DNA of 46,396 nt, taken from Candidatus Zhuqueibacterota bacterium (lineage in GTDB: Bacteria; Zhuqueibacterota; Zhuqueibacteria; Residuimicrobiales; Residuimicrobiaceae). Both the position numbers and the translations under genes were made by a program. This document shows positions 1 through 46,396 of the stretch, piece by piece. The notes beneath the pieces are model-generated. The model was not told the DNA's origin, did not search any database, and saw nothing but the letters and a program-made list of their open reading frames with translations. Each line of letters opens with the position of its first letter. Within the stretch, counting starts at the first letter, position 1. Where the stretch lies: positions 1 to 46,396 of the forward strand of contig CAUJEL010000016.1 in NCBI GenBank assembly GCA_963169875.1. Direction: 5' to 3'.

Positions 1-1
1 C

Positions 2-1273
2 GTTCAGCCCCTGGGCGACGGCACCAACGAAGTGCGCTGGTACCTCATCGAACAGAATAACAAGTACTGGTTCGGCGGCGTCACCATCGACACGGCCGGC
101 GTCACCAGCAAATTCAACGGCATCTGCTTTGGCATGAACAAGGACACCGAAACCACCCAGCTCAACATCCTGGCGGCCCAGGTCGACATCGGCGATCCCA
201 TCGAGGTCCCGATTGCACCGTGGGAAGCGTACTACCTGACATCCTGGGGCTTTATCGGCGGCAAGATCGGCGGCTGGACCTTCACCCCTGGTGAATTTGA
301 GGGTGATGCGATGGCTTCCGGCACCGTGCCGGCCACTTCCTGGTCGGCATTGCAGGCCGGGTTCGACCAGGATCTCTCCCCGACCATGGAAAAAGCGCTC
401 AAGGTCACGGGCAAGATAACGCTTGAAGGCGGCGGCTTCGAAAATTGGGGCAGCCTGCGCTTCGGTATTTTCCACAGCACCAATTCAGGGAATATCAACG
501 CCGCCAGTGTTGATTCCACACAGTGGACCGGCGTCGATCCCACTCATACAGGATATCTGTTCATCCCGGTGAGCGGTAACAATGGCCCATCGAATTGGTC
601 CGGTATTAACATGACCGGCAGCTATGGAGCCGTGGTCGATCATACCTGGTTGCAGAGCAATGGCGCCAATGATTATGTCCTTGGCAGCAATCTCCAGGTG
701 CCCGCGGCTGCAGTCGCCGGCGCCGGGACCTATGAATTCGGGATCTCGATTCAGCCCGCAGGACTCGGAACCAGTGAGATTCGCGTCAAGTTGATCAAGA
801 CTGATGGCACTTACTCATGGGCCGCCAAAACCATCGATTTCCACGAGCCCAATGTCACGGACGTGTTCAATTGCATCAATTTTGCGCTGAACACCAATCC
901 GGCGACTACGGCATTGCGTATCGAAGAAGTCATGGTGGACATGGGCGCTCCGATCGATCTGCCCGATTGGGTGGTCTCGGTTGAAATGCCCGAACCGGTT
1001 GCCATACCGGCGATCTATGCGCTGCAGCAGAACTATCCGAACCCGTTCAATCCCGAAACGACCATCGAGTTCGGTCTGCCCAAAGAGAGCCAGGTGAAAC
1101 TTGTGGTCTACAATTCACTGGGCAAGGTTGTGGCGGAATTGATGGATGTACGCATGAATGCGGGATCGCACAAGATTACCTTCAATGCGATCAATCTGCC
1201 TTCGGGCGTCTACTTCTACAAGCTGTCGGCTGGCGAGTTCAGCGCCACCAAGAAGTTAATGCTTTTGAAATAG
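2..1273 (+). CDS. Secreted modular surface protein, C-terminal part (5' end outside window), T9SS sorting domain
   Basis: The reading frame is open to the left edge, so only the last 423 residues are visible. They hold beta-rich modules with a recurring segment: a stretch ending in VDIGDPIEVP near residue 70 resembles one ending in VDMGAPIDLP near residue 325. This suggests tandem copies of a carbohydrate-binding or other beta-sandwich domain. No catalytic motif is recognised. The last 80 or so residues form a type A T9SS sorting domain (QNYPNPFNPET, then a VVYNSLGKVV strand, an SGVYFYKL strand and a basic MLLK end). In the family this domain is removed as the protein is anchored at the cell surface. 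It lies directly upstream of a xylanase and is separated from it by a terminator, so I infer a surface glycan-binding protein of the xylan cluster. A truncated enzyme with its catalytic domain outside the window is an alternative. Confidence 0.75.
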   Translation, partial: VQPLGDGTNEVRWYLIEQNNKYWFGGVTIDTAGVTSKFNGICFGMNKDTETTQLNILAAQVDIGDPIEVPIAPWEAYYLTSWGFIGGKIGGWTFTPGEFEGDAMASGTVPATSWSALQAGFDQDLSPTMEKALKVTGKITLEGGGFENWGSLRFGIFHSTNSGNINAASVDSTQWTGVDPTHTGYLFIPVSGNNGPSNWSGINMTGSYGAVVDHTWLQSNGANDYVLGSNLQVPAAAVAGAGTYEFGISIQPAGLGTSEIRVKLIKTDGTYSWAAKTIDFHEPNVTDVFNCINFALNTNPATTALRIEEVMVDMGAPIDLPDWVVSVEMPEPVAIPAIYALQQNYPNPFNPETTIEFGLPKESQVKLVVYNSLGKVVAELMDVRMNAGSHKITFNAINLPSGVYFYKLSAGEFSATKKLMLLK

Positions 1274-1298
1274 CTTTTCTATCCTTGCGATAGAAAAG
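1274..1298 (+). other. Perfect 10-bp inverted repeat directly after the stop codon
   Basis: CTTTTCTATC (1274-1283) and GATAGAAAAG (1289-1298) form a perfect stem with a 5-base loop immediately after the TAG of the upstream gene. No T-run follows. It may protect the mRNA 3' end or pause transcription ahead of the stronger terminator 30 bases on. Confidence 0.55.
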
Positions 1299-1327
1299 AT
1301 CCAGTTATTCGTTCATGATTCATTCAG

Positions 1328-1365
1328 GCAGCCTGTCCGTAGTTCATGGACAGGCTGCTTTTTTT
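1328..1365 (+). terminator. Rho-independent terminator
   Basis: GCAGCCTGTCC (1328-1338) pairs perfectly with GGACAGGCTGC (1348-1358) around a 9-base loop and is followed at once by seven T (1359-1365). This is a textbook intrinsic terminator on the + strand. It sits between the surface protein and the GH10 gene, so the downstream genes either have their own promoter or depend on read-through, giving high surface-protein and lower enzyme expression. Confidence 0.85.
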
Positions 1366-1399
1366 ATTCATCATCACGCCAAAACCTGTCGAGAAAAAC

Positions 1400-3100
1400 A
1401 TGATAAAAATGTTACAAATCGCCCCGGTGGTTTATTTCATCATGAGTATGTTATTCCCAACTTTCGCAAACGCCCAAGGGGCCGTGCAAACGAACGTTCC
1501 CGCGCTCAAAGATGTCTATGCGCACGATTTTTATATTGGCTGTCTGCTGTCCTATCGTAATATCGGCCTGGCAACGGATCCAGCTGTTCCGGGCCAGTCC
1601 CCGGTAGCAACACCGCAAGGCGGCGACCTGATCCGGTTTCATATGAACAGCATGTCCCCCGGTAACAATATGAAGCCGCAATACACGGTGGATATCAACG
1701 CCAGCGCCGCGGCCTACAACAACGCCAGTGATAAAGACTATGCGGATACACATCCCATTGTAAAATTTAACGGTGACATCATCGCGCAGCTCAATTGGGC
1801 GCAGCGCCAGGGCTTCACCTTTCGCGGGCATACGCTGGTATGGCACAGCCAGACACCAGCCACTTTCTTTCGCAGTGGTTATACGGCAAGTGGTGCACGC
1901 TTGAGCAAGGATAAAATGACAGCACGGCTGGATAATTATATCAAAGAGGTGATCCGGCTGCTTCATGAAGGCTGGCCGGGGCTGCTCTCCGCCGTGGACG
2001 TGGTCAACGAAGCGGTGAAGGACGACGGCACAGACCGCACCAGCGATAGCGAATGGTACCAGACATTTGGCGATAACAGCTATCTGCTCAAAGCTTTTGA
2101 ATTGACGCGTCAGCACACTCTGGCCTTCGGCGAAGGACAGATCAAACTCTATTACAATGATTATAACACCCACCTGCCAGCCAAGGCCGACGGCATTGTC
2201 CGCATCTGCACGCCGATCTTTCAGGCCGGTTATCTCGATGGCATCGGCATGCAGGAACATGACAGCAACGCATCACCCAGTGCCGAGCAATGGATCGCTT
2301 CCTACGAAAAGTTCTCACCCATCTGTACAGAGATGGCGGTGACCGAACTGGATGTGACCACGGGGAGTGCAACACCTTCGCAAAGGCTGCTGACAACACA
2401 GGCCAATCAATACGGACAATTGTTCAAATGTTTTGTCGAGCGCAGCTATTTCTCCGGCCGCGGCAAAATCATCAGCGTCTCCAAGGATGGCCTCAATGAC
2501 CAGTATACCTTCAAGGCCAACCAGTCCTCATCCCTGTGGGACAGTAAAAATCAGTGCAAGCCGGCTTTTTACGCCGTCGTCGCAGTGGGGGAACATTTTA
2601 ATGCACTGGACTCGCTGATCGCCCATGGAGACACCTTGCAGGCGCAGCGCTATACACCTGATACCTGGTCAATTTTCACAACCTCTCTGGCAGCCGCTAA
2701 AAATGCCTGCTCCAGAAATTACAGCAACAGTGTGTCAGCTGCGGATACCCTGGCTGCGGTGAAAACCAATCTGCTCAGCGCCATGGCCGGGCTGGCCAGT
2801 TCAACGAGCGCTGTCACGCTCGCCAATGGCAGCGCCATGACGCTGTCGCTGCAGCAGAATTATCCCAATCCATTCAACGCTTCCACCAGGATTGCCTATG
2901 CCCTGGCGGCACAGGGCATGGTCACCCTCAAGGTTTATAATCTGCGCGGTGAATTGGTGACAGTACTGGTTGACGGCATCCAGGAGGCCGGTAACCATTC
3001 CACGACTTTCCATTCGGCTGATTTACCAGCCGGGATTTACTGGTACCGCCTGCAAAGTGCAAACCGCGTCGAAAGCAGACGGCTGGTTTTGATAAAATAA
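1400..3100 (+). CDS. GH10 endo-1,4-beta-xylanase, secreted by T9SS
   Basis: Endo-hydrolase of beta-1,4-xylan. From the ATG at 1400 the 566-residue protein has a clear signal peptide (cut near residue 25, after ANA). A GH10 barrel spans about residues 35-430. GHTLVWHSQTP is the conserved substrate-site strand, DVVNEA near residue 204 holds the acid/base Glu, and VTELDVT near 316 holds the nucleophile Glu. A short helical segment (about 430-490) resembling FIVAR-type spacers follows, then a T9SS sorting domain starting at QNYPNPFNAST. An in-frame start at 1346 lies inside the terminator hairpin and was not chosen. It follows that terminator and precedes an esterase separated by a long hairpin. 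The end of the barrel differs from the usual WGxxD-containing loop, which may narrow or shift specificity. Family assignment is firm. Confidence 0.92.
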   Translation: MIKMLQIAPVVYFIMSMLFPTFANAQGAVQTNVPALKDVYAHDFYIGCLLSYRNIGLATDPAVPGQSPVATPQGGDLIRFHMNSMSPGNNMKPQYTVDINASAAAYNNASDKDYADTHPIVKFNGDIIAQLNWAQRQGFTFRGHTLVWHSQTPATFFRSGYTASGARLSKDKMTARLDNYIKEVIRLLHEGWPGLLSAVDVVNEAVKDDGTDRTSDSEWYQTFGDNSYLLKAFELTRQHTLAFGEGQIKLYYNDYNTHLPAKADGIVRICTPIFQAGYLDGIGMQEHDSNASPSAEQWIASYEKFSPICTEMAVTELDVTTGSATPSQRLLTTQANQYGQLFKCFVERSYFSGRGKIISVSKDGLNDQYTFKANQSSSLWDSKNQCKPAFYAVVAVGEHFNALDSLIAHGDTLQAQRYTPDTWSIFTTSLAAAKNACSRNYSNSVSAADTLAAVKTNLLSAMAGLASSTSAVTLANGSAMTLSLQQNYPNPFNASTRIAYALAAQGMVTLKVYNLRGELVTVLVDGIQEAGNHSTTFHSADLPAGIYWYRLQSANRVESRRLVLIK

Positions 3101-3110
3101 AACTTGCCTA

Positions 3111-3145
3111 TACCCTTTCAAAGGCTGCGAGCCTTTGAAAGGGTA
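3111..3145. repeat. Long perfect hairpin between xylanase and esterase genes
   Basis: A 15-bp arm (3112-3126) and its exact complement (3130-3144) flank a GCG loop, with one more T-A pair outside. There is no T-run, so it is not a standard terminator. It begins 11 bases after the xylanase stop and lies just ahead of the esterase ribosome-binding site (AGAAAGG). It could act as an mRNA stabiliser or processing site, or be a REP-like element. Confidence 0.7.
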
Positions 3146-3166
3146 AACACTTAAGAAAGGCTTGTC

Positions 3167-5098
3167 ATGCGCCGACTTTATATCTTGATGTTCGTGTCAT
3201 TGCTCACCTCGTCCGCCGCGGCCGATGTGCGTTTGCCAAAACTGGTCAGCGACGGCATGGTGCTGCAGCGCGAGGCCCCCATCACCCTGTGGGGCTGGGC
3301 GGACAACCACGAGCAGATCTCCATCGAATTTCTGGGAACAAGCTATACAACAAGTGCCGATGACAGCGGCCAGTGGCGCCTGCAACTGCCGCCGCTGCAG
3401 CCCGGCGGCCCCCATGAGATGAAAATCACCGCCAGCAACCGCATCACGATCCACGATATCCTGATTGGAGATGTCTGGGTCTGTTCCGGTCAATCGAACA
3501 TGGAACTGCCGATGCGGCGCGTCGCCTGGAAATACCCCGAAGAGATCGCCCGTTCTGAAAACAAATTTATCCGTCAGTTTTCCGTCCCGCAATCATACGA
3601 CTTTAAGACAGCGCAAGCGGATTTGCAGAGTGGCCATTGGAAAAGCGCCAATCCCGTAAATGTGCTGGATTTCTCCGCGGTGGCCTATTTCTTTGCAAAC
3701 GACCTGTACAAGACCTGTCAAATACCGGTTGGTCTGATCAATGCCAGTCTGGGCGGCAGTCCGGCCGAAGCGTGGATGAGTGCTGAAGCCCTGAAACAAT
3801 TCCCCCATCATGAATCAGAGGCGAAGCGCTTTCGGGACGATGCACTCATCGCGCAAATCGAAAGAGAAGATCGCGAGCGCAGCGAGGCATGGTATCGGCT
3901 GTTGCGCCAAAAGGATGAGGGTTATAAAAATCCGCGGCAGAGCTGGGCCGATCCAAACTTCGCATGCGATGATTGGTCCACCCTGCCCGTGCCCGGATAC
4001 TGGTCGGGGACGGAACCGGGACCCGTCAACGGTGTGGTCTGGTTCCGCAGAGAGGTGGATATTCCGGCTGACCTGGCGGGGAGACCCGGAAAACTCATTC
4101 TCGGACGGATCGTGGATGCCGATTCCGCGTTCATCAACGGTGTGTTCGTCGGTACGGTCAGCTATCAGTACCCGCCGCGGCGCTATGAAGTCCCGGCGGG
4201 GCTTCTCAAAGCTGGCCCAAACACGCTCGTCGTCCGCGTGATCAGCAACATCGGTGAAGGCGGATTTGTACCCGATAAACCGTATCAAATAATCGTGGAC
4301 CGGGACACCATCGACCTCAAAGGCACCTGGCGCTTTCGCCTCGGCGCCAAGATGGACCCCCTGGCCGGTCAGACCTTCATCCGCTGGAAACCCATGGGGC
4401 TCTACAATGCCATGATCTCCCCCCTTTTGAACTACCGTATCAAGGGTGTGATCTGGTACCAAGGCGAATCCAATGCCGGACGGCCGCAGGAATACCGCAC
4501 CCTGTTTCCGGCGCTCATTCGCGATTGGCGCAGCCACTGGAACCAGGGCGATTTCCCGTTTCTGTTCGTGCAGCTGCCCAATTTCATGGAAGCGCGGCCA
4601 CAGCCTTCTCAAAGCGGATGGGCCCTCTTCCGCGAAGCGCAGCAAAGCGGCCTGAGCCTGGCCAATACCGCCATGGTGGTGGCTATCGATCTGGGCGAAT
4701 GGAACGATGTCCATCCCCTCGCCAAAAAGCCTGTCGGTGAGAGGCTGGCACTGGCCGCCCGTAAAATAGCCTGCGGGGAAAAACATGTCATCCATTCAGG
4801 TCCGGTCTATAAGAGCATGCGAGTGGAGAAAAACAAGATCATCCTCTCCTTTGATCATTGCGGCAGCGGTCTGATGGCCAAAGGGAGCAAACAGCTGCAC
4901 GCCTTCGCCATCGCCACAGCGGATCAGAAATTTGTCTGGGCAAAAGCCAAAATTAACAAGAACACGGTCGTCGTGTGGAACGATAAAATAAAAACACCCG
5001 TGGCTGTGCGCTATGCCTGGGCCGACAATCCGCAGGGCGCCAATTTGTACAACAAGGAGGGATTGCCCGCATCGCCCTTCCGGACGGATAACTTTTAA
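3167..5098 (+). CDS. Carbohydrate O-acetylesterase, sialate-esterase/CE20-like SGNH family, likely acetylxylan esterase
   Basis: Removes O-acetyl groups from sugars; next to xylanases, xylan acetyl groups are the likely substrate. The 643-residue protein has a short signal peptide (cleaved after SSAAA). The SGNH nucleophile is in CSGQSNMELPM, with Ser near residue 110. WYQGESNAG near 430 is the second conserved block, and the Asp/His pair is in NDVHP near 514-516. Between the two blocks, about residues 250-395, sits an inserted jelly-roll domain, as known in CE20 xyloglucan/xylan acetylesterases and bacterial sialate 9-O-acetylesterases. There is no T9SS sorting domain, so it is probably periplasmic, acting on imported oligosaccharides. 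True sialic-acid activity is unlikely because no sialic-acid genes are nearby. The family is firm and the substrate inferred. Confidence 0.85.
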   Translation: MRRLYILMFVSLLTSSAAADVRLPKLVSDGMVLQREAPITLWGWADNHEQISIEFLGTSYTTSADDSGQWRLQLPPLQPGGPHEMKITASNRITIHDILIGDVWVCSGQSNMELPMRRVAWKYPEEIARSENKFIRQFSVPQSYDFKTAQADLQSGHWKSANPVNVLDFSAVAYFFANDLYKTCQIPVGLINASLGGSPAEAWMSAEALKQFPHHESEAKRFRDDALIAQIEREDRERSEAWYRLLRQKDEGYKNPRQSWADPNFACDDWSTLPVPGYWSGTEPGPVNGVVWFRREVDIPADLAGRPGKLILGRIVDADSAFINGVFVGTVSYQYPPRRYEVPAGLLKAGPNTLVVRVISNIGEGGFVPDKPYQIIVDRDTIDLKGTWRFRLGAKMDPLAGQTFIRWKPMGLYNAMISPLLNYRIKGVIWYQGESNAGRPQEYRTLFPALIRDWRSHWNQGDFPFLFVQLPNFMEARPQPSQSGWALFREAQQSGLSLANTAMVVAIDLGEWNDVHPLAKKPVGERLALAARKIACGEKHVIHSGPVYKSMRVEKNKIILSFDHCGSGLMAKGSKQLHAFAIATADQKFVWAKAKINKNTVVVWNDKIKTPVAVRYAWADNPQGANLYNKEGLPASPFRTDNF

Positions 5099-5126
5099 CA
5101 AAGGTATAAACGGAGATTATGGCACC

Positions 5127-7400
5127 ATGAACATGACCAGAATTTTAACATTGCTTGCAGCGATGATGATCATTGCAAATGTCTTATGGGGACAATCGCC
5201 GTCGTTCAGGAGTTATCTGAATCCGGTTATCCCCGGCGACCATCCCGATTGTACGCTGAGCCGGATCGGGGACGACTTTTACACGACGGGTTCCTCGTTC
5301 AACGTGACGCCGGTTATCTATCATTCCACCGACCTGGTGCACTGGGAAGCCATCGCGCAACCAGTGAGTGCAGCCTGGTCCGGCTACGGCGATGCCCCGG
5401 GCGGCGGTTGCTGGGGCGGCCAGATGGTCTTGTATAACGGCTCGTACTGGCATTTTTTCTCCAGGGCCAACACCATGCACTTTGTCAAGGCGCCCGATCC
5501 AAGAGGTCCCTGGAGCATGCCGGTAAAGGTGAACAATCCGCCGCGACTGCCTTATACCTTGGGGTATGATAATTCCATTTTTATTGATGACGATAACAAA
5601 TGGTATCTGGTGGTTAAAAACGGCCAACCCAATAACGGCATTGTGGAATTGAACGCCGAGGGGCAACCCGGCGGGGCGCTCTATAATCTCAGCTGGCTCA
5701 ATCCGGCGCCTTCCTATCCGTATAGCTGGGCCGAAGGTCCGGTGATGTGGAAATATGGGGGTTATTATTACTACTCTTTCGCCAGAGATCTCGGCGGCGG
5801 ACAAAAGGTGATGCGCAGCCGCACACTGACGTCGGCACAAGACTCCTGGGAGATGCTCGGCGATTTTTTCAACGAAGCGGACCCGCAAAAAAACAGTTCG
5901 CTGTTCACCAGCCCGAATCACGCCTCTCAGGCCATTCTGCTGGACGACAGCACCTCCTGGGTCGTTCACCCGCTATACGCCAAGGGAGAATGGAAAGGCC
6001 AGGGCAGGCAGGGACTGCTCAATCAGGTTCGTTATAGCACGACCGCCAGGCCGGTGGCGGATTATCCCGTCAACCAATCCTTCACAGCGCCAGCGCTCTC
6101 CAGCAGCGGCATCCCCTGGATGGTGCCGAAATCGGATTTTTTCACAGCCCCTGATCTGCACCCCGAATGGTCTTTTCTCGGTAATACGGAAAAGACAAAA
6201 TTCTCCCTCAGTGAGCGGCCCGGGTGGCTGCGGCTCTCCCCCAAAAGCACGGCCAAAGCCAATACGGTGAATAAAAATGACGGTGAACACAATTATGCAC
6301 TCATCACCCGACTCGATTTCACGGCAAAAACAGCCGCCGATCAGGCGGGGCTGTGGATCATGCGCGGTGATGAACAGATGGCGCTCAAGCTGGTCAGCAC
6401 CTTGGGAGCGGGCGCCGGAAAAACCATCTCGTTTAATTTTGTGACGACAAAATATGAAGCTGAAAACAGCATGGGCGACACGCTGTGGCTCAAACTCGAA
6501 CGTATCAATCATAAAATCAGCGGTTTTTACAGCCCGGACGGGAACGAATGGACCCAGGTTGGCCAGCCTGTCGACATCAGCCAAATAGACTCTTATTCGG
6601 ATTTTTCGACGTTCACCGGCACCCGCCAGGGGCTTTATGTGAGCGGATCGAGCAGCGCCTGGTTCGACCTCTATATCTACCGCGATGCCTATACCCCCAT
6701 TCTCGCGGAATGCCCTGCCAATCAAATTGGCACGAGCCGGACCTATATCAATGGCGGATACGTACTGGACAACATCCACGGGAATGATTGGGCCTTGTAT
6801 GCGGGGGTTGAATTTGGCAATGCGGAGTATCAGAAAGTGCCGGACTCTCTCAAGATAGTCGCCGCCTGCGGCTCGAGCGGCGGCACGGTAGAGGTGTGGC
6901 TGGATTCCCTGGACAGCGGCGAAAAAATCGCCGACTGCGCCATCAACTCCACCGGCGGCTGGAGAACTTTTCAGACGCTTGCTTTTGCGGTAAAACCGGT
7001 CACGGGCCGGCATGATGTCTATTTGAAATTCACCGGCGTGGAAACTGGCAAATTATTCCAAATCCACTCCTTTTATTTCACCTCCAGAAATGTCCCCAGT
7101 TCAGCACAGCCGGGATCATCGGGCACAGTACAGCCCGGCCGGTATGGCCTGGAGCAAAATTACCCCAACCCATTCAATCCATCCACAAATATCCAATTCG
7201 AAATTCCGCGCCGTGCCTTTGTGTCTTTGAGGGTCTATGACCTTCTGGGCCGAGTAGTGGCGGAATTGGCGGGCCGGGAGTACGGCGAAGGAACACATAC
7301 GGTTAAATTTGCGGCCGCTGATCTGGCAAATGGTCTTTACCATTATTCGCTCAGGAGTGACGATTTTACCCGGACCCGGAAAATGATGCTGCTGAGGTAA
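5127..7400 (+). CDS. GH43 beta-xylosidase/alpha-L-arabinofuranosidase with beta-sandwich, CBM6 and T9SS domain
   Basis: Exo-acting enzyme removing xylose or arabinose from xylan or xylo-oligosaccharides. From the ATG at 5127 (GGAG upstream) the 757-residue protein has a signal peptide cut after VLWGQ. A five-bladed GH43 propeller follows. Its expected carboxylates are Asp in PGDHPDCTLS (about 41), Asp in GYDNSIF (about 148) and Glu in WAEGPVMW (about 203). A beta-sandwich (about 340-520) of the type often fused to GH43 is followed by a CBM6-like module (about 525-660, starting ILAECPANQ, ending in a lone strand before FTSRNV). The C-terminus is a T9SS sorting domain (QNYPNPFNPST). It begins 28 bases after the esterase and is probably co-transcribed. 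Xylosidase and arabinofuranosidase activities cannot be separated by eye. Confidence 0.88.
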   Translation: MNMTRILTLLAAMMIIANVLWGQSPSFRSYLNPVIPGDHPDCTLSRIGDDFYTTGSSFNVTPVIYHSTDLVHWEAIAQPVSAAWSGYGDAPGGGCWGGQMVLYNGSYWHFFSRANTMHFVKAPDPRGPWSMPVKVNNPPRLPYTLGYDNSIFIDDDNKWYLVVKNGQPNNGIVELNAEGQPGGALYNLSWLNPAPSYPYSWAEGPVMWKYGGYYYYSFARDLGGGQKVMRSRTLTSAQDSWEMLGDFFNEADPQKNSSLFTSPNHASQAILLDDSTSWVVHPLYAKGEWKGQGRQGLLNQVRYSTTARPVADYPVNQSFTAPALSSSGIPWMVPKSDFFTAPDLHPEWSFLGNTEKTKFSLSERPGWLRLSPKSTAKANTVNKNDGEHNYALITRLDFTAKTAADQAGLWIMRGDEQMALKLVSTLGAGAGKTISFNFVTTKYEAENSMGDTLWLKLERINHKISGFYSPDGNEWTQVGQPVDISQIDSYSDFSTFTGTRQGLYVSGSSSAWFDLYIYRDAYTPILAECPANQIGTSRTYINGGYVLDNIHGNDWALYAGVEFGNAEYQKVPDSLKIVAACGSSGGTVEVWLDSLDSGEKIADCAINSTGGWRTFQTLAFAVKPVTGRHDVYLKFTGVETGKLFQIHSFYFTSRNVPSSAQPGSSGTVQPGRYGLEQNYPNPFNPSTNIQFEIPRRAFVSLRVYDLLGRVVAELAGREYGEGTHTVKFAAADLANGLYHYSLRSDDFTRTRKMMLLR

Positions 7401-7463
7401 CCGCATCACTAAAAGTATGTCATGTGCGTTACTAATCCAATATAACGAACAAGGAGACACATC

Positions 7464-9011
7464 ATGGCAATGGCGAGACGATCCATTTTGTGGGTGCTGC
7501 TGATGACAGCGGGCTTGATGGCTGCGCCCAAACAAAATCGAATCATCATAAATGCGGATCTTGGCAAGGACAAGATAAACAGAGAGATTTACGGACACTT
7601 TGCCGAGCATCTGGGGAATTGCATCTATGGCGGATTCTGGGTCGGCGAAAATTCTCCGATCTCCAATACCCGCGGCATCCGCAACGACGTCATCGCGGCG
7701 CTGCGCGAGATCGCACCGCCCGTGGTGCGCTGGCCCGGCGGCTGCTTCGCCGACACCTACCACTGGAAGGACGGTATCGGTCCGCGAGAGCAGCGGCCAG
7801 CCATCGTCAACTCAACCTGGGGTGGAGTCACCGAGGACAACAGTTTCGGCACCCATGAGTTTCTCGATCTCTGCGATTTGATCGGCGCTGAGCCTTATAT
7901 CTGCCTCAACGTCGGCAGCGGCACCGTGCAGGAAGCCGCCGACTGGGTCGAGTATGTAAATTCGAATACGCAGAGTCCGATGACTGATCTGCGCAAGCGT
8001 AATGGCCGCGAACAACCCTGGAAGGTCAAGTATTGGGCTGTGGGTAATGAGAGCTGGGGCTGCGGCGGCAATATGACGCCGGAATACTACACCGATCTCT
8101 TCAAACGCTTTTCAACCTATTTGCGCTACGGCGAACTCTACCGCGTCGCCAGCGGCGGCATTGATCCCGATTATAACTGGACCGAGGTGTTGCTGCAAAA
8201 GACGCAAAAATACCAGCATCTGATCCAGGGCTATTCCTTCCATTACTATACGGTGTGTCACACCTGGGACAAGAAAGGCTCAGCCACGCAATTCGAAGAA
8301 AAAGACTGGTTTCTCACCCTGAAAAACACCCTGACGATGGAAGGCCGCCTCAAACGTCATATCGCCTTGATGGATGAATACGATCCGGAGCACAAAATCG
8401 GTCTCATCGCCGACGAATGGGGCAACTGGCATGACGTCGAACCCGGGACGAATCCGGGCTTTCTCTACCAGCAGAACACCCTGCGCGATGCCGTCACCGC
8501 CGCTCTCTATCTCGACATTTTCAACAACCATGCCAAACGTGTGAAAATGGCCAACATCGCCCAGACCATCAACGTCCTGCAAGCCATGCTGTTGACCAAA
8601 GACGATCAACTGGTCAAGACACCCACGTTCTATGTCTTCAAGATGTACAAAGTGCATCAGGATGCGACCTTGTTGCCCGTGCATGTGTCCTGTGAAGAGT
8701 ACGTCTCTGACGGCATGGCGATTCCGGGTATCAGCGCATCGGCCTCCAGGGACAGCCTTGGCCGGATACATCTCTCCCTGAGCAATTTCAACCCCGTTCG
8801 TACCGCGGAAGTCGCCCTGGAAATACGCGGCGTGGATAAACTGGCCAAGACCACCGCGGAGATCATCACCGCTGCGTCCATGAATGATTATAACGATTTC
8901 GGGCAGCCTGAGAAGGTGTACTGCAAACCATTCACCGGATTCAGGATGGATAAAAATCTCATCAACGTCTCGCTGCCGGCGAAATCGGTCGTGACGCTGG
9001 AAATACAATAA
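7464..9011 (+). CDS. GH51 alpha-L-arabinofuranosidase
   Basis: Cleaves alpha-L-arabinofuranosyl side chains from arabinoxylan or arabinan oligosaccharides. The 515-residue length fits the family. [14 protein letters not shown] and [14 protein letters not shown] are the conserved N-terminal barrel blocks. The acid/base Glu is in [12 protein letters not shown] (about 196) and the nucleophile Glu in LIADEWGNW (about 318). A C-terminal beta-sandwich ends the protein, and there is no sorting domain. A strong AAGGAG lies 8 bases before the ATG. The N-terminus [22 protein letters not shown] looks like a short signal peptide, so a periplasmic location is likely, unlike the cytosolic enzymes of many Firmicutes. 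It follows GH43 by 63 bases in the same direction. Confidence 0.93.
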
Positions 9012-9185
9012 CCGCAGGGTTCAGCATTCGCTGCGTTCTGTCTCAGGTTGAGCTGAACCTCGACTGGTTGACTCATCTCTGAGCTCAGGCCTGATCAAGG
9101 ACTCAAACTGACGGGCTGTCTCCGCGAGTTAGCGGTCAACACCTCAATTCGACTTTGTGCATTGACCTAATGACAGGTGATCAAA

Positions 9186-11063
9186 ATGGGCTTAAAAGTA
9201 ATCTTGAAGAAGAATCATTTTTCCTGTACAATTCCGGGCTCGTTGGTCTGGCTTTTGTTATATCTGGGCGGCGCTGCAGCGCAGCCCTCCGGCGGCCCCT
9301 ATGGGCCGATCCGGCAGAACTGGCCTGTGCCCAAAATCAGCGGCACGGTGTATTACGCTGCGCCCGATGGCTCCAGTCTGAACAGCGGTCAGCTGCTCAG
9401 TGAACCGACTTCCCTGGAAGCGGCCTGTAAACGCGCGAAAAGCGGCGACGCCATCCTCTTGCGCGGCGGCGTCTATCGCACCGGGAATCTCGTGCTCAAC
9501 CAGGGCATCCTCATCCAAGCCTGCGGCCGGGAAGAGCCGGTACTGAAAGGGACCCGCGTGGCCAGTGAGTGGCAAAATCTCGGCAACGGATTGTGGAAAA
9601 CCACCTGGTCCCCCCTCTTCCCGTCGCCGCCGCAGGACTGGTGGCGCAGAGATCGCGAGGGCAAAAAAACCCCCCTGCACCGTTTCAACAACGACATGGT
9701 ATTCGTAGATGGAAGATTCCTGCAATCGGCCGGGTGGGAAGGCGAAGTGGATGAGAACAGCTTTTTCATCGACTATGACGCCGGCGCGGTCTACATTGGC
9801 ATCGATCCCAAGGATCACATGGTGGAAATAACCGCCTGTGATGTTGCCATTCTGCGCACGACAGCGGCGCTGAATGGCATCCCATCGGACCGCAAAGGCT
9901 ATACGCTGCGGGGGTTGACGTTCACCCAGTACGCTTATCGCGCTCTGGAGATCGAGGGTACCAATCCGGAAGGCATCTCGCCGGAATCGCAGCACGGCAA
10001 AGAGGTCACCGGCACAACACTGGAGCACTGCACTATTTCTTACTGTTCTCGCGTTGCAGGTTATTTGCGCGGTGATGGCTTGACCATCCGCCACTGCCGC
10101 GTCAGCGACACCAGCACCGAGGGCATCTATATCCTCAGTTCCAATGATGTGCTGCTGGAAAAGAACATTTTTACGCGCAACAACATCGAACAGATCACCG
10201 GCTATTATCCGGCCGCAGTCAAAATTTTCAATCAGTGTTATCGTGTCACCTGCCGCGACAATCTGGTGATCGATCACCCCTATTCCAATGGCATCTGGTA
10301 CGACGTTGGCAACGTCGACGGCGTCTTTGTCAACAACTGGATCGAGGGAGTCGGTAATAACAAGAGCAACGTGCGCACTGACCAGCTCTGGCCCAGCGAT
10401 AATGGATTCTTTTTTGAAATATCCAAAGGTGCCGTTTGCGCAGGCAACGTTTTTGTGGACTGCGATCACGGCCTCATGATCCTCAACGCTTCCAATGTAT
10501 CCATGTATAACAATACCTTCATCAACAGCACCGCTTGCATTGGACGCAATGCGCGGGTTCCGGCGGGCGATCATTTTGGCTGGCATTCCAGCACCGGGCC
10601 CGATGTGGATGAGCGCGACGGGCACCTCTTTGTGAATAATCTGCTCTATGCGGATGATTCTATCAAGCGGCCATTATTGTTTGTCTGGCAGCCCGCAAGT
10701 CTGTGCGAGCGATTGCAGACGCCGATGCTGCAGCAGCTCGATCATAATGTCTATTTGGGTGGTTCCAGTAACCCGGCGCATCCGATGGTGCTGTGGAGTC
10801 CGGCGCAAAATACCGCGTGCCAGAGCAGTTTCTCCTCGGTGGCGGAACTGCGCGAAGCTTTTCCAGCCTTTGAAAAAAGCGGTTCTTCGCATCCGTCATA
10901 TGATACGCCGGTATTCCTGAGCAGGGAGTTGGGGCGCTATCAGCCTGTTGCCGGATTCCCGGGACATAAATCAGCACTGTCCCTGCCCAAGTCTCTGCTC
11001 AAGGTGCTCGGCAGGACCGGCAAAAACGCAGCGTACATTGGCGCATATCCCGTTCAGCCCTGA
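9186..11063 (+). CDS. Right-handed beta-helix protein, possible GH120-like beta-xylosidase
   Basis: From the ATG at 9186 (AGGTGA five bases upstream) this is a 625-residue exported protein with a hydrophobic segment ending LGGAAAQ. YYAAPDGSSLNSG is the usual start of DUF1565-type parallel beta-helices. Many short helix rungs follow (for example LEHCTISYCS, IRHCRVSDTS, MYNNTFINS). There is no T9SS domain. Two acidic sites, GIWYDVG (Asp near 372) and GFFFEISKG (Glu near 410), resemble by memory the LWLDW and FVEVSHG blocks that hold the catalytic Asp and Glu of GH120 beta-xylosidases. The overall length is also similar. Its place between GH51 and GH10 suggests xylan oligosaccharide cleavage. 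GH141 or a pectate-lyase-like enzyme are alternatives. The fold is confident; the activity is inferred. Confidence 0.7.
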   Translation: MGLKVILKKNHFSCTIPGSLVWLLLYLGGAAAQPSGGPYGPIRQNWPVPKISGTVYYAAPDGSSLNSGQLLSEPTSLEAACKRAKSGDAILLRGGVYRTGNLVLNQGILIQACGREEPVLKGTRVASEWQNLGNGLWKTTWSPLFPSPPQDWWRRDREGKKTPLHRFNNDMVFVDGRFLQSAGWEGEVDENSFFIDYDAGAVYIGIDPKDHMVEITACDVAILRTTAALNGIPSDRKGYTLRGLTFTQYAYRALEIEGTNPEGISPESQHGKEVTGTTLEHCTISYCSRVAGYLRGDGLTIRHCRVSDTSTEGIYILSSNDVLLEKNIFTRNNIEQITGYYPAAVKIFNQCYRVTCRDNLVIDHPYSNGIWYDVGNVDGVFVNNWIEGVGNNKSNVRTDQLWPSDNGFFFEISKGAVCAGNVFVDCDHGLMILNASNVSMYNNTFINSTACIGRNARVPAGDHFGWHSSTGPDVDERDGHLFVNNLLYADDSIKRPLLFVWQPASLCERLQTPMLQQLDHNVYLGGSSNPAHPMVLWSPAQNTACQSSFSSVAELREAFPAFEKSGSSHPSYDTPVFLSRELGRYQPVAGFPGHKSALSLPKSLLKVLGRTGKNAAYIGAYPVQP

Positions 11064-11162
11064 TGCCCGGCGATAAATGACTGGAGTTTTTTAAACAAAA
11101 TAATTATCTTTTGCTCAGGCTGCTGCAGTAATGGTTGATTTTTGATCTTTCAGAAAGCGAAC

Positions 11163-12770
11163 ATGATGAATTCCGTTAAAAATGCACGATCGCTTCATTT
11201 GCGTGAGCAGGGCGCAACCCGGTGGTTCAATTTTATCATAGTGCTGCTGGGCTTGCTATTGTCAGCTTCTTCCGTTTCGCAGGCGCAGCCCCTGGCCCAG
11301 GGACTCGACAAATTCCTCGGTTGCGCCACAGGCAGCGAGATCTGGCGCTATCTCAATAATTACTGGAATCAGGTGACGCCGGGTAACGACGGCAAATGGG
11401 GCTCAGTGGAATGGTCGCGCGGTGTCTATAACTGGACCAACCTCGACAAAATCTACCGCTATGCCACCACCCGCAACCTGCCTTACAAGCACCATACCCT
11501 GATTTGGGGACAGCAGCAGCCGGGCTGGATCGACGGACTCTCCATTCCAGACCAACGCAAGGCCATAGAAGATTGGATCAAGGCGGTGGGAGAACGCTAC
11601 CCGGCCATGGCATATGTGGATGTGGTGAATGAGCCCCTGCGCGCGCCCGCCTCGTATAAAGCGGCCCTGGGTGGCGATGGCGCCACCGGATGGGATTGGG
11701 TCATCACCTCTTTTCAATTGGCGCGACAGTACTGCGCACCCGGAGTGAAGCTCCTCGTGAACGAGTACAATATTCTCTCGGACAACCAGGTCACCAGCAA
11801 TTATATCGCCCTCATCAATCTGCTGAAGGATCGCGGCCTCATCGACGGCATCGGCATTCAGGGTCACTATTTCGAATTCCGCAGCGACATGAACGCCGCC
11901 AATCCATATGTTTACAGCATCGCCACGCTCAAGGCCAACCTCGACCGCCTTGGCGCACTGGGTCTGCCGATTTACATCACCGAATTCGACATCGACGAGC
12001 CCAACGACGAGAATCAGCTGGCGCAATACAAAATTTACTTTCCCCTGTTCTGGAGCCATCCGGCCGTGCAAGGCATTACCTTGTGGGGATATATCCAGGG
12101 GGATGTTTGGAATTCGCATCCGAATACCTACCTGCTGCTGGCCAACGGAGCTGAACGGCCGGCCCTCAAATGGCTGCGCACCTTTCTGGTGAGTCCGCCC
12201 GTGCCAGTCACCATCTCCCCGGCCGGCTCGACCGGAGGCATACGCAATCCGCTGTTCGTGTGGCGCACAAGCAAAACTGCCATTTCTTACCGGTTCCAGA
12301 TTGCGACCACTAACCAATTTACAAGTCCGGAAATTGACACCACGGTGACCGACACGCTTTTGTATGTGCCGCCCCTGGAGACGAACAAGCGGTATTTTTG
12401 GCGGGTCAATGCATCCAATGACAAGGGAACGAGTGAATTTTCAGCGGCGGTGGGATTCATGACCGGCGAGCTGATCAATGCAGTAGCAGCCAGACCCGGT
12501 ATGCCGGTGGCTTTCACACTGGCGCAGAATTATCCCAATCCCTTCAATCCAGGGACGAATATCACTTTTTCACTGGCTCATGACGGAATGGTGGAACTAA
12601 CGGTCTATGATATGCTCGGATGCAGGATCGCCACACTGGTCAACGCTAAAATGGCAGCGGGTGAGCACATCATACCGTTTGACGGCAGCCGGTTGCAATC
12701 GGGTAGTTATTTCTACACGCTTAGAATAGCCGGAAAGCAGCAAACGCGAAAAATGTTGCTGATCAAATGA
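11163..12770 (+). CDS. GH10 endo-1,4-beta-xylanase with Ig/FN3-like module and T9SS domain
   Basis: Second xylanase of the cluster. Taking the ATG at 11163, the 535-residue protein has a long basic n-region, then a hydrophobic stretch cut near SVSQAQ. The compact GH10 barrel (about 48-370) shows KHHTLIWGQQQP, the acid/base Glu in DVVNEPL (about 157) and the nucleophile Glu in ITEFDID (about 274). The conserved LWGYIQGD near 320 keeps the Trp of the aglycone wall. A single beta-sandwich module (about 370-455, PVTISPAGSTGG to AAVGFMTG) is followed by a T9SS sorting domain (QNYPNPFNPGT). It lacks the insertions seen in the other GH10 of this cluster, so the two are distinct subtypes and not recent duplicates. 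It is the last + strand gene before the long spacer. Confidence 0.93.
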   Translation: MMNSVKNARSLHLREQGATRWFNFIIVLLGLLLSASSVSQAQPLAQGLDKFLGCATGSEIWRYLNNYWNQVTPGNDGKWGSVEWSRGVYNWTNLDKIYRYATTRNLPYKHHTLIWGQQQPGWIDGLSIPDQRKAIEDWIKAVGERYPAMAYVDVVNEPLRAPASYKAALGGDGATGWDWVITSFQLARQYCAPGVKLLVNEYNILSDNQVTSNYIALINLLKDRGLIDGIGIQGHYFEFRSDMNAANPYVYSIATLKANLDRLGALGLPIYITEFDIDEPNDENQLAQYKIYFPLFWSHPAVQGITLWGYIQGDVWNSHPNTYLLLANGAERPALKWLRTFLVSPPVPVTISPAGSTGGIRNPLFVWRTSKTAISYRFQIATTNQFTSPEIDTTVTDTLLYVPPLETNKRYFWRVNASNDKGTSEFSAAVGFMTGELINAVAARPGMPVAFTLAQNYPNPFNPGTNITFSLAHDGMVELTVYDMLGCRIATLVNAKMAAGEHIIPFDGSRLQSGSYFYTLRIAGKQQTRKMLLIK

Positions 12771-13171
12771 TTTTGCAGGGTGAGCCTCAGCGCATTTTGC
12801 ACTTTGTGCCGCACCCTGCTAGAATATCCTGTGTGTAAGCATTTCTTAACCAGGCGCCAAGCAGACGCGCACGCAAGAGGCTATTTGCCAAAAGATTCCT
12901 GCTGAATGACCGCATTGGGGATTTTGCATGAGCGCTTTCCGGAGGGCGAATGTTGGGCGCCTCAGTGCAGACAGGATCCAACCCCAATATCCTGGCAGTT
13001 GGCGCACACCTTGACTTGTTACCCCGAACCTGCTGTTGATCGGTTGCTTTTGTCTGTCTCTGTGTCCATGTGGTTAGTCCCTTTCACCACCGGGGCGTGT
13101 TAAAATTGAGAGGGCAGCCATTCCGGCAGGAAGATCAGGATACTCTGCTGATGGTTTATTCCTGGATCGAC

Positions 13172-13214
13172 AAAAAAAATCCCGGGCTCGCTTGATGCGA
13201 AACACCCGGGATTT
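13172..13214 (-). terminator. Minus-strand intrinsic terminator
   Basis: AAATCCCGGG (13177-13186) and CCCGGGATTT (13205-13214) are perfect complements. The inner sequence allows a further CGC/GCG pairing. On the minus strand the stem runs into eight T (complement of 13172-13179). It lies about 355 bases after the xylA stop and is the best candidate end for that transcript. Confidence 0.6.
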
Positions 13215-13267
13215 CCCGTATTTCACCACAGCCTGCTCTCGCGGATTGGACTGTGCGTCTTGTTAGT

Positions 13268-13326
13268 GTGGGTGAACACCCACCCTATTGAACCTCCCTG
13301 CCGCAGGCGGTGGGCTGGCGCCCACC
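13268..13326. repeat. Pair of small G/C palindromes
   Basis: GTGGGTG-AA-CACCCAC (13268-13283) and GGTGGGC-TGGC-GCCCACC (13309-13326) lie 25 bases apart. They resemble the GGGCTCC/GGAGCCC palindrome near 23154-23232. This suggests a dispersed intergenic repeat family; the relation is by eye only. Confidence 0.5.
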
Positions 13327-13569
13327 CTGCCCTCCTCCCCTGCAGGAAGCAGTGATTCCACCTCATCCTCGAAAATTTGTCCTGGCCTGAATGATTCACC
13401 GCCCAAATGCGGAGAAACGCAAGATATGCACAGGACACAAATAAAATCGTTTTTCCAAAACCCCGAGCAGAGCAGATCGATGTATTCCGCCCGCGGCGGT
13501 TATGTCATTCCCAGCTCAGTTCGGGCATGCGGGTGAGCCGCGTCTGCGTCCAGTCCGTTTGCTTCTTTG

Positions 13570-14889
13570 CTAGTGAATATAGTTATTGATCAGATTCTCC
13601 AGCATCTCCAGCCGGCCGCTTTTCATCCTGGGCAAGCCGTTGTCGAGGACATATTTCTCCAACTCGACAAAATTCGTCTGGCCCGCCATGATTTTGGCGC
13701 CAATGCCGCTAGTATAACTGGCATAACGCTCGGCAATAAAGCCGCTCAGCGCTTTATCCTCGATGATCTGTTGCGCGATCAGGAGCCCGCGGGCAAAAGC
13801 GTCCATGCCGCCGATGTGGGCATGGAACAGATCGACCGGATCGATGGAGCTGCGTCGCGGATGGGCATCGAAATTCAAACCGCCGCTGCCGAGACCGTTC
13901 TGATTGAGAATGACCAGCATGGCCAGCGTCGTGGCATAGAGATCGGTGGGAAACTGATCCGTATCCCAGCCGAGCAGAAGGTCACCGCGGTTGGCGTCGA
14001 CGCTGCCGAGTTTGCCGGCGATGGAGGCCACGGTCAATTCGTGTTCGAACGTATGCCCCGCCAGGGTGGCGTGATTGGCTTCGACATTGAGTTTGAAATA
14101 ATCGATGAGATCGTACTGACGTAAAAAGGCGAGCGTTGTGGCTGAATCCGTATCATATTGATGTTTGCTCGGTTCGCACGGTTTCGGCTCGATGAGGAAC
14201 TGGCCTTTGAACCCGATCTTTTTGGCATAATCAACCGCCATATGAAAAAAGCGCGCCAGCTGTTCCTGTTCATGTTTCATGTCGGTGTTCAGCAGCGATT
14301 CATAGCCTTCGCGTCCGCCCCAAAAGACATAATTCTCGCCGCCCAGCGCCAGCGTGGCATCGAGGGCATTCTTCACCTGCGCAGCGGCCAGCGCAAAGAT
14401 ATGCGCATCCGGATTGGTCGAAGCCCCGGAGGTAAAAATAGGGTCCCCGAACAGATTGGCCGTGCCCCAGAGCAGCTTGACGCCCGTTTCTTTCTGCAGC
14501 TGTTTGGCGTAATCGACGATGACCTGGAGATTTTTGCAGGATTGGGCAAAGGTGGCGCCCGCAGGGGCGATGTCGCGATCGTGGAAGCAGTAATAATCGA
14601 CGCCCAGTTTCTGGAAAAACTCGAAAGCGGCGTCCATGGTCTCACGGGCGCGATCCAGCGGATCGCTCGCCTGCAACCATTCTCGCACAAAGCTGGCGCT
14701 GCCGAACATGTCCGAGCCATCCCCCTTCATGGTGTGCCAGTAGGCCACCGAAAATCGCAGGTGCTCTGCCATGGTCTTGTTGCCGACCTTTTGATCTTTA
14801 TTGTAATATTTGAAGGCCAGCGGATTTTTTGAAGCCTTTCCCTCAAAGGGAATCACTTTGGTAATTTCGGGAAAATAGGTCTTTGCCAT
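13570..14889 (-). CDS. xylA: Xylose isomerase
   Basis: Converts D-xylose to D-xylulose in the cytoplasm, the entry step for xylose released by the neighbouring xylanolytic enzymes. The 439-residue length fits the large class II enzymes. Visible catalytic and metal residues are His in CFHDRD (about 103) with its Asp partner, [10 protein letters not shown] (about 188-196), the metal Glu in LIEPKPCEP (about 234), Glu and His in [12 protein letters not shown] (about 270-273), and Asp residues in SVDANRGD and GWDTDQ (about 298-311). No signal peptide. It is transcribed toward the xylan cluster and follows a mannanase gene across an AT-rich spacer, so it probably has its own promoter. No xylulokinase lies in the window. 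Assignment is firm. Confidence 0.97.
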
Positions 14890-15209
14890 AATCGTATGTC
14901 CTGTTGATAGTCTATCTGTGCTACATGCCCTGGAGTTCTGACGTTCTCATATAATTCGAAATATCATATCAGTAGTGTCCCAACGTTATAATAAAATGAA
15001 CCCCCTATAATATTAATTTATTTTATCTTAGGAGCCACTATTACTGGGGATCAATTTCAATTAAAAAAGTCCATTCTAAAGTGCACTTTACTGAACTTAT
15101 ACCCTTTTATTCAGGATACTGGGACATTACTGATATCATATATATTCAGTTCAATTAAATTTGAACCGTTTTAGAATACATATTTTTCTTCAAAATGTCA
15201 AGCAAAAAA
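14890..15209 (-). promoter_or_regulatory. AT-rich upstream region of xylA
   Basis: This 320-base spacer separates the GH26 stop from the xylA start on the same strand and is much more AT-rich than its surroundings. It must hold any xylA promoter and operator. Most of it (14966-15136) is a MITE-like element. I could not identify a specific promoter or a regulator-binding palindrome with confidence. Confidence 0.4.
14966..15136. mobile_element. MITE-like element with 17-bp terminal inverted repeats
   Basis: ATATCAGTAGTGTCCCA (14966-14982) and TGGGACATTACTGATAT (15120-15136) are inverted copies matching at 16 of 17 positions. They bound a 171-base AT-rich, non-coding piece. ATATCAT occurs at both outer ends (14961-14967 and 15133-15139), but it overlaps the repeat arms, so a clean target-site duplication is not proven. 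It may be a non-autonomous transposon remnant, or a large operator-like palindrome. Confidence 0.5.
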
Positions 15210-18107
15210 TCAACGCAGCAGCAGCATACGATTAATAATCCGCGATTTATCAGCAGTGAGCCGGTAAAAATAGACGCCGGAAGCTAATCCATCGCCCCGA
15301 AAAAGGACCTGGTGCTCGCCTGCCTGTAACCGGCCCTCGCATAGCGTCATCACCAGGCGGCCGCTGAGGTCAAATAGCTCCAGCTTCACAGACGCAGACC
15401 GCCCCAGACGAAACCTGATGACCGTCTCGGGATTGAATGGATTCGGATAATTCTGCATCAAGGTGAATTCATGGGGAGCCTTAGCTGGCTCGCCGTGCAC
15501 GGTGCTGAGATAATCTGCCAATGTATAAACCGGCGGCAGCTGATCAGCGTCGTGGTAGCGCCAGGAGCTGCCCAGATTGAGGTACATGGTACTGGCATCA
15601 AATACACGGGCGTCGAATGAAAGATCCGCATTGGCAACGTCCGCACTGTGAATCTCAACCGCAAGATGATTGATGCCCGTATTTAACAGCGCAATGGCGG
15701 CGGGCGTGAACATGTAAATGGAATTGGTCTTGACGACGCTTTTCGCCGCGGTGTCGTGCCGGATCAGCGTATCCGGCATGTTGAACCGCGTCAATTCCCT
15801 GTTATTGAGATAGACCACGGCGCCGTCATGGCATTTCACGAGCAGACCGAGTTTATCGACCGGCTGCGGCAGCGAAAACGAGGTCACAAAATAGAGGGTT
15901 TTTGCCGCTGCCGTCATTGTCGTATTCCCCCCTGTCCCGCCATGACCGAGAGGCGCGGCCCCGCTCTTCCAGGTGTGCGAGGGGTAACGCTCATCGTACC
16001 AGGGGATGTTGCGCTGCAGCGTGTCCACCTTGATCGTGATTTTCACCGCCTGAGGTATCTCATTGCCGCTGAGGTCGATAGCGCGAATGAATAGAGTCTG
16101 CTCTTGTCCCTGACTCAAGGCCATGGTGGTGCTGTGCTTGAAGCCGCCCTGGCCGTTGCTGAAGGACCGCGGCAGAGCGCTGTAAGGCAGATCGCTGCTG
16201 CCGTAGCGCAGGTGGGCGCGCTCGTCGGTCTCCAGGTAGAGCGTGACCAGCGTATCCGTGGAAACGAAAAAAGGGTCCGGCTGACTGGTGAATCGCGGCG
16301 GTTGTACATCCGACCCGGGCCGGATGTACATGGGCGGCAGATCGGACTCGAAGGTGGTACGGGGGTCATTGTAGAAATCGATGAAACCCGGCACCGTGGC
16401 ATGGCCGGGATAGGGCGCAAAAAAGTGCGTAGTCGATGCATTTCGCCACACTATGGCATAGCTCATCTGTGCAGCCAGGGGATCGTCAATGAACGGTGGC
16501 AACAGGTAGCGATTGAACCAGGCGGGCTCGGGCAGATTTTCATAGCCCACTTCGGTCAAAGCAGCTACTTTGGCGCGCTCCCGCGCCAGCTCGGCCGGGA
16601 TGTGCATGGTATTAATGAACGCAGTTTGTCTCTGATCCAGGGGCGCCCAATAATAAAAGTCCATACCAAGGATATCGATATAGTCGTCGCCCGGATATAT
16701 CTTTAGATAACTGTTGCGGGTGGTGAAGCTTATGGGTGAGATGGCATAGATGAGATTATGCACGTTGAGCGAATCACGCAGATAGGTGACCGTGAATTGC
16801 CATATCTGGTTGTATTCTTCTGCCGAACAGTTATTGGTCCCCCACCAGAAGGCGCCGCTGTCGTGTTCATGGTAGGGGCGAAAGATGATGGGGATGCTGT
16901 GACCGTCCTCGCCGCGCAGTCCCTTGAGGAAACGGGCGATGCGGGTGAGGCGGTTTTTGTAAAAGTCGTGATAGGTGCCGCCTGGCAGCAGGGTGATCAC
17001 CACATTGTCACTGATGTCCTTGCCGTAAAAACTGCGGCCTCTGGGATCGTATTGATGCCAGCAGAGCGTATTAACGCCTCCCCTGGCGAAGGCCGATTTA
17101 ATGCGATAGGTGAAACGCCCCATCTCCTGAGCTGAGCCGCGGTCGACGGTGTTCATATCCCAGCCATAAAGCGCCGGGTAATCGCCGCAGACGTCCTTGA
17201 CATCGGAGCGATCATCGTCGCCCTTCCAGCCGACGCCATAACCGGTGGCATCGTGCATGCCGAAGAGCAGCCGCTGGCCGCAGCCTTGTTCCAGATTCTG
17301 ATAGAGGTACTTTGTCTTGGGAGAAGCCAGGGGATCGATCAATCCGGGATTGGGGATGTTGGCCTGTTTCTCCAATTCCACGCAGGCATCCAGCAGCTCC
17401 CATTCGGCCTGATCGTATTCGGCCTGGGTTGCGTTCGCCTTATCCGCGATGCCCCGGGCCCGGCCGATTTCGGCCAGCAGAGCGGTGCGTGCGCCCGCCG
17501 GGTATTCGCCCTCGCCGATGCCGTCAGCAGAATACAGGTGGAGCGCAGTCGCGGCGTCGAGCGCTGAGATCAGGGCACTGCGATCCGCGGTGATGCTGCC
17601 GGCCGCGGCATCCCCCAGACAGAGATCCTCGAAATAGACGACGCCCGAATTGGGCGCCGTGGTGCCGCCGTCGAGATACATATAAATACGGTTGATGACG
17701 GTTTCACCTCCGGGCGCCAGTGTGAAGGTATAGTCATGCCAGGCATTGTCACCGGGCAGCAGTTGCGGCAGCCAGTTGTCGTTGCCATCGCTGTAGATCG
17801 GTTTGAACACCAGCTCGCAGGCCACGCTCGATCTAGCCTTGAGGGTGATATGGGGCTCAGTGCCCACATCGACCAAAGGCGGGGTGAAATTGAAATTGTC
17901 CCACTCCGTGGAAGTCGCGGTGCGATTATAACTGATGCGCAGGGTGCCGTTCGTCTCCGCCAGGGCGAAGGTGCCGCTGTTGGGCGCCTCCCAGCCGGTG
18001 AGGATATTGTCGTTGAAATCTTCCTTGAAACCGGTGATCTGGGACCAGAGAATGGTGGTCACAAACAGGGACAACAGAGCTGCGATAATGGTCCATTTTT
18101 TGTACAT
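15210..18107 (-). CDS. GH26 beta-mannanase, multidomain, T9SS-secreted
   Basis: Endo-acting beta-1,4-mannan hydrolase of 965 residues. Order: signal peptide (cut near ILWSQ); N-terminal beta-sandwich (about 25-165, FKEDFNDN to YFEDLCLGD) that looks like a carbohydrate-binding module; a helical FIVAR-like spacer (about 175-250); GH26 barrel (about 265-605). The acid/base Glu is in IIFRPYHEHDSGAFWWG (about 414) and the nucleophile Glu in ALTEVGYE (about 519). Next come an Ig/chitobiase-like module (about 610-700), a galactose-binding-like module (about 700-870) and a T9SS sorting domain (QNYPNPFNPET). An AGAGGA lies 3-4 bases before the ATG. The HEHD acid/base loop differs from the commoner HEMN or HEAE versions, so the fine specificity (mannan, glucomannan or another beta-glycan) is open. 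Confidence 0.88.
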   Translation of the reverse strand: MYKKWTIIAALLSLFVTTILWSQITGFKEDFNDNILTGWEAPNSGTFALAETNGTLRISYNRTATSTEWDNFNFTPPLVDVGTEPHITLKARSSVACELVFKPIYSDGNDNWLPQLLPGDNAWHDYTFTLAPGGETVINRIYMYLDGGTTAPNSGVVYFEDLCLGDAAAGSITADRSALISALDAATALHLYSADGIGEGEYPAGARTALLAEIGRARGIADKANATQAEYDQAEWELLDACVELEKQANIPNPGLIDPLASPKTKYLYQNLEQGCGQRLLFGMHDATGYGVGWKGDDDRSDVKDVCGDYPALYGWDMNTVDRGSAQEMGRFTYRIKSAFARGGVNTLCWHQYDPRGRSFYGKDISDNVVITLLPGGTYHDFYKNRLTRIARFLKGLRGEDGHSIPIIFRPYHEHDSGAFWWGTNNCSAEEYNQIWQFTVTYLRDSLNVHNLIYAISPISFTTRNSYLKIYPGDDYIDILGMDFYYWAPLDQRQTAFINTMHIPAELARERAKVAALTEVGYENLPEPAWFNRYLLPPFIDDPLAAQMSYAIVWRNASTTHFFAPYPGHATVPGFIDFYNDPRTTFESDLPPMYIRPGSDVQPPRFTSQPDPFFVSTDTLVTLYLETDERAHLRYGSSDLPYSALPRSFSNGQGGFKHSTTMALSQGQEQTLFIRAIDLSGNEIPQAVKITIKVDTLQRNIPWYDERYPSHTWKSGAAPLGHGGTGGNTTMTAAAKTLYFVTSFSLPQPVDKLGLLVKCHDGAVVYLNNRELTRFNMPDTLIRHDTAAKSVVKTNSIYMFTPAAIALLNTGINHLAVEIHSADVANADLSFDARVFDASTMYLNLGSSWRYHDADQLPPVYTLADYLSTVHGEPAKAPHEFTLMQNYPNPFNPETVIRFRLGRSASVKLELFDLSGRLVMTLCEGRLQAGEHQVLFRGDGLASGVYFYRLTADKSRIINRMLLLR

Positions 18108-18251
18108 CTGTTCCTCTTTCTATCCGTTTCCATTCATAAACCGCCGGGCGCGCCGAGGCCGCCGAGCTGATTTTTTTATGATTATCGAGATATTTTTGAA
18201 TCGAATTTCATCTCATTTATTTAAGTTGCATCAATGCCATTTTTATGTTTT

Positions 18252-18290
18252 TCTTGTCTTTGAGTGCCTCTGCGTCCCCGGCGGTGAGAA
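18252..18290 (-). repeat. Dispersed CTCTGCGTC-type repeat copy
   Basis: TTGTCTTTGAGTGCCTCTGCGTCCCCGGCGGTGA reads, on the other strand, as a degenerate run of CGC(A/C)GAG-like units. It matches the style of the copy at 43391-43422 in opposite orientation. It lies in the 299-base spacer before the GH26 gene, in which nothing else is recognised. Confidence 0.45.
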
Positions 18291-18406
18291 ATTCAGGCCA
18301 GCATGGTTTATGACTCAGAAAAGAACAATATGCCAAATCCAAAAGCACCGGCAGGGTATCCGCTTAAGAAAACAGGGCGTCGATGCCGCGCACGTTTGCC
18401 GAGTGG

Positions 18407-19633
18407 TCAGTCGTTCATCGCGTCGTGCTGAATGCTTTGATCCGCTGCAGCCAGTCCATAGTTATGCCGGGCGCACCAACGCCTGCGAATCTGGGCAAGA
18501 AGCAGCAGGGAAGACAGCAGGTATAAAAGGGACAGAAACAGAAAGCAGAAGCGCAGCGGCATGCGGTCGCTGAGCCGGCCGAATACCGGGCCAATAATTA
18601 CATAGCCGAAACTGACGCCCATATTGGCCAGGGATAATACCGTGGCTCTGACCTGCGTCGCGGTTCTGAGATTTATCTGATGCAACAGCACCGGAATAGT
18701 CAAATTCCAGATGAAGGGATGCAGCATAATCAGGATCAGCAGCCATGGCGAACGGATCAGGCCCGTCATCAGGATAATGGGAAATATGAGCAAGGATACC
18801 ATGAGCAGACGAACCGGCCCGATTTTTTCCGCCACCCTTGCCGAGAGCCGGGCGCCGAAGGCGCCTGAAAACTGAAACGCCGCAAAGAGAACGCCGAACA
18901 AGGCCAGCGGAATGCCGATGGATTGGTAATAGAGAAAATAAGCCCACAGTGAGATGATACTGACCGAACTGATGAGTCCGATGTAGAGGATGAAAGGCCG
19001 GATGTCAGGATTTTTCAGAGACTGGCCTGCGATGCGCAGGATATTTTGCAGGGGCTTTTCACCGCTGGCTTTTTTCCGCTCGGGTTCGGTCATGGCAAAT
19101 GTAACGGGAATAATCGCCAGGCTGATCAGGATATTGATATAAAACGGCAGTCGCAGGGCAACCGCGGCCAGCAGTCCACCGCTGATGGAAGCGATGCCGG
19201 TACTCATACGGGCGAATTGATGCCCTCTGCCTTCCACACGGGCATATTCATCCGCACGGGACAGCACTTTCAGGGAGTCGTACAACATGGCGGAATCGCT
19301 CCCGGAGCGCATGCTGTTGCCAACAGCCATGATGCATTCAGCTGTCAGGAACAGTGGAAAAGATGAACTGAGGGCGTAGATGATGAAGCCAAGGGGCGAC
19401 AGAACGGCGCCGATGATCAGCGTCTTGCGCCGGCCGATGACATCGGCCAGGTAGCCGGATGGAACTTCCATGATAAAGACGGTGAGCGCGTAACATGCCT
19501 GGGAAAGATAGAAGGCGAAAGAGCCGAGTTTGTTGTACTGATAAAACGGAATCATGACCGGCGCGATGAGGAGAAAATCGTGAAGAAAGCGCTGACTGAT
19601 AAAAAGGGGAATATTATATTTGAGCCTGGTCAT
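18407..19633 (-). CDS. Major facilitator superfamily transporter
   Basis: A 408-residue inner-membrane protein with about twelve hydrophobic segments in two halves. The family motif A is seen as GYLADVIGRRKTLI after the second helix, and a charged central loop (MTEPERKKASGEKP) joins the halves. It lies between two GH26 genes on the same strand, so uptake of mannan-derived or other oligosaccharides is a reasonable guess. However, the sequence resembles general MFS_1 permeases and not the sugar/cation symporter (GPH) type known from mannan operons. Export of some compound is equally possible. It starts 189 bases after the preceding GH26 gene, with no strong ribosome-binding site. Confidence 0.8.
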   Translation of the reverse strand: MTRLKYNIPLFISQRFLHDFLLIAPVMIPFYQYNKLGSFAFYLSQACYALTVFIMEVPSGYLADVIGRRKTLIIGAVLSPLGFIIYALSSSFPLFLTAECIMAVGNSMRSGSDSAMLYDSLKVLSRADEYARVEGRGHQFARMSTGIASISGGLLAAVALRLPFYINILISLAIIPVTFAMTEPERKKASGEKPLQNILRIAGQSLKNPDIRPFILYIGLISSVSIISLWAYFLYYQSIGIPLALFGVLFAAFQFSGAFGARLSARVAEKIGPVRLLMVSLLIFPIILMTGLIRSPWLLILIMLHPFIWNLTIPVLLHQINLRTATQVRATVLSLANMGVSFGYVIIGPVFGRLSDRMPLRFCFLFLSLLYLLSSLLLLAQIRRRWCARHNYGLAAADQSIQHDAMND

Positions 19634-19822
19634 ATCTATTCACAAAAGGGTTGTTGACCGACAAATTTGCTCGATGATTTGGCACCGCTCCGGGAGCGTT
19701 GATTCGGCCGGATATTGGGCAGACTGGGCCGGAGACAGCCTTCTCGCTTTTCGGCTAATCACAGAGTTCCATGAAATTTACTGAACCTGGCATTGGATTG
19801 TCATCATCGGTGAGCTGAATGC

Positions 19823-21739
19823 CTAATGCACCAGCGTCATCTTTTTCACCGCTTCATAAGATTCACCTTCTGAGCCTTGAACTTTTATTCGATAGTAGTA
19901 GCGACCCGCTGCCAGACCATGTGCGCTGAATGGGACAATATGCATGCCCGCGGGCATCGCTTCATCCACAAGCACAGCGACGCGCTGGCCAATGGCGTTG
20001 CATACTTCCAGGTGAACATGCGCAACAGTCTCAAGATAAAATTTGATGGTCGTTGCAGGATTAAAGGGATTGGGATAATTCTGATAGAGTGTATGGCCAT
20101 CTGGAAGAGTTTCACCCTGCCCCCACTTGTCATCATAGACCTCGAACTCGTAGAGCGAATAGCCAAATGTGGTCGTGCGTGCAAGACCATACATGCGGAT
20201 ATAACGTCCGGCCGCGCCCAGATTGTCCAGCGTATCGCTGCGCGCGCCTGCGGGCATGTCTGTTCTGGTGGCAATGGTGGTCCATGAAGTCGCATCATCG
20301 GAGACCTCCAGACGATATTCCTTGGCCGATGCCATTTCCCAGTTCAACACCACTTTTTTAATGGAGGTGCGCTTGCCCATATCGATTTGAAACCATTGCG
20401 GATCGCCAAAGGCGCTGGACCAGCGCGTCGCCGCATCTGCATCCACCGCATGCGCGGCGATGTTGCCGTAGTTCAATTCGGTCGACGAGACCGTGACTTT
20501 TTTCTTGTAGGACAGACTCACCGTCAACACGGTGATGACCACGCTGGCCGATTTGGACTGATTGTCGCTGGTGGTGATGGTGAGGATAAACGTATGCACG
20601 CCGGATCTGAGCGTGAGAACGGGTTTGGCGCCGATGGCAACGACCGAATCGTTTTCACTCCAGGAGTAGGAAATGATTGCACCGGAATCGGTCGAGCTCG
20701 CGGATCCATCCAGGGTGACGGTTTCATACCCATCTCCGTCAGCATCGAGAAGCGTCCGGCTCATACCGGCATCGGCGCGTGGACCTTTCTGGATATCTTC
20801 CAGCGTCAGGACGCGCGGATCGTTGAACACCTGGTAGAGCCACTCTTTGGTATTTTTACCATTGGTTTGACTGGGTTCCTGGATGAAATAGGACCAGGTC
20901 ATGAAATAGAGCCATGGCTGGGAGGCAAAAATCGCAGGATCGGGCAGTTTGTCGTTTTCACCGATTGCGAAGGGTTTGCCGCGGCCCGCGAACATTTGCT
21001 GGTACTGCTTCCACGATCCATTGGTGGAATAATCGGGATAATCATAGGCGAGGATGTCGACGACATCGTCACCGGGGTACCAGTTTTCGCGCGTGGTGCC
21101 ATAGCTGTTCCAGACCCAGATGAGATTATTGAGTTTGTGATGATGTGTATAGCGGTCGTACATCAACCGGTAGAGTTTCTTGCACGCTTCACCGCCGGAC
21201 ATACCCCACCAGAACCAGGCGCCTTCGGCTTCGTGCAGGGGCCGCCACAGGATGGGCACGCCCGCATCCTGCATCTTTTTAAGCTCTCCGGCCACCACAT
21301 CCAGGTCGGCGATAATATTTTTATAATTCGTGCTGGAGGGATTGGCCAGGGCCGCGGCGAGGTCGAAATTCTTGTAGTAAAAATCGCCCCTGCCGTCGGG
21401 GGAAACCCAGTGCCACTGGAACTGGGCGATGCCCCCCTGTTCCTTCACCCATTTGATCGCTTTCGGGGTGTCATTCTTGCCCCACTCCCGCGGCAGCACC
21501 CCGCCGAAATCGTATCCCATGATGGCAGGCGATTTGCCACCGCTGTTCTGCTGGATATAAGCCAGATAACCGTCATCCATGTGCCCGGAGATGATCTTTT
21601 TGCCATAGACCGAATCGAAAAAGGCTTTGAGTTGTCTGGTTTCGAGCGTGGCGTTGGGATTGACCAGCTGAGCCGGGCTCACTGCCGCGGCCATCAAAAT
21701 CCACAGCATGATCACTTTGAGGATTATAAACCGCTTCAT
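19823..21739 (-). CDS. GH26 beta-mannanase with PKD-like and F5/8C (CBM32-like) modules, T9SS-secreted
   Basis: Secreted endo-beta-mannanase of 638 residues. Signal peptide cut after SPAQ. The GH26 barrel (about 30-320) has the acid/base Glu in ILWRPLHEAEGAWFWWG (about 170) and the nucleophile Glu in FAIGENDKLP (about 261), both textbook. A PKD-like Ig module (about 325-405, GSASSTDSGAIISYSW) and a discoidin/F5/8 type C module (about 410-545) follow. The protein ends in a T9SS sorting domain (QNYPNPFNPAT). Its ATG overlaps the stop of the upstream GH5 gene as ATGA, so the two are translationally coupled. It is distinct in sequence and modules from the other GH26 here. Confidence 0.93.
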   Translation of the reverse strand: MKRFIILKVIMLWILMAAAVSPAQLVNPNATLETRQLKAFFDSVYGKKIISGHMDDGYLAYIQQNSGGKSPAIMGYDFGGVLPREWGKNDTPKAIKWVKEQGGIAQFQWHWVSPDGRGDFYYKNFDLAAALANPSSTNYKNIIADLDVVAGELKKMQDAGVPILWRPLHEAEGAWFWWGMSGGEACKKLYRLMYDRYTHHHKLNNLIWVWNSYGTTRENWYPGDDVVDILAYDYPDYSTNGSWKQYQQMFAGRGKPFAIGENDKLPDPAIFASQPWLYFMTWSYFIQEPSQTNGKNTKEWLYQVFNDPRVLTLEDIQKGPRADAGMSRTLLDADGDGYETVTLDGSASSTDSGAIISYSWSENDSVVAIGAKPVLTLRSGVHTFILTITTSDNQSKSASVVITVLTVSLSYKKKVTVSSTELNYGNIAAHAVDADAATRWSSAFGDPQWFQIDMGKRTSIKKVVLNWEMASAKEYRLEVSDDATSWTTIATRTDMPAGARSDTLDNLGAAGRYIRMYGLARTTTFGYSLYEFEVYDDKWGQGETLPDGHTLYQNYPNPFNPATTIKFYLETVAHVHLEVCNAIGQRVAVLVDEAMPAGMHIVPFSAHGLAAGRYYYRIKVQGSEGESYEAVKKMTLVH

Positions 21740-23055
21740 TTCATCTTCTCCAGAGCGCGCATTTTTTTTGCATAGTCGCGTATGATTTTCAGGGTGCTTT
21801 TATCGCTGTTGAATACGGAATTGCGTCCCTGCGGCTCCTGGGGCGGATCGCCCGTATAATCATCCCCCTTTTCCCATGTAAAAGTTTCAGGGTCGCTGGC
21901 CACTCCTTCGCCGCCCCAGCCCCAGAAGTTGCTGCCGGCCATGGGAGAACCCTTTTTGGCGCTCTGATACATGGTCTCGAAAATATTTTTATAATACTGG
22001 TCGCGATAGGTTATCGGGGATTGGGCGGAGTAGACATGGCCGTCGCGCGGGATGCCGAACTCTTCAAGGGTGATCGGCTTGCCCAGTTTATCTGCATAGG
22101 CAATGTGCTGCAGCACATAGTCCACCGCTTTGTCTCTGGCCGAAGGCCAGGTCTCCTCCGCTTTGAGCGGATCGAACCAGGACCAGTTGAGCACCCAGAG
22201 GTGAAACGTCATATAATCGATATTTTTACTGGCGTGGGATTCCAGGTAGCACGACTCCGACTCGAGGCTGCCTTTGAGTCCTTCATTGCCCGTGGATACC
22301 AGGTGATGCGGATCGAGCGATTTGATAAAGGCCGCGGTCTGATCCACCCAGACGGCGAATTCCTCGAGATGACGCGGCCGCTCGACGTCCTCCGGATAGG
22401 GACGCGGTTCATTGGCGAGCTGCCAGGCCATGATCGCGGGATCCTCTTTGTAGAGCCGGCCGTTGACACTGTTCTTGCGATTGAGCAAAATTTTCAGATA
22501 TTCCTGAAAGAGCTGATTGGCCGTTTCACTGGTATAGAAACGGCCGCTGGTCTTCATCAACCCCCAGTAGCCGAACTTGGGGTCGGCTGGACTGGGATAT
22601 TGTTCGCCGGTGATCCAGGACATGTACTGTGACATGCCGCCGGTCCATTCCCAATAATTGTTGAGAAAAACCACGGCCACCATGTCGCGTTTGGCCATTT
22701 CGGCGAGGAGAAAATCGAGTCCCACCAGCAGCGATTCGTCGAGTACGCCGGGTTCGGGCTGAATGGCGGGTTGAATCTGCCCGGCATAGCCAAGTCCCTC
22801 GGAGGCGCCCATAACGCGCAGGTTATCAATGCCCAGTTTTTTAAGATGATCCAGTTCGCGGAGCAAGCGCGGCCGGTCACCCACCGGGCCATCCTGTCCC
22901 AGCATGCAGCCGTACCAGAGATTGGTGCCAAGAAAATAATAGGGTTTGCCGTCGCGATAGAATTTTGTCCCCTTAACCTGGACAAAATCGTTGGGTTGGG
23001 CAAACAGGCTAGCTGTGAGCGTAGCCAGTAGCGTTAGCAGATAGAATCGTTTCAT
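21736..23055 (-). CDS. GH5_7-type beta-mannanase
   Basis: Endo- or exo-acting beta-mannanase of 439 residues with signal peptide (cut after SLFAQ) and a single catalytic domain. The N-terminal GTNLWYGC and LRVMGASEG blocks and the length are typical of GH5 subfamily 7. The acid/base Glu is in WQLANEPRPY (about 216), the nucleophile Glu in ITLEEFGIPRD (about 332), and the substrate-site His/Trp is in MTFHLWVLNW. There is no sorting domain, so it is probably periplasmic, acting on imported manno-oligosaccharides, or released. It precedes and overlaps the GH26 gene by 4 bases, making a coupled surface/periplasm pair. Subfamily 7 is assigned by eye. Confidence 0.9.
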   Translation of the reverse strand: MKRFYLLTLLATLTASLFAQPNDFVQVKGTKFYRDGKPYYFLGTNLWYGCMLGQDGPVGDRPRLLRELDHLKKLGIDNLRVMGASEGLGYAGQIQPAIQPEPGVLDESLLVGLDFLLAEMAKRDMVAVVFLNNYWEWTGGMSQYMSWITGEQYPSPADPKFGYWGLMKTSGRFYTSETANQLFQEYLKILLNRKNSVNGRLYKEDPAIMAWQLANEPRPYPEDVERPRHLEEFAVWVDQTAAFIKSLDPHHLVSTGNEGLKGSLESESCYLESHASKNIDYMTFHLWVLNWSWFDPLKAEETWPSARDKAVDYVLQHIAYADKLGKPITLEEFGIPRDGHVYSAQSPITYRDQYYKNIFETMYQSAKKGSPMAGSNFWGWGGEGVASDPETFTWEKGDDYTGDPPQEPQGRNSVFNSDKSTLKIIRDYAKKMRALEKMK

Positions 23056-23153
23056 GGAATTTTCCTTTGTTTGCTGTGTTCATGACCAGGCGCAAGCGCA
23101 GAAACGAGCGGCTCAGGTAGTTAGTGCAGGTCCCCTCTCCAGATGGCGATTCG

Positions 23154-23232
23154 TTGGGCTCCATTTTGCAGATGGGGCCCGACTCTTACCATTTTGAAAG
23201 GTGTTCCCCACCAAAAACAGGTGGAGCCCACC
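23154..23232. repeat. Intergenic inverted repeat
   Basis: TGGGCTCCA (23155-23163) and TGGAGCCCA (23222-23230) are exact complements 58 bases apart, with GGTGGAGCCCACC at the right arm itself a small palindrome. It lies between the SGNH esterase stop and the GH5 start. It resembles the small palindromes at 13268-13326. Confidence 0.45.
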
Positions 23233-23254
23233 ATCGGGTACCCAATATGATCTT

Positions 23255-25054
23255 TCACTTGATGTAGACCATCTCCTTCAGCGCGACCTCTCCCTGGCTC
23301 TCCAGGCGGCACACATAGACCCCGCTGGCCATTTTCCAGTGATCGGCATCGAAAAGGATTGAACAGGAACCCGCCGGTCGCACGGCCTCCACCAGCACCG
23401 CCACTTCGCGGCCTAACAGATCGAACACCTTCAAGGAAACCCTGCCAGGCAGAGCGAGTTGGTAATCAATCCGTGTCGCCGCGTTGAAGGGATTGGGATA
23501 ATTCTGCAGCAGCTGAAATGCCGCGGGCTGCACCTCAGGCCTCTTCACGCCCACGGGGACAGTCGTCCCAAACGCTTCTATCTCATGCACCGTATAATTC
23601 GTGCCATAAATTTTAGTGCACAGCAGACGGATGTATCGCGCCTGAATGCCGATATTGAGAATTTCATCGACTCCGCCGTCGCCCTTGGTTTGGGTCACGG
23701 ACTTTATCGCCTTGCCGCTTGCATCGAGAAAATGGATTGCATAACTGACCGCAAAATCAGTACCCCAATGGATAGACAAGGTGTTGAGCGAAATCGTGCG
23801 TCCAAAATCGATCATGATCCACTCTGTGTTCTTGCCGCCGCTTTGCCAGGCCGTGGCGGAATCGCCATCCACAGCCCAGTTGGCATCGCCGCCGCGCAGG
23901 GTCGAAGAAAAGGTGACCGGATGACGCAGAGCGCGATTGATCACTTCGGAGGGCAGCACTTCGACCGTCACCTGGCGGGTGTGGTTCTCCACCCCGGAAG
24001 CCGCCAGGGTATAAGTTGTCGTTTGCGCGGGTAGCACGGCCAGGGTACCGTTTTGTGTAACGGGGGCACCGTCGAATGTGACCTGTGAACCGTTGGTGGT
24101 CGTCCAGGTGATGAAGCTGGTGTCCGCGGCGCCCGCATCGAGCTGCAGCGGATAGGCGGTGAAAGACTTGATGCGGCCGGGGGGGATATTATCGATGACG
24201 ACCCGTTTTGTATCCGCCACTGCGCCGGTGGCTATCAGTGTATACACTGTTGACTGAGGCGGCGCCACCACCATCGAATCGATCGTTTGCACCGGCACCC
24301 CGTCCAGGGTCACCAGGGACCCCGGAGTCGCCTCCCAATAGAGCATGGTATTCTCTCCAGCTTCCACCTCGGTATCGGTACCCGCAAAGAGACGAATACA
24401 CCCGGAAGGGCTGTTGTTCAGATAAAAAGCCGCGGTATCAGCCATCATGGCATATCCGGTCGTATTGGGATGAATGCCATCCGGGAAAAGCGCTTCCTGG
24501 TTGAGCATGGCTTTATACCAGTCAATGAGAAATCCACCCGCGGCGGTGCGCACCGAATCCACAATGGGCGTGATCTGCTGGTGCAGGACTGTGCCGTTGA
24601 TGCCGCTGGCACCTTCAGCGCCAAAGACCGGACAGGGGTTGCAGATATATATCTGCGGATCCCGGCCGTCCTTGCGGAATACGTTAATGAATTCCATATA
24701 GTCATCAAAAAATTCATGGAGGTAAATACGATTTTGCGGCTTGCTGTCGTTGGTCCCCAGGGTGATGATGATGATATGGGGATCAAAATCCTGCGCTTGC
24801 AAGAACGCCGACTCATTCCAGTAGGGAAAATCACCATTTCTGAGCAAGGTGGTACCGCTGACACCGAAATTGCGCACATTATAACTGGATCCCAGGCGCT
24901 GTCCCAGCTGCTGCGGCCAGGCGGTGGAGCCGCCGCTGCCAATGGTGATGCTGTTGCCGATGCAAGCGACACGAATGGTCCAGTCCTGTGCCTGGGTCAA
25001 AGTCACAAGAAAAATCACCAGCAGAGCGAGGACGTACAGAATTCCGGATTTCAT
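23255..25054 (-). CDS. SGNH/GDSL esterase with Ig and F5/8C modules, T9SS-secreted
   Basis: Probable acetyl (or other acyl) esterase acting on cell-wall glycans at the surface. The ATG at 25054 has a perfect AGGAGG six bases upstream and gives 599 residues. Signal peptide cut after TQAQ. The SGNH blocks are Ser in CIGNSITIG (about 35), Gly in GVSGTT, Asn in TLGTNDS (about 102) and Asp/His in PDGIHPN (about 192-195). Two Ig-like beta modules (about 215-375), an F5/8 type C module (about 380-510) and a T9SS sorting domain (QNYPNPFNAAT) follow. Among mannanase genes, deacetylation of acetylated glucomannan is the likely role; acetylxylan is an alternative. It heads the GH5-GH26 gene run on the minus strand and is divergent from the pectinesterase. 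Confidence 0.87.
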   Translation of the reverse strand: MKSGILYVLALLVIFLVTLTQAQDWTIRVACIGNSITIGSGGSTAWPQQLGQRLGSSYNVRNFGVSGTTLLRNGDFPYWNESAFLQAQDFDPHIIIITLGTNDSKPQNRIYLHEFFDDYMEFINVFRKDGRDPQIYICNPCPVFGAEGASGINGTVLHQQITPIVDSVRTAAGGFLIDWYKAMLNQEALFPDGIHPNTTGYAMMADTAAFYLNNSPSGCIRLFAGTDTEVEAGENTMLYWEATPGSLVTLDGVPVQTIDSMVVAPPQSTVYTLIATGAVADTKRVVIDNIPPGRIKSFTAYPLQLDAGAADTSFITWTTTNGSQVTFDGAPVTQNGTLAVLPAQTTTYTLAASGVENHTRQVTVEVLPSEVINRALRHPVTFSSTLRGGDANWAVDGDSATAWQSGGKNTEWIMIDFGRTISLNTLSIHWGTDFAVSYAIHFLDASGKAIKSVTQTKGDGGVDEILNIGIQARYIRLLCTKIYGTNYTVHEIEAFGTTVPVGVKRPEVQPAAFQLLQNYPNPFNAATRIDYQLALPGRVSLKVFDLLGREVAVLVEAVRPAGSCSILFDADHWKMASGVYVCRLESQGEVALKEMVYIK

Positions 25055-25181
25055 TTTTAGCCTCCTGCTCAATATCTCATTTATACTTGATTTTAAGCGC
25101 TGATATTGTTATTGTGTTCAATGATTTTTTCGGGCAAAGATGATCAACTTATTTATCTCTTTCAGGGTAACAGGACAAAAG
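25055..25181. promoter_or_regulatory. Divergent promoter region between esterase and pectinesterase
   Basis: This 127-base AT-rich gap separates two divergently transcribed secreted enzymes and must carry the start signals for both. The SGNH gene has an AGGAGG (complement at 25061-25066). No -10/-35 pair could be assigned reliably. Confidence 0.4.
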
Positions 25182-26267
25182 ATGATAATTTTCAATCGAT
25201 GGTGTTTTCCCATGCTGCTGATTTTCCTCATCAATGCATCGCGGGCGCAAAATTACGATGCCGTGGTATCAGCAAAGTATGACGGCAACCCGGGCGCCAG
25301 AATTGCGGGTCTGCCCACCTATGCAACCATCCGTGCAGCAATCGCCATGGCGCCAGCCTCAGCGGACGTACCTTACTGCATCCTCATCCAGCCGGGCCGT
25401 TACTACGAAAAACTCCATGTGACCAGGCCTGATATTCATTTGTTTGGCGCCAACCGTTCAGAAACGATCCTGAGCTACGATGCCTGCAGCGATACGCCGG
25501 ATCCGGCGGGCGGCACACTGACAACCTGGAAGTGCGCCACCCTTCTTGTTGCAGCACCCGGATTTTGTGCGCAGCAGCTGACAATTGAGAATAGTTTCAA
25601 CTATCCGGAAAATGCGCACAAAAACGACGACGATTCCACAAAAATCAAGAATGCCCAGGCGGTGGCGGTGATGCTGTCGAGCGGAAGCGACCGCGCCAGC
25701 TTCACGGACTGCGAAATCGTCGGATTTCAGGATACGCTCTTTCCAAACGAAGGTCGGAGTTATTTTCACAACTGCCGTATTTCAGGCCACGTCGATTTCA
25801 TCTTCGGCGCCGGACAGGTGGTATTTTCGCACTGCGACATCATTTCACGGGACCGTCCGGGGAAGAATCCCACCGGGTATATCACAGCGCCCAGCACGAA
25901 AAGCCATCATCCTTACGGATTCCTCTTTGACAGATGCCGTTTTCTGAAAGAATCACCGGACATGTCTGCCGGCTCAGTGCGACTGGGGCGGCCCTGGCAC
26001 CCGGGTGGCGATCCCCAGGCTTCCGGCAGCGCCATTTTCTTCGACTGCTACATGGAGGATCATATCGGTCCCGAAGGCTATGCAGCTATCGGGCGCACCG
26101 ATTCCAGCGGCCGCAAAGTCTCCTATGAAGTAACGCCTGAATCACGATTTTTCGAATATAAAAGCCATGGGCCCGGAGCACTGTGCACGCCGCAAAGACC
26201 GGTTCTGCCCGATGACGCCGCCCAATATTATACCCCTGCTCAGGTATTGGCGGGTTGGCGGCCATGA
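25182..26267 (+). CDS. Pectinesterase (CE8)
   Basis: Removes methyl esters from homogalacturonan. The ATG at 25182 (AGGA upstream) gives 361 residues with a signal peptide cut near SRAQ; an earlier ATG at 25140 would add 14 residues and has a weaker binding site. The right-handed beta-helix carries the CE8 signatures: GFQDTLF (Gln and Asp near 183-184), GHVDFIFGAG (Asp near 205) and RLGRPWHPGG (Arg and Trp near 270-272). The catalytic set is complete. There is no T9SS domain and no pectinase neighbour; it is the only pectin gene in the window and the only + strand gene right of the xylan cluster. A long repeat array lies right after it. Confidence 0.93.
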   Translation: MIIFNRWCFPMLLIFLINASRAQNYDAVVSAKYDGNPGARIAGLPTYATIRAAIAMAPASADVPYCILIQPGRYYEKLHVTRPDIHLFGANRSETILSYDACSDTPDPAGGTLTTWKCATLLVAAPGFCAQQLTIENSFNYPENAHKNDDDSTKIKNAQAVAVMLSSGSDRASFTDCEIVGFQDTLFPNEGRSYFHNCRISGHVDFIFGAGQVVFSHCDIISRDRPGKNPTGYITAPSTKSHHPYGFLFDRCRFLKESPDMSAGSVRLGRPWHPGGDPQASGSAIFFDCYMEDHIGPEGYAAIGRTDSSGRKVSYEVTPESRFFEYKSHGPGALCTPQRPVLPDDAAQYYTPAQVLAGWRP

Positions 26268-26278
26268 ATAATGAATGC

Positions 26279-26401
26279 CTCGTGGTGCCGCCTTCCGGCA
26301 GGGGCCTTACTGGCCAGAGTTCGTAGTACCGCCTTCAGGCGGAAGCTCTACTGGCCAGGGTTCGTAGTACCGCCTTCAGGCGGAAGTTGCTCCGGCTAAA
26401 G
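26279..26401 (+). repeat. Three 41-base tandem repeats
   Basis: Copies begin at 26279, 26320 and 26361, exactly 41 bases apart. The shared core is TTCGTAGTACCGCCTTCAGG followed by CGGAAG and a CTACTGGCCAGG tail. The first copy is degenerate and the third loses the tail. Each core holds a CCGCC-TTCA-GGCGG hairpin. An inverted partial copy follows at 26431. Confidence 0.8.
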
Positions 26402-26430
26402 TGTGGAGTCCCGGCTGCAGACGCTATTCA

Positions 26431-26456
26431 CGCCACCTGAAGGTGGAACTACGAAC
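26431..26456 (-). repeat. Inverted copy of the 41-base repeat core
   Basis: Read on the minus strand this is CGTTCGTAGTTCCACCTTCAGG then TGGCG, the same core as the tandem array with compensating changes in the small stem (CCACC/GGTGG in place of CCGCC/GGCGG). Paired changes of this kind suggest that the hairpin is kept by selection or belongs to a structured repeat family. Confidence 0.7.
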
Positions 26457-26514
26457 GTTTGCTATTTTAGTATCAATAACTTTTCGAATTTAATACAATT
26501 CGCCAAAAATCGCA

Positions 26515-29331
26515 TCACCTCAGCAACAGGCACTTGGTGGTCCGCATCTCCTCACCCGCTCGCAGCACGCCCCAATAAACGCCCGACGACAGCCCATCCG
26601 CGTGCCATTGCACCCGGTAGTGCCCGGCGGCCTGCCACTCCTGCACCAGCCGGTTGACCTCCTGCCCCGCCATATTATAAATGGCGAAATCAACTTTTCC
26701 GGAAAGCGGCAGAATATAATTGAATTCAGTGCCACTGTTAAAGGGATTGGGATAATTCTGCGACAATAAAAAGGCCTCAGGCAGAGACGCACCGCCAGGT
26801 ACGGCTACATGGGTCATGGGGCTGTTGCTGAACATGATTTCATCAAAATAGAGCATACCGACGCCCACGCCCCCGTCACCTGGAAGCACATTGAAGGAGA
26901 GGCTGCCCACCTGCTGCAAATCCAGCGGATCGCTGCTCCCGGAGGGCATAAAAGCAGCAAGCGGCACCTCGACCCATTCACCTTCGGCAGAACGCAAATC
27001 AACTTCATATTGCCAGTAGATGCTGCTGGTTTTGTTCAGCTTGACCACCAGACTGCGCCGCGAAGCATCACCGCGCAGCCAGAAGCGCAGATATCTGGCA
27101 TCCTTATAATTAACGGGCAAGGTGTAACCGACGCCCGCAAAAGGCGGTTTGCCATTGCCTATGGCATAGTCCATGCGCAACGCCTGCGCACCGCTGGCCA
27201 CGACAGATTTTTCCAGTATGGCGGCCGCATAGGTGCCGGAAACGGGTTTCCAAAACAGATCCAGGCTGTTCCTGGGGCCATAGGCTTCAAAGTCGTCGAT
27301 GTATTGGCTATCGGTTATTTGGATGGAGACGGTGTCGGGGCTGAGACCCGGCGAGGAGACGATGAGCGTCGCCACGCTATTTCCGGCGGAATCAGCCCGG
27401 ATGGTGATGGAAACCATGCCATCATCGGCTGCGGCGGTGGCCGGGCCGATGAGTTGTGCCGGACCTGTCAACTGAAAGTTGATGCTGTTACGCGCTTCAT
27501 GGCAGAAGCGATCCTGCGCATCGAAAATCAGGCACTGGACTTCGGCCGTACTGATGCCGTCGCTGAAGAGCTTTCGCGGATGGACGAATAATCCCAATTT
27601 TGCCGGCTGCGTCCCGGTCTCGGCAGGACGGATGATGAAGGCGAGATCTGGCGCCGGGCTATCCAGGCTGGGCAGTTCATCAATCAACTCGCCACCCTGG
27701 CATGGCCGCGAGTGACTGGCCACGACAACGCCCTTCCACGGATCGTACCACTGGATAACATAGACCGAGTCGCGCAATCCTTTCAGCTTCAGCATTCTGC
27801 CGGACATATCACCGCCCCAGGCATCGCGCGTCCAGCCGAAGGCGAGGTTGTTCGCACCCATGGCAAAGGCATCGCCATCGGCCACTTCGGCCGCAATCGG
27901 TGCGTAGGGATGATGCGCCACCTTTACCTGAGGGGCAAAAGCGCTGAAGCGCTGCAAACGCTGCATCACCTTGGGTCCCATGACGCGCGCATCGTACGCC
28001 CACCACACCGGCGTGCTCGCCTGACCGCTGGCCCAGCTGCTCCACAGCGCATTGTGATACATGATGGCATACTCTTCACTGCCGCCGGTAAAATCGCCAT
28101 AATTATTTTCCCAGCCCGCTTCGCCCATGATGGCCGGTTTGGCGAAATCATCCCAGAGTTGCCGGGTGACGTTGCGATAGGTCCACAGGCTGCTGCGCAA
28201 CGGATTGTTGTTGTATTGTGGGGTCCATCCGGTTTCGTACATATGGACATTGGGCACATCAAAGATGGCATAGCCGTTTTTCCAGTACTGGCCGCCGCTC
28301 ATGCTCGCCGTGGTGGGACGGCCGAAAGGATCGTGACGGGTGAGAAAATCATGTACCTTGCGCGTCCAGTTTTCCGCCTGCGGAATGCGGCCCGCCGGCC
28401 AGGCGTCGGTGCCATTGATTTCATTCATGATCTCCCAGATGCCGAGCCCGCGGCTGTAGCCCCAGCGCGCGATGAGATAGCGGTATTGCTTTTCCTGATA
28501 GCGCCAGGCGGTTTCATTTTCATAGATTTCGACCACACTGCAGAGCTGCTTGTAGGGATTCTGATTCCACAACGCCGCCCATCCGGGCATATTCAGACAG
28601 AACAGATCATGGGGCCAGATCGCCAGCATGAGCACCATATCGCGCTGTTCCATCCACTGGATGATATTGTCGATGCGGTTGCATTTATTCTGATCATAGC
28701 GTCCCAGTCCGGAGGCCATGGATTCGATCAGCGTGCCGTCATCATAGGTCACATTCCAGTAGCCGATGAGATTACAGCCCGCCTGTTGCAGGGCGCCCAG
28801 TCCTTCCGCCGTATTGGCGATGCGCCAAGGCCAGTATACGGCAACGCCGTAAAAGCTGGCGCCGTCGTCGTGGACAAAATAGTGCGGATTGACCTGCGAC
28901 ACCTGCAACCAGCCATGATGAGAAGACGGCACGGCCTGGAACGAATAATCGCTGCTGCGCCCGGTGCCGTGGACATCGCGAGCTGTGAGATGATAGGTCC
29001 AGACACCCGTTTCATTGGGGGAGAAACGCACCTTCCACTGCTGGCGGTTGTTATAGTTGTCATAAAAGGCATAAATGGGCCACTGCCGGCCGCTGGGCGC
29101 CGTGAACAGCGCCTGCACATCGATCTCTTCCGGATCGAACGGATTGTAATAACTGGCATTGGTCAGGGAGAGGACCAGTTCGTATTTTTCATAGAGCCCG
29201 ATCTGCGCAGCGTTTTCACTTTTGACACTGATGCTTGGCGCCGCATCGCTCTTGCTGAAAAAAAGCATCGCCACTATCGACAGAGGGATGATCAGGCAGT
29301 GTATTTGTCTTGGCAAAAAAAGAGAATTCAT
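26515..29331 (-). CDS. DUF5060-containing clan GH-A glycosidase with CBM11-like module, T9SS-secreted
   Basis: A 938-residue secreted glycosidase of unassigned family. Signal peptide cut near KSDAA. A DUF5060-type beta-sandwich (about 32-140) precedes a (beta/alpha)8 barrel (about 145-520), with the likely acid/base Glu in WEIMNEING (about 304) and nucleophile Glu in AIMGEAGWENN (about 404), in the clan GH-A pattern. An invasin-like Ig module (about 590-680), a CBM11/CIA30-like beta-sandwich (about 685-845, IDDFEAYGP to YFDEIMFSN) and a T9SS sorting domain (QNYPNPFNSGT) follow. It is the last gene of the long minus-strand run, 176 bases after the GH130 gene. Mannan or glucomannan is the likely substrate from context only. 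Confidence 0.8.
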   Translation of the reverse strand: MNSLFLPRQIHCLIIPLSIVAMLFFSKSDAAPSISVKSENAAQIGLYEKYELVLSLTNASYYNPFDPEEIDVQALFTAPSGRQWPIYAFYDNYNNRQQWKVRFSPNETGVWTYHLTARDVHGTGRSSDYSFQAVPSSHHGWLQVSQVNPHYFVHDDGASFYGVAVYWPWRIANTAEGLGALQQAGCNLIGYWNVTYDDGTLIESMASGLGRYDQNKCNRIDNIIQWMEQRDMVLMLAIWPHDLFCLNMPGWAALWNQNPYKQLCSVVEIYENETAWRYQEKQYRYLIARWGYSRGLGIWEIMNEINGTDAWPAGRIPQAENWTRKVHDFLTRHDPFGRPTTASMSGGQYWKNGYAIFDVPNVHMYETGWTPQYNNNPLRSSLWTYRNVTRQLWDDFAKPAIMGEAGWENNYGDFTGGSEEYAIMYHNALWSSWASGQASTPVWWAYDARVMGPKVMQRLQRFSAFAPQVKVAHHPYAPIAAEVADGDAFAMGANNLAFGWTRDAWGGDMSGRMLKLKGLRDSVYVIQWYDPWKGVVVASHSRPCQGGELIDELPSLDSPAPDLAFIIRPAETGTQPAKLGLFVHPRKLFSDGISTAEVQCLIFDAQDRFCHEARNSINFQLTGPAQLIGPATAAADDGMVSITIRADSAGNSVATLIVSSPGLSPDTVSIQITDSQYIDDFEAYGPRNSLDLFWKPVSGTYAAAILEKSVVASGAQALRMDYAIGNGKPPFAGVGYTLPVNYKDARYLRFWLRGDASRRSLVVKLNKTSSIYWQYEVDLRSAEGEWVEVPLAAFMPSGSSDPLDLQQVGSLSFNVLPGDGGVGVGMLYFDEIMFSNSPMTHVAVPGGASLPEAFLLSQNYPNPFNSGTEFNYILPLSGKVDFAIYNMAGQEVNRLVQEWQAAGHYRVQWHADGLSSGVYWGVLRAGEEMRTTKCLLLR

Positions 29332-29507
29332 AGGTATCCCGAACAGTAGTCATTTTCAAACGGTCAGCGAGATCCGCACCTCCTGTAGTATCCATCAAGA
29401 TCGGACTGCCGGACAGGAGATCGAAACCGTTATCCGAGAAAAAGCCATCCACTTCGCAAACCAGATCGAGATGCCGGCCCCTTGCAGATCCGGCATCTAA
29501 CCTTAAA
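29332..29507. other. Spacer with no recognised feature
   Basis: This 176-base gap separates the phosphorylase stop from the DUF5060 glycosidase start on the same strand. No terminator with a T-run and no clear promoter was seen. Confidence 0.4.
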
Positions 29508-30686
29508 TCACAAATATGCCTTGTTCTTGCGGATCAGATCGATGCGCTGCTGCACACAAGCGGCTGAGCGCAGTGGATCTTCGGGCGTATTTTTGACATA
29601 ATCGATGAGACGGTCCACGGAGGAGACCGCCACGTGCATGCGCGTATCCGACGAGCCGTAGTAGACGAGCACATCGCCGTTGGCGCACGCCACCCAGCCG
29701 TTGCTGAAGGTCACATTGGAAACATCGCCGATGCGTTCCTCGCCGTCCGGTGCGATGAAATAGCCGCCTGGCTTGTGCGTCACACGCCAGGGTTCCAGCA
29801 GATCGGTCATGAACATATAGAGCACATAGCGCAGACCGGCGGCGCAGCCGCGCACGCCGTGGGCAAGATGCAGCCAGCCCTCGGGCGTTTTGATAGGCGC
29901 CGGGCCGAGACCGTTTTTGGCTTCCTTGATGGTATGGTAACGGCGTTCGTCGATGATGATCTCTTTTTCGATGACCGCATTTTCGATATTTTTGCACAAC
30001 CCCCAACCGATGCCACCGCCGCTGCCCGCATCGATGAAATCATCCTGCGGCCGCGTATAAAAGGCGTACTGCCCCTGCACGAATTCGGGGTGCAGCACCA
30101 CATTGCGCTGCTGTGGAGAAGCTGTTTTCAAATCCGGCAACCGCTCCCACTTTTTCAAATCCCTGGTCCGGGCGATGCCGGCCTGGGCCACCGCAGAGGA
30201 CAAGTCTCCCGGTTTGGCGTTGGGATCCTTGCGTTCGCTGCAAAAGACGCCGTAAATCCAGCCATCTTCGTGCACCACCAGTCTCATATCGTAAACATTG
30301 ATGTCCGGATTTTCAGTCTCCGGCATGATAACCGGCTCGTCCCAGAATCGGAACTGATCGATGCCGTTTGGACTCTCGGCCACGGCGAAAAATGATTTGC
30401 GATCCGATCCTTCCACACGCACCATGAGGATGACCTTGCCGTCGTAAAGCATGGCGCCCGAGTTGAAGGCGGCATTGATGCCCATTCGTTCCATCAGAAA
30501 GGGATTGGTAGCCGGATTGAGATCATAGCGCCAGAACAGCGGCGTATGGGCCGCGGTGAGGACGGGATTCTGATAGCGCTGGTAGATGCCATTGAATTCT
30601 TCCACAGGACGATTTCTGCGTTGTATCAGGGAATCAAAGTCCTGCTGCAATATACGTAAACGTGTTTTGAACTCAGTGCCTTCCAT
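29508..30686 (-). CDS. GH130 4-O-beta-D-mannosyl-D-glucose phosphorylase
   Basis: Cytoplasmic phosphorolysis of mannosyl-beta-1,4-glucose to mannose-1-phosphate and glucose. The ATG at 30686 with AGAGGT five bases upstream gives 392 residues and no signal peptide. The sequence follows, by memory, the Bacteroides fragilis enzyme of GH130 subfamily 1 very closely: [45 protein letters not shown] with the proposed general acid Asp near 133, [29 protein letters not shown] and [20 protein letters not shown]. The gene lies 25 bases after the 2-epimerase, the established partner in this pathway. A mannooligosaccharide phosphorylase (subfamily 2) is less likely because of the N-terminal blocks. Confidence 0.95.
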
Positions 30687-30711
30687 ATTGTACCTCTTGT
30701 GCAAATTTTGA

Positions 30712-31938
30712 TTAAATGATGCCGGGAGCAGGTTGTTTGAGGGACTCGAGCCGCCGCATGGCTTCCATGCACGCGCGGCCGTTGTGATAGGGGCATTTCC
30801 ACTCCGAGACCTTGTAGAGCCGAAAATCGGGTTTCAGGTCAGGCCCCACCTTATAGAACCATTCGCCGTTCTCGTGATCGATCAGATAATGATCACAGAA
30901 ATCCCAGACCCGTTCTACTGCTTTGATAAATTTTTCTTGCCTCGAGTTTTGAAAGGCATTGAGAAAACCGACCAGGGCTTCGGCCTGGGGCCACCACTCC
31001 AGATCCTCTTTGAGACTGCCATCCTCTTTGCGTTCGTAGTAGATGCCGCCCTGGGGCGCCAGCGCCTCGGTATAGACCGCCTCTGCAATCGCCACGGTCT
31101 CCTGCCGCACCGTTTCGATCAAGGCGCCATCCTTGAGAACCGCCGCGGCCTCATCCAGCAGCCAGCTCGCCTCGATGTCATGGCCAAAAGAGACATTGGC
31201 GAGGCGGACATTCCACGCCTCATTGAAGAACAGCCGCATGTGGTGGGTGCGCCGGTCGATGATGTGCGATAAAAAATTATCTATGAGTTTACGCAGCCGC
31301 GCCTCCAGCACTTCATTGGGCCAGACGCGATAGAGCTGCGTGTAAGCCTCGAGCATGTGCAGGTGCGTATTCATCGATTTTTTTTCGTTCATGTCGACTT
31401 CACTCAGACGCAAATCCTCAGCCAGCGACCAGTCGCGGTTGGAGGTTTCGAAATAGCCGCTATGAACATGGTCAAAGTTGTGCAGTTCGATCAGATGATG
31501 CAGCTCCACCGCCCGATCCAGCGCCTCTTTTTTATGGGTTGCGCGATAAAACTCCGCCAGACTGTATATGGAAAAGGCCTGGCCATAGATTTTTTTACTG
31601 GTATCCACGGGACGGCCATTTTCGTCCAGCATCCACAACATGCCGCCATGTTCCTCATCCCAGAAATGATTCTGCACAAAAGCATAGGCACGGTCTGCCA
31701 TGGCCAGATAGTGCGGATTATGATAGATATTGTACGCGGCGCTGAAAGTCCAGAGGATGCGGGTGTTGAGAATCAAGCCTTTGGGTGTGCGCTCTTTGAC
31801 CTTCAGGTCGTTGGAGATGCGCGCCCAGAATCCGTCGCTCTCCGGATCGACCACTTCTTTCTCCCAGAAGGGCAAAATATTCTGCAGCAATTCGTTTTCA
31901 ATTCTCCGCTGCAAAGTCTCGATACGGCTACTTTCCAT
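30712..31938 (-). CDS. Mannobiose/cellobiose 2-epimerase
   Basis: Converts beta-1,4-mannobiose to 4-O-beta-mannosyl-glucose (and cellobiose to glucosyl-mannose) in the cytoplasm. The ATG at 31938 gives 408 residues, the family length, with no signal peptide. The (alpha/alpha)6 barrel blocks are [40 protein letters not shown] (His near 194), [12 protein letters not shown] (His near 253), [13 protein letters not shown] and [17 protein letters not shown] (His near 385). The three His residues fit the catalytic set known for cellobiose 2-epimerases. Its start overlaps the end of the GH5 gene by 11 bases and it precedes the phosphorylase, which matches the known mannan pathway. N-acetylglucosamine 2-epimerase activity is unlikely given the partner. 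Confidence 0.93.
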
Positions 31939-33778
31939 AAACCACTTCCACCCTTCCCACCTGTGCTTCCTCGAGAAACGACAGTTTAACATAATGCGTC
32001 CCGGCCGGCAGCGCTGAACTCTGAAACAGCACCGGCGGCAGATAATTATAATCGCCCGTGCCCAGATAATATTTTTGCGTTTCGGCCGCGAGATCCGCAT
32101 AGGTCTGGCCGTCCGCAGATGTGCTGAGGCCGATGGCTTTTTCCGCGGCCTGGGAGAAGAGATAGATTTTCACTGCGGCGGCGTTGCCGGGTGTGTAATA
32201 AACCAGGTGTGCGCCCGGTTTTCCGGCCAGCCGGTGCGCATCTTCCTTGAATGCGCGCGAGTTATCCGTCTCCATGGATAACTCACCGTTGCGGCTGAAG
32301 GCGATGGCAAAATTCCAGCATTCGTCCACCAGGGTTTTGTGTTTTACCGCCACGGGGCCGATGATGTTGGAGGGCTCAGAGCGTCCCGCCGCATTGCGGC
32401 TGCGAACACGATAAAAATAGCTGGAACCGATTTCCGCCGCGTGATCATTAAAGAGCGGCCGGTGCGCGTTTTCCGTGTCGGACACATTATAACCGATGCG
32501 CTGCCACGGACCGTTTTTTCGGGTTGCGCGTTCGATGTCATATCCGGAAGCGCCCACCGCGCCCTGCCAGCTGATTCGGGCTGGATCGTCGAAAGGCAGC
32601 AGCGCCGGAGGTTTGGGCACGGTTAAAACCGGCATTTTTTCCCCGCGAATGGCAAAAGCGCGTTCCTTCATCAATTGCATGACATCGCGTTCGGCATAGT
32701 TTTCGCCGGATATGAACCCGGGCCAATGATAGGCCTTGTAAAAATATCCGCCCAGGCCGGGCTCGGAATGCCAGTAAAAGCCGCCGTCGCGGTTGTGGAA
32801 GCGCAGGCTCCAGATCAGGGCGCCGCAGATGCCTGGATGCGCTTCTGCTTCCTGCAAAACCGCGGCTACGCCCGTGACGCCGATAAACCCGAACTCACCG
32901 ATCAGGTAGGGCTTTTTGCCACGGGCTTTTTCGGCGCTGACGCGGATGATGCGCACCATGTCGCGCGGATCTTTTTCGTAATGATGGGTGGTGATGATAT
33001 CGGTATAGGGATTAACGATGCTCTCATCGCGCAAGCCATATCCGGTATAGCCATCCAGGAGCAAATGATTTTTATCAAGAGATTTGATATAGGCACCCAT
33101 CTCCAGCACCCAGTCATTGGGACTGGCCAGTTCGTTACCGGTTTCCCAGGCGAGAATCGCCTTGTCATCGCGATAGGTCACGCCGGTGATGGTGTTCTTG
33201 CGCGTGATGACGTACTGCAGCGTCTGTTTAAAGTCTTCTTTCAACTGCGGATCGCTCCAGAATTCGTCTGATTTTTTGCCGCGAAAAGCCGCATACTGGG
33301 CGCGGCCGCCCATCCAGGGCCAGTTGTCCACAAAGGGAATGATGATACGCACGCCCACCTCATTGGCGATGGCGAGCATGAGATCCAGAGTCTTGAACGC
33401 CTCTTCGTTAAATTGACCGGGTCCGAGCACATAGGCAGGAATATCAGGGGCATCGTCGCGGCGCACGGTGATGACGTACATGCGCGCCACGGTTCCGCCC
33501 ATCTCCTTGATCGATTCCAGCGCATCGCGCAGCTCGTACGCGTCGGGCAAGCGCCAGGCATTGGTCTGCTCGAACATCATGTTGTCTTCGATGCAGTGCA
33601 GGTTGGGGATGTTGAAGGAGATAAAACGCACGGGCTTCTGTCCGTCCATGAGACGATCGCCGGAGGTGGTGATGAAATGGGAAAAAGCCGATTTGGGCGG
33701 CGCCGCAAAATTTGTTGTCACAAGCGCTAAAACAAGGAGGAAGAGGCTGAAGCGTAAACCAGAGCGGAAATTGGACAT
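31928..33778 (-). CDS. GH5-like beta-mannanase/mannosidase with FN3 and C-terminal beta module
   Basis: A 616-residue exported glycosidase. The ATG at 33778 has AAAGGAG six bases upstream. Signal peptide cut near NFAAP. The barrel (about 30-400) follows GH5_7-like mannanases: RFISFNIPNLH, VARMYVITVRR, acid/base Glu in WETGNELASP (about 216), HHYEKDP, nucleophile Glu in YLIGEFGFIG (about 295). An FN3 module (about 405-490) and a beta-rich end (about 495-616) follow. No T9SS domain; the protein ends VEVVYGK, so a periplasmic place is likely. It is coupled by overlap to the 2-epimerase, which suggests that it supplies mannobiose to that enzyme. A related GH5 subfamily or GH2-like exo-mannosidase role is possible. 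Confidence 0.85.
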   Translation of the reverse strand: MSNFRSGLRFSLFLLVLALVTTNFAAPPKSAFSHFITTSGDRLMDGQKPVRFISFNIPNLHCIEDNMMFEQTNAWRLPDAYELRDALESIKEMGGTVARMYVITVRRDDAPDIPAYVLGPGQFNEEAFKTLDLMLAIANEVGVRIIIPFVDNWPWMGGRAQYAAFRGKKSDEFWSDPQLKEDFKQTLQYVITRKNTITGVTYRDDKAILAWETGNELASPNDWVLEMGAYIKSLDKNHLLLDGYTGYGLRDESIVNPYTDIITTHHYEKDPRDMVRIIRVSAEKARGKKPYLIGEFGFIGVTGVAAVLQEAEAHPGICGALIWSLRFHNRDGGFYWHSEPGLGGYFYKAYHWPGFISGENYAERDVMQLMKERAFAIRGEKMPVLTVPKPPALLPFDDPARISWQGAVGASGYDIERATRKNGPWQRIGYNVSDTENAHRPLFNDHAAEIGSSYFYRVRSRNAAGRSEPSNIIGPVAVKHKTLVDECWNFAIAFSRNGELSMETDNSRAFKEDAHRLAGKPGAHLVYYTPGNAAAVKIYLFSQAAEKAIGLSTSADGQTYADLAAETQKYYLGTGDYNYLPPVLFQSSALPAGTHYVKLSFLEEAQVGRVEVVYGK

Positions 33779-33810
33779 GATCGACTCCTTTATGAGACCA
33801 TTACAATTTG

Positions 33811-35217
33811 TCATCGTTTCAAAACGCTTTCGTACCAGGCATGGATGGGGGCACTGTTTTTGACGATTTTTATCCCCTGGCGCAAACTATCCATATGGGT
33901 TTGCATGATATGCGCCCGTTTCTCCATGAGCGCATCCGGCCGGATTCCTTCCCGTATCTCTGCGAAGGAAATATTGGGCATACTATTTTTGACATGCTTT
34001 TCGAAATATTTATATAAATCTGTATCATCCACGGTGACGTCGGCCAGCAAACTCAGGCGCCGTGCCATCTGCAACTTGTTTTCTTCAAATAAAGAGGTTT
34101 TGATGCGCACCCGCGGATCGCGATCGAAACCCATTTTTCGCGCTTCCTGGGTCAGCGCGCGATCGCGCAGGACATAATCCAGCGCGGTTTTCAGACTCTT
34201 GTACACGCCGTGATAGGGGACATAATTGAGCGCGGCGATGAACTCTGCGACTGTAACCGTTTCGCCGTCAAGCGCTGCCAGCGGCTCGTTGCGTAAATCC
34301 CACAACGAGTTCTCGATCCGTCCCATTTCCAGCTCGGAGAGCTGTTCCACGCGCATCTGGTCGGCGGTGGAAGGCGTACGCTGCAGCAAGGGGCCCAGGG
34401 CAGCGCCGACGCGCTGCAGGGTTTTGGGATAGACCTGGATCTTTTTAGTCTTCATCAGTTCGCCGATGTAAGCCAGTGCCAATTTATCGCCAAGTTTGCT
34501 CTCGAGCACCGCGTGGGCATTGCGCCGCTTGTATAGATAATCCGTTTCAGACAACAAGGGGGGTTTACGCCAATCAACCACCTGGAGGATATGCCAGCCG
34601 TAGCTCGAGGCCACGGGTTGCGAATAGACCTTGAGCGGCAGCGTGAACGCCGTCATGGCGAGATCGTATTCCATCTGTTCCCAGGAGACCCAACCGAGAT
34701 CACCGCCGTTTTCAGCCAGCCGGGTATCGGAAAATGCGAGTCGGGCCAGATCCTCCCATTTCGCGCCCTGTTGCAGCCACTGGTGCAGGCTGTCCGCACC
34801 TGCCTGAGTTTCGCTGAAGAGGTGGCGGATGTGGCGCTCTTCATTCATCCAGGCATAGGTTTTTTCGACATCGGATTCCGCAAAGATGATTTTCGGCTTT
34901 ATCACCTGCTGGTAATGGACCTCGCGCATATTTTTGTCGCGATTGGCGGCAACGCGATAGGTGAAACGTTCATCCTTATCCATGCCCAGCGTTTTGGCAT
35001 CATTGGCGAGAAGCCGGCGTTCGATCATTTCATCCAGAAATTTCTCATGCAGATCTTGAGAGTCAAAAACATTGGGCTGCTTCAGAACCTCGATATAAGC
35101 AGCTTTGTATTCTTCCAGGGTGATGCGGCTCGTGCCGATGGATGCAACCACGGGATCTTTTTTGCTGCAGGCGAGGAAAAGCGAAAGCAGAAAAAAGAGG
35201 GCGAGCAATTTTTTCAT
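33811..35217 (-). CDS. Parvulin-type peptidyl-prolyl isomerase lipoprotein
   Basis: Periplasmic folding helper. The ATG at 35217 starts a lipoprotein signal, MKKLLALFFLLSLFLAC, with the lipid-bearing Cys at residue 17. The 468-residue protein has SurA/PrsA-like architecture: an N-terminal helical part (about 20-125, IERRLLANDAK), a PpiC domain (about 125-220, ERHIRHLF, GGDLGWVSWEQM and YGWHILQVVDWR) and a helical C-terminal part (about 225-468). It sits inside the mannan run, 32 bases before the GH5 gene and after the giant surface protein. Family members normally serve beta-barrel biogenesis, so it may help fold the receptor, the PorV-like protein or T9SS cargo of this locus. Its presence in a glycan locus is unusual. 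Confidence 0.88.
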   Translation of the reverse strand: MKKLLALFFLLSLFLACSKKDPVVASIGTSRITLEEYKAAYIEVLKQPNVFDSQDLHEKFLDEMIERRLLANDAKTLGMDKDERFTYRVAANRDKNMREVHYQQVIKPKIIFAESDVEKTYAWMNEERHIRHLFSETQAGADSLHQWLQQGAKWEDLARLAFSDTRLAENGGDLGWVSWEQMEYDLAMTAFTLPLKVYSQPVASSYGWHILQVVDWRKPPLLSETDYLYKRRNAHAVLESKLGDKLALAYIGELMKTKKIQVYPKTLQRVGAALGPLLQRTPSTADQMRVEQLSELEMGRIENSLWDLRNEPLAALDGETVTVAEFIAALNYVPYHGVYKSLKTALDYVLRDRALTQEARKMGFDRDPRVRIKTSLFEENKLQMARRLSLLADVTVDDTDLYKYFEKHVKNSMPNISFAEIREGIRPDALMEKRAHIMQTHMDSLRQGIKIVKNSAPIHAWYESVLKR

Positions 35218-35250
35218 GTTCGAGAACAACGGATACGACTCCAAATTGTT

Positions 35251-35276
35251 CGTTCCCAAGCTGGAGCTTGGGAACG
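35251..35276. repeat. Palindrome, first of a three-hairpin cluster
   Basis: CGTTCCCAAGCT (35251-35262) and AGCTTGGGAACG (35265-35276) are perfect complements around GG. Palindromes of this CCCAAGCT/AGCTTGGG type occur as dispersed repeats in several environmental bacterial groups (general recollection, not checked). Confidence 0.75.
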
Positions 35277-35301
35277 AGGGGTGAATATTTTCGGTCTACC
35301 T

Positions 35302-35370
35302 CTGTAGGAGCCCTCTCCTGAGGGCGACCACCGTCGGCTCTGCGTCGGGCTCTGGAGAGCCCTCCTACAG
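35302..35370. repeat. Inverted repeat, second of the cluster
   Basis: CTGTAGGAGCCCTCTCC (35302-35318) and GGAGAGCCCTCCTACAG (35354-35370) are complementary except at two central positions, with a 35-base loop that contains further GC-rich pairing. The CTGTAGGAG end motif resembles common dispersed repeats. Confidence 0.7.
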
Positions 35371-35383
35371 ACCAATTCCGCAC

Positions 35384-35416
35384 AGGTGCCGGACACCTCC
35401 CAGGTGTCCGGCACCT
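35384..35416. repeat. Palindrome, third of the cluster
   Basis: AGGTGCCGGACACCT (35384-35398) and AGGTGTCCGGCACCT (35402-35416) are exact complements around a CCC loop. The hairpin begins 8 bases after the stop of the 1207-residue protein gene in transcription order. There is no T-run, so it is more likely an mRNA end-protecting or processing structure than a simple terminator. Confidence 0.75.
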
Positions 35417-35423
35417 GCAGATG

Positions 35424-38400
35424 CTACTTAATAATCAACAACCTTCCCGTGGTGACGCCCACACCAGGCGCATCGATGTGGTAGATGTAAACTCCGTAAC
35501 TGATGTCCATGCGGTCCTTGGTGAGCAAATCCCACTCTTCGGAGCCATCGGTCATGGGCGAATCGTGCTCAAGGGTATTCACCAGGGTGCCATCCACGGC
35601 GAAAATGCGAATGGTGCATTTTTGCGGCAAATGGATGAACTGCACGGAACGCGGGCCGCGGCCGCTGGTGTACGGGTTGGTCGGTTCCCAGGACGCGGTG
35701 ACCACATAGGGATTCGGCACGACCTTGATCTTGTCCAGGCTCGTCCTGGCCGCTGTTTGATCGACATCCTGACCGCGGACGACAAATTGATAGCGTACGT
35801 TGCCGGTGAAGGGAAAATCGGGATAGACGTTGAGCGTATCGCCGGCGCCGAGTCCACGGCCATAGGCGTTCCAGAACGTTGTATCCTCCAACGCCTTGGC
35901 TTCGATCTGATACGTAATCATCGTTGAATCGTTTGCTAGCTTTTCAAATAATATGATGCGATCCTTGGCGGAGAAAAATCCAGCTTTTGCCTTTTTCGGA
36001 GTGGTGGTTAAATCGATAAAGGCATAGGGCAATTCCTCACCGGACTGTTTGTCAAATACCCTGAAATTGGCATTCACGGCCGGCGCAGGTATTTTTTTAT
36101 TGCCGGTTGACAACGGCACCAGGAGCAAATCCGATTTTTTCACAATTTCATCATAAAAAACGATCATGTACTGGCGGGGATAATAATAACCATCCCTGAA
36201 CCCGCCCCATTTGAATATATCGAATGCAATCTTGTAGGCGCTGGAGTAATCGATATTCTGACTCCATTGCACGCCGCTGTAGATGCGATCTTCGGGTCTG
36301 TTGATCAATCCCTCCGGTGGATTGTAGATGGAAAGTTCCATGCCGTGCAAAACGGTCTTGAGTGTGCGCGGGTCGCCGTCATTGTCTGCATAGAGATTTT
36401 TGACCTCGACGATCTGGTCCACCTGAAACTGGCGGTCGATGAACATGACGGTGTCTTCCGGCTGAGAGTCGTTGCTGAGATTTCTCAGCACCAATCCGGT
36501 GGTTTCAGTCGGCAGAAGCTCGTCAACGTCTGCGCCATCGACCAGGCCATCAAGATCGTTGTCATGGCGATCCATGGCCTTGTCGAGGAACTGTACCTCA
36601 TAGCGGTCGCCGTCCCTGATCTGATAGGGATCGACATAGCGCACGCTGACAGATCCGGAGGTTTTGCCCGTACCCTGCAACCGCGGCTGTTCATCCAGTC
36701 CGGGGCCTTTGTATCCAAGCGCCGGCGCCTGGGGCACCACCGCCACGGTATTGTCACCGGTGCGGATCTCGCCGGAGGCGTCCACCGCGATGTACATATT
36801 GGTCTCCGCGGGGGCGATATTCTTTTCCGGATCGCCGCGGTCGTACGCGGTGACGGCATAGAAATAGCGTTTACCGTTGACGAGCGGTGAATCCACATAG
36901 GTGTGCACCAGGCCGGTTTCGCTGCCGAGATTGAACTGGATGCCGGTGCCAAAGGTATTTTCGAAGAATCCGAACACGCTGTCGACCTTGTCGAAAATGG
37001 CCAGGGGTTTGGTGAAGCGGGTGTAGCCATAGCCGTCGGTGATGGCGCCGGCATCGGAGAAGCCGGGATCTGTGGCGCGATAGATCTTGTAGCCCTCAAA
37101 ATCGTATTCGTGCAGATAGCGGTCGACGCTGTCTTCTGCGCGCGCATCCCAGTACAGCGTGACTTTCTTGTCGCCGGCCACGGCGCGCAGCAACGGTTTT
37201 TCCGGCGCCACGGCAAAATTATAGTTCGAGTTGTAGATCTTTTGCACGATATCCTTGTTGCGCATGATATCTTCCTGGTCCCAGCCGTAAATCATGGCCA
37301 CCGAGAAGAACTCCTGCTGTTGCGGCGCCAGCGGGAAATAGCCGCACGAGAAGGCATAATCGGCATCGACGTTTTCGAGATGACTGTCGAAAAATCCCGG
37401 GCGCACATTTTCCCACCACTGGGCGTCATTATCATAACGCAGGGTTGAGGTGTATTCAAAGAAGATAAAGCTGGTAAGACCGATCTGATCCGACTCATCC
37501 ACATCGGTATGATCCACATTGGGTTCGCCGGGAAGTTCACCGATGCCGGCCGTGGGCATGCCGTCGCCTTCGCCGGTGTCGCCGGTGCCGCTCTTGCCGT
37601 CCATGCCGAGATCATCGGTGCGGAAATCCCAGTCGCCGTCATTATCGATACCGTCATCGCGGCGTTCATCGATCATGGGATTGTTGATGCCGGCGCCGGT
37701 GAGATAGTCGATCGCCAGATAATCGCGATTATTGTATTGCGGATCGCGAATGTAGAGATAATATTTCATGGAATCCGGCGCCACAGCGCCGTCCGATTCA
37801 TCGATGAAACCGTTGAGGTTGTCATCGATGCCGTTGCGCTCGATTTCAATCAACGGGGCATTGGGCTTCTTCAGATAAGAGAGTCCATTGAAATGAATGC
37901 GCACGCCTTCGGCGGGCATGGTGGAAACCGTACGCGTATAGTGCGGCGTGAGATAATCGATCAGCACAATGGGATCACCGACGGCATAGCTTTTGCGGAA
38001 ATCCTCGGTGGTGATGAGATGGCCGTCTCCGCTTGCGTATCCGTCCCCGTCGTTATCGATGCCATCCTTGGCATTGCCAGGGCTTTCGAGAAAAGCGAAG
38101 CCGACCCATGGCACCGGGCTATAGCCACCGGTACCGACGGATGGATTACCCCAATCATAATTGACCGTCAGATCGATCTCGCGATAGAAGGTGGCGCAGT
38201 CATCGTCATAGTCGGTGTTCTCCCCCACCTTGGCGCCGATGGAAGCGCCCACGTTGAGCGCAAAAACCGTTTTGGCGTGATTGAGTTCGCCGATGTTTTT
38301 CATATAATAGATGAGAAAGATGCAGTCCTGGGCATCGGGGTTGGACCACTGCAGACCGCGTACCAGCTGGCGCAGCCCCAGACCGCCGCGCTGCGGCTGA

Positions 38401-39047
38401 CCGGGGATGGGTTTGGGCATGGGATACCCGGAGACGACCTTTTTATAAGTATAGTCATCCACGGCGTAATAGCTCTCTTCATCGGCGTTCTTCTGGTCCT
38501 TGCCAAAGTAGCCGTTCCAGTGACCGCCCCATCCGGGATTGAACGGATCGTCCAATTTATCAGGCCAGGAGGCCGGCCAGGTGAAGGCCTGATGGCTCAT
38601 GGCCACGGCGTGCAGCGGGTCTTTTTCCTTGTTGGCGATGTTGTAATAACCGGGCAGGGGTTCAAAACCCAGGAAGGACCCGGTGAGAGAATCCTTGGAG
38701 AAGATATTGGGATCCCAACCCTGACAAAAAGCGGCGGGGGTAATATACGTATACGTCGAATCTCCGGTGGAGTCCAGGCCGGCGAAGACGCGCAGCTCGG
38801 ACATGACAAAGCTGGAGGCGTTGCCCATCTGCACCATGCCCGAATTGATGGGCCATTCGCCGGCATAAAAGAGGCTGTTATCCCCCTTCTGCGCGCCGAG
38901 CATGCCATGGTTGTGAAAGGTGACGCGGATGAGGTTGCCTGCGTGGGTGTTGCGGGCGCGATATTGTGCACTGCCGTGCTGATCCTGGGCGCTGGCACAG
39001 GTCCACAGCGCGGCAAGAGTCAGTATGAGCAAAATACGATATTTCAT
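35424..39047 (-). CDS. Giant Asp-rich surface protein with FN3 module and divergent T9SS domain, unknown function
   Basis: A 1207-residue exported protein I cannot assign to an enzyme family. Signal peptide cut near CASAQ. The N-terminal 600 residues form one large beta-rich region with Asp-rich loops of thrombospondin type-3/EF-hand style: DGIDNDGDGYASGDG (about 328-342), NGIDDNLNGFIDE (about 405), DDGIDNDGDWDF (about 464), and another DNDLDGLVDGADVDE later. These loops probably bind calcium. An FN3 module lies at about 615-755 (GYKIYRATDPG, YFYAVTAYDRGD). The last 110 residues, with VVPNPYVVTASW, IRIFAVDGTLV, YGVYIYHI and GRLLIIK, are a divergent T9SS sorting domain. It sits 24 bases after the PorV-like gene and downstream of the receptor. 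By position it may replace SusD as the surface glycan-binding or scaffold partner. Confidence 0.8.
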   Translation of the reverse strand: MKYRILLILTLAALWTCASAQDQHGSAQYRARNTHAGNLIRVTFHNHGMLGAQKGDNSLFYAGEWPINSGMVQMGNASSFVMSELRVFAGLDSTGDSTYTYITPAAFCQGWDPNIFSKDSLTGSFLGFEPLPGYYNIANKEKDPLHAVAMSHQAFTWPASWPDKLDDPFNPGWGGHWNGYFGKDQKNADEESYYAVDDYTYKKVVSGYPMPKPIPGQPQRGGLGLRQLVRGLQWSNPDAQDCIFLIYYMKNIGELNHAKTVFALNVGASIGAKVGENTDYDDDCATFYREIDLTVNYDWGNPSVGTGGYSPVPWVGFAFLESPGNAKDGIDNDGDGYASGDGHLITTEDFRKSYAVGDPIVLIDYLTPHYTRTVSTMPAEGVRIHFNGLSYLKKPNAPLIEIERNGIDDNLNGFIDESDGAVAPDSMKYYLYIRDPQYNNRDYLAIDYLTGAGINNPMIDERRDDGIDNDGDWDFRTDDLGMDGKSGTGDTGEGDGMPTAGIGELPGEPNVDHTDVDESDQIGLTSFIFFEYTSTLRYDNDAQWWENVRPGFFDSHLENVDADYAFSCGYFPLAPQQQEFFSVAMIYGWDQEDIMRNKDIVQKIYNSNYNFAVAPEKPLLRAVAGDKKVTLYWDARAEDSVDRYLHEYDFEGYKIYRATDPGFSDAGAITDGYGYTRFTKPLAIFDKVDSVFGFFENTFGTGIQFNLGSETGLVHTYVDSPLVNGKRYFYAVTAYDRGDPEKNIAPAETNMYIAVDASGEIRTGDNTVAVVPQAPALGYKGPGLDEQPRLQGTGKTSGSVSVRYVDPYQIRDGDRYEVQFLDKAMDRHDNDLDGLVDGADVDELLPTETTGLVLRNLSNDSQPEDTVMFIDRQFQVDQIVEVKNLYADNDGDPRTLKTVLHGMELSIYNPPEGLINRPEDRIYSGVQWSQNIDYSSAYKIAFDIFKWGGFRDGYYYPRQYMIVFYDEIVKKSDLLLVPLSTGNKKIPAPAVNANFRVFDKQSGEELPYAFIDLTTTPKKAKAGFFSAKDRIILFEKLANDSTMITYQIEAKALEDTTFWNAYGRGLGAGDTLNVYPDFPFTGNVRYQFVVRGQDVDQTAARTSLDKIKVVPNPYVVTASWEPTNPYTSGRGPRSVQFIHLPQKCTIRIFAVDGTLVNTLEHDSPMTDGSEEWDLLTKDRMDISYGVYIYHIDAPGVGVTTGRLLIIK

Positions 39048-39071
39048 AAGAAACGCTCCTTCCGGCTCATC

Positions 39072-40142
39072 TTAGAGCGATAAAATAAGCGAAAATTTGT
39101 TCTGTTTATCGAGGACGCCAAAATCGATGGAGGCATAGTCAAAGATGATTTCGGTGTTGAGCACATTCAACTGCAGCCCCATGCCCATGGTCAGCCCGCC
39201 TTCGGCATCTTCCAGCAGAAGCTGACGGTAGCCGGCACGTAGATAGACCATGTGTTTGAAGGCATATTCAGCGCCGACGTTCAGATACTCCTTGTTGTCA
39301 CTGGGATGAATGGCGTCGACGGCCACGATGAGATCATGATCCTTCATGGCGAAAAAGTCCTCCGCCAGATTGGCCGAGATGCCGACGCGGAAAAGAACAG
39401 GCAGAGGGAACTCATCGGTGGAGAGTTGGGCGTTGATGTTGCCGTTGTTGCCCTTGCTGGTGACATCGATATCGTGCTGTACCAGCATGTCGCGGCCATC
39501 GATGCGCATGTCCGAGCCGAAATTGGAGATGGACATGCCGATGCGCATGTTCTTGAAAAAGGTGCGGTATTGCAGACCAATGTCAGCCGCCAGTCCGCTG
39601 GCATGGCTGTGCCAGATGGTTTCGCGGATCATCTTGGCCGTGCCGCCGATGCTGAAGCGGTCGGTCAAGGCGCGGGCATAGCTGATCCCGGCGGACATGG
39701 AGTAGGCAGTCACCATCTCGCCGGTTCCTTCGGGCATGCTCACCGTGGTGCGCTCGATATCCGGCATGCCGAGATAGGAGAAGAAAAATCCAAAGGTGCC
39801 CACATTTTGCACCGGCACCGCAATGCCCGCATACTCGAATTGCATGTCCACCAGATAATCATAGTGGTTGAACAGGATTTGCATGCGCTGCAGATTGGCC
39901 AGACCGGCCGGATTCCAGAACAGGGCGGTGACATCTTGCGCCTGGGTCGAGACCGCCTCGCCCATGCCGAGGGCGCGGGCGCCCACGCCGATCTTGAGAA
40001 AAGCGGCAGAACTGGTGCCCACACCGCTGATTTTCTGCCCGAGCACCGGCGCCACTTGCGCCAAAACAAGCAGCAGAACGGCCATCCCAAAGATGAGAGG
40101 CTTGTGCGTCATTCGCCGCTGGATGATTTTCATAGCGTTCAT
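39072..40142 (-). CDS. PorV/PorQ-type outer-membrane beta-barrel protein
   Basis: The ATG at 40142 has GAGGA seven bases upstream and gives 356 residues. Signal peptide cut near PVLGQ. The mature start KISGVGTSSAAFLKIGVGARALGMGEA, followed by VTALFWNPAGLANLQ, is the hallmark of the UPF0164/PorV-PorQ family (FadL-like barrels). The C-terminus alternates hydrophobic strands to the end (NKFSLILSL). In T9SS bacteria PorV shuttles cargo from the translocon to the attachment complex. Here the gene is packed between a TonB-dependent receptor (19-base gap) and a giant T9SS cargo (24-base gap), which suggests a dedicated cargo or receptor partner and not the housekeeping copy. A FadL-like uptake channel is the alternative. 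Confidence 0.88.
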   Translation of the reverse strand: MNAMKIIQRRMTHKPLIFGMAVLLLVLAQVAPVLGQKISGVGTSSAAFLKIGVGARALGMGEAVSTQAQDVTALFWNPAGLANLQRMQILFNHYDYLVDMQFEYAGIAVPVQNVGTFGFFFSYLGMPDIERTTVSMPEGTGEMVTAYSMSAGISYARALTDRFSIGGTAKMIRETIWHSHASGLAADIGLQYRTFFKNMRIGMSISNFGSDMRIDGRDMLVQHDIDVTSKGNNGNINAQLSTDEFPLPVLFRVGISANLAEDFFAMKDHDLIVAVDAIHPSDNKEYLNVGAEYAFKHMVYLRAGYRQLLLEDAEGGLTMGMGLQLNVLNTEIIFDYASIDFGVLDKQNKFSLILSL

Positions 40143-40161
40143 ATTAGAATCCTCATTTTGC

Positions 40162-43100
40162 TTATTTGCTGAGACGCAATCCAAATTGAATAAACCGCGG
40201 CGAGGAGAAATTGCCCGGACGGGTGAAATATTCGCCGACACTGGAGATTTCAAGATCGGGCGTGCCGGGACGGTCGACCTGATTGACGCCCTGCAGGGTG
40301 TAATCGGGTTGACCGGTATCGGAGTAAATGCCCGTGGCGTTCCGGGTATCGAGCAGGTTGGTGATATTGCAGAACACCTGCGCCCGGATGGAACCGATGT
40401 TGATATTGCGGCCGATGCGTAGATCGATGTTATAGGTCATGGGCTTGCGCTCGCTGTTCTCACGCAATCCGGTGAAAGTGCTGGAACCGGACACTTCACC
40501 GCGGGCAAAGGAAGGCGTATAGGGCAAGCCGGAATTGATGGAGCCGATGAGGCTGCCAATCCAGCCGCGATTGGAATAGCTAAAGACCGTGTTGAGGGAC
40601 TGGCGCTGATCCCAGTTGAGGTTGATCATCTGGATGCGCGGCGCCTCATTGCCCATGGCCGCATAATAGGCGTCCTGGGGATTGGACGAGGTGCCTTTGG
40701 CCGTCATATAGGTGTAATCGAGGTTGATGGCCAGTTTGTTCAATCGATATCCCGCTGAAAAGGTCAGACCTTTGGCCGCGGCGTGATCCTTGTTGACAAA
40801 CTTGTAATAGGTCATGCCCTGGTAAGTGTCAATGGGTTCACCCGTGCCCACCCAATCGCGGATGTCGCGATAGAAACCGGTCAGGTGCATGTAGAGTTCC
40901 GGTGTCAGCTGTTGCTGCAAACCGATTTCGTACATGACCGTGCGCTCGGCGTTCAGATCCGCATTGCCCACCAGATTGGTGGCGCCGGCGCCCTCAACCC
41001 AGAAGTTGGGATTGTCATAGAGAAAACTCATCTGCGGATTCTGGAAGAACCATCCATAGGAGAAGTGAATGACACCCTGTTCGGTGATGGGAAATGAGAG
41101 GCCGAAACGGGGGCTGAGCTGCGATTTGGCCTTGGCTTTCTTGTACCAGAACGCCTGTCGTTCGGCGATGCTGTATTCGACCAGCTCGCTGTCGGGCATG
41201 GTGGGGGTATAGTTTTTGTAGATGTGATCGAATTTGAAGGGCCGGTATATCTGCGGATCCATGGGATCGGCGAGCACGCGGCCATCGGGATCGAAATAGT
41301 CGTAGCGCAGTCCGATATTGATGATCAGCTCGTTGAACTCGATCTTGTCCTGGACGTACGCAGACAGCTCTTTCGGCTTGGCGATGTATTTGACATGATA
41401 GGGAGAATTTTCATTTGGGACCCAGGGCCGGAAGGTCGCGTCGGAGAACTGCAACTGGTACCAGTCGTTGCGCAAATCATTGAGCGTGGCGGCCGCGCCC
41501 ATCTTGATGAGATGGCGTTTGGTGACCTGACTCGTCAAGTCGAGACTGTAATTGAAATAGGAGACATCGTTCTTGCCCATATCGGTTGAATTGCCGAAAT
41601 AAGTAAAGTCATTGGACCGGGTGATGATGGAAATATCATTACCCGTGGTGCGGCCGTAGACGTACTGCTCCAGCAGACCCGCCTCGTTGGGCATGTAACG
41701 CGGATCGGACGGATCCTCATAGAGGAAATTCTTGTGGGCCTTTTTATAGTAGTTGGCCTTGAAATCGATGAACGTGCGCGTGGACGGCACATATTTGGCA
41801 GAAAAAATATGCGTCTGGCTGCGGGTGTTGTAATATTTACCGGCATCCGGGACGTATTTATAATCCCAGCCCACACCGTAACTGCGATCATAGTTATAAT
41901 AAAAGCCATAGGAGAGTTTCAGTTTCGAAGAGGCATCGAAAAAAAGTTTGGATTGAGACGAGTATCCCTTGTACCATCCCAGTGGCACCAGCGCGTTATC
42001 AGGTTCAGCAAAGGTGTGCACCGTGTCGCTCACCGGCGACTGGAAGCCCCAGGGCATGAAATAACGCACCCCGTGGGTGAACGAGGGCGCGTTCTGATAA
42101 CGGCCCGAAACATAGTAGGTCAACTTTTTGCTGGTGAGCGGAATGGGACCGGAGAGGTTGACCTGAAAATCGGTATTGGTGGTTGGATCATAGTTTTCCA
42201 GATAAGAGTCGCGGGTCAGCCACGGTTTGGTGGCCTGTGCTTCTTCGCTGTAGGGATTGACGCCGCCGAAGTCGTAGCGGATGAAGCGGTTACGGCGCGT
42301 CATGGCCTGCGCCGCGGCGTTGGCCCAGGTGGCATTGCTCATGACATAGTAGGTGTCGTCATCGAAGCTGAGATGATCACCCACATATCCCGTGGCATTG
42401 ATGCGAAACTCCTCGCTGCCCTGTTTGGTGACGATATTGATGACACCGGAGAGGGCCTGGCCGTACTCGGCGTTGAAGGTTCCGGTGATGGTCTTGAGTT
42501 CCTGGATGGACTGGTCGTCAATGCTGATGCCCGCGGAACGGCTGAGGGGATCGACCACCTTGACGCCGTCCACCATGTAGGTGATTTCACTGGTGCGTCC
42601 GCCACGGATGTGGAGATTGCCACCATCATCGGTGACCACGCCGGCCTGCAAGTTGACCAGTTCACCGACGCTGCGCACCGGCAGCACATCGATCTTGTCG
42701 GCGCCAAAGGAAACCTGGGACGAAGTCAAATCTTTTTGAACCTGGACGCGGTCAGCCACCACATCGATCGTCTCGCCGCTCTCCAGGACTGTGCTTGATA
42801 ACCTGATATCCGCCTTGGTGGTGAGATCAACGCTGACGTGGATCTGGCTCTTGCTGACGGATTGATAGCCGATATAGACGAATTTGACCGTATAGATGCC
42901 CGGTTTGACGTTGATGATAAAGTATTCGCCGTTGGGATCGGTGACAGCGCCCTGAATGCCCGATCCGCTGAGGGAAATGGCGCGGCCGCTTTCCCAACGT
43001 TCGATGATCATCACATTGGCGCCGATGAGGGGCTGACCGTTGGCGGCATCGGTCACGCGCCCGGCAATCTTGCCGGTTTCGCCGGCGAACAGCGCGGATG

Positions 43101-43164
43101 CGAAAAGCAGCGATATCACCAGGAGCAGGACCGCTCTCTTCTCTCTCCTGAAACCTTTGATCAT
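40162..43164 (-). CDS. TonB-dependent receptor with carboxypeptidase-like N-terminal domain
   Basis: Outer-membrane energised transporter, probably for mannan oligosaccharides. The ATG at 43164 has GGAGG four bases upstream and gives 1000 residues. Order: signal peptide (1-27), carboxypeptidase regulatory-like beta domain (about 30-123, GKIAGRVTDAANGQPLIGANV), TonB box ETIDVV (about 131-136), plug (about 145-255, LHIRGGRTSEITYMVDGV) and a 22-strand barrel ending in Phe-rich strands (FIQFGLRLSK). It is SusC-like in layout but lacks the usual SusC plug signature, and no SusD gene follows. Downstream are the PorV-like and giant surface protein genes. Upstream is the glycan-binding protein, across a 300-base structured spacer. 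Confidence 0.92.
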   Translation of the reverse strand: MIKGFRREKRAVLLLVISLLFASALFAGETGKIAGRVTDAANGQPLIGANVMIIERWESGRAISLSGSGIQGAVTDPNGEYFIINVKPGIYTVKFVYIGYQSVSKSQIHVSVDLTTKADIRLSSTVLESGETIDVVADRVQVQKDLTSSQVSFGADKIDVLPVRSVGELVNLQAGVVTDDGGNLHIRGGRTSEITYMVDGVKVVDPLSRSAGISIDDQSIQELKTITGTFNAEYGQALSGVINIVTKQGSEEFRINATGYVGDHLSFDDDTYYVMSNATWANAAAQAMTRRNRFIRYDFGGVNPYSEEAQATKPWLTRDSYLENYDPTTNTDFQVNLSGPIPLTSKKLTYYVSGRYQNAPSFTHGVRYFMPWGFQSPVSDTVHTFAEPDNALVPLGWYKGYSSQSKLFFDASSKLKLSYGFYYNYDRSYGVGWDYKYVPDAGKYYNTRSQTHIFSAKYVPSTRTFIDFKANYYKKAHKNFLYEDPSDPRYMPNEAGLLEQYVYGRTTGNDISIITRSNDFTYFGNSTDMGKNDVSYFNYSLDLTSQVTKRHLIKMGAAATLNDLRNDWYQLQFSDATFRPWVPNENSPYHVKYIAKPKELSAYVQDKIEFNELIINIGLRYDYFDPDGRVLADPMDPQIYRPFKFDHIYKNYTPTMPDSELVEYSIAERQAFWYKKAKAKSQLSPRFGLSFPITEQGVIHFSYGWFFQNPQMSFLYDNPNFWVEGAGATNLVGNADLNAERTVMYEIGLQQQLTPELYMHLTGFYRDIRDWVGTGEPIDTYQGMTYYKFVNKDHAAAKGLTFSAGYRLNKLAINLDYTYMTAKGTSSNPQDAYYAAMGNEAPRIQMINLNWDQRQSLNTVFSYSNRGWIGSLIGSINSGLPYTPSFARGEVSGSSTFTGLRENSERKPMTYNIDLRIGRNINIGSIRAQVFCNITNLLDTRNATGIYSDTGQPDYTLQGVNQVDRPGTPDLEISSVGEYFTRPGNFSSPRFIQFGLRLSK

Positions 43165-43205
43165 ACTTCCTCCAATCAGATGAAAAGACTTGGCACGCAT
43201 TTAAA

Positions 43206-43257
43206 GTTTTTGCCAGAATATGGTAACCCGGTCAGAGTACCATGGCCTGGCAAAAAC
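43206..43257 (-). promoter_or_regulatory. Hairpin in the leader of the TonB-receptor gene
   Basis: GTTTTTGCCAG (43206-43216) pairs with CTGGCAAAAAC (43247-43257). Inside, ATGGTA (43220-43225) pairs with TACCAT (43238-43243). The structure ends about 40 bases before the receptor start. No T-run follows on the minus strand, so it may be an mRNA stabiliser, processing site or regulator-binding structure. Confidence 0.55.
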
Positions 43258-43390
43258 CTCACAATGCCCGAGGAAAAATCTCTTGATGAGCTATGTCCCG
43301 AGCTTTACAAATCATTCCTGCCGGTGTTGGTTTGTGCGTCAGGCTATTTTCCTCTATGGCGCTCCACACACGCGTCGGGTTCATGGTCTT

Positions 43391-43422
43391 AACCGCAAAG
43401 GCCGCTGAGAACGCCGAGAGGA
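43391..43422 (+). repeat. Dispersed CGCNGAG-type repeat copy
   Basis: AACCGCAAAGGCCGCTGAGA followed by ACGCCGAGAGGA is a degenerate series of CGC(T/C)GAG units about 10 bases apart. It is the opposite-orientation relative of the 18252-18290 repeat. Such repeats are dispersed in many bacterial genomes (general recollection). Confidence 0.5.
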
Positions 43423-43429
43423 AATCATA

Positions 43430-43450
43430 GGGGCGGTTGTGTGCCGCCCC
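43430..43450 (-). other. GC-rich hairpin after the glycan-binding protein gene
   Basis: GGGGCGG (43430-43436) and CCGCCCC (43444-43450) pair around TTGTGTG, 14 bases beyond the stop of the minus-strand surface protein gene. There is no T-run. It may partly stop transcription or protect the mRNA end, giving more surface protein than receptor. Confidence 0.5.
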
Positions 43451-43464
43451 CATGTGGTGCTATC

Positions 43465-46396
43465 TTACTTTAACAGGGTCATTTTCATGATGCGGTTGTA
43501 CTCAGGCGTCTTCATGCGGCAGAAGTACATGCCGGTGGGAAGTGCCTGGCCGCTCTCGTCTTTGCCGTCCCACTGAATCGTGTAGGTGCCAGCATTCCTG
43601 GTGGCATTGACCAGAGTGCGAACCTGTTTTCCCAGCAGGTTATAAACGACCACCTGAACGTCGGTTTTGGCGGCCAACGAATAGGTGATGGTGGTGCTGG
43701 GGTTGAACGGGTTGGGATAGTTGTTGTTGAGTTTGAACTCCAGAGGCTGCGCCACTGGTTTCTCTTCGACGGCCGTCGGACCACCGACCACTTCGAGGAA
43801 ACCAAAGGTGCTCGGGCGTTTCCAGTCTTCCGAGTTGGCGGTGTTGCCCCAACCGGTCCACAGGGTGCGCTCGGTATCGCCGCCGGCCGGATCCATATCC
43901 GTGCCATCGATGCGCAGCGGCAGCAAGGCGCCGTCAACAACCTGAAGGTCGCCGCCCTTGGCCAATGAATCGAGCGCAATGCGGACTTCGATGATGTAGC
44001 CATCGCCGGTGAATTTCTGATACACCGTGCGTTCCACGCCCGGGAATTCGAAATCAGAAGAACCGCTCTTCTGGGTGGCACCCCAGGCGGTGAAGCTGAT
44101 GCGCCAGTCGCCGGTACCAGGCAGATCAACATCCTTGTACTTGTGGGGCTGTGCTTCGGTCACTGTATTGTAAAAACCAAGGTAGAACTCGAGCGCATCA
44201 CCCATCCATGCCTGGCTGCCGGAAACCACCGGCTCGTTGCCATTGGCATTGATGTCGTTATCGGTGACATCCGCGGAGATGTAGAGAAAGTTGTCATCGA
44301 TGATGAAAGTGGCGTTCCAGGACATATCCGGGGACTCCGGCGTCCAGCCCGTGGTATCAGAGCCGTTATGACGTTCGGCTTTGAGGCCGTACTGTTTGTA
44401 GTCGGTGAACTCGGTGTCCAGTCCATCCAATGAGAAAACATTGGCAAAGTCCTTCACGTACGTCGCCCTGGCGGGCGCGCTGGTGGTGCAGGTGAGCGGA
44501 CCGACGGCGGAATTGGGGCCGAGATCGTATTCCGTGCCGCTGGCATCGACCGCGGTGACGGCAAAATAGCGCGTCACTTCGGCGGACTTGCTGGAATAGG
44601 GACGGAAAGCGTAATACTGCGTGCCGTGGGCGACGGCATCGCCGATGAGTTTTACGCCGGGTGCGGTGACATCGGTGATCGGCGCATCACTCATGTAAAC
44701 GTTATAGGTTTCCGTACCGATTTCATTGTCTTCCCAGGTGATGTTGAAGAGCTGGAAAACCGCGCCGGCTGTGGTAACGGTGTTGACTTCGCCGGTGATG
44801 GCTGGAGAAGCCACCTGGCCTTCGGGCTCGGCAACGCCCACGAGGGTGACGTTGTCATAGTAGATTGAACCAACCCAGTTGTTGGGCACATTGTAGTAGA
44901 TTTGCGAACCCATGGTGAGAACAGCCTTGGGATTTAATTCACCCGAGGCGACGTACTTCATGACATCATAGGTCATGGTATTCCATTTACCCGGCATGAA
45001 GGTGGAATCGTTCAGGAAGAAGGATTGTTCCGTCCAGGTCCAGGTGGCATGATCCATGGCGAAGATGGAGATCTGCGCGCCGAGTGGGGCATCCGCTGGC
45101 ACCCACACATCCATGGTGATGGCGGTGGCGCCGGTATCGGTGTCCGTCCAGCCAAGGTTGACATTGGTGTTGTCGAAGGAGCCTTTTTTGCCGTTATCCG
45201 GGGCTTTGCTGAAATCCCAGTCGGTTTTCAGCACACCCAGGGTGCGGCCGGAGGGATCGGCAGCCTGGGCGACGCCGACCAGGGCTGCGCCCCAGCCGTT
45301 ATTGACAAAGCCCTGCGTGCCGCCGGAGGCTTTTTCAAAACTGCCAACAACCCATTTTTCGCCCACTTCGAGCGTATGCAGCTTAAAGTTGTCGATCAGG
45401 ACATTTCCGGCCCAGGTCTGGCCTTCGCCGAAATAGACTTCCAGACCGCCTTTTACATGCAACCATGGATCGAAATTGGGCCAGGTGCTCGTGGCCAGTT
45501 TCACCGGGTAATGGATGGTGCTCCACTTGCCGGCTTGAATGCGTTCGCCTTCGCTGGAGATGGAGAATTTGTAATCGGTCCATTGCCAGGAACCTTCGGC
45601 AACCTGCATCCACAATTTGACGACGGCATTGGCCGGGAAATCAGCCGGGACAAATACGTCGAAGGTCGCCATGTAAGCGCCTTCGGCGGTCTCGGACTCC
45701 CACAAAAAGTCCACGGGATCGGTGCCAATGGCGGCCTTGTAATCGCTTTTCGAGGCATCGCAAGCCAGCGTCAGGACCTGATTGGTCGCATCGGCCGGAT
45801 CAGGATCGAGGGCGAGACTCAACGCGGAGCCGCCCCAATAGATGCCAAAGCTGGTGTTGTCGCCGCTGAAATCTGAAACCACCACGGGGTCGACGCCGAC
45901 CAGTGCGAAGTTATCGATGAGCACATCGCCGGCAAAACCCGCGGAACTCTTGTCGCTCGGGTAGTAGATTTCCATGCCGCCCTTGATTTTCAACCAGGGC
46001 TGGAAGTTGGCATAAATGCCCATGAAATAGCGCACCGGATAGTGGATGGTGACCCACTGGCCGGCTTTGATATGCAAGCCTTCGCCGGCAATGGAGTATT
46101 TATAGTCGGTCCATTGCCAGGCGCCTTCGGCGATCTGGGCCCAGATTTTAATCACCGCGGAATCGGGAAAATCAGTGGGCAGATAGATATCGAAGGTGAA
46201 AAATTCGGCGCCCGGCGCATCTGCGGAGAGCCAGCCCAGGGGCAGGGGATCGACGCCGATGGCAGCTTTGCCGTCACCGGCGGCGGCGACACAAGCCAGT
46301 TTCATGACGCCCGTGGTACGTCCGGTCGGATCCGCCGCCTGCGTCAGCGACGTGAGGGCATCGCCCCAGAACTTGCCGAAACCCTGGGTGCCAGCA
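43465..46396 (-). CDS. Surface glycan-binding protein: three tandem modules, FN3, CBM9-like, T9SS domain (5' end outside window)
   Basis: The frame stays open to the right edge, so the start is missing; 976 residues are visible. Three tandem modules of about 165-175 residues (minus strand: edge-45894, 45893-45366, 45365-44830) share WQWTDYK/WTWTEQS, AGKW-TIHYPV and NVLIDNF blocks and look like beta-sandwich carbohydrate-binding domains. The first two are closest to each other. An FN3-like module (about 530-650) and a CBM9-like domain (about 655-885; WNATFIIDDNFLYISADVTD, AWMGDALEFYLG, YIIEVRIALDSL) follow. The end is a T9SS sorting domain (NNYPNPFNPST). No catalytic motif is visible. It lies upstream of the receptor gene, in the position of a surface glycan-binding protein. 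An enzyme domain further upstream cannot be excluded. Confidence 0.85.
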   Translation of the reverse strand, partial: AGTQGFGKFWGDALTSLTQAADPTGRTTGVMKLACVAAAGDGKAAIGVDPLPLGWLSADAPGAEFFTFDIYLPTDFPDSAVIKIWAQIAEGAWQWTDYKYSIAGEGLHIKAGQWVTIHYPVRYFMGIYANFQPWLKIKGGMEIYYPSDKSSAGFAGDVLIDNFALVGVDPVVVSDFSGDNTSFGIYWGGSALSLALDPDPADATNQVLTLACDASKSDYKAAIGTDPVDFLWESETAEGAYMATFDVFVPADFPANAVVKLWMQVAEGSWQWTDYKFSISSEGERIQAGKWSTIHYPVKLATSTWPNFDPWLHVKGGLEVYFGEGQTWAGNVLIDNFKLHTLEVGEKWVVGSFEKASGGTQGFVNNGWGAALVGVAQAADPSGRTLGVLKTDWDFSKAPDNGKKGSFDNTNVNLGWTDTDTGATAITMDVWVPADAPLGAQISIFAMDHATWTWTEQSFFLNDSTFMPGKWNTMTYDVMKYVASGELNPKAVLTMGSQIYYNVPNNWVGSIYYDNVTLVGVAEPEGQVASPAITGEVNTVTTAGAVFQLFNITWEDNEIGTETYNVYMSDAPITDVTAPGVKLIGDAVAHGTQYYAFRPYSSKSAEVTRYFAVTAVDASGTEYDLGPNSAVGPLTCTTSAPARATYVKDFANVFSLDGLDTEFTDYKQYGLKAERHNGSDTTGWTPESPDMSWNATFIIDDNFLYISADVTDNDINANGNEPVVSGSQAWMGDALEFYLGFYNTVTEAQPHKYKDVDLPGTGDWRISFTAWGATQKSGSSDFEFPGVERTVYQKFTGDGYIIEVRIALDSLAKGGDLQVVDGALLPLRIDGTDMDPAGGDTERTLWTGWGNTANSEDWKRPSTFGFLEVVGGPTAVEEKPVAQPLEFKLNNNYPNPFNPSTTITYSLAAKTDVQVVVYNLLGKQVRTLVNATRNAGTYTIQWDGKDESGQALPTGMYFCRMKTPEYNRIMKMTLLK

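Follow-up and report, generated by a model that had tools for sequence, protein, structure and literature searches.

A large secreted protein with a type IX secretion tail as a candidate surface partner of TonB-dependent receptors in a bacterium lacking SusD

Import of complex glycans by SusC-type TonB-dependent receptors is textbook knowledge for the SusCD complexes, in which SusD forms the lid in gut Bacteroides, yet the related phyla examined here lack SusD or have only a few copies while carrying many SusC-like receptors. Which surface protein serves those receptors is the question raised by a locus of a Candidatus Zhuqueibacterota bacterium (assembly GCA_963169875.1). The window, the whole stretch of 46,396 nucleotides that was analysed, is taken from contig CAUJEL010000016.1 and encodes a 1207-aa secreted protein (P) downstream of a TonB-dependent receptor. 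The initial annotation proposed P as a candidate SusD replacement, describing an Asp-rich protein with at least four calcium-type loops, an FN3 module, a divergent type IX secretion system (T9SS) domain bearing PNPYVV in place of PNPFNP, no recognisable enzyme motif, an N-terminal region of 600 residues matching no domain, and a position between a PorV-like gene and a peptidyl-prolyl isomerase (PPIase) gene.

The observation proved to be correct. The reading frame is real and lies on the minus strand, which had not been stated, with an ATG at 39047 and AAGGAG a few bases upstream of it, while the plus-strand reading of the same stretch is interrupted by stops. A simple motif scan finds five Asp-rich loops, where composition shuffles give a mean of 0.63 and a maximum of 5 in 2000. 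Their Asp positions are 93-100% conserved in the first loop over 81 homologues and D468 of the third is similarly retained, making these real features of the family. The FN3 module is only weakly confirmed: there is no Pfam hit, but the family profile touches an FN3 structure at E=0.04 and the predicted C-terminal half matches FN3/Ig strings by fold. The features of the locus are collected in Table 1.

Table 1. Coordinates of P, its parts and its neighbours within the window (loci L072, L075 and L076 are homologous loci from other lineages; C15 and C140 are sister modules in the same genome)
Position	Strand	Feature	Support
35424..39047	-	P, 1207-aa T9SS-tailed surface protein	Reading frame and translation; no Pfam, NCBIfam or PDB sequence match
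38988..39047	-	Sec signal peptide, residues 1-20 (MKYRILLILTLAALWTCASA), no lipobox	Direct reading; 1 of 104 family members has a lipobox-like motif in its first 60 residues
37218..38984	-	N-terminal domain, about residues 22-610, predicted as one compact, beta-rich globular domain	AlphaFold2 from an 81-sequence alignment, mean pLDDT 90.5, pTM 0.90; best Foldseek matches mostly carbohydrate-active enzymes, TM only 0.12-0.29
38040..38066	-	Asp-rich loop 1, residues 328-336 DGIDNDGDG	D331, D333, D335 invariant in 81 homologues
37809..37835	-	Asp-rich loop 2, residues 405-413 NGIDDNLNG	D408 and G413 each 96% conserved
37632..37655	-	Asp-rich loop 3, residues 465-472 DGIDNDGD	D468 98%, D472 89%
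36546..36563	-	Asp-rich loop 4, residues 829-834 DNDLDG	Motif scan
36372..36386	-	Asp-rich loop 5, residues 888-892 DNDGD	Motif scan
36768..37214	-	FN3-like domain, about residues 612-760 (DFEGYKIYRATDP...YFYAVTAYDRG), among the best conserved blocks of the family	Invariant columns in alignments A2 and A4; model mean pLDDT 90.7, FN3/Ig fold matches
35427..35747	-	C-terminal T9SS-type tail, about residues 1101-1207 (KVVPNPYVV...GRLLIIK)	20-member profile separates this tail class at 103-154 bits from the next genome hit at 56 bits; PorZ-like in 19 of 20
39072..40142	-	PorV/PorQ-family outer-membrane barrel, module partner (ATG at 40142, reading frame open to 40253)	NF033709, 204 bits against a cut-off of 90; PorQ model scores above PorV; start judged from sequence
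40162..43200	-	TonB-dependent receptor with N-terminal CarboxypepD_reg domain, plug and barrel (SusC-like), module partner	PF13620, PF07715 and PF00593 over cut-off
43465..46305	-	CBM9 protein with canonical T9SS tail	A CBM9 gene also lies upstream of the receptor in L072, L075, L076, C15 and C140
33811..35259	-	PPIC-type peptidyl-prolyl isomerase (SurA-like)	Conserved next to this orthologue group
31928..33814	-	628-aa protein	The gene in the same place in L072 matches GH5 (PF00150)
30712..32100	-	Cellobiose/mannobiose 2-epimerase-like	
29508..30704	-	GH130 beta-mannoside phosphorylase-like	
26515..29331	-	DUF5060 glycoside-hydrolase-like, canonical T9SS tail	
19823..21739	-	GH26 beta-mannanase-like	
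15210..18107	-	Second GH26 protein with canonical T9SS tail	

Whether P is a SusD or a known enzyme was addressed first, a confident match of the N-terminal region to an enzyme having been named beforehand as grounds for dismissing the SusD-like role. Searches of Pfam (E up to 10), NCBIfam and the PDB by sequence, with the single protein or with the N-terminal family profile, returned no known enzyme or lectin. Membership of the SusD/RagB family (PF07980, PF14322) is rejected, as P has no profile match, the family generally lacks a lipobox, and the predicted N-terminal domain is overwhelmingly beta rather than of the alpha-helical TPR type, with no SusD among the 50 best PDB fold matches listed. 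Those matches include GH15-, GH94- and PL26-type enzymes, and together with invariant acidic and Trp residues they leave room for an unrecognised, surface-displayed carbohydrate-active enzyme whose N-terminal domain represents a new catalytic family. This reading is considered unlikely, because the matches are weak, short paralogues keep only parts of the domain, and about 20 divergent copies share the same partners and have no enzyme profile.

P is not a one-off, but one of about 20 paralogues in this genome, which was examined through individual stretches of its contigs. At least 16 of 19 assessable paralogues sit directly beside a PorV/PorQ-family gene, against 3 hand-counted cases among about 130-150 ordinary T9SS-tailed genes, and nearly all have their own TonB receptor next to them. 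Chance adjacency of the barrel gene is rejected (Fisher p 7e-16 on this hand-made count). The PorV-like neighbour, treated in the initial annotation as a flanking gene, is part of the system, and 16 of 16 partner barrels match NF033709. Exceptions include two tandem modules on C115 that lack a barrel of their own, and one P gene (C139) that lies several kb from its receptor. Among 80 homologous loci from Calditrichota, KSB1, Ignavibacteriota, Neomarinimicrobiota, WOR-3, Fermentibacteria and Balneolales, 67 show the complete trio of receptor, tailed protein and barrel and the other 13 are cut by contig ends, with no counter-example.

The three genes are also inherited together. Over 17 modules of this one genome, Mantel tests gave r of 0.88 for receptor and P, 0.84 for receptor and barrel, and 0.74 for P and barrel (each p = 5e-5), even though gene order differs, being receptor-barrel-P in the window and in module C62 but receptor-P-barrel in most others. 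In partial Mantel tests the receptor-P signal remained strong (r 0.53), whereas little tail-barrel signal was left beyond what the receptor explains (0.11), so that specific tail-barrel co-evolution beyond common inheritance is not supported and a lock-and-key pairing is not demonstrated.

The distribution of SusD is in line with a replacement, though not a strict one. No PF07980 or PF14322 gene was found in this genome. Within the home phylum, the P family is carried by 67 of 69 genomes while SusD is absent from 42 of 69. The remaining 27 of 69 have 1-5 SusD genes as well, which rules out strict mutual exclusion, and some genomes have both the module and SusD.

The genomic context points to beta-mannan. 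The window has the content of a polysaccharide utilisation locus, with mannan-degrading enzymes co-localised with a transporter, and the 60-76% identical orthologues in other lineages keep GH26, GH5, epimerase, GH130, GH2 mannosidase or LacI nearby. The same linkage and context would also suit a surface glycan-binding or tethering protein akin to SusE/SGBP, anchored by the barrel beside a lidless receptor and raising the local concentration of polysaccharide. The elongated FN3/Ig string suits a tether, and SGBPs are mobile grapplers in utilisomes (PMC7618045). However, one obligatory partner per receptor, without exception in the 80 loci, and the strong receptor-P co-inheritance are more like SusD than like the variable SGBPs, and this alternative is regarded as less likely, though it is the foremost of the rivals.

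How P would be held on the surface is suggested by its tail. The tail class has VVPNPY (93 of 104) and is homologous to, but distinct from, the NYPNPFNP tails of the same genome (hhalign 97.4%). Of the 20 tails, 19 match NCBIfam PorZ (NF052228) at E<0.01, as short stretches below its full-length cut-off, against 3 of 12 ordinary tails, and 11 of 20 match TIGR04183 at E<0.01. The window's own tail does not match TIGR04183 and is the one member for which only PorU is listed (E=0.006). The class combines a signal peptide and a tail homologous to type A T9SS tails (TIGR04183/PF18962) with a non-canonical motif and a private PorV/PorQ-family neighbour, and it resembles the retained PorZ tail more than the cleaved-cargo signal. 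In P. gingivalis, PorZ is anchored by PorQ and its CTD is retained (PMC5562754, PMC10202324). SprA and a full PorU sortase are both present in this genome, so absence of a sortase cannot explain retention of the tail, which could be cleaved like that of ordinary cargo. In that case the barrel would be only a transient shuttle, P would be LPS-anchored or released after removal of its tail by PorU, and the receptor would serve an unrelated import function, the genes being linked only by regulation. The homology to ordinary cargo tails is compatible with this, but it is thought unlikely, since ordinary cargo genes of the same genome hardly ever have a private PorV-family neighbour, all type A cargo in Bacteroidota shares one PorV (PMC12618676), and the tail class is PorZ-like.

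The explanation favored here, with moderate confidence only, is that P is the extracellular substrate-capture subunit of a three-part outer-membrane import module, a functional counterpart of the SusD lid rather than a homologue. P would be exported through the SprA translocon by its C-terminal domain, and its own PorV/PorQ-like barrel would take hold of the tail and keep it uncleaved as a permanent surface anchor, as PorQ holds PorZ. The N-terminal domain, stiffened by Asp/calcium-type loops and spaced by FN3/Ig domains, would sit over the receptor, capture beta-manno-oligosaccharides released by the neighbouring GH26 enzymes and hand them on, after which the epimerase, GH130 and mannosidase would finish the job inside. 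Sister modules presumably serve other substrates. Of these steps, the signal peptide alone is established by sequence; export is inferred from the presence of the genes, anchoring from tail class, adjacency and precedent, and mannan capture from locus content, while the placement over the receptor, any contact between the partners, surface localization and a role for calcium are likewise inferences. The proposal of a SusD replacement is accordingly only partly supported: the lack of SusD, the linkage to and co-inheritance with a receptor, and the mannan context agree with it, and a SusD-like role is plausible but unproven.

A broader reading is possible, although it is held more tentatively. 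Across several phyla of the FCB group outside the classical Bacteroidia, a lid family unrelated to SusD, exported by the T9SS and permanently held by its own PorV/Q-like barrel, may be the main partner of TonB-dependent polymer importers, as a convergent three-protein counterpart of SusCD that joins protein secretion with nutrient uptake. Such a trio would explain how these environmental polymer degraders import glycans, would give the many extra PorV/PorQ-family genes of these genomes a role, and makes testable the published suggestion that cognate PorV-like barrels protect a tail from the sortase (PMC10202324). Literature searches found no paper naming this module, and one from 2022 that lists its gene types without comment, in an alginate locus of the cultured Rhodothermus marinus (PMC9530828), which offers a bench model.

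Known systems each share part of this arrangement. The SusC/SusD complexes of Bacteroidota likewise comprise a TonB-dependent receptor with a CarboxypepD_reg domain and an obligatory neighbouring surface protein, in many paralogous pairs per genome and in polysaccharide loci. Here, however, the surface partner is predicted to be all-beta and is not homologous to alpha-helical SusD, is not a lipoprotein, carries a T9SS tail and is joined by a third, PorV/PorQ-family gene. PorZ-PorQ and PorU-PorV of the T9SS attachment complex provide the precedent of a secreted protein with a retained CTD held on the surface by a PorV/Q-family barrel, and the module tails match the PorZ model best. In contrast to that complex, the module is not part of the sortase machinery, is linked to a TonB receptor and occurs in many copies per genome. 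PorZ has two beta-propellers and a role in A-LPS delivery, whereas the N-terminal region of P is not predicted to be a propeller, no propeller protein leading its fold matches and PorZ not being among those listed. Type B T9SS substrates of Flavobacterium have a dedicated PorP/SprF barrel gene next to each substrate gene for secretion and anchoring, but the barrel here is of the PorV/PorQ family, the tail is type A/PorZ-like, a TonB receptor is part of the unit, and the role is apparently nutrient uptake rather than that of adhesins. The tonB-hypA-hypB genes of the R. marinus alginate locus, a TonB receptor, a T9SS type A protein and a PorV/PorQ protein in a row, are listed as annotation only with no function proposed, and on that annotation alone they apparently represent the same kind of module.

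The gene under study is a single long minus-strand reading frame of 1207 codons with a clear ribosome-binding site. Its product has a Sec signal peptide without a lipobox, followed by an N-terminal region of about 590 residues, an FN3-like domain, further Ig-like domains and a C-terminal domain that begins with KVVPNPYVV and ends with GRLLIIK. No match was found by sequence in Pfam (E up to 10), NCBIfam or the PDB; the one Pfam row, at E=1.7, is noise. The five Asp-rich loops exceed chance (shuffle mean 0.63) and their key aspartates are up to 100% conserved over 81 relatives, so the observation of an Asp-rich protein in the initial annotation stands. In a paralog on contig C40 of the same genome the loop segment (profile positions 444-500) occurs a second time at residues 809-860, as if the loop block were a mobile insert.

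The neighboring genes lie on the same strand in the order listed in the table, and their content is that expected of a beta-mannan locus, as GH26 enzymes are endo-mannanases, GH130 enzymes are mannoside phosphorylases and the epimerase acts on mannobiose. A second polysaccharide cluster on the other strand suggests hemicellulose/pectin use. A CBM9 protein with an ordinary T9SS tail sits directly upstream of the receptor in several modules and in the orthologous loci (L072, L075, L076), and may be a fourth, looser component. PPIC-type isomerase genes are found near two of the modules. A PPIase-fold subunit is also part of the Flavobacterium BAM complex (PMC12611786), making module-linked chaperones possible.

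Features of the window and of related loci (C, contigs of the same genome; L, retrieved stretches with their own numbering)
Feature	Location	Coordinates	Strand
CBM9 protein with ordinary T9SS tail	window	43465-46305	minus
TonB-dependent receptor (CarboxypepD_reg, plug and barrel)	window	40162-43200	minus
PorV/PorQ-family barrel	window	39072-40142	minus
1207-codon gene of the tailed protein (P)	window	35424-39047	minus
PPIC-type isomerase	window	33811-35259	minus
628-aa protein	window		minus
Cellobiose/mannobiose 2-epimerase	window		minus
GH130	window		minus
DUF5060 glycoside-hydrolase-like protein	window		minus
Two GH26 proteins, further on	window		minus
Second polysaccharide cluster (GH43 with CBM6, SASA esterase, beta-helix, pectinesterase)	window	2-12770 and 25140-26267	plus
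CBM9 protein upstream of receptor	L041	1264-4701	
CBM9 protein upstream of receptor	L042	630-3236	
P paralog with the loop segment present twice	L039 (C40)	6839-10486	
PPIC-type isomerase near a module	L039	3740-5479	
Three tandem receptor and tailed-protein pairs	C115 (L053, L054)		
Very long PorU-like proteins	C10, C178, C18 (L071:6031-10887)		

The protein is not a singleton. A search of its own genome found paralogs at many places, and after the surroundings were retrieved and a profile was iterated, about 20 genes of this family were identified, nearly all next to a TonB receptor and a PorV/PorQ-family gene on the same strand. A profile of the 20 tails scores its members at 103-154 bits and the next tail in the genome at 56 bits, so the tails form a separate class. 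Of 19 tails not cut by a contig end, at least 16 have a PorV/PorQ-family gene directly beside them. By hand count, this is true of only three (on contigs C23, C116 and C10) among the roughly 130-150 ordinary T9SS-tailed genes (Fisher p 7e-16 on that count). The exceptions are contig C139, where the P gene is several kb away, and two tandem modules on contig C115 without their own barrel; the array on C115 apparently holds a single PorV-family gene. The shorter paralogs (600-760 aa) keep blocks of the N-terminal domain, the FN3 domain and the tail, but lack the loop-bearing insertion.

In other bacteria, a scan of one genome per species returned more than 560 relatives, of which the best 80 come from Calditrichota, KSB1, Ignavibacteriota, Neomarinimicrobiota, WOR-3, Stahlbacteria, Fermentibacteria, Gemmatimonadetes, Kryptonium, Rhodothermales and Balneolales records. 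In 67 of these the receptor and the barrel both flank the gene, while in the other 13 a contig end cuts the view (12 flagged automatically and one, locus L084, by inspection); there is no counter-example among them. In the phylum to which the window belongs, 67 of 69 genomes carry the family. SusD (PF07980) is absent from the window's own genome and from 42 of these 69, the others having one to five copies, and PF14322 is also absent from the own genome. Across phyla, 32 of 40 module-bearing genomes lack PF07980, and 38 of 40 have the SprA translocon over its cut-off. In many genomes (G002-G038 of this search) a short stretch of the SprA model (about 604-680) also matches a 990-1210-aa ORF elsewhere. 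The module is therefore the commoner partner, but it does not exclude SusD.

Over 17 modules of the one genome, distances between receptors, P proteins and barrels agree strongly (r 0.88, 0.84, 0.74, p 5e-5 each), although the gene order has changed at least once. On the 14 modules with untruncated genes, receptor and P still agree after controlling for the barrel (0.53), whereas the tail-barrel agreement is small after controlling for the receptor (0.11). The trio moves as a unit, though a specific tail-barrel lock is not shown.

The N-terminal region is predicted to form one compact beta-rich domain (pLDDT 90.5, pTM 0.90). Its best PDB fold matches are mainly carbohydrate-active enzymes (dextran dextrinase, cyclic glucan synthase, PL26 lyase, cellobiose phosphorylase), but with TM-scores of only 0.12-0.29. 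These enzymes share a beta-supersandwich domain, and the result is read as a resemblance of a beta-sandwich core rather than as homology. No SusD appears among the matches listed. The C-terminal half is predicted as a string of FN3/Ig-like domains with the T9SS tail at the end (pLDDT 90.7), and PorZ is among its fold matches.

Orthologs at 60-76% identity keep mannan enzymes, a LacI regulator, the CBM9 gene and the PPIase around them in several lineages, in varying combinations. Together with SusD biology, in which a lid closes over a SusC-like receptor (PMC7618045), the best reading is a lid or capture subunit of a TonB-dependent importer. The analysis demonstrates linkage, co-inheritance, the tail class, the presence of secretion machinery, the glycan context and the absence of SusD from the own genome. 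The export route in practice, permanent anchoring by the barrel, contact with the receptor, mannan binding and any role of calcium are inferences. The proposal in the initial annotation that the protein replaces SusD is partly supported: it points in the right direction but was too narrow, as the unit is a three-gene module and not a single replacement protein. No paper naming this module was found in the partial literature searched, so independent description elsewhere cannot be excluded. Another lineage, Rhodothermus marinus, has a receptor, a T9SS-tailed protein and a PorV/PorQ protein in its alginate locus, given there only as annotation (PMC9530828).

The tails also suggest how the protein may be held on the surface. 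Scanned one by one, 19 of the 20 module tails match the PorZ model and 11 match the general type A signal at E<0.01, compared with 3 and 12, respectively, for 12 ordinary tails of the same genome. A full PorU exists in the own genome (contig C172), so retention of the tail is an inference, not a necessity. The genome additionally encodes very long PorU-like proteins (1600-1900 aa), one of which, on C10, is next to a PorV-family gene, so sortase paralogs with a private barrel may exist. In Porphyromonas, PorZ and PorU are held on the surface by PorQ and PorV (PMC5562754), their CTDs stay uncleaved, and it has been suggested that cognate PorV-like barrels protect such tails (PMC10202324). Dedicated barrels are known for type B tails (PMC12618676; PMC9143113), whereas in Bacteroidota all type A tails use one PorV.
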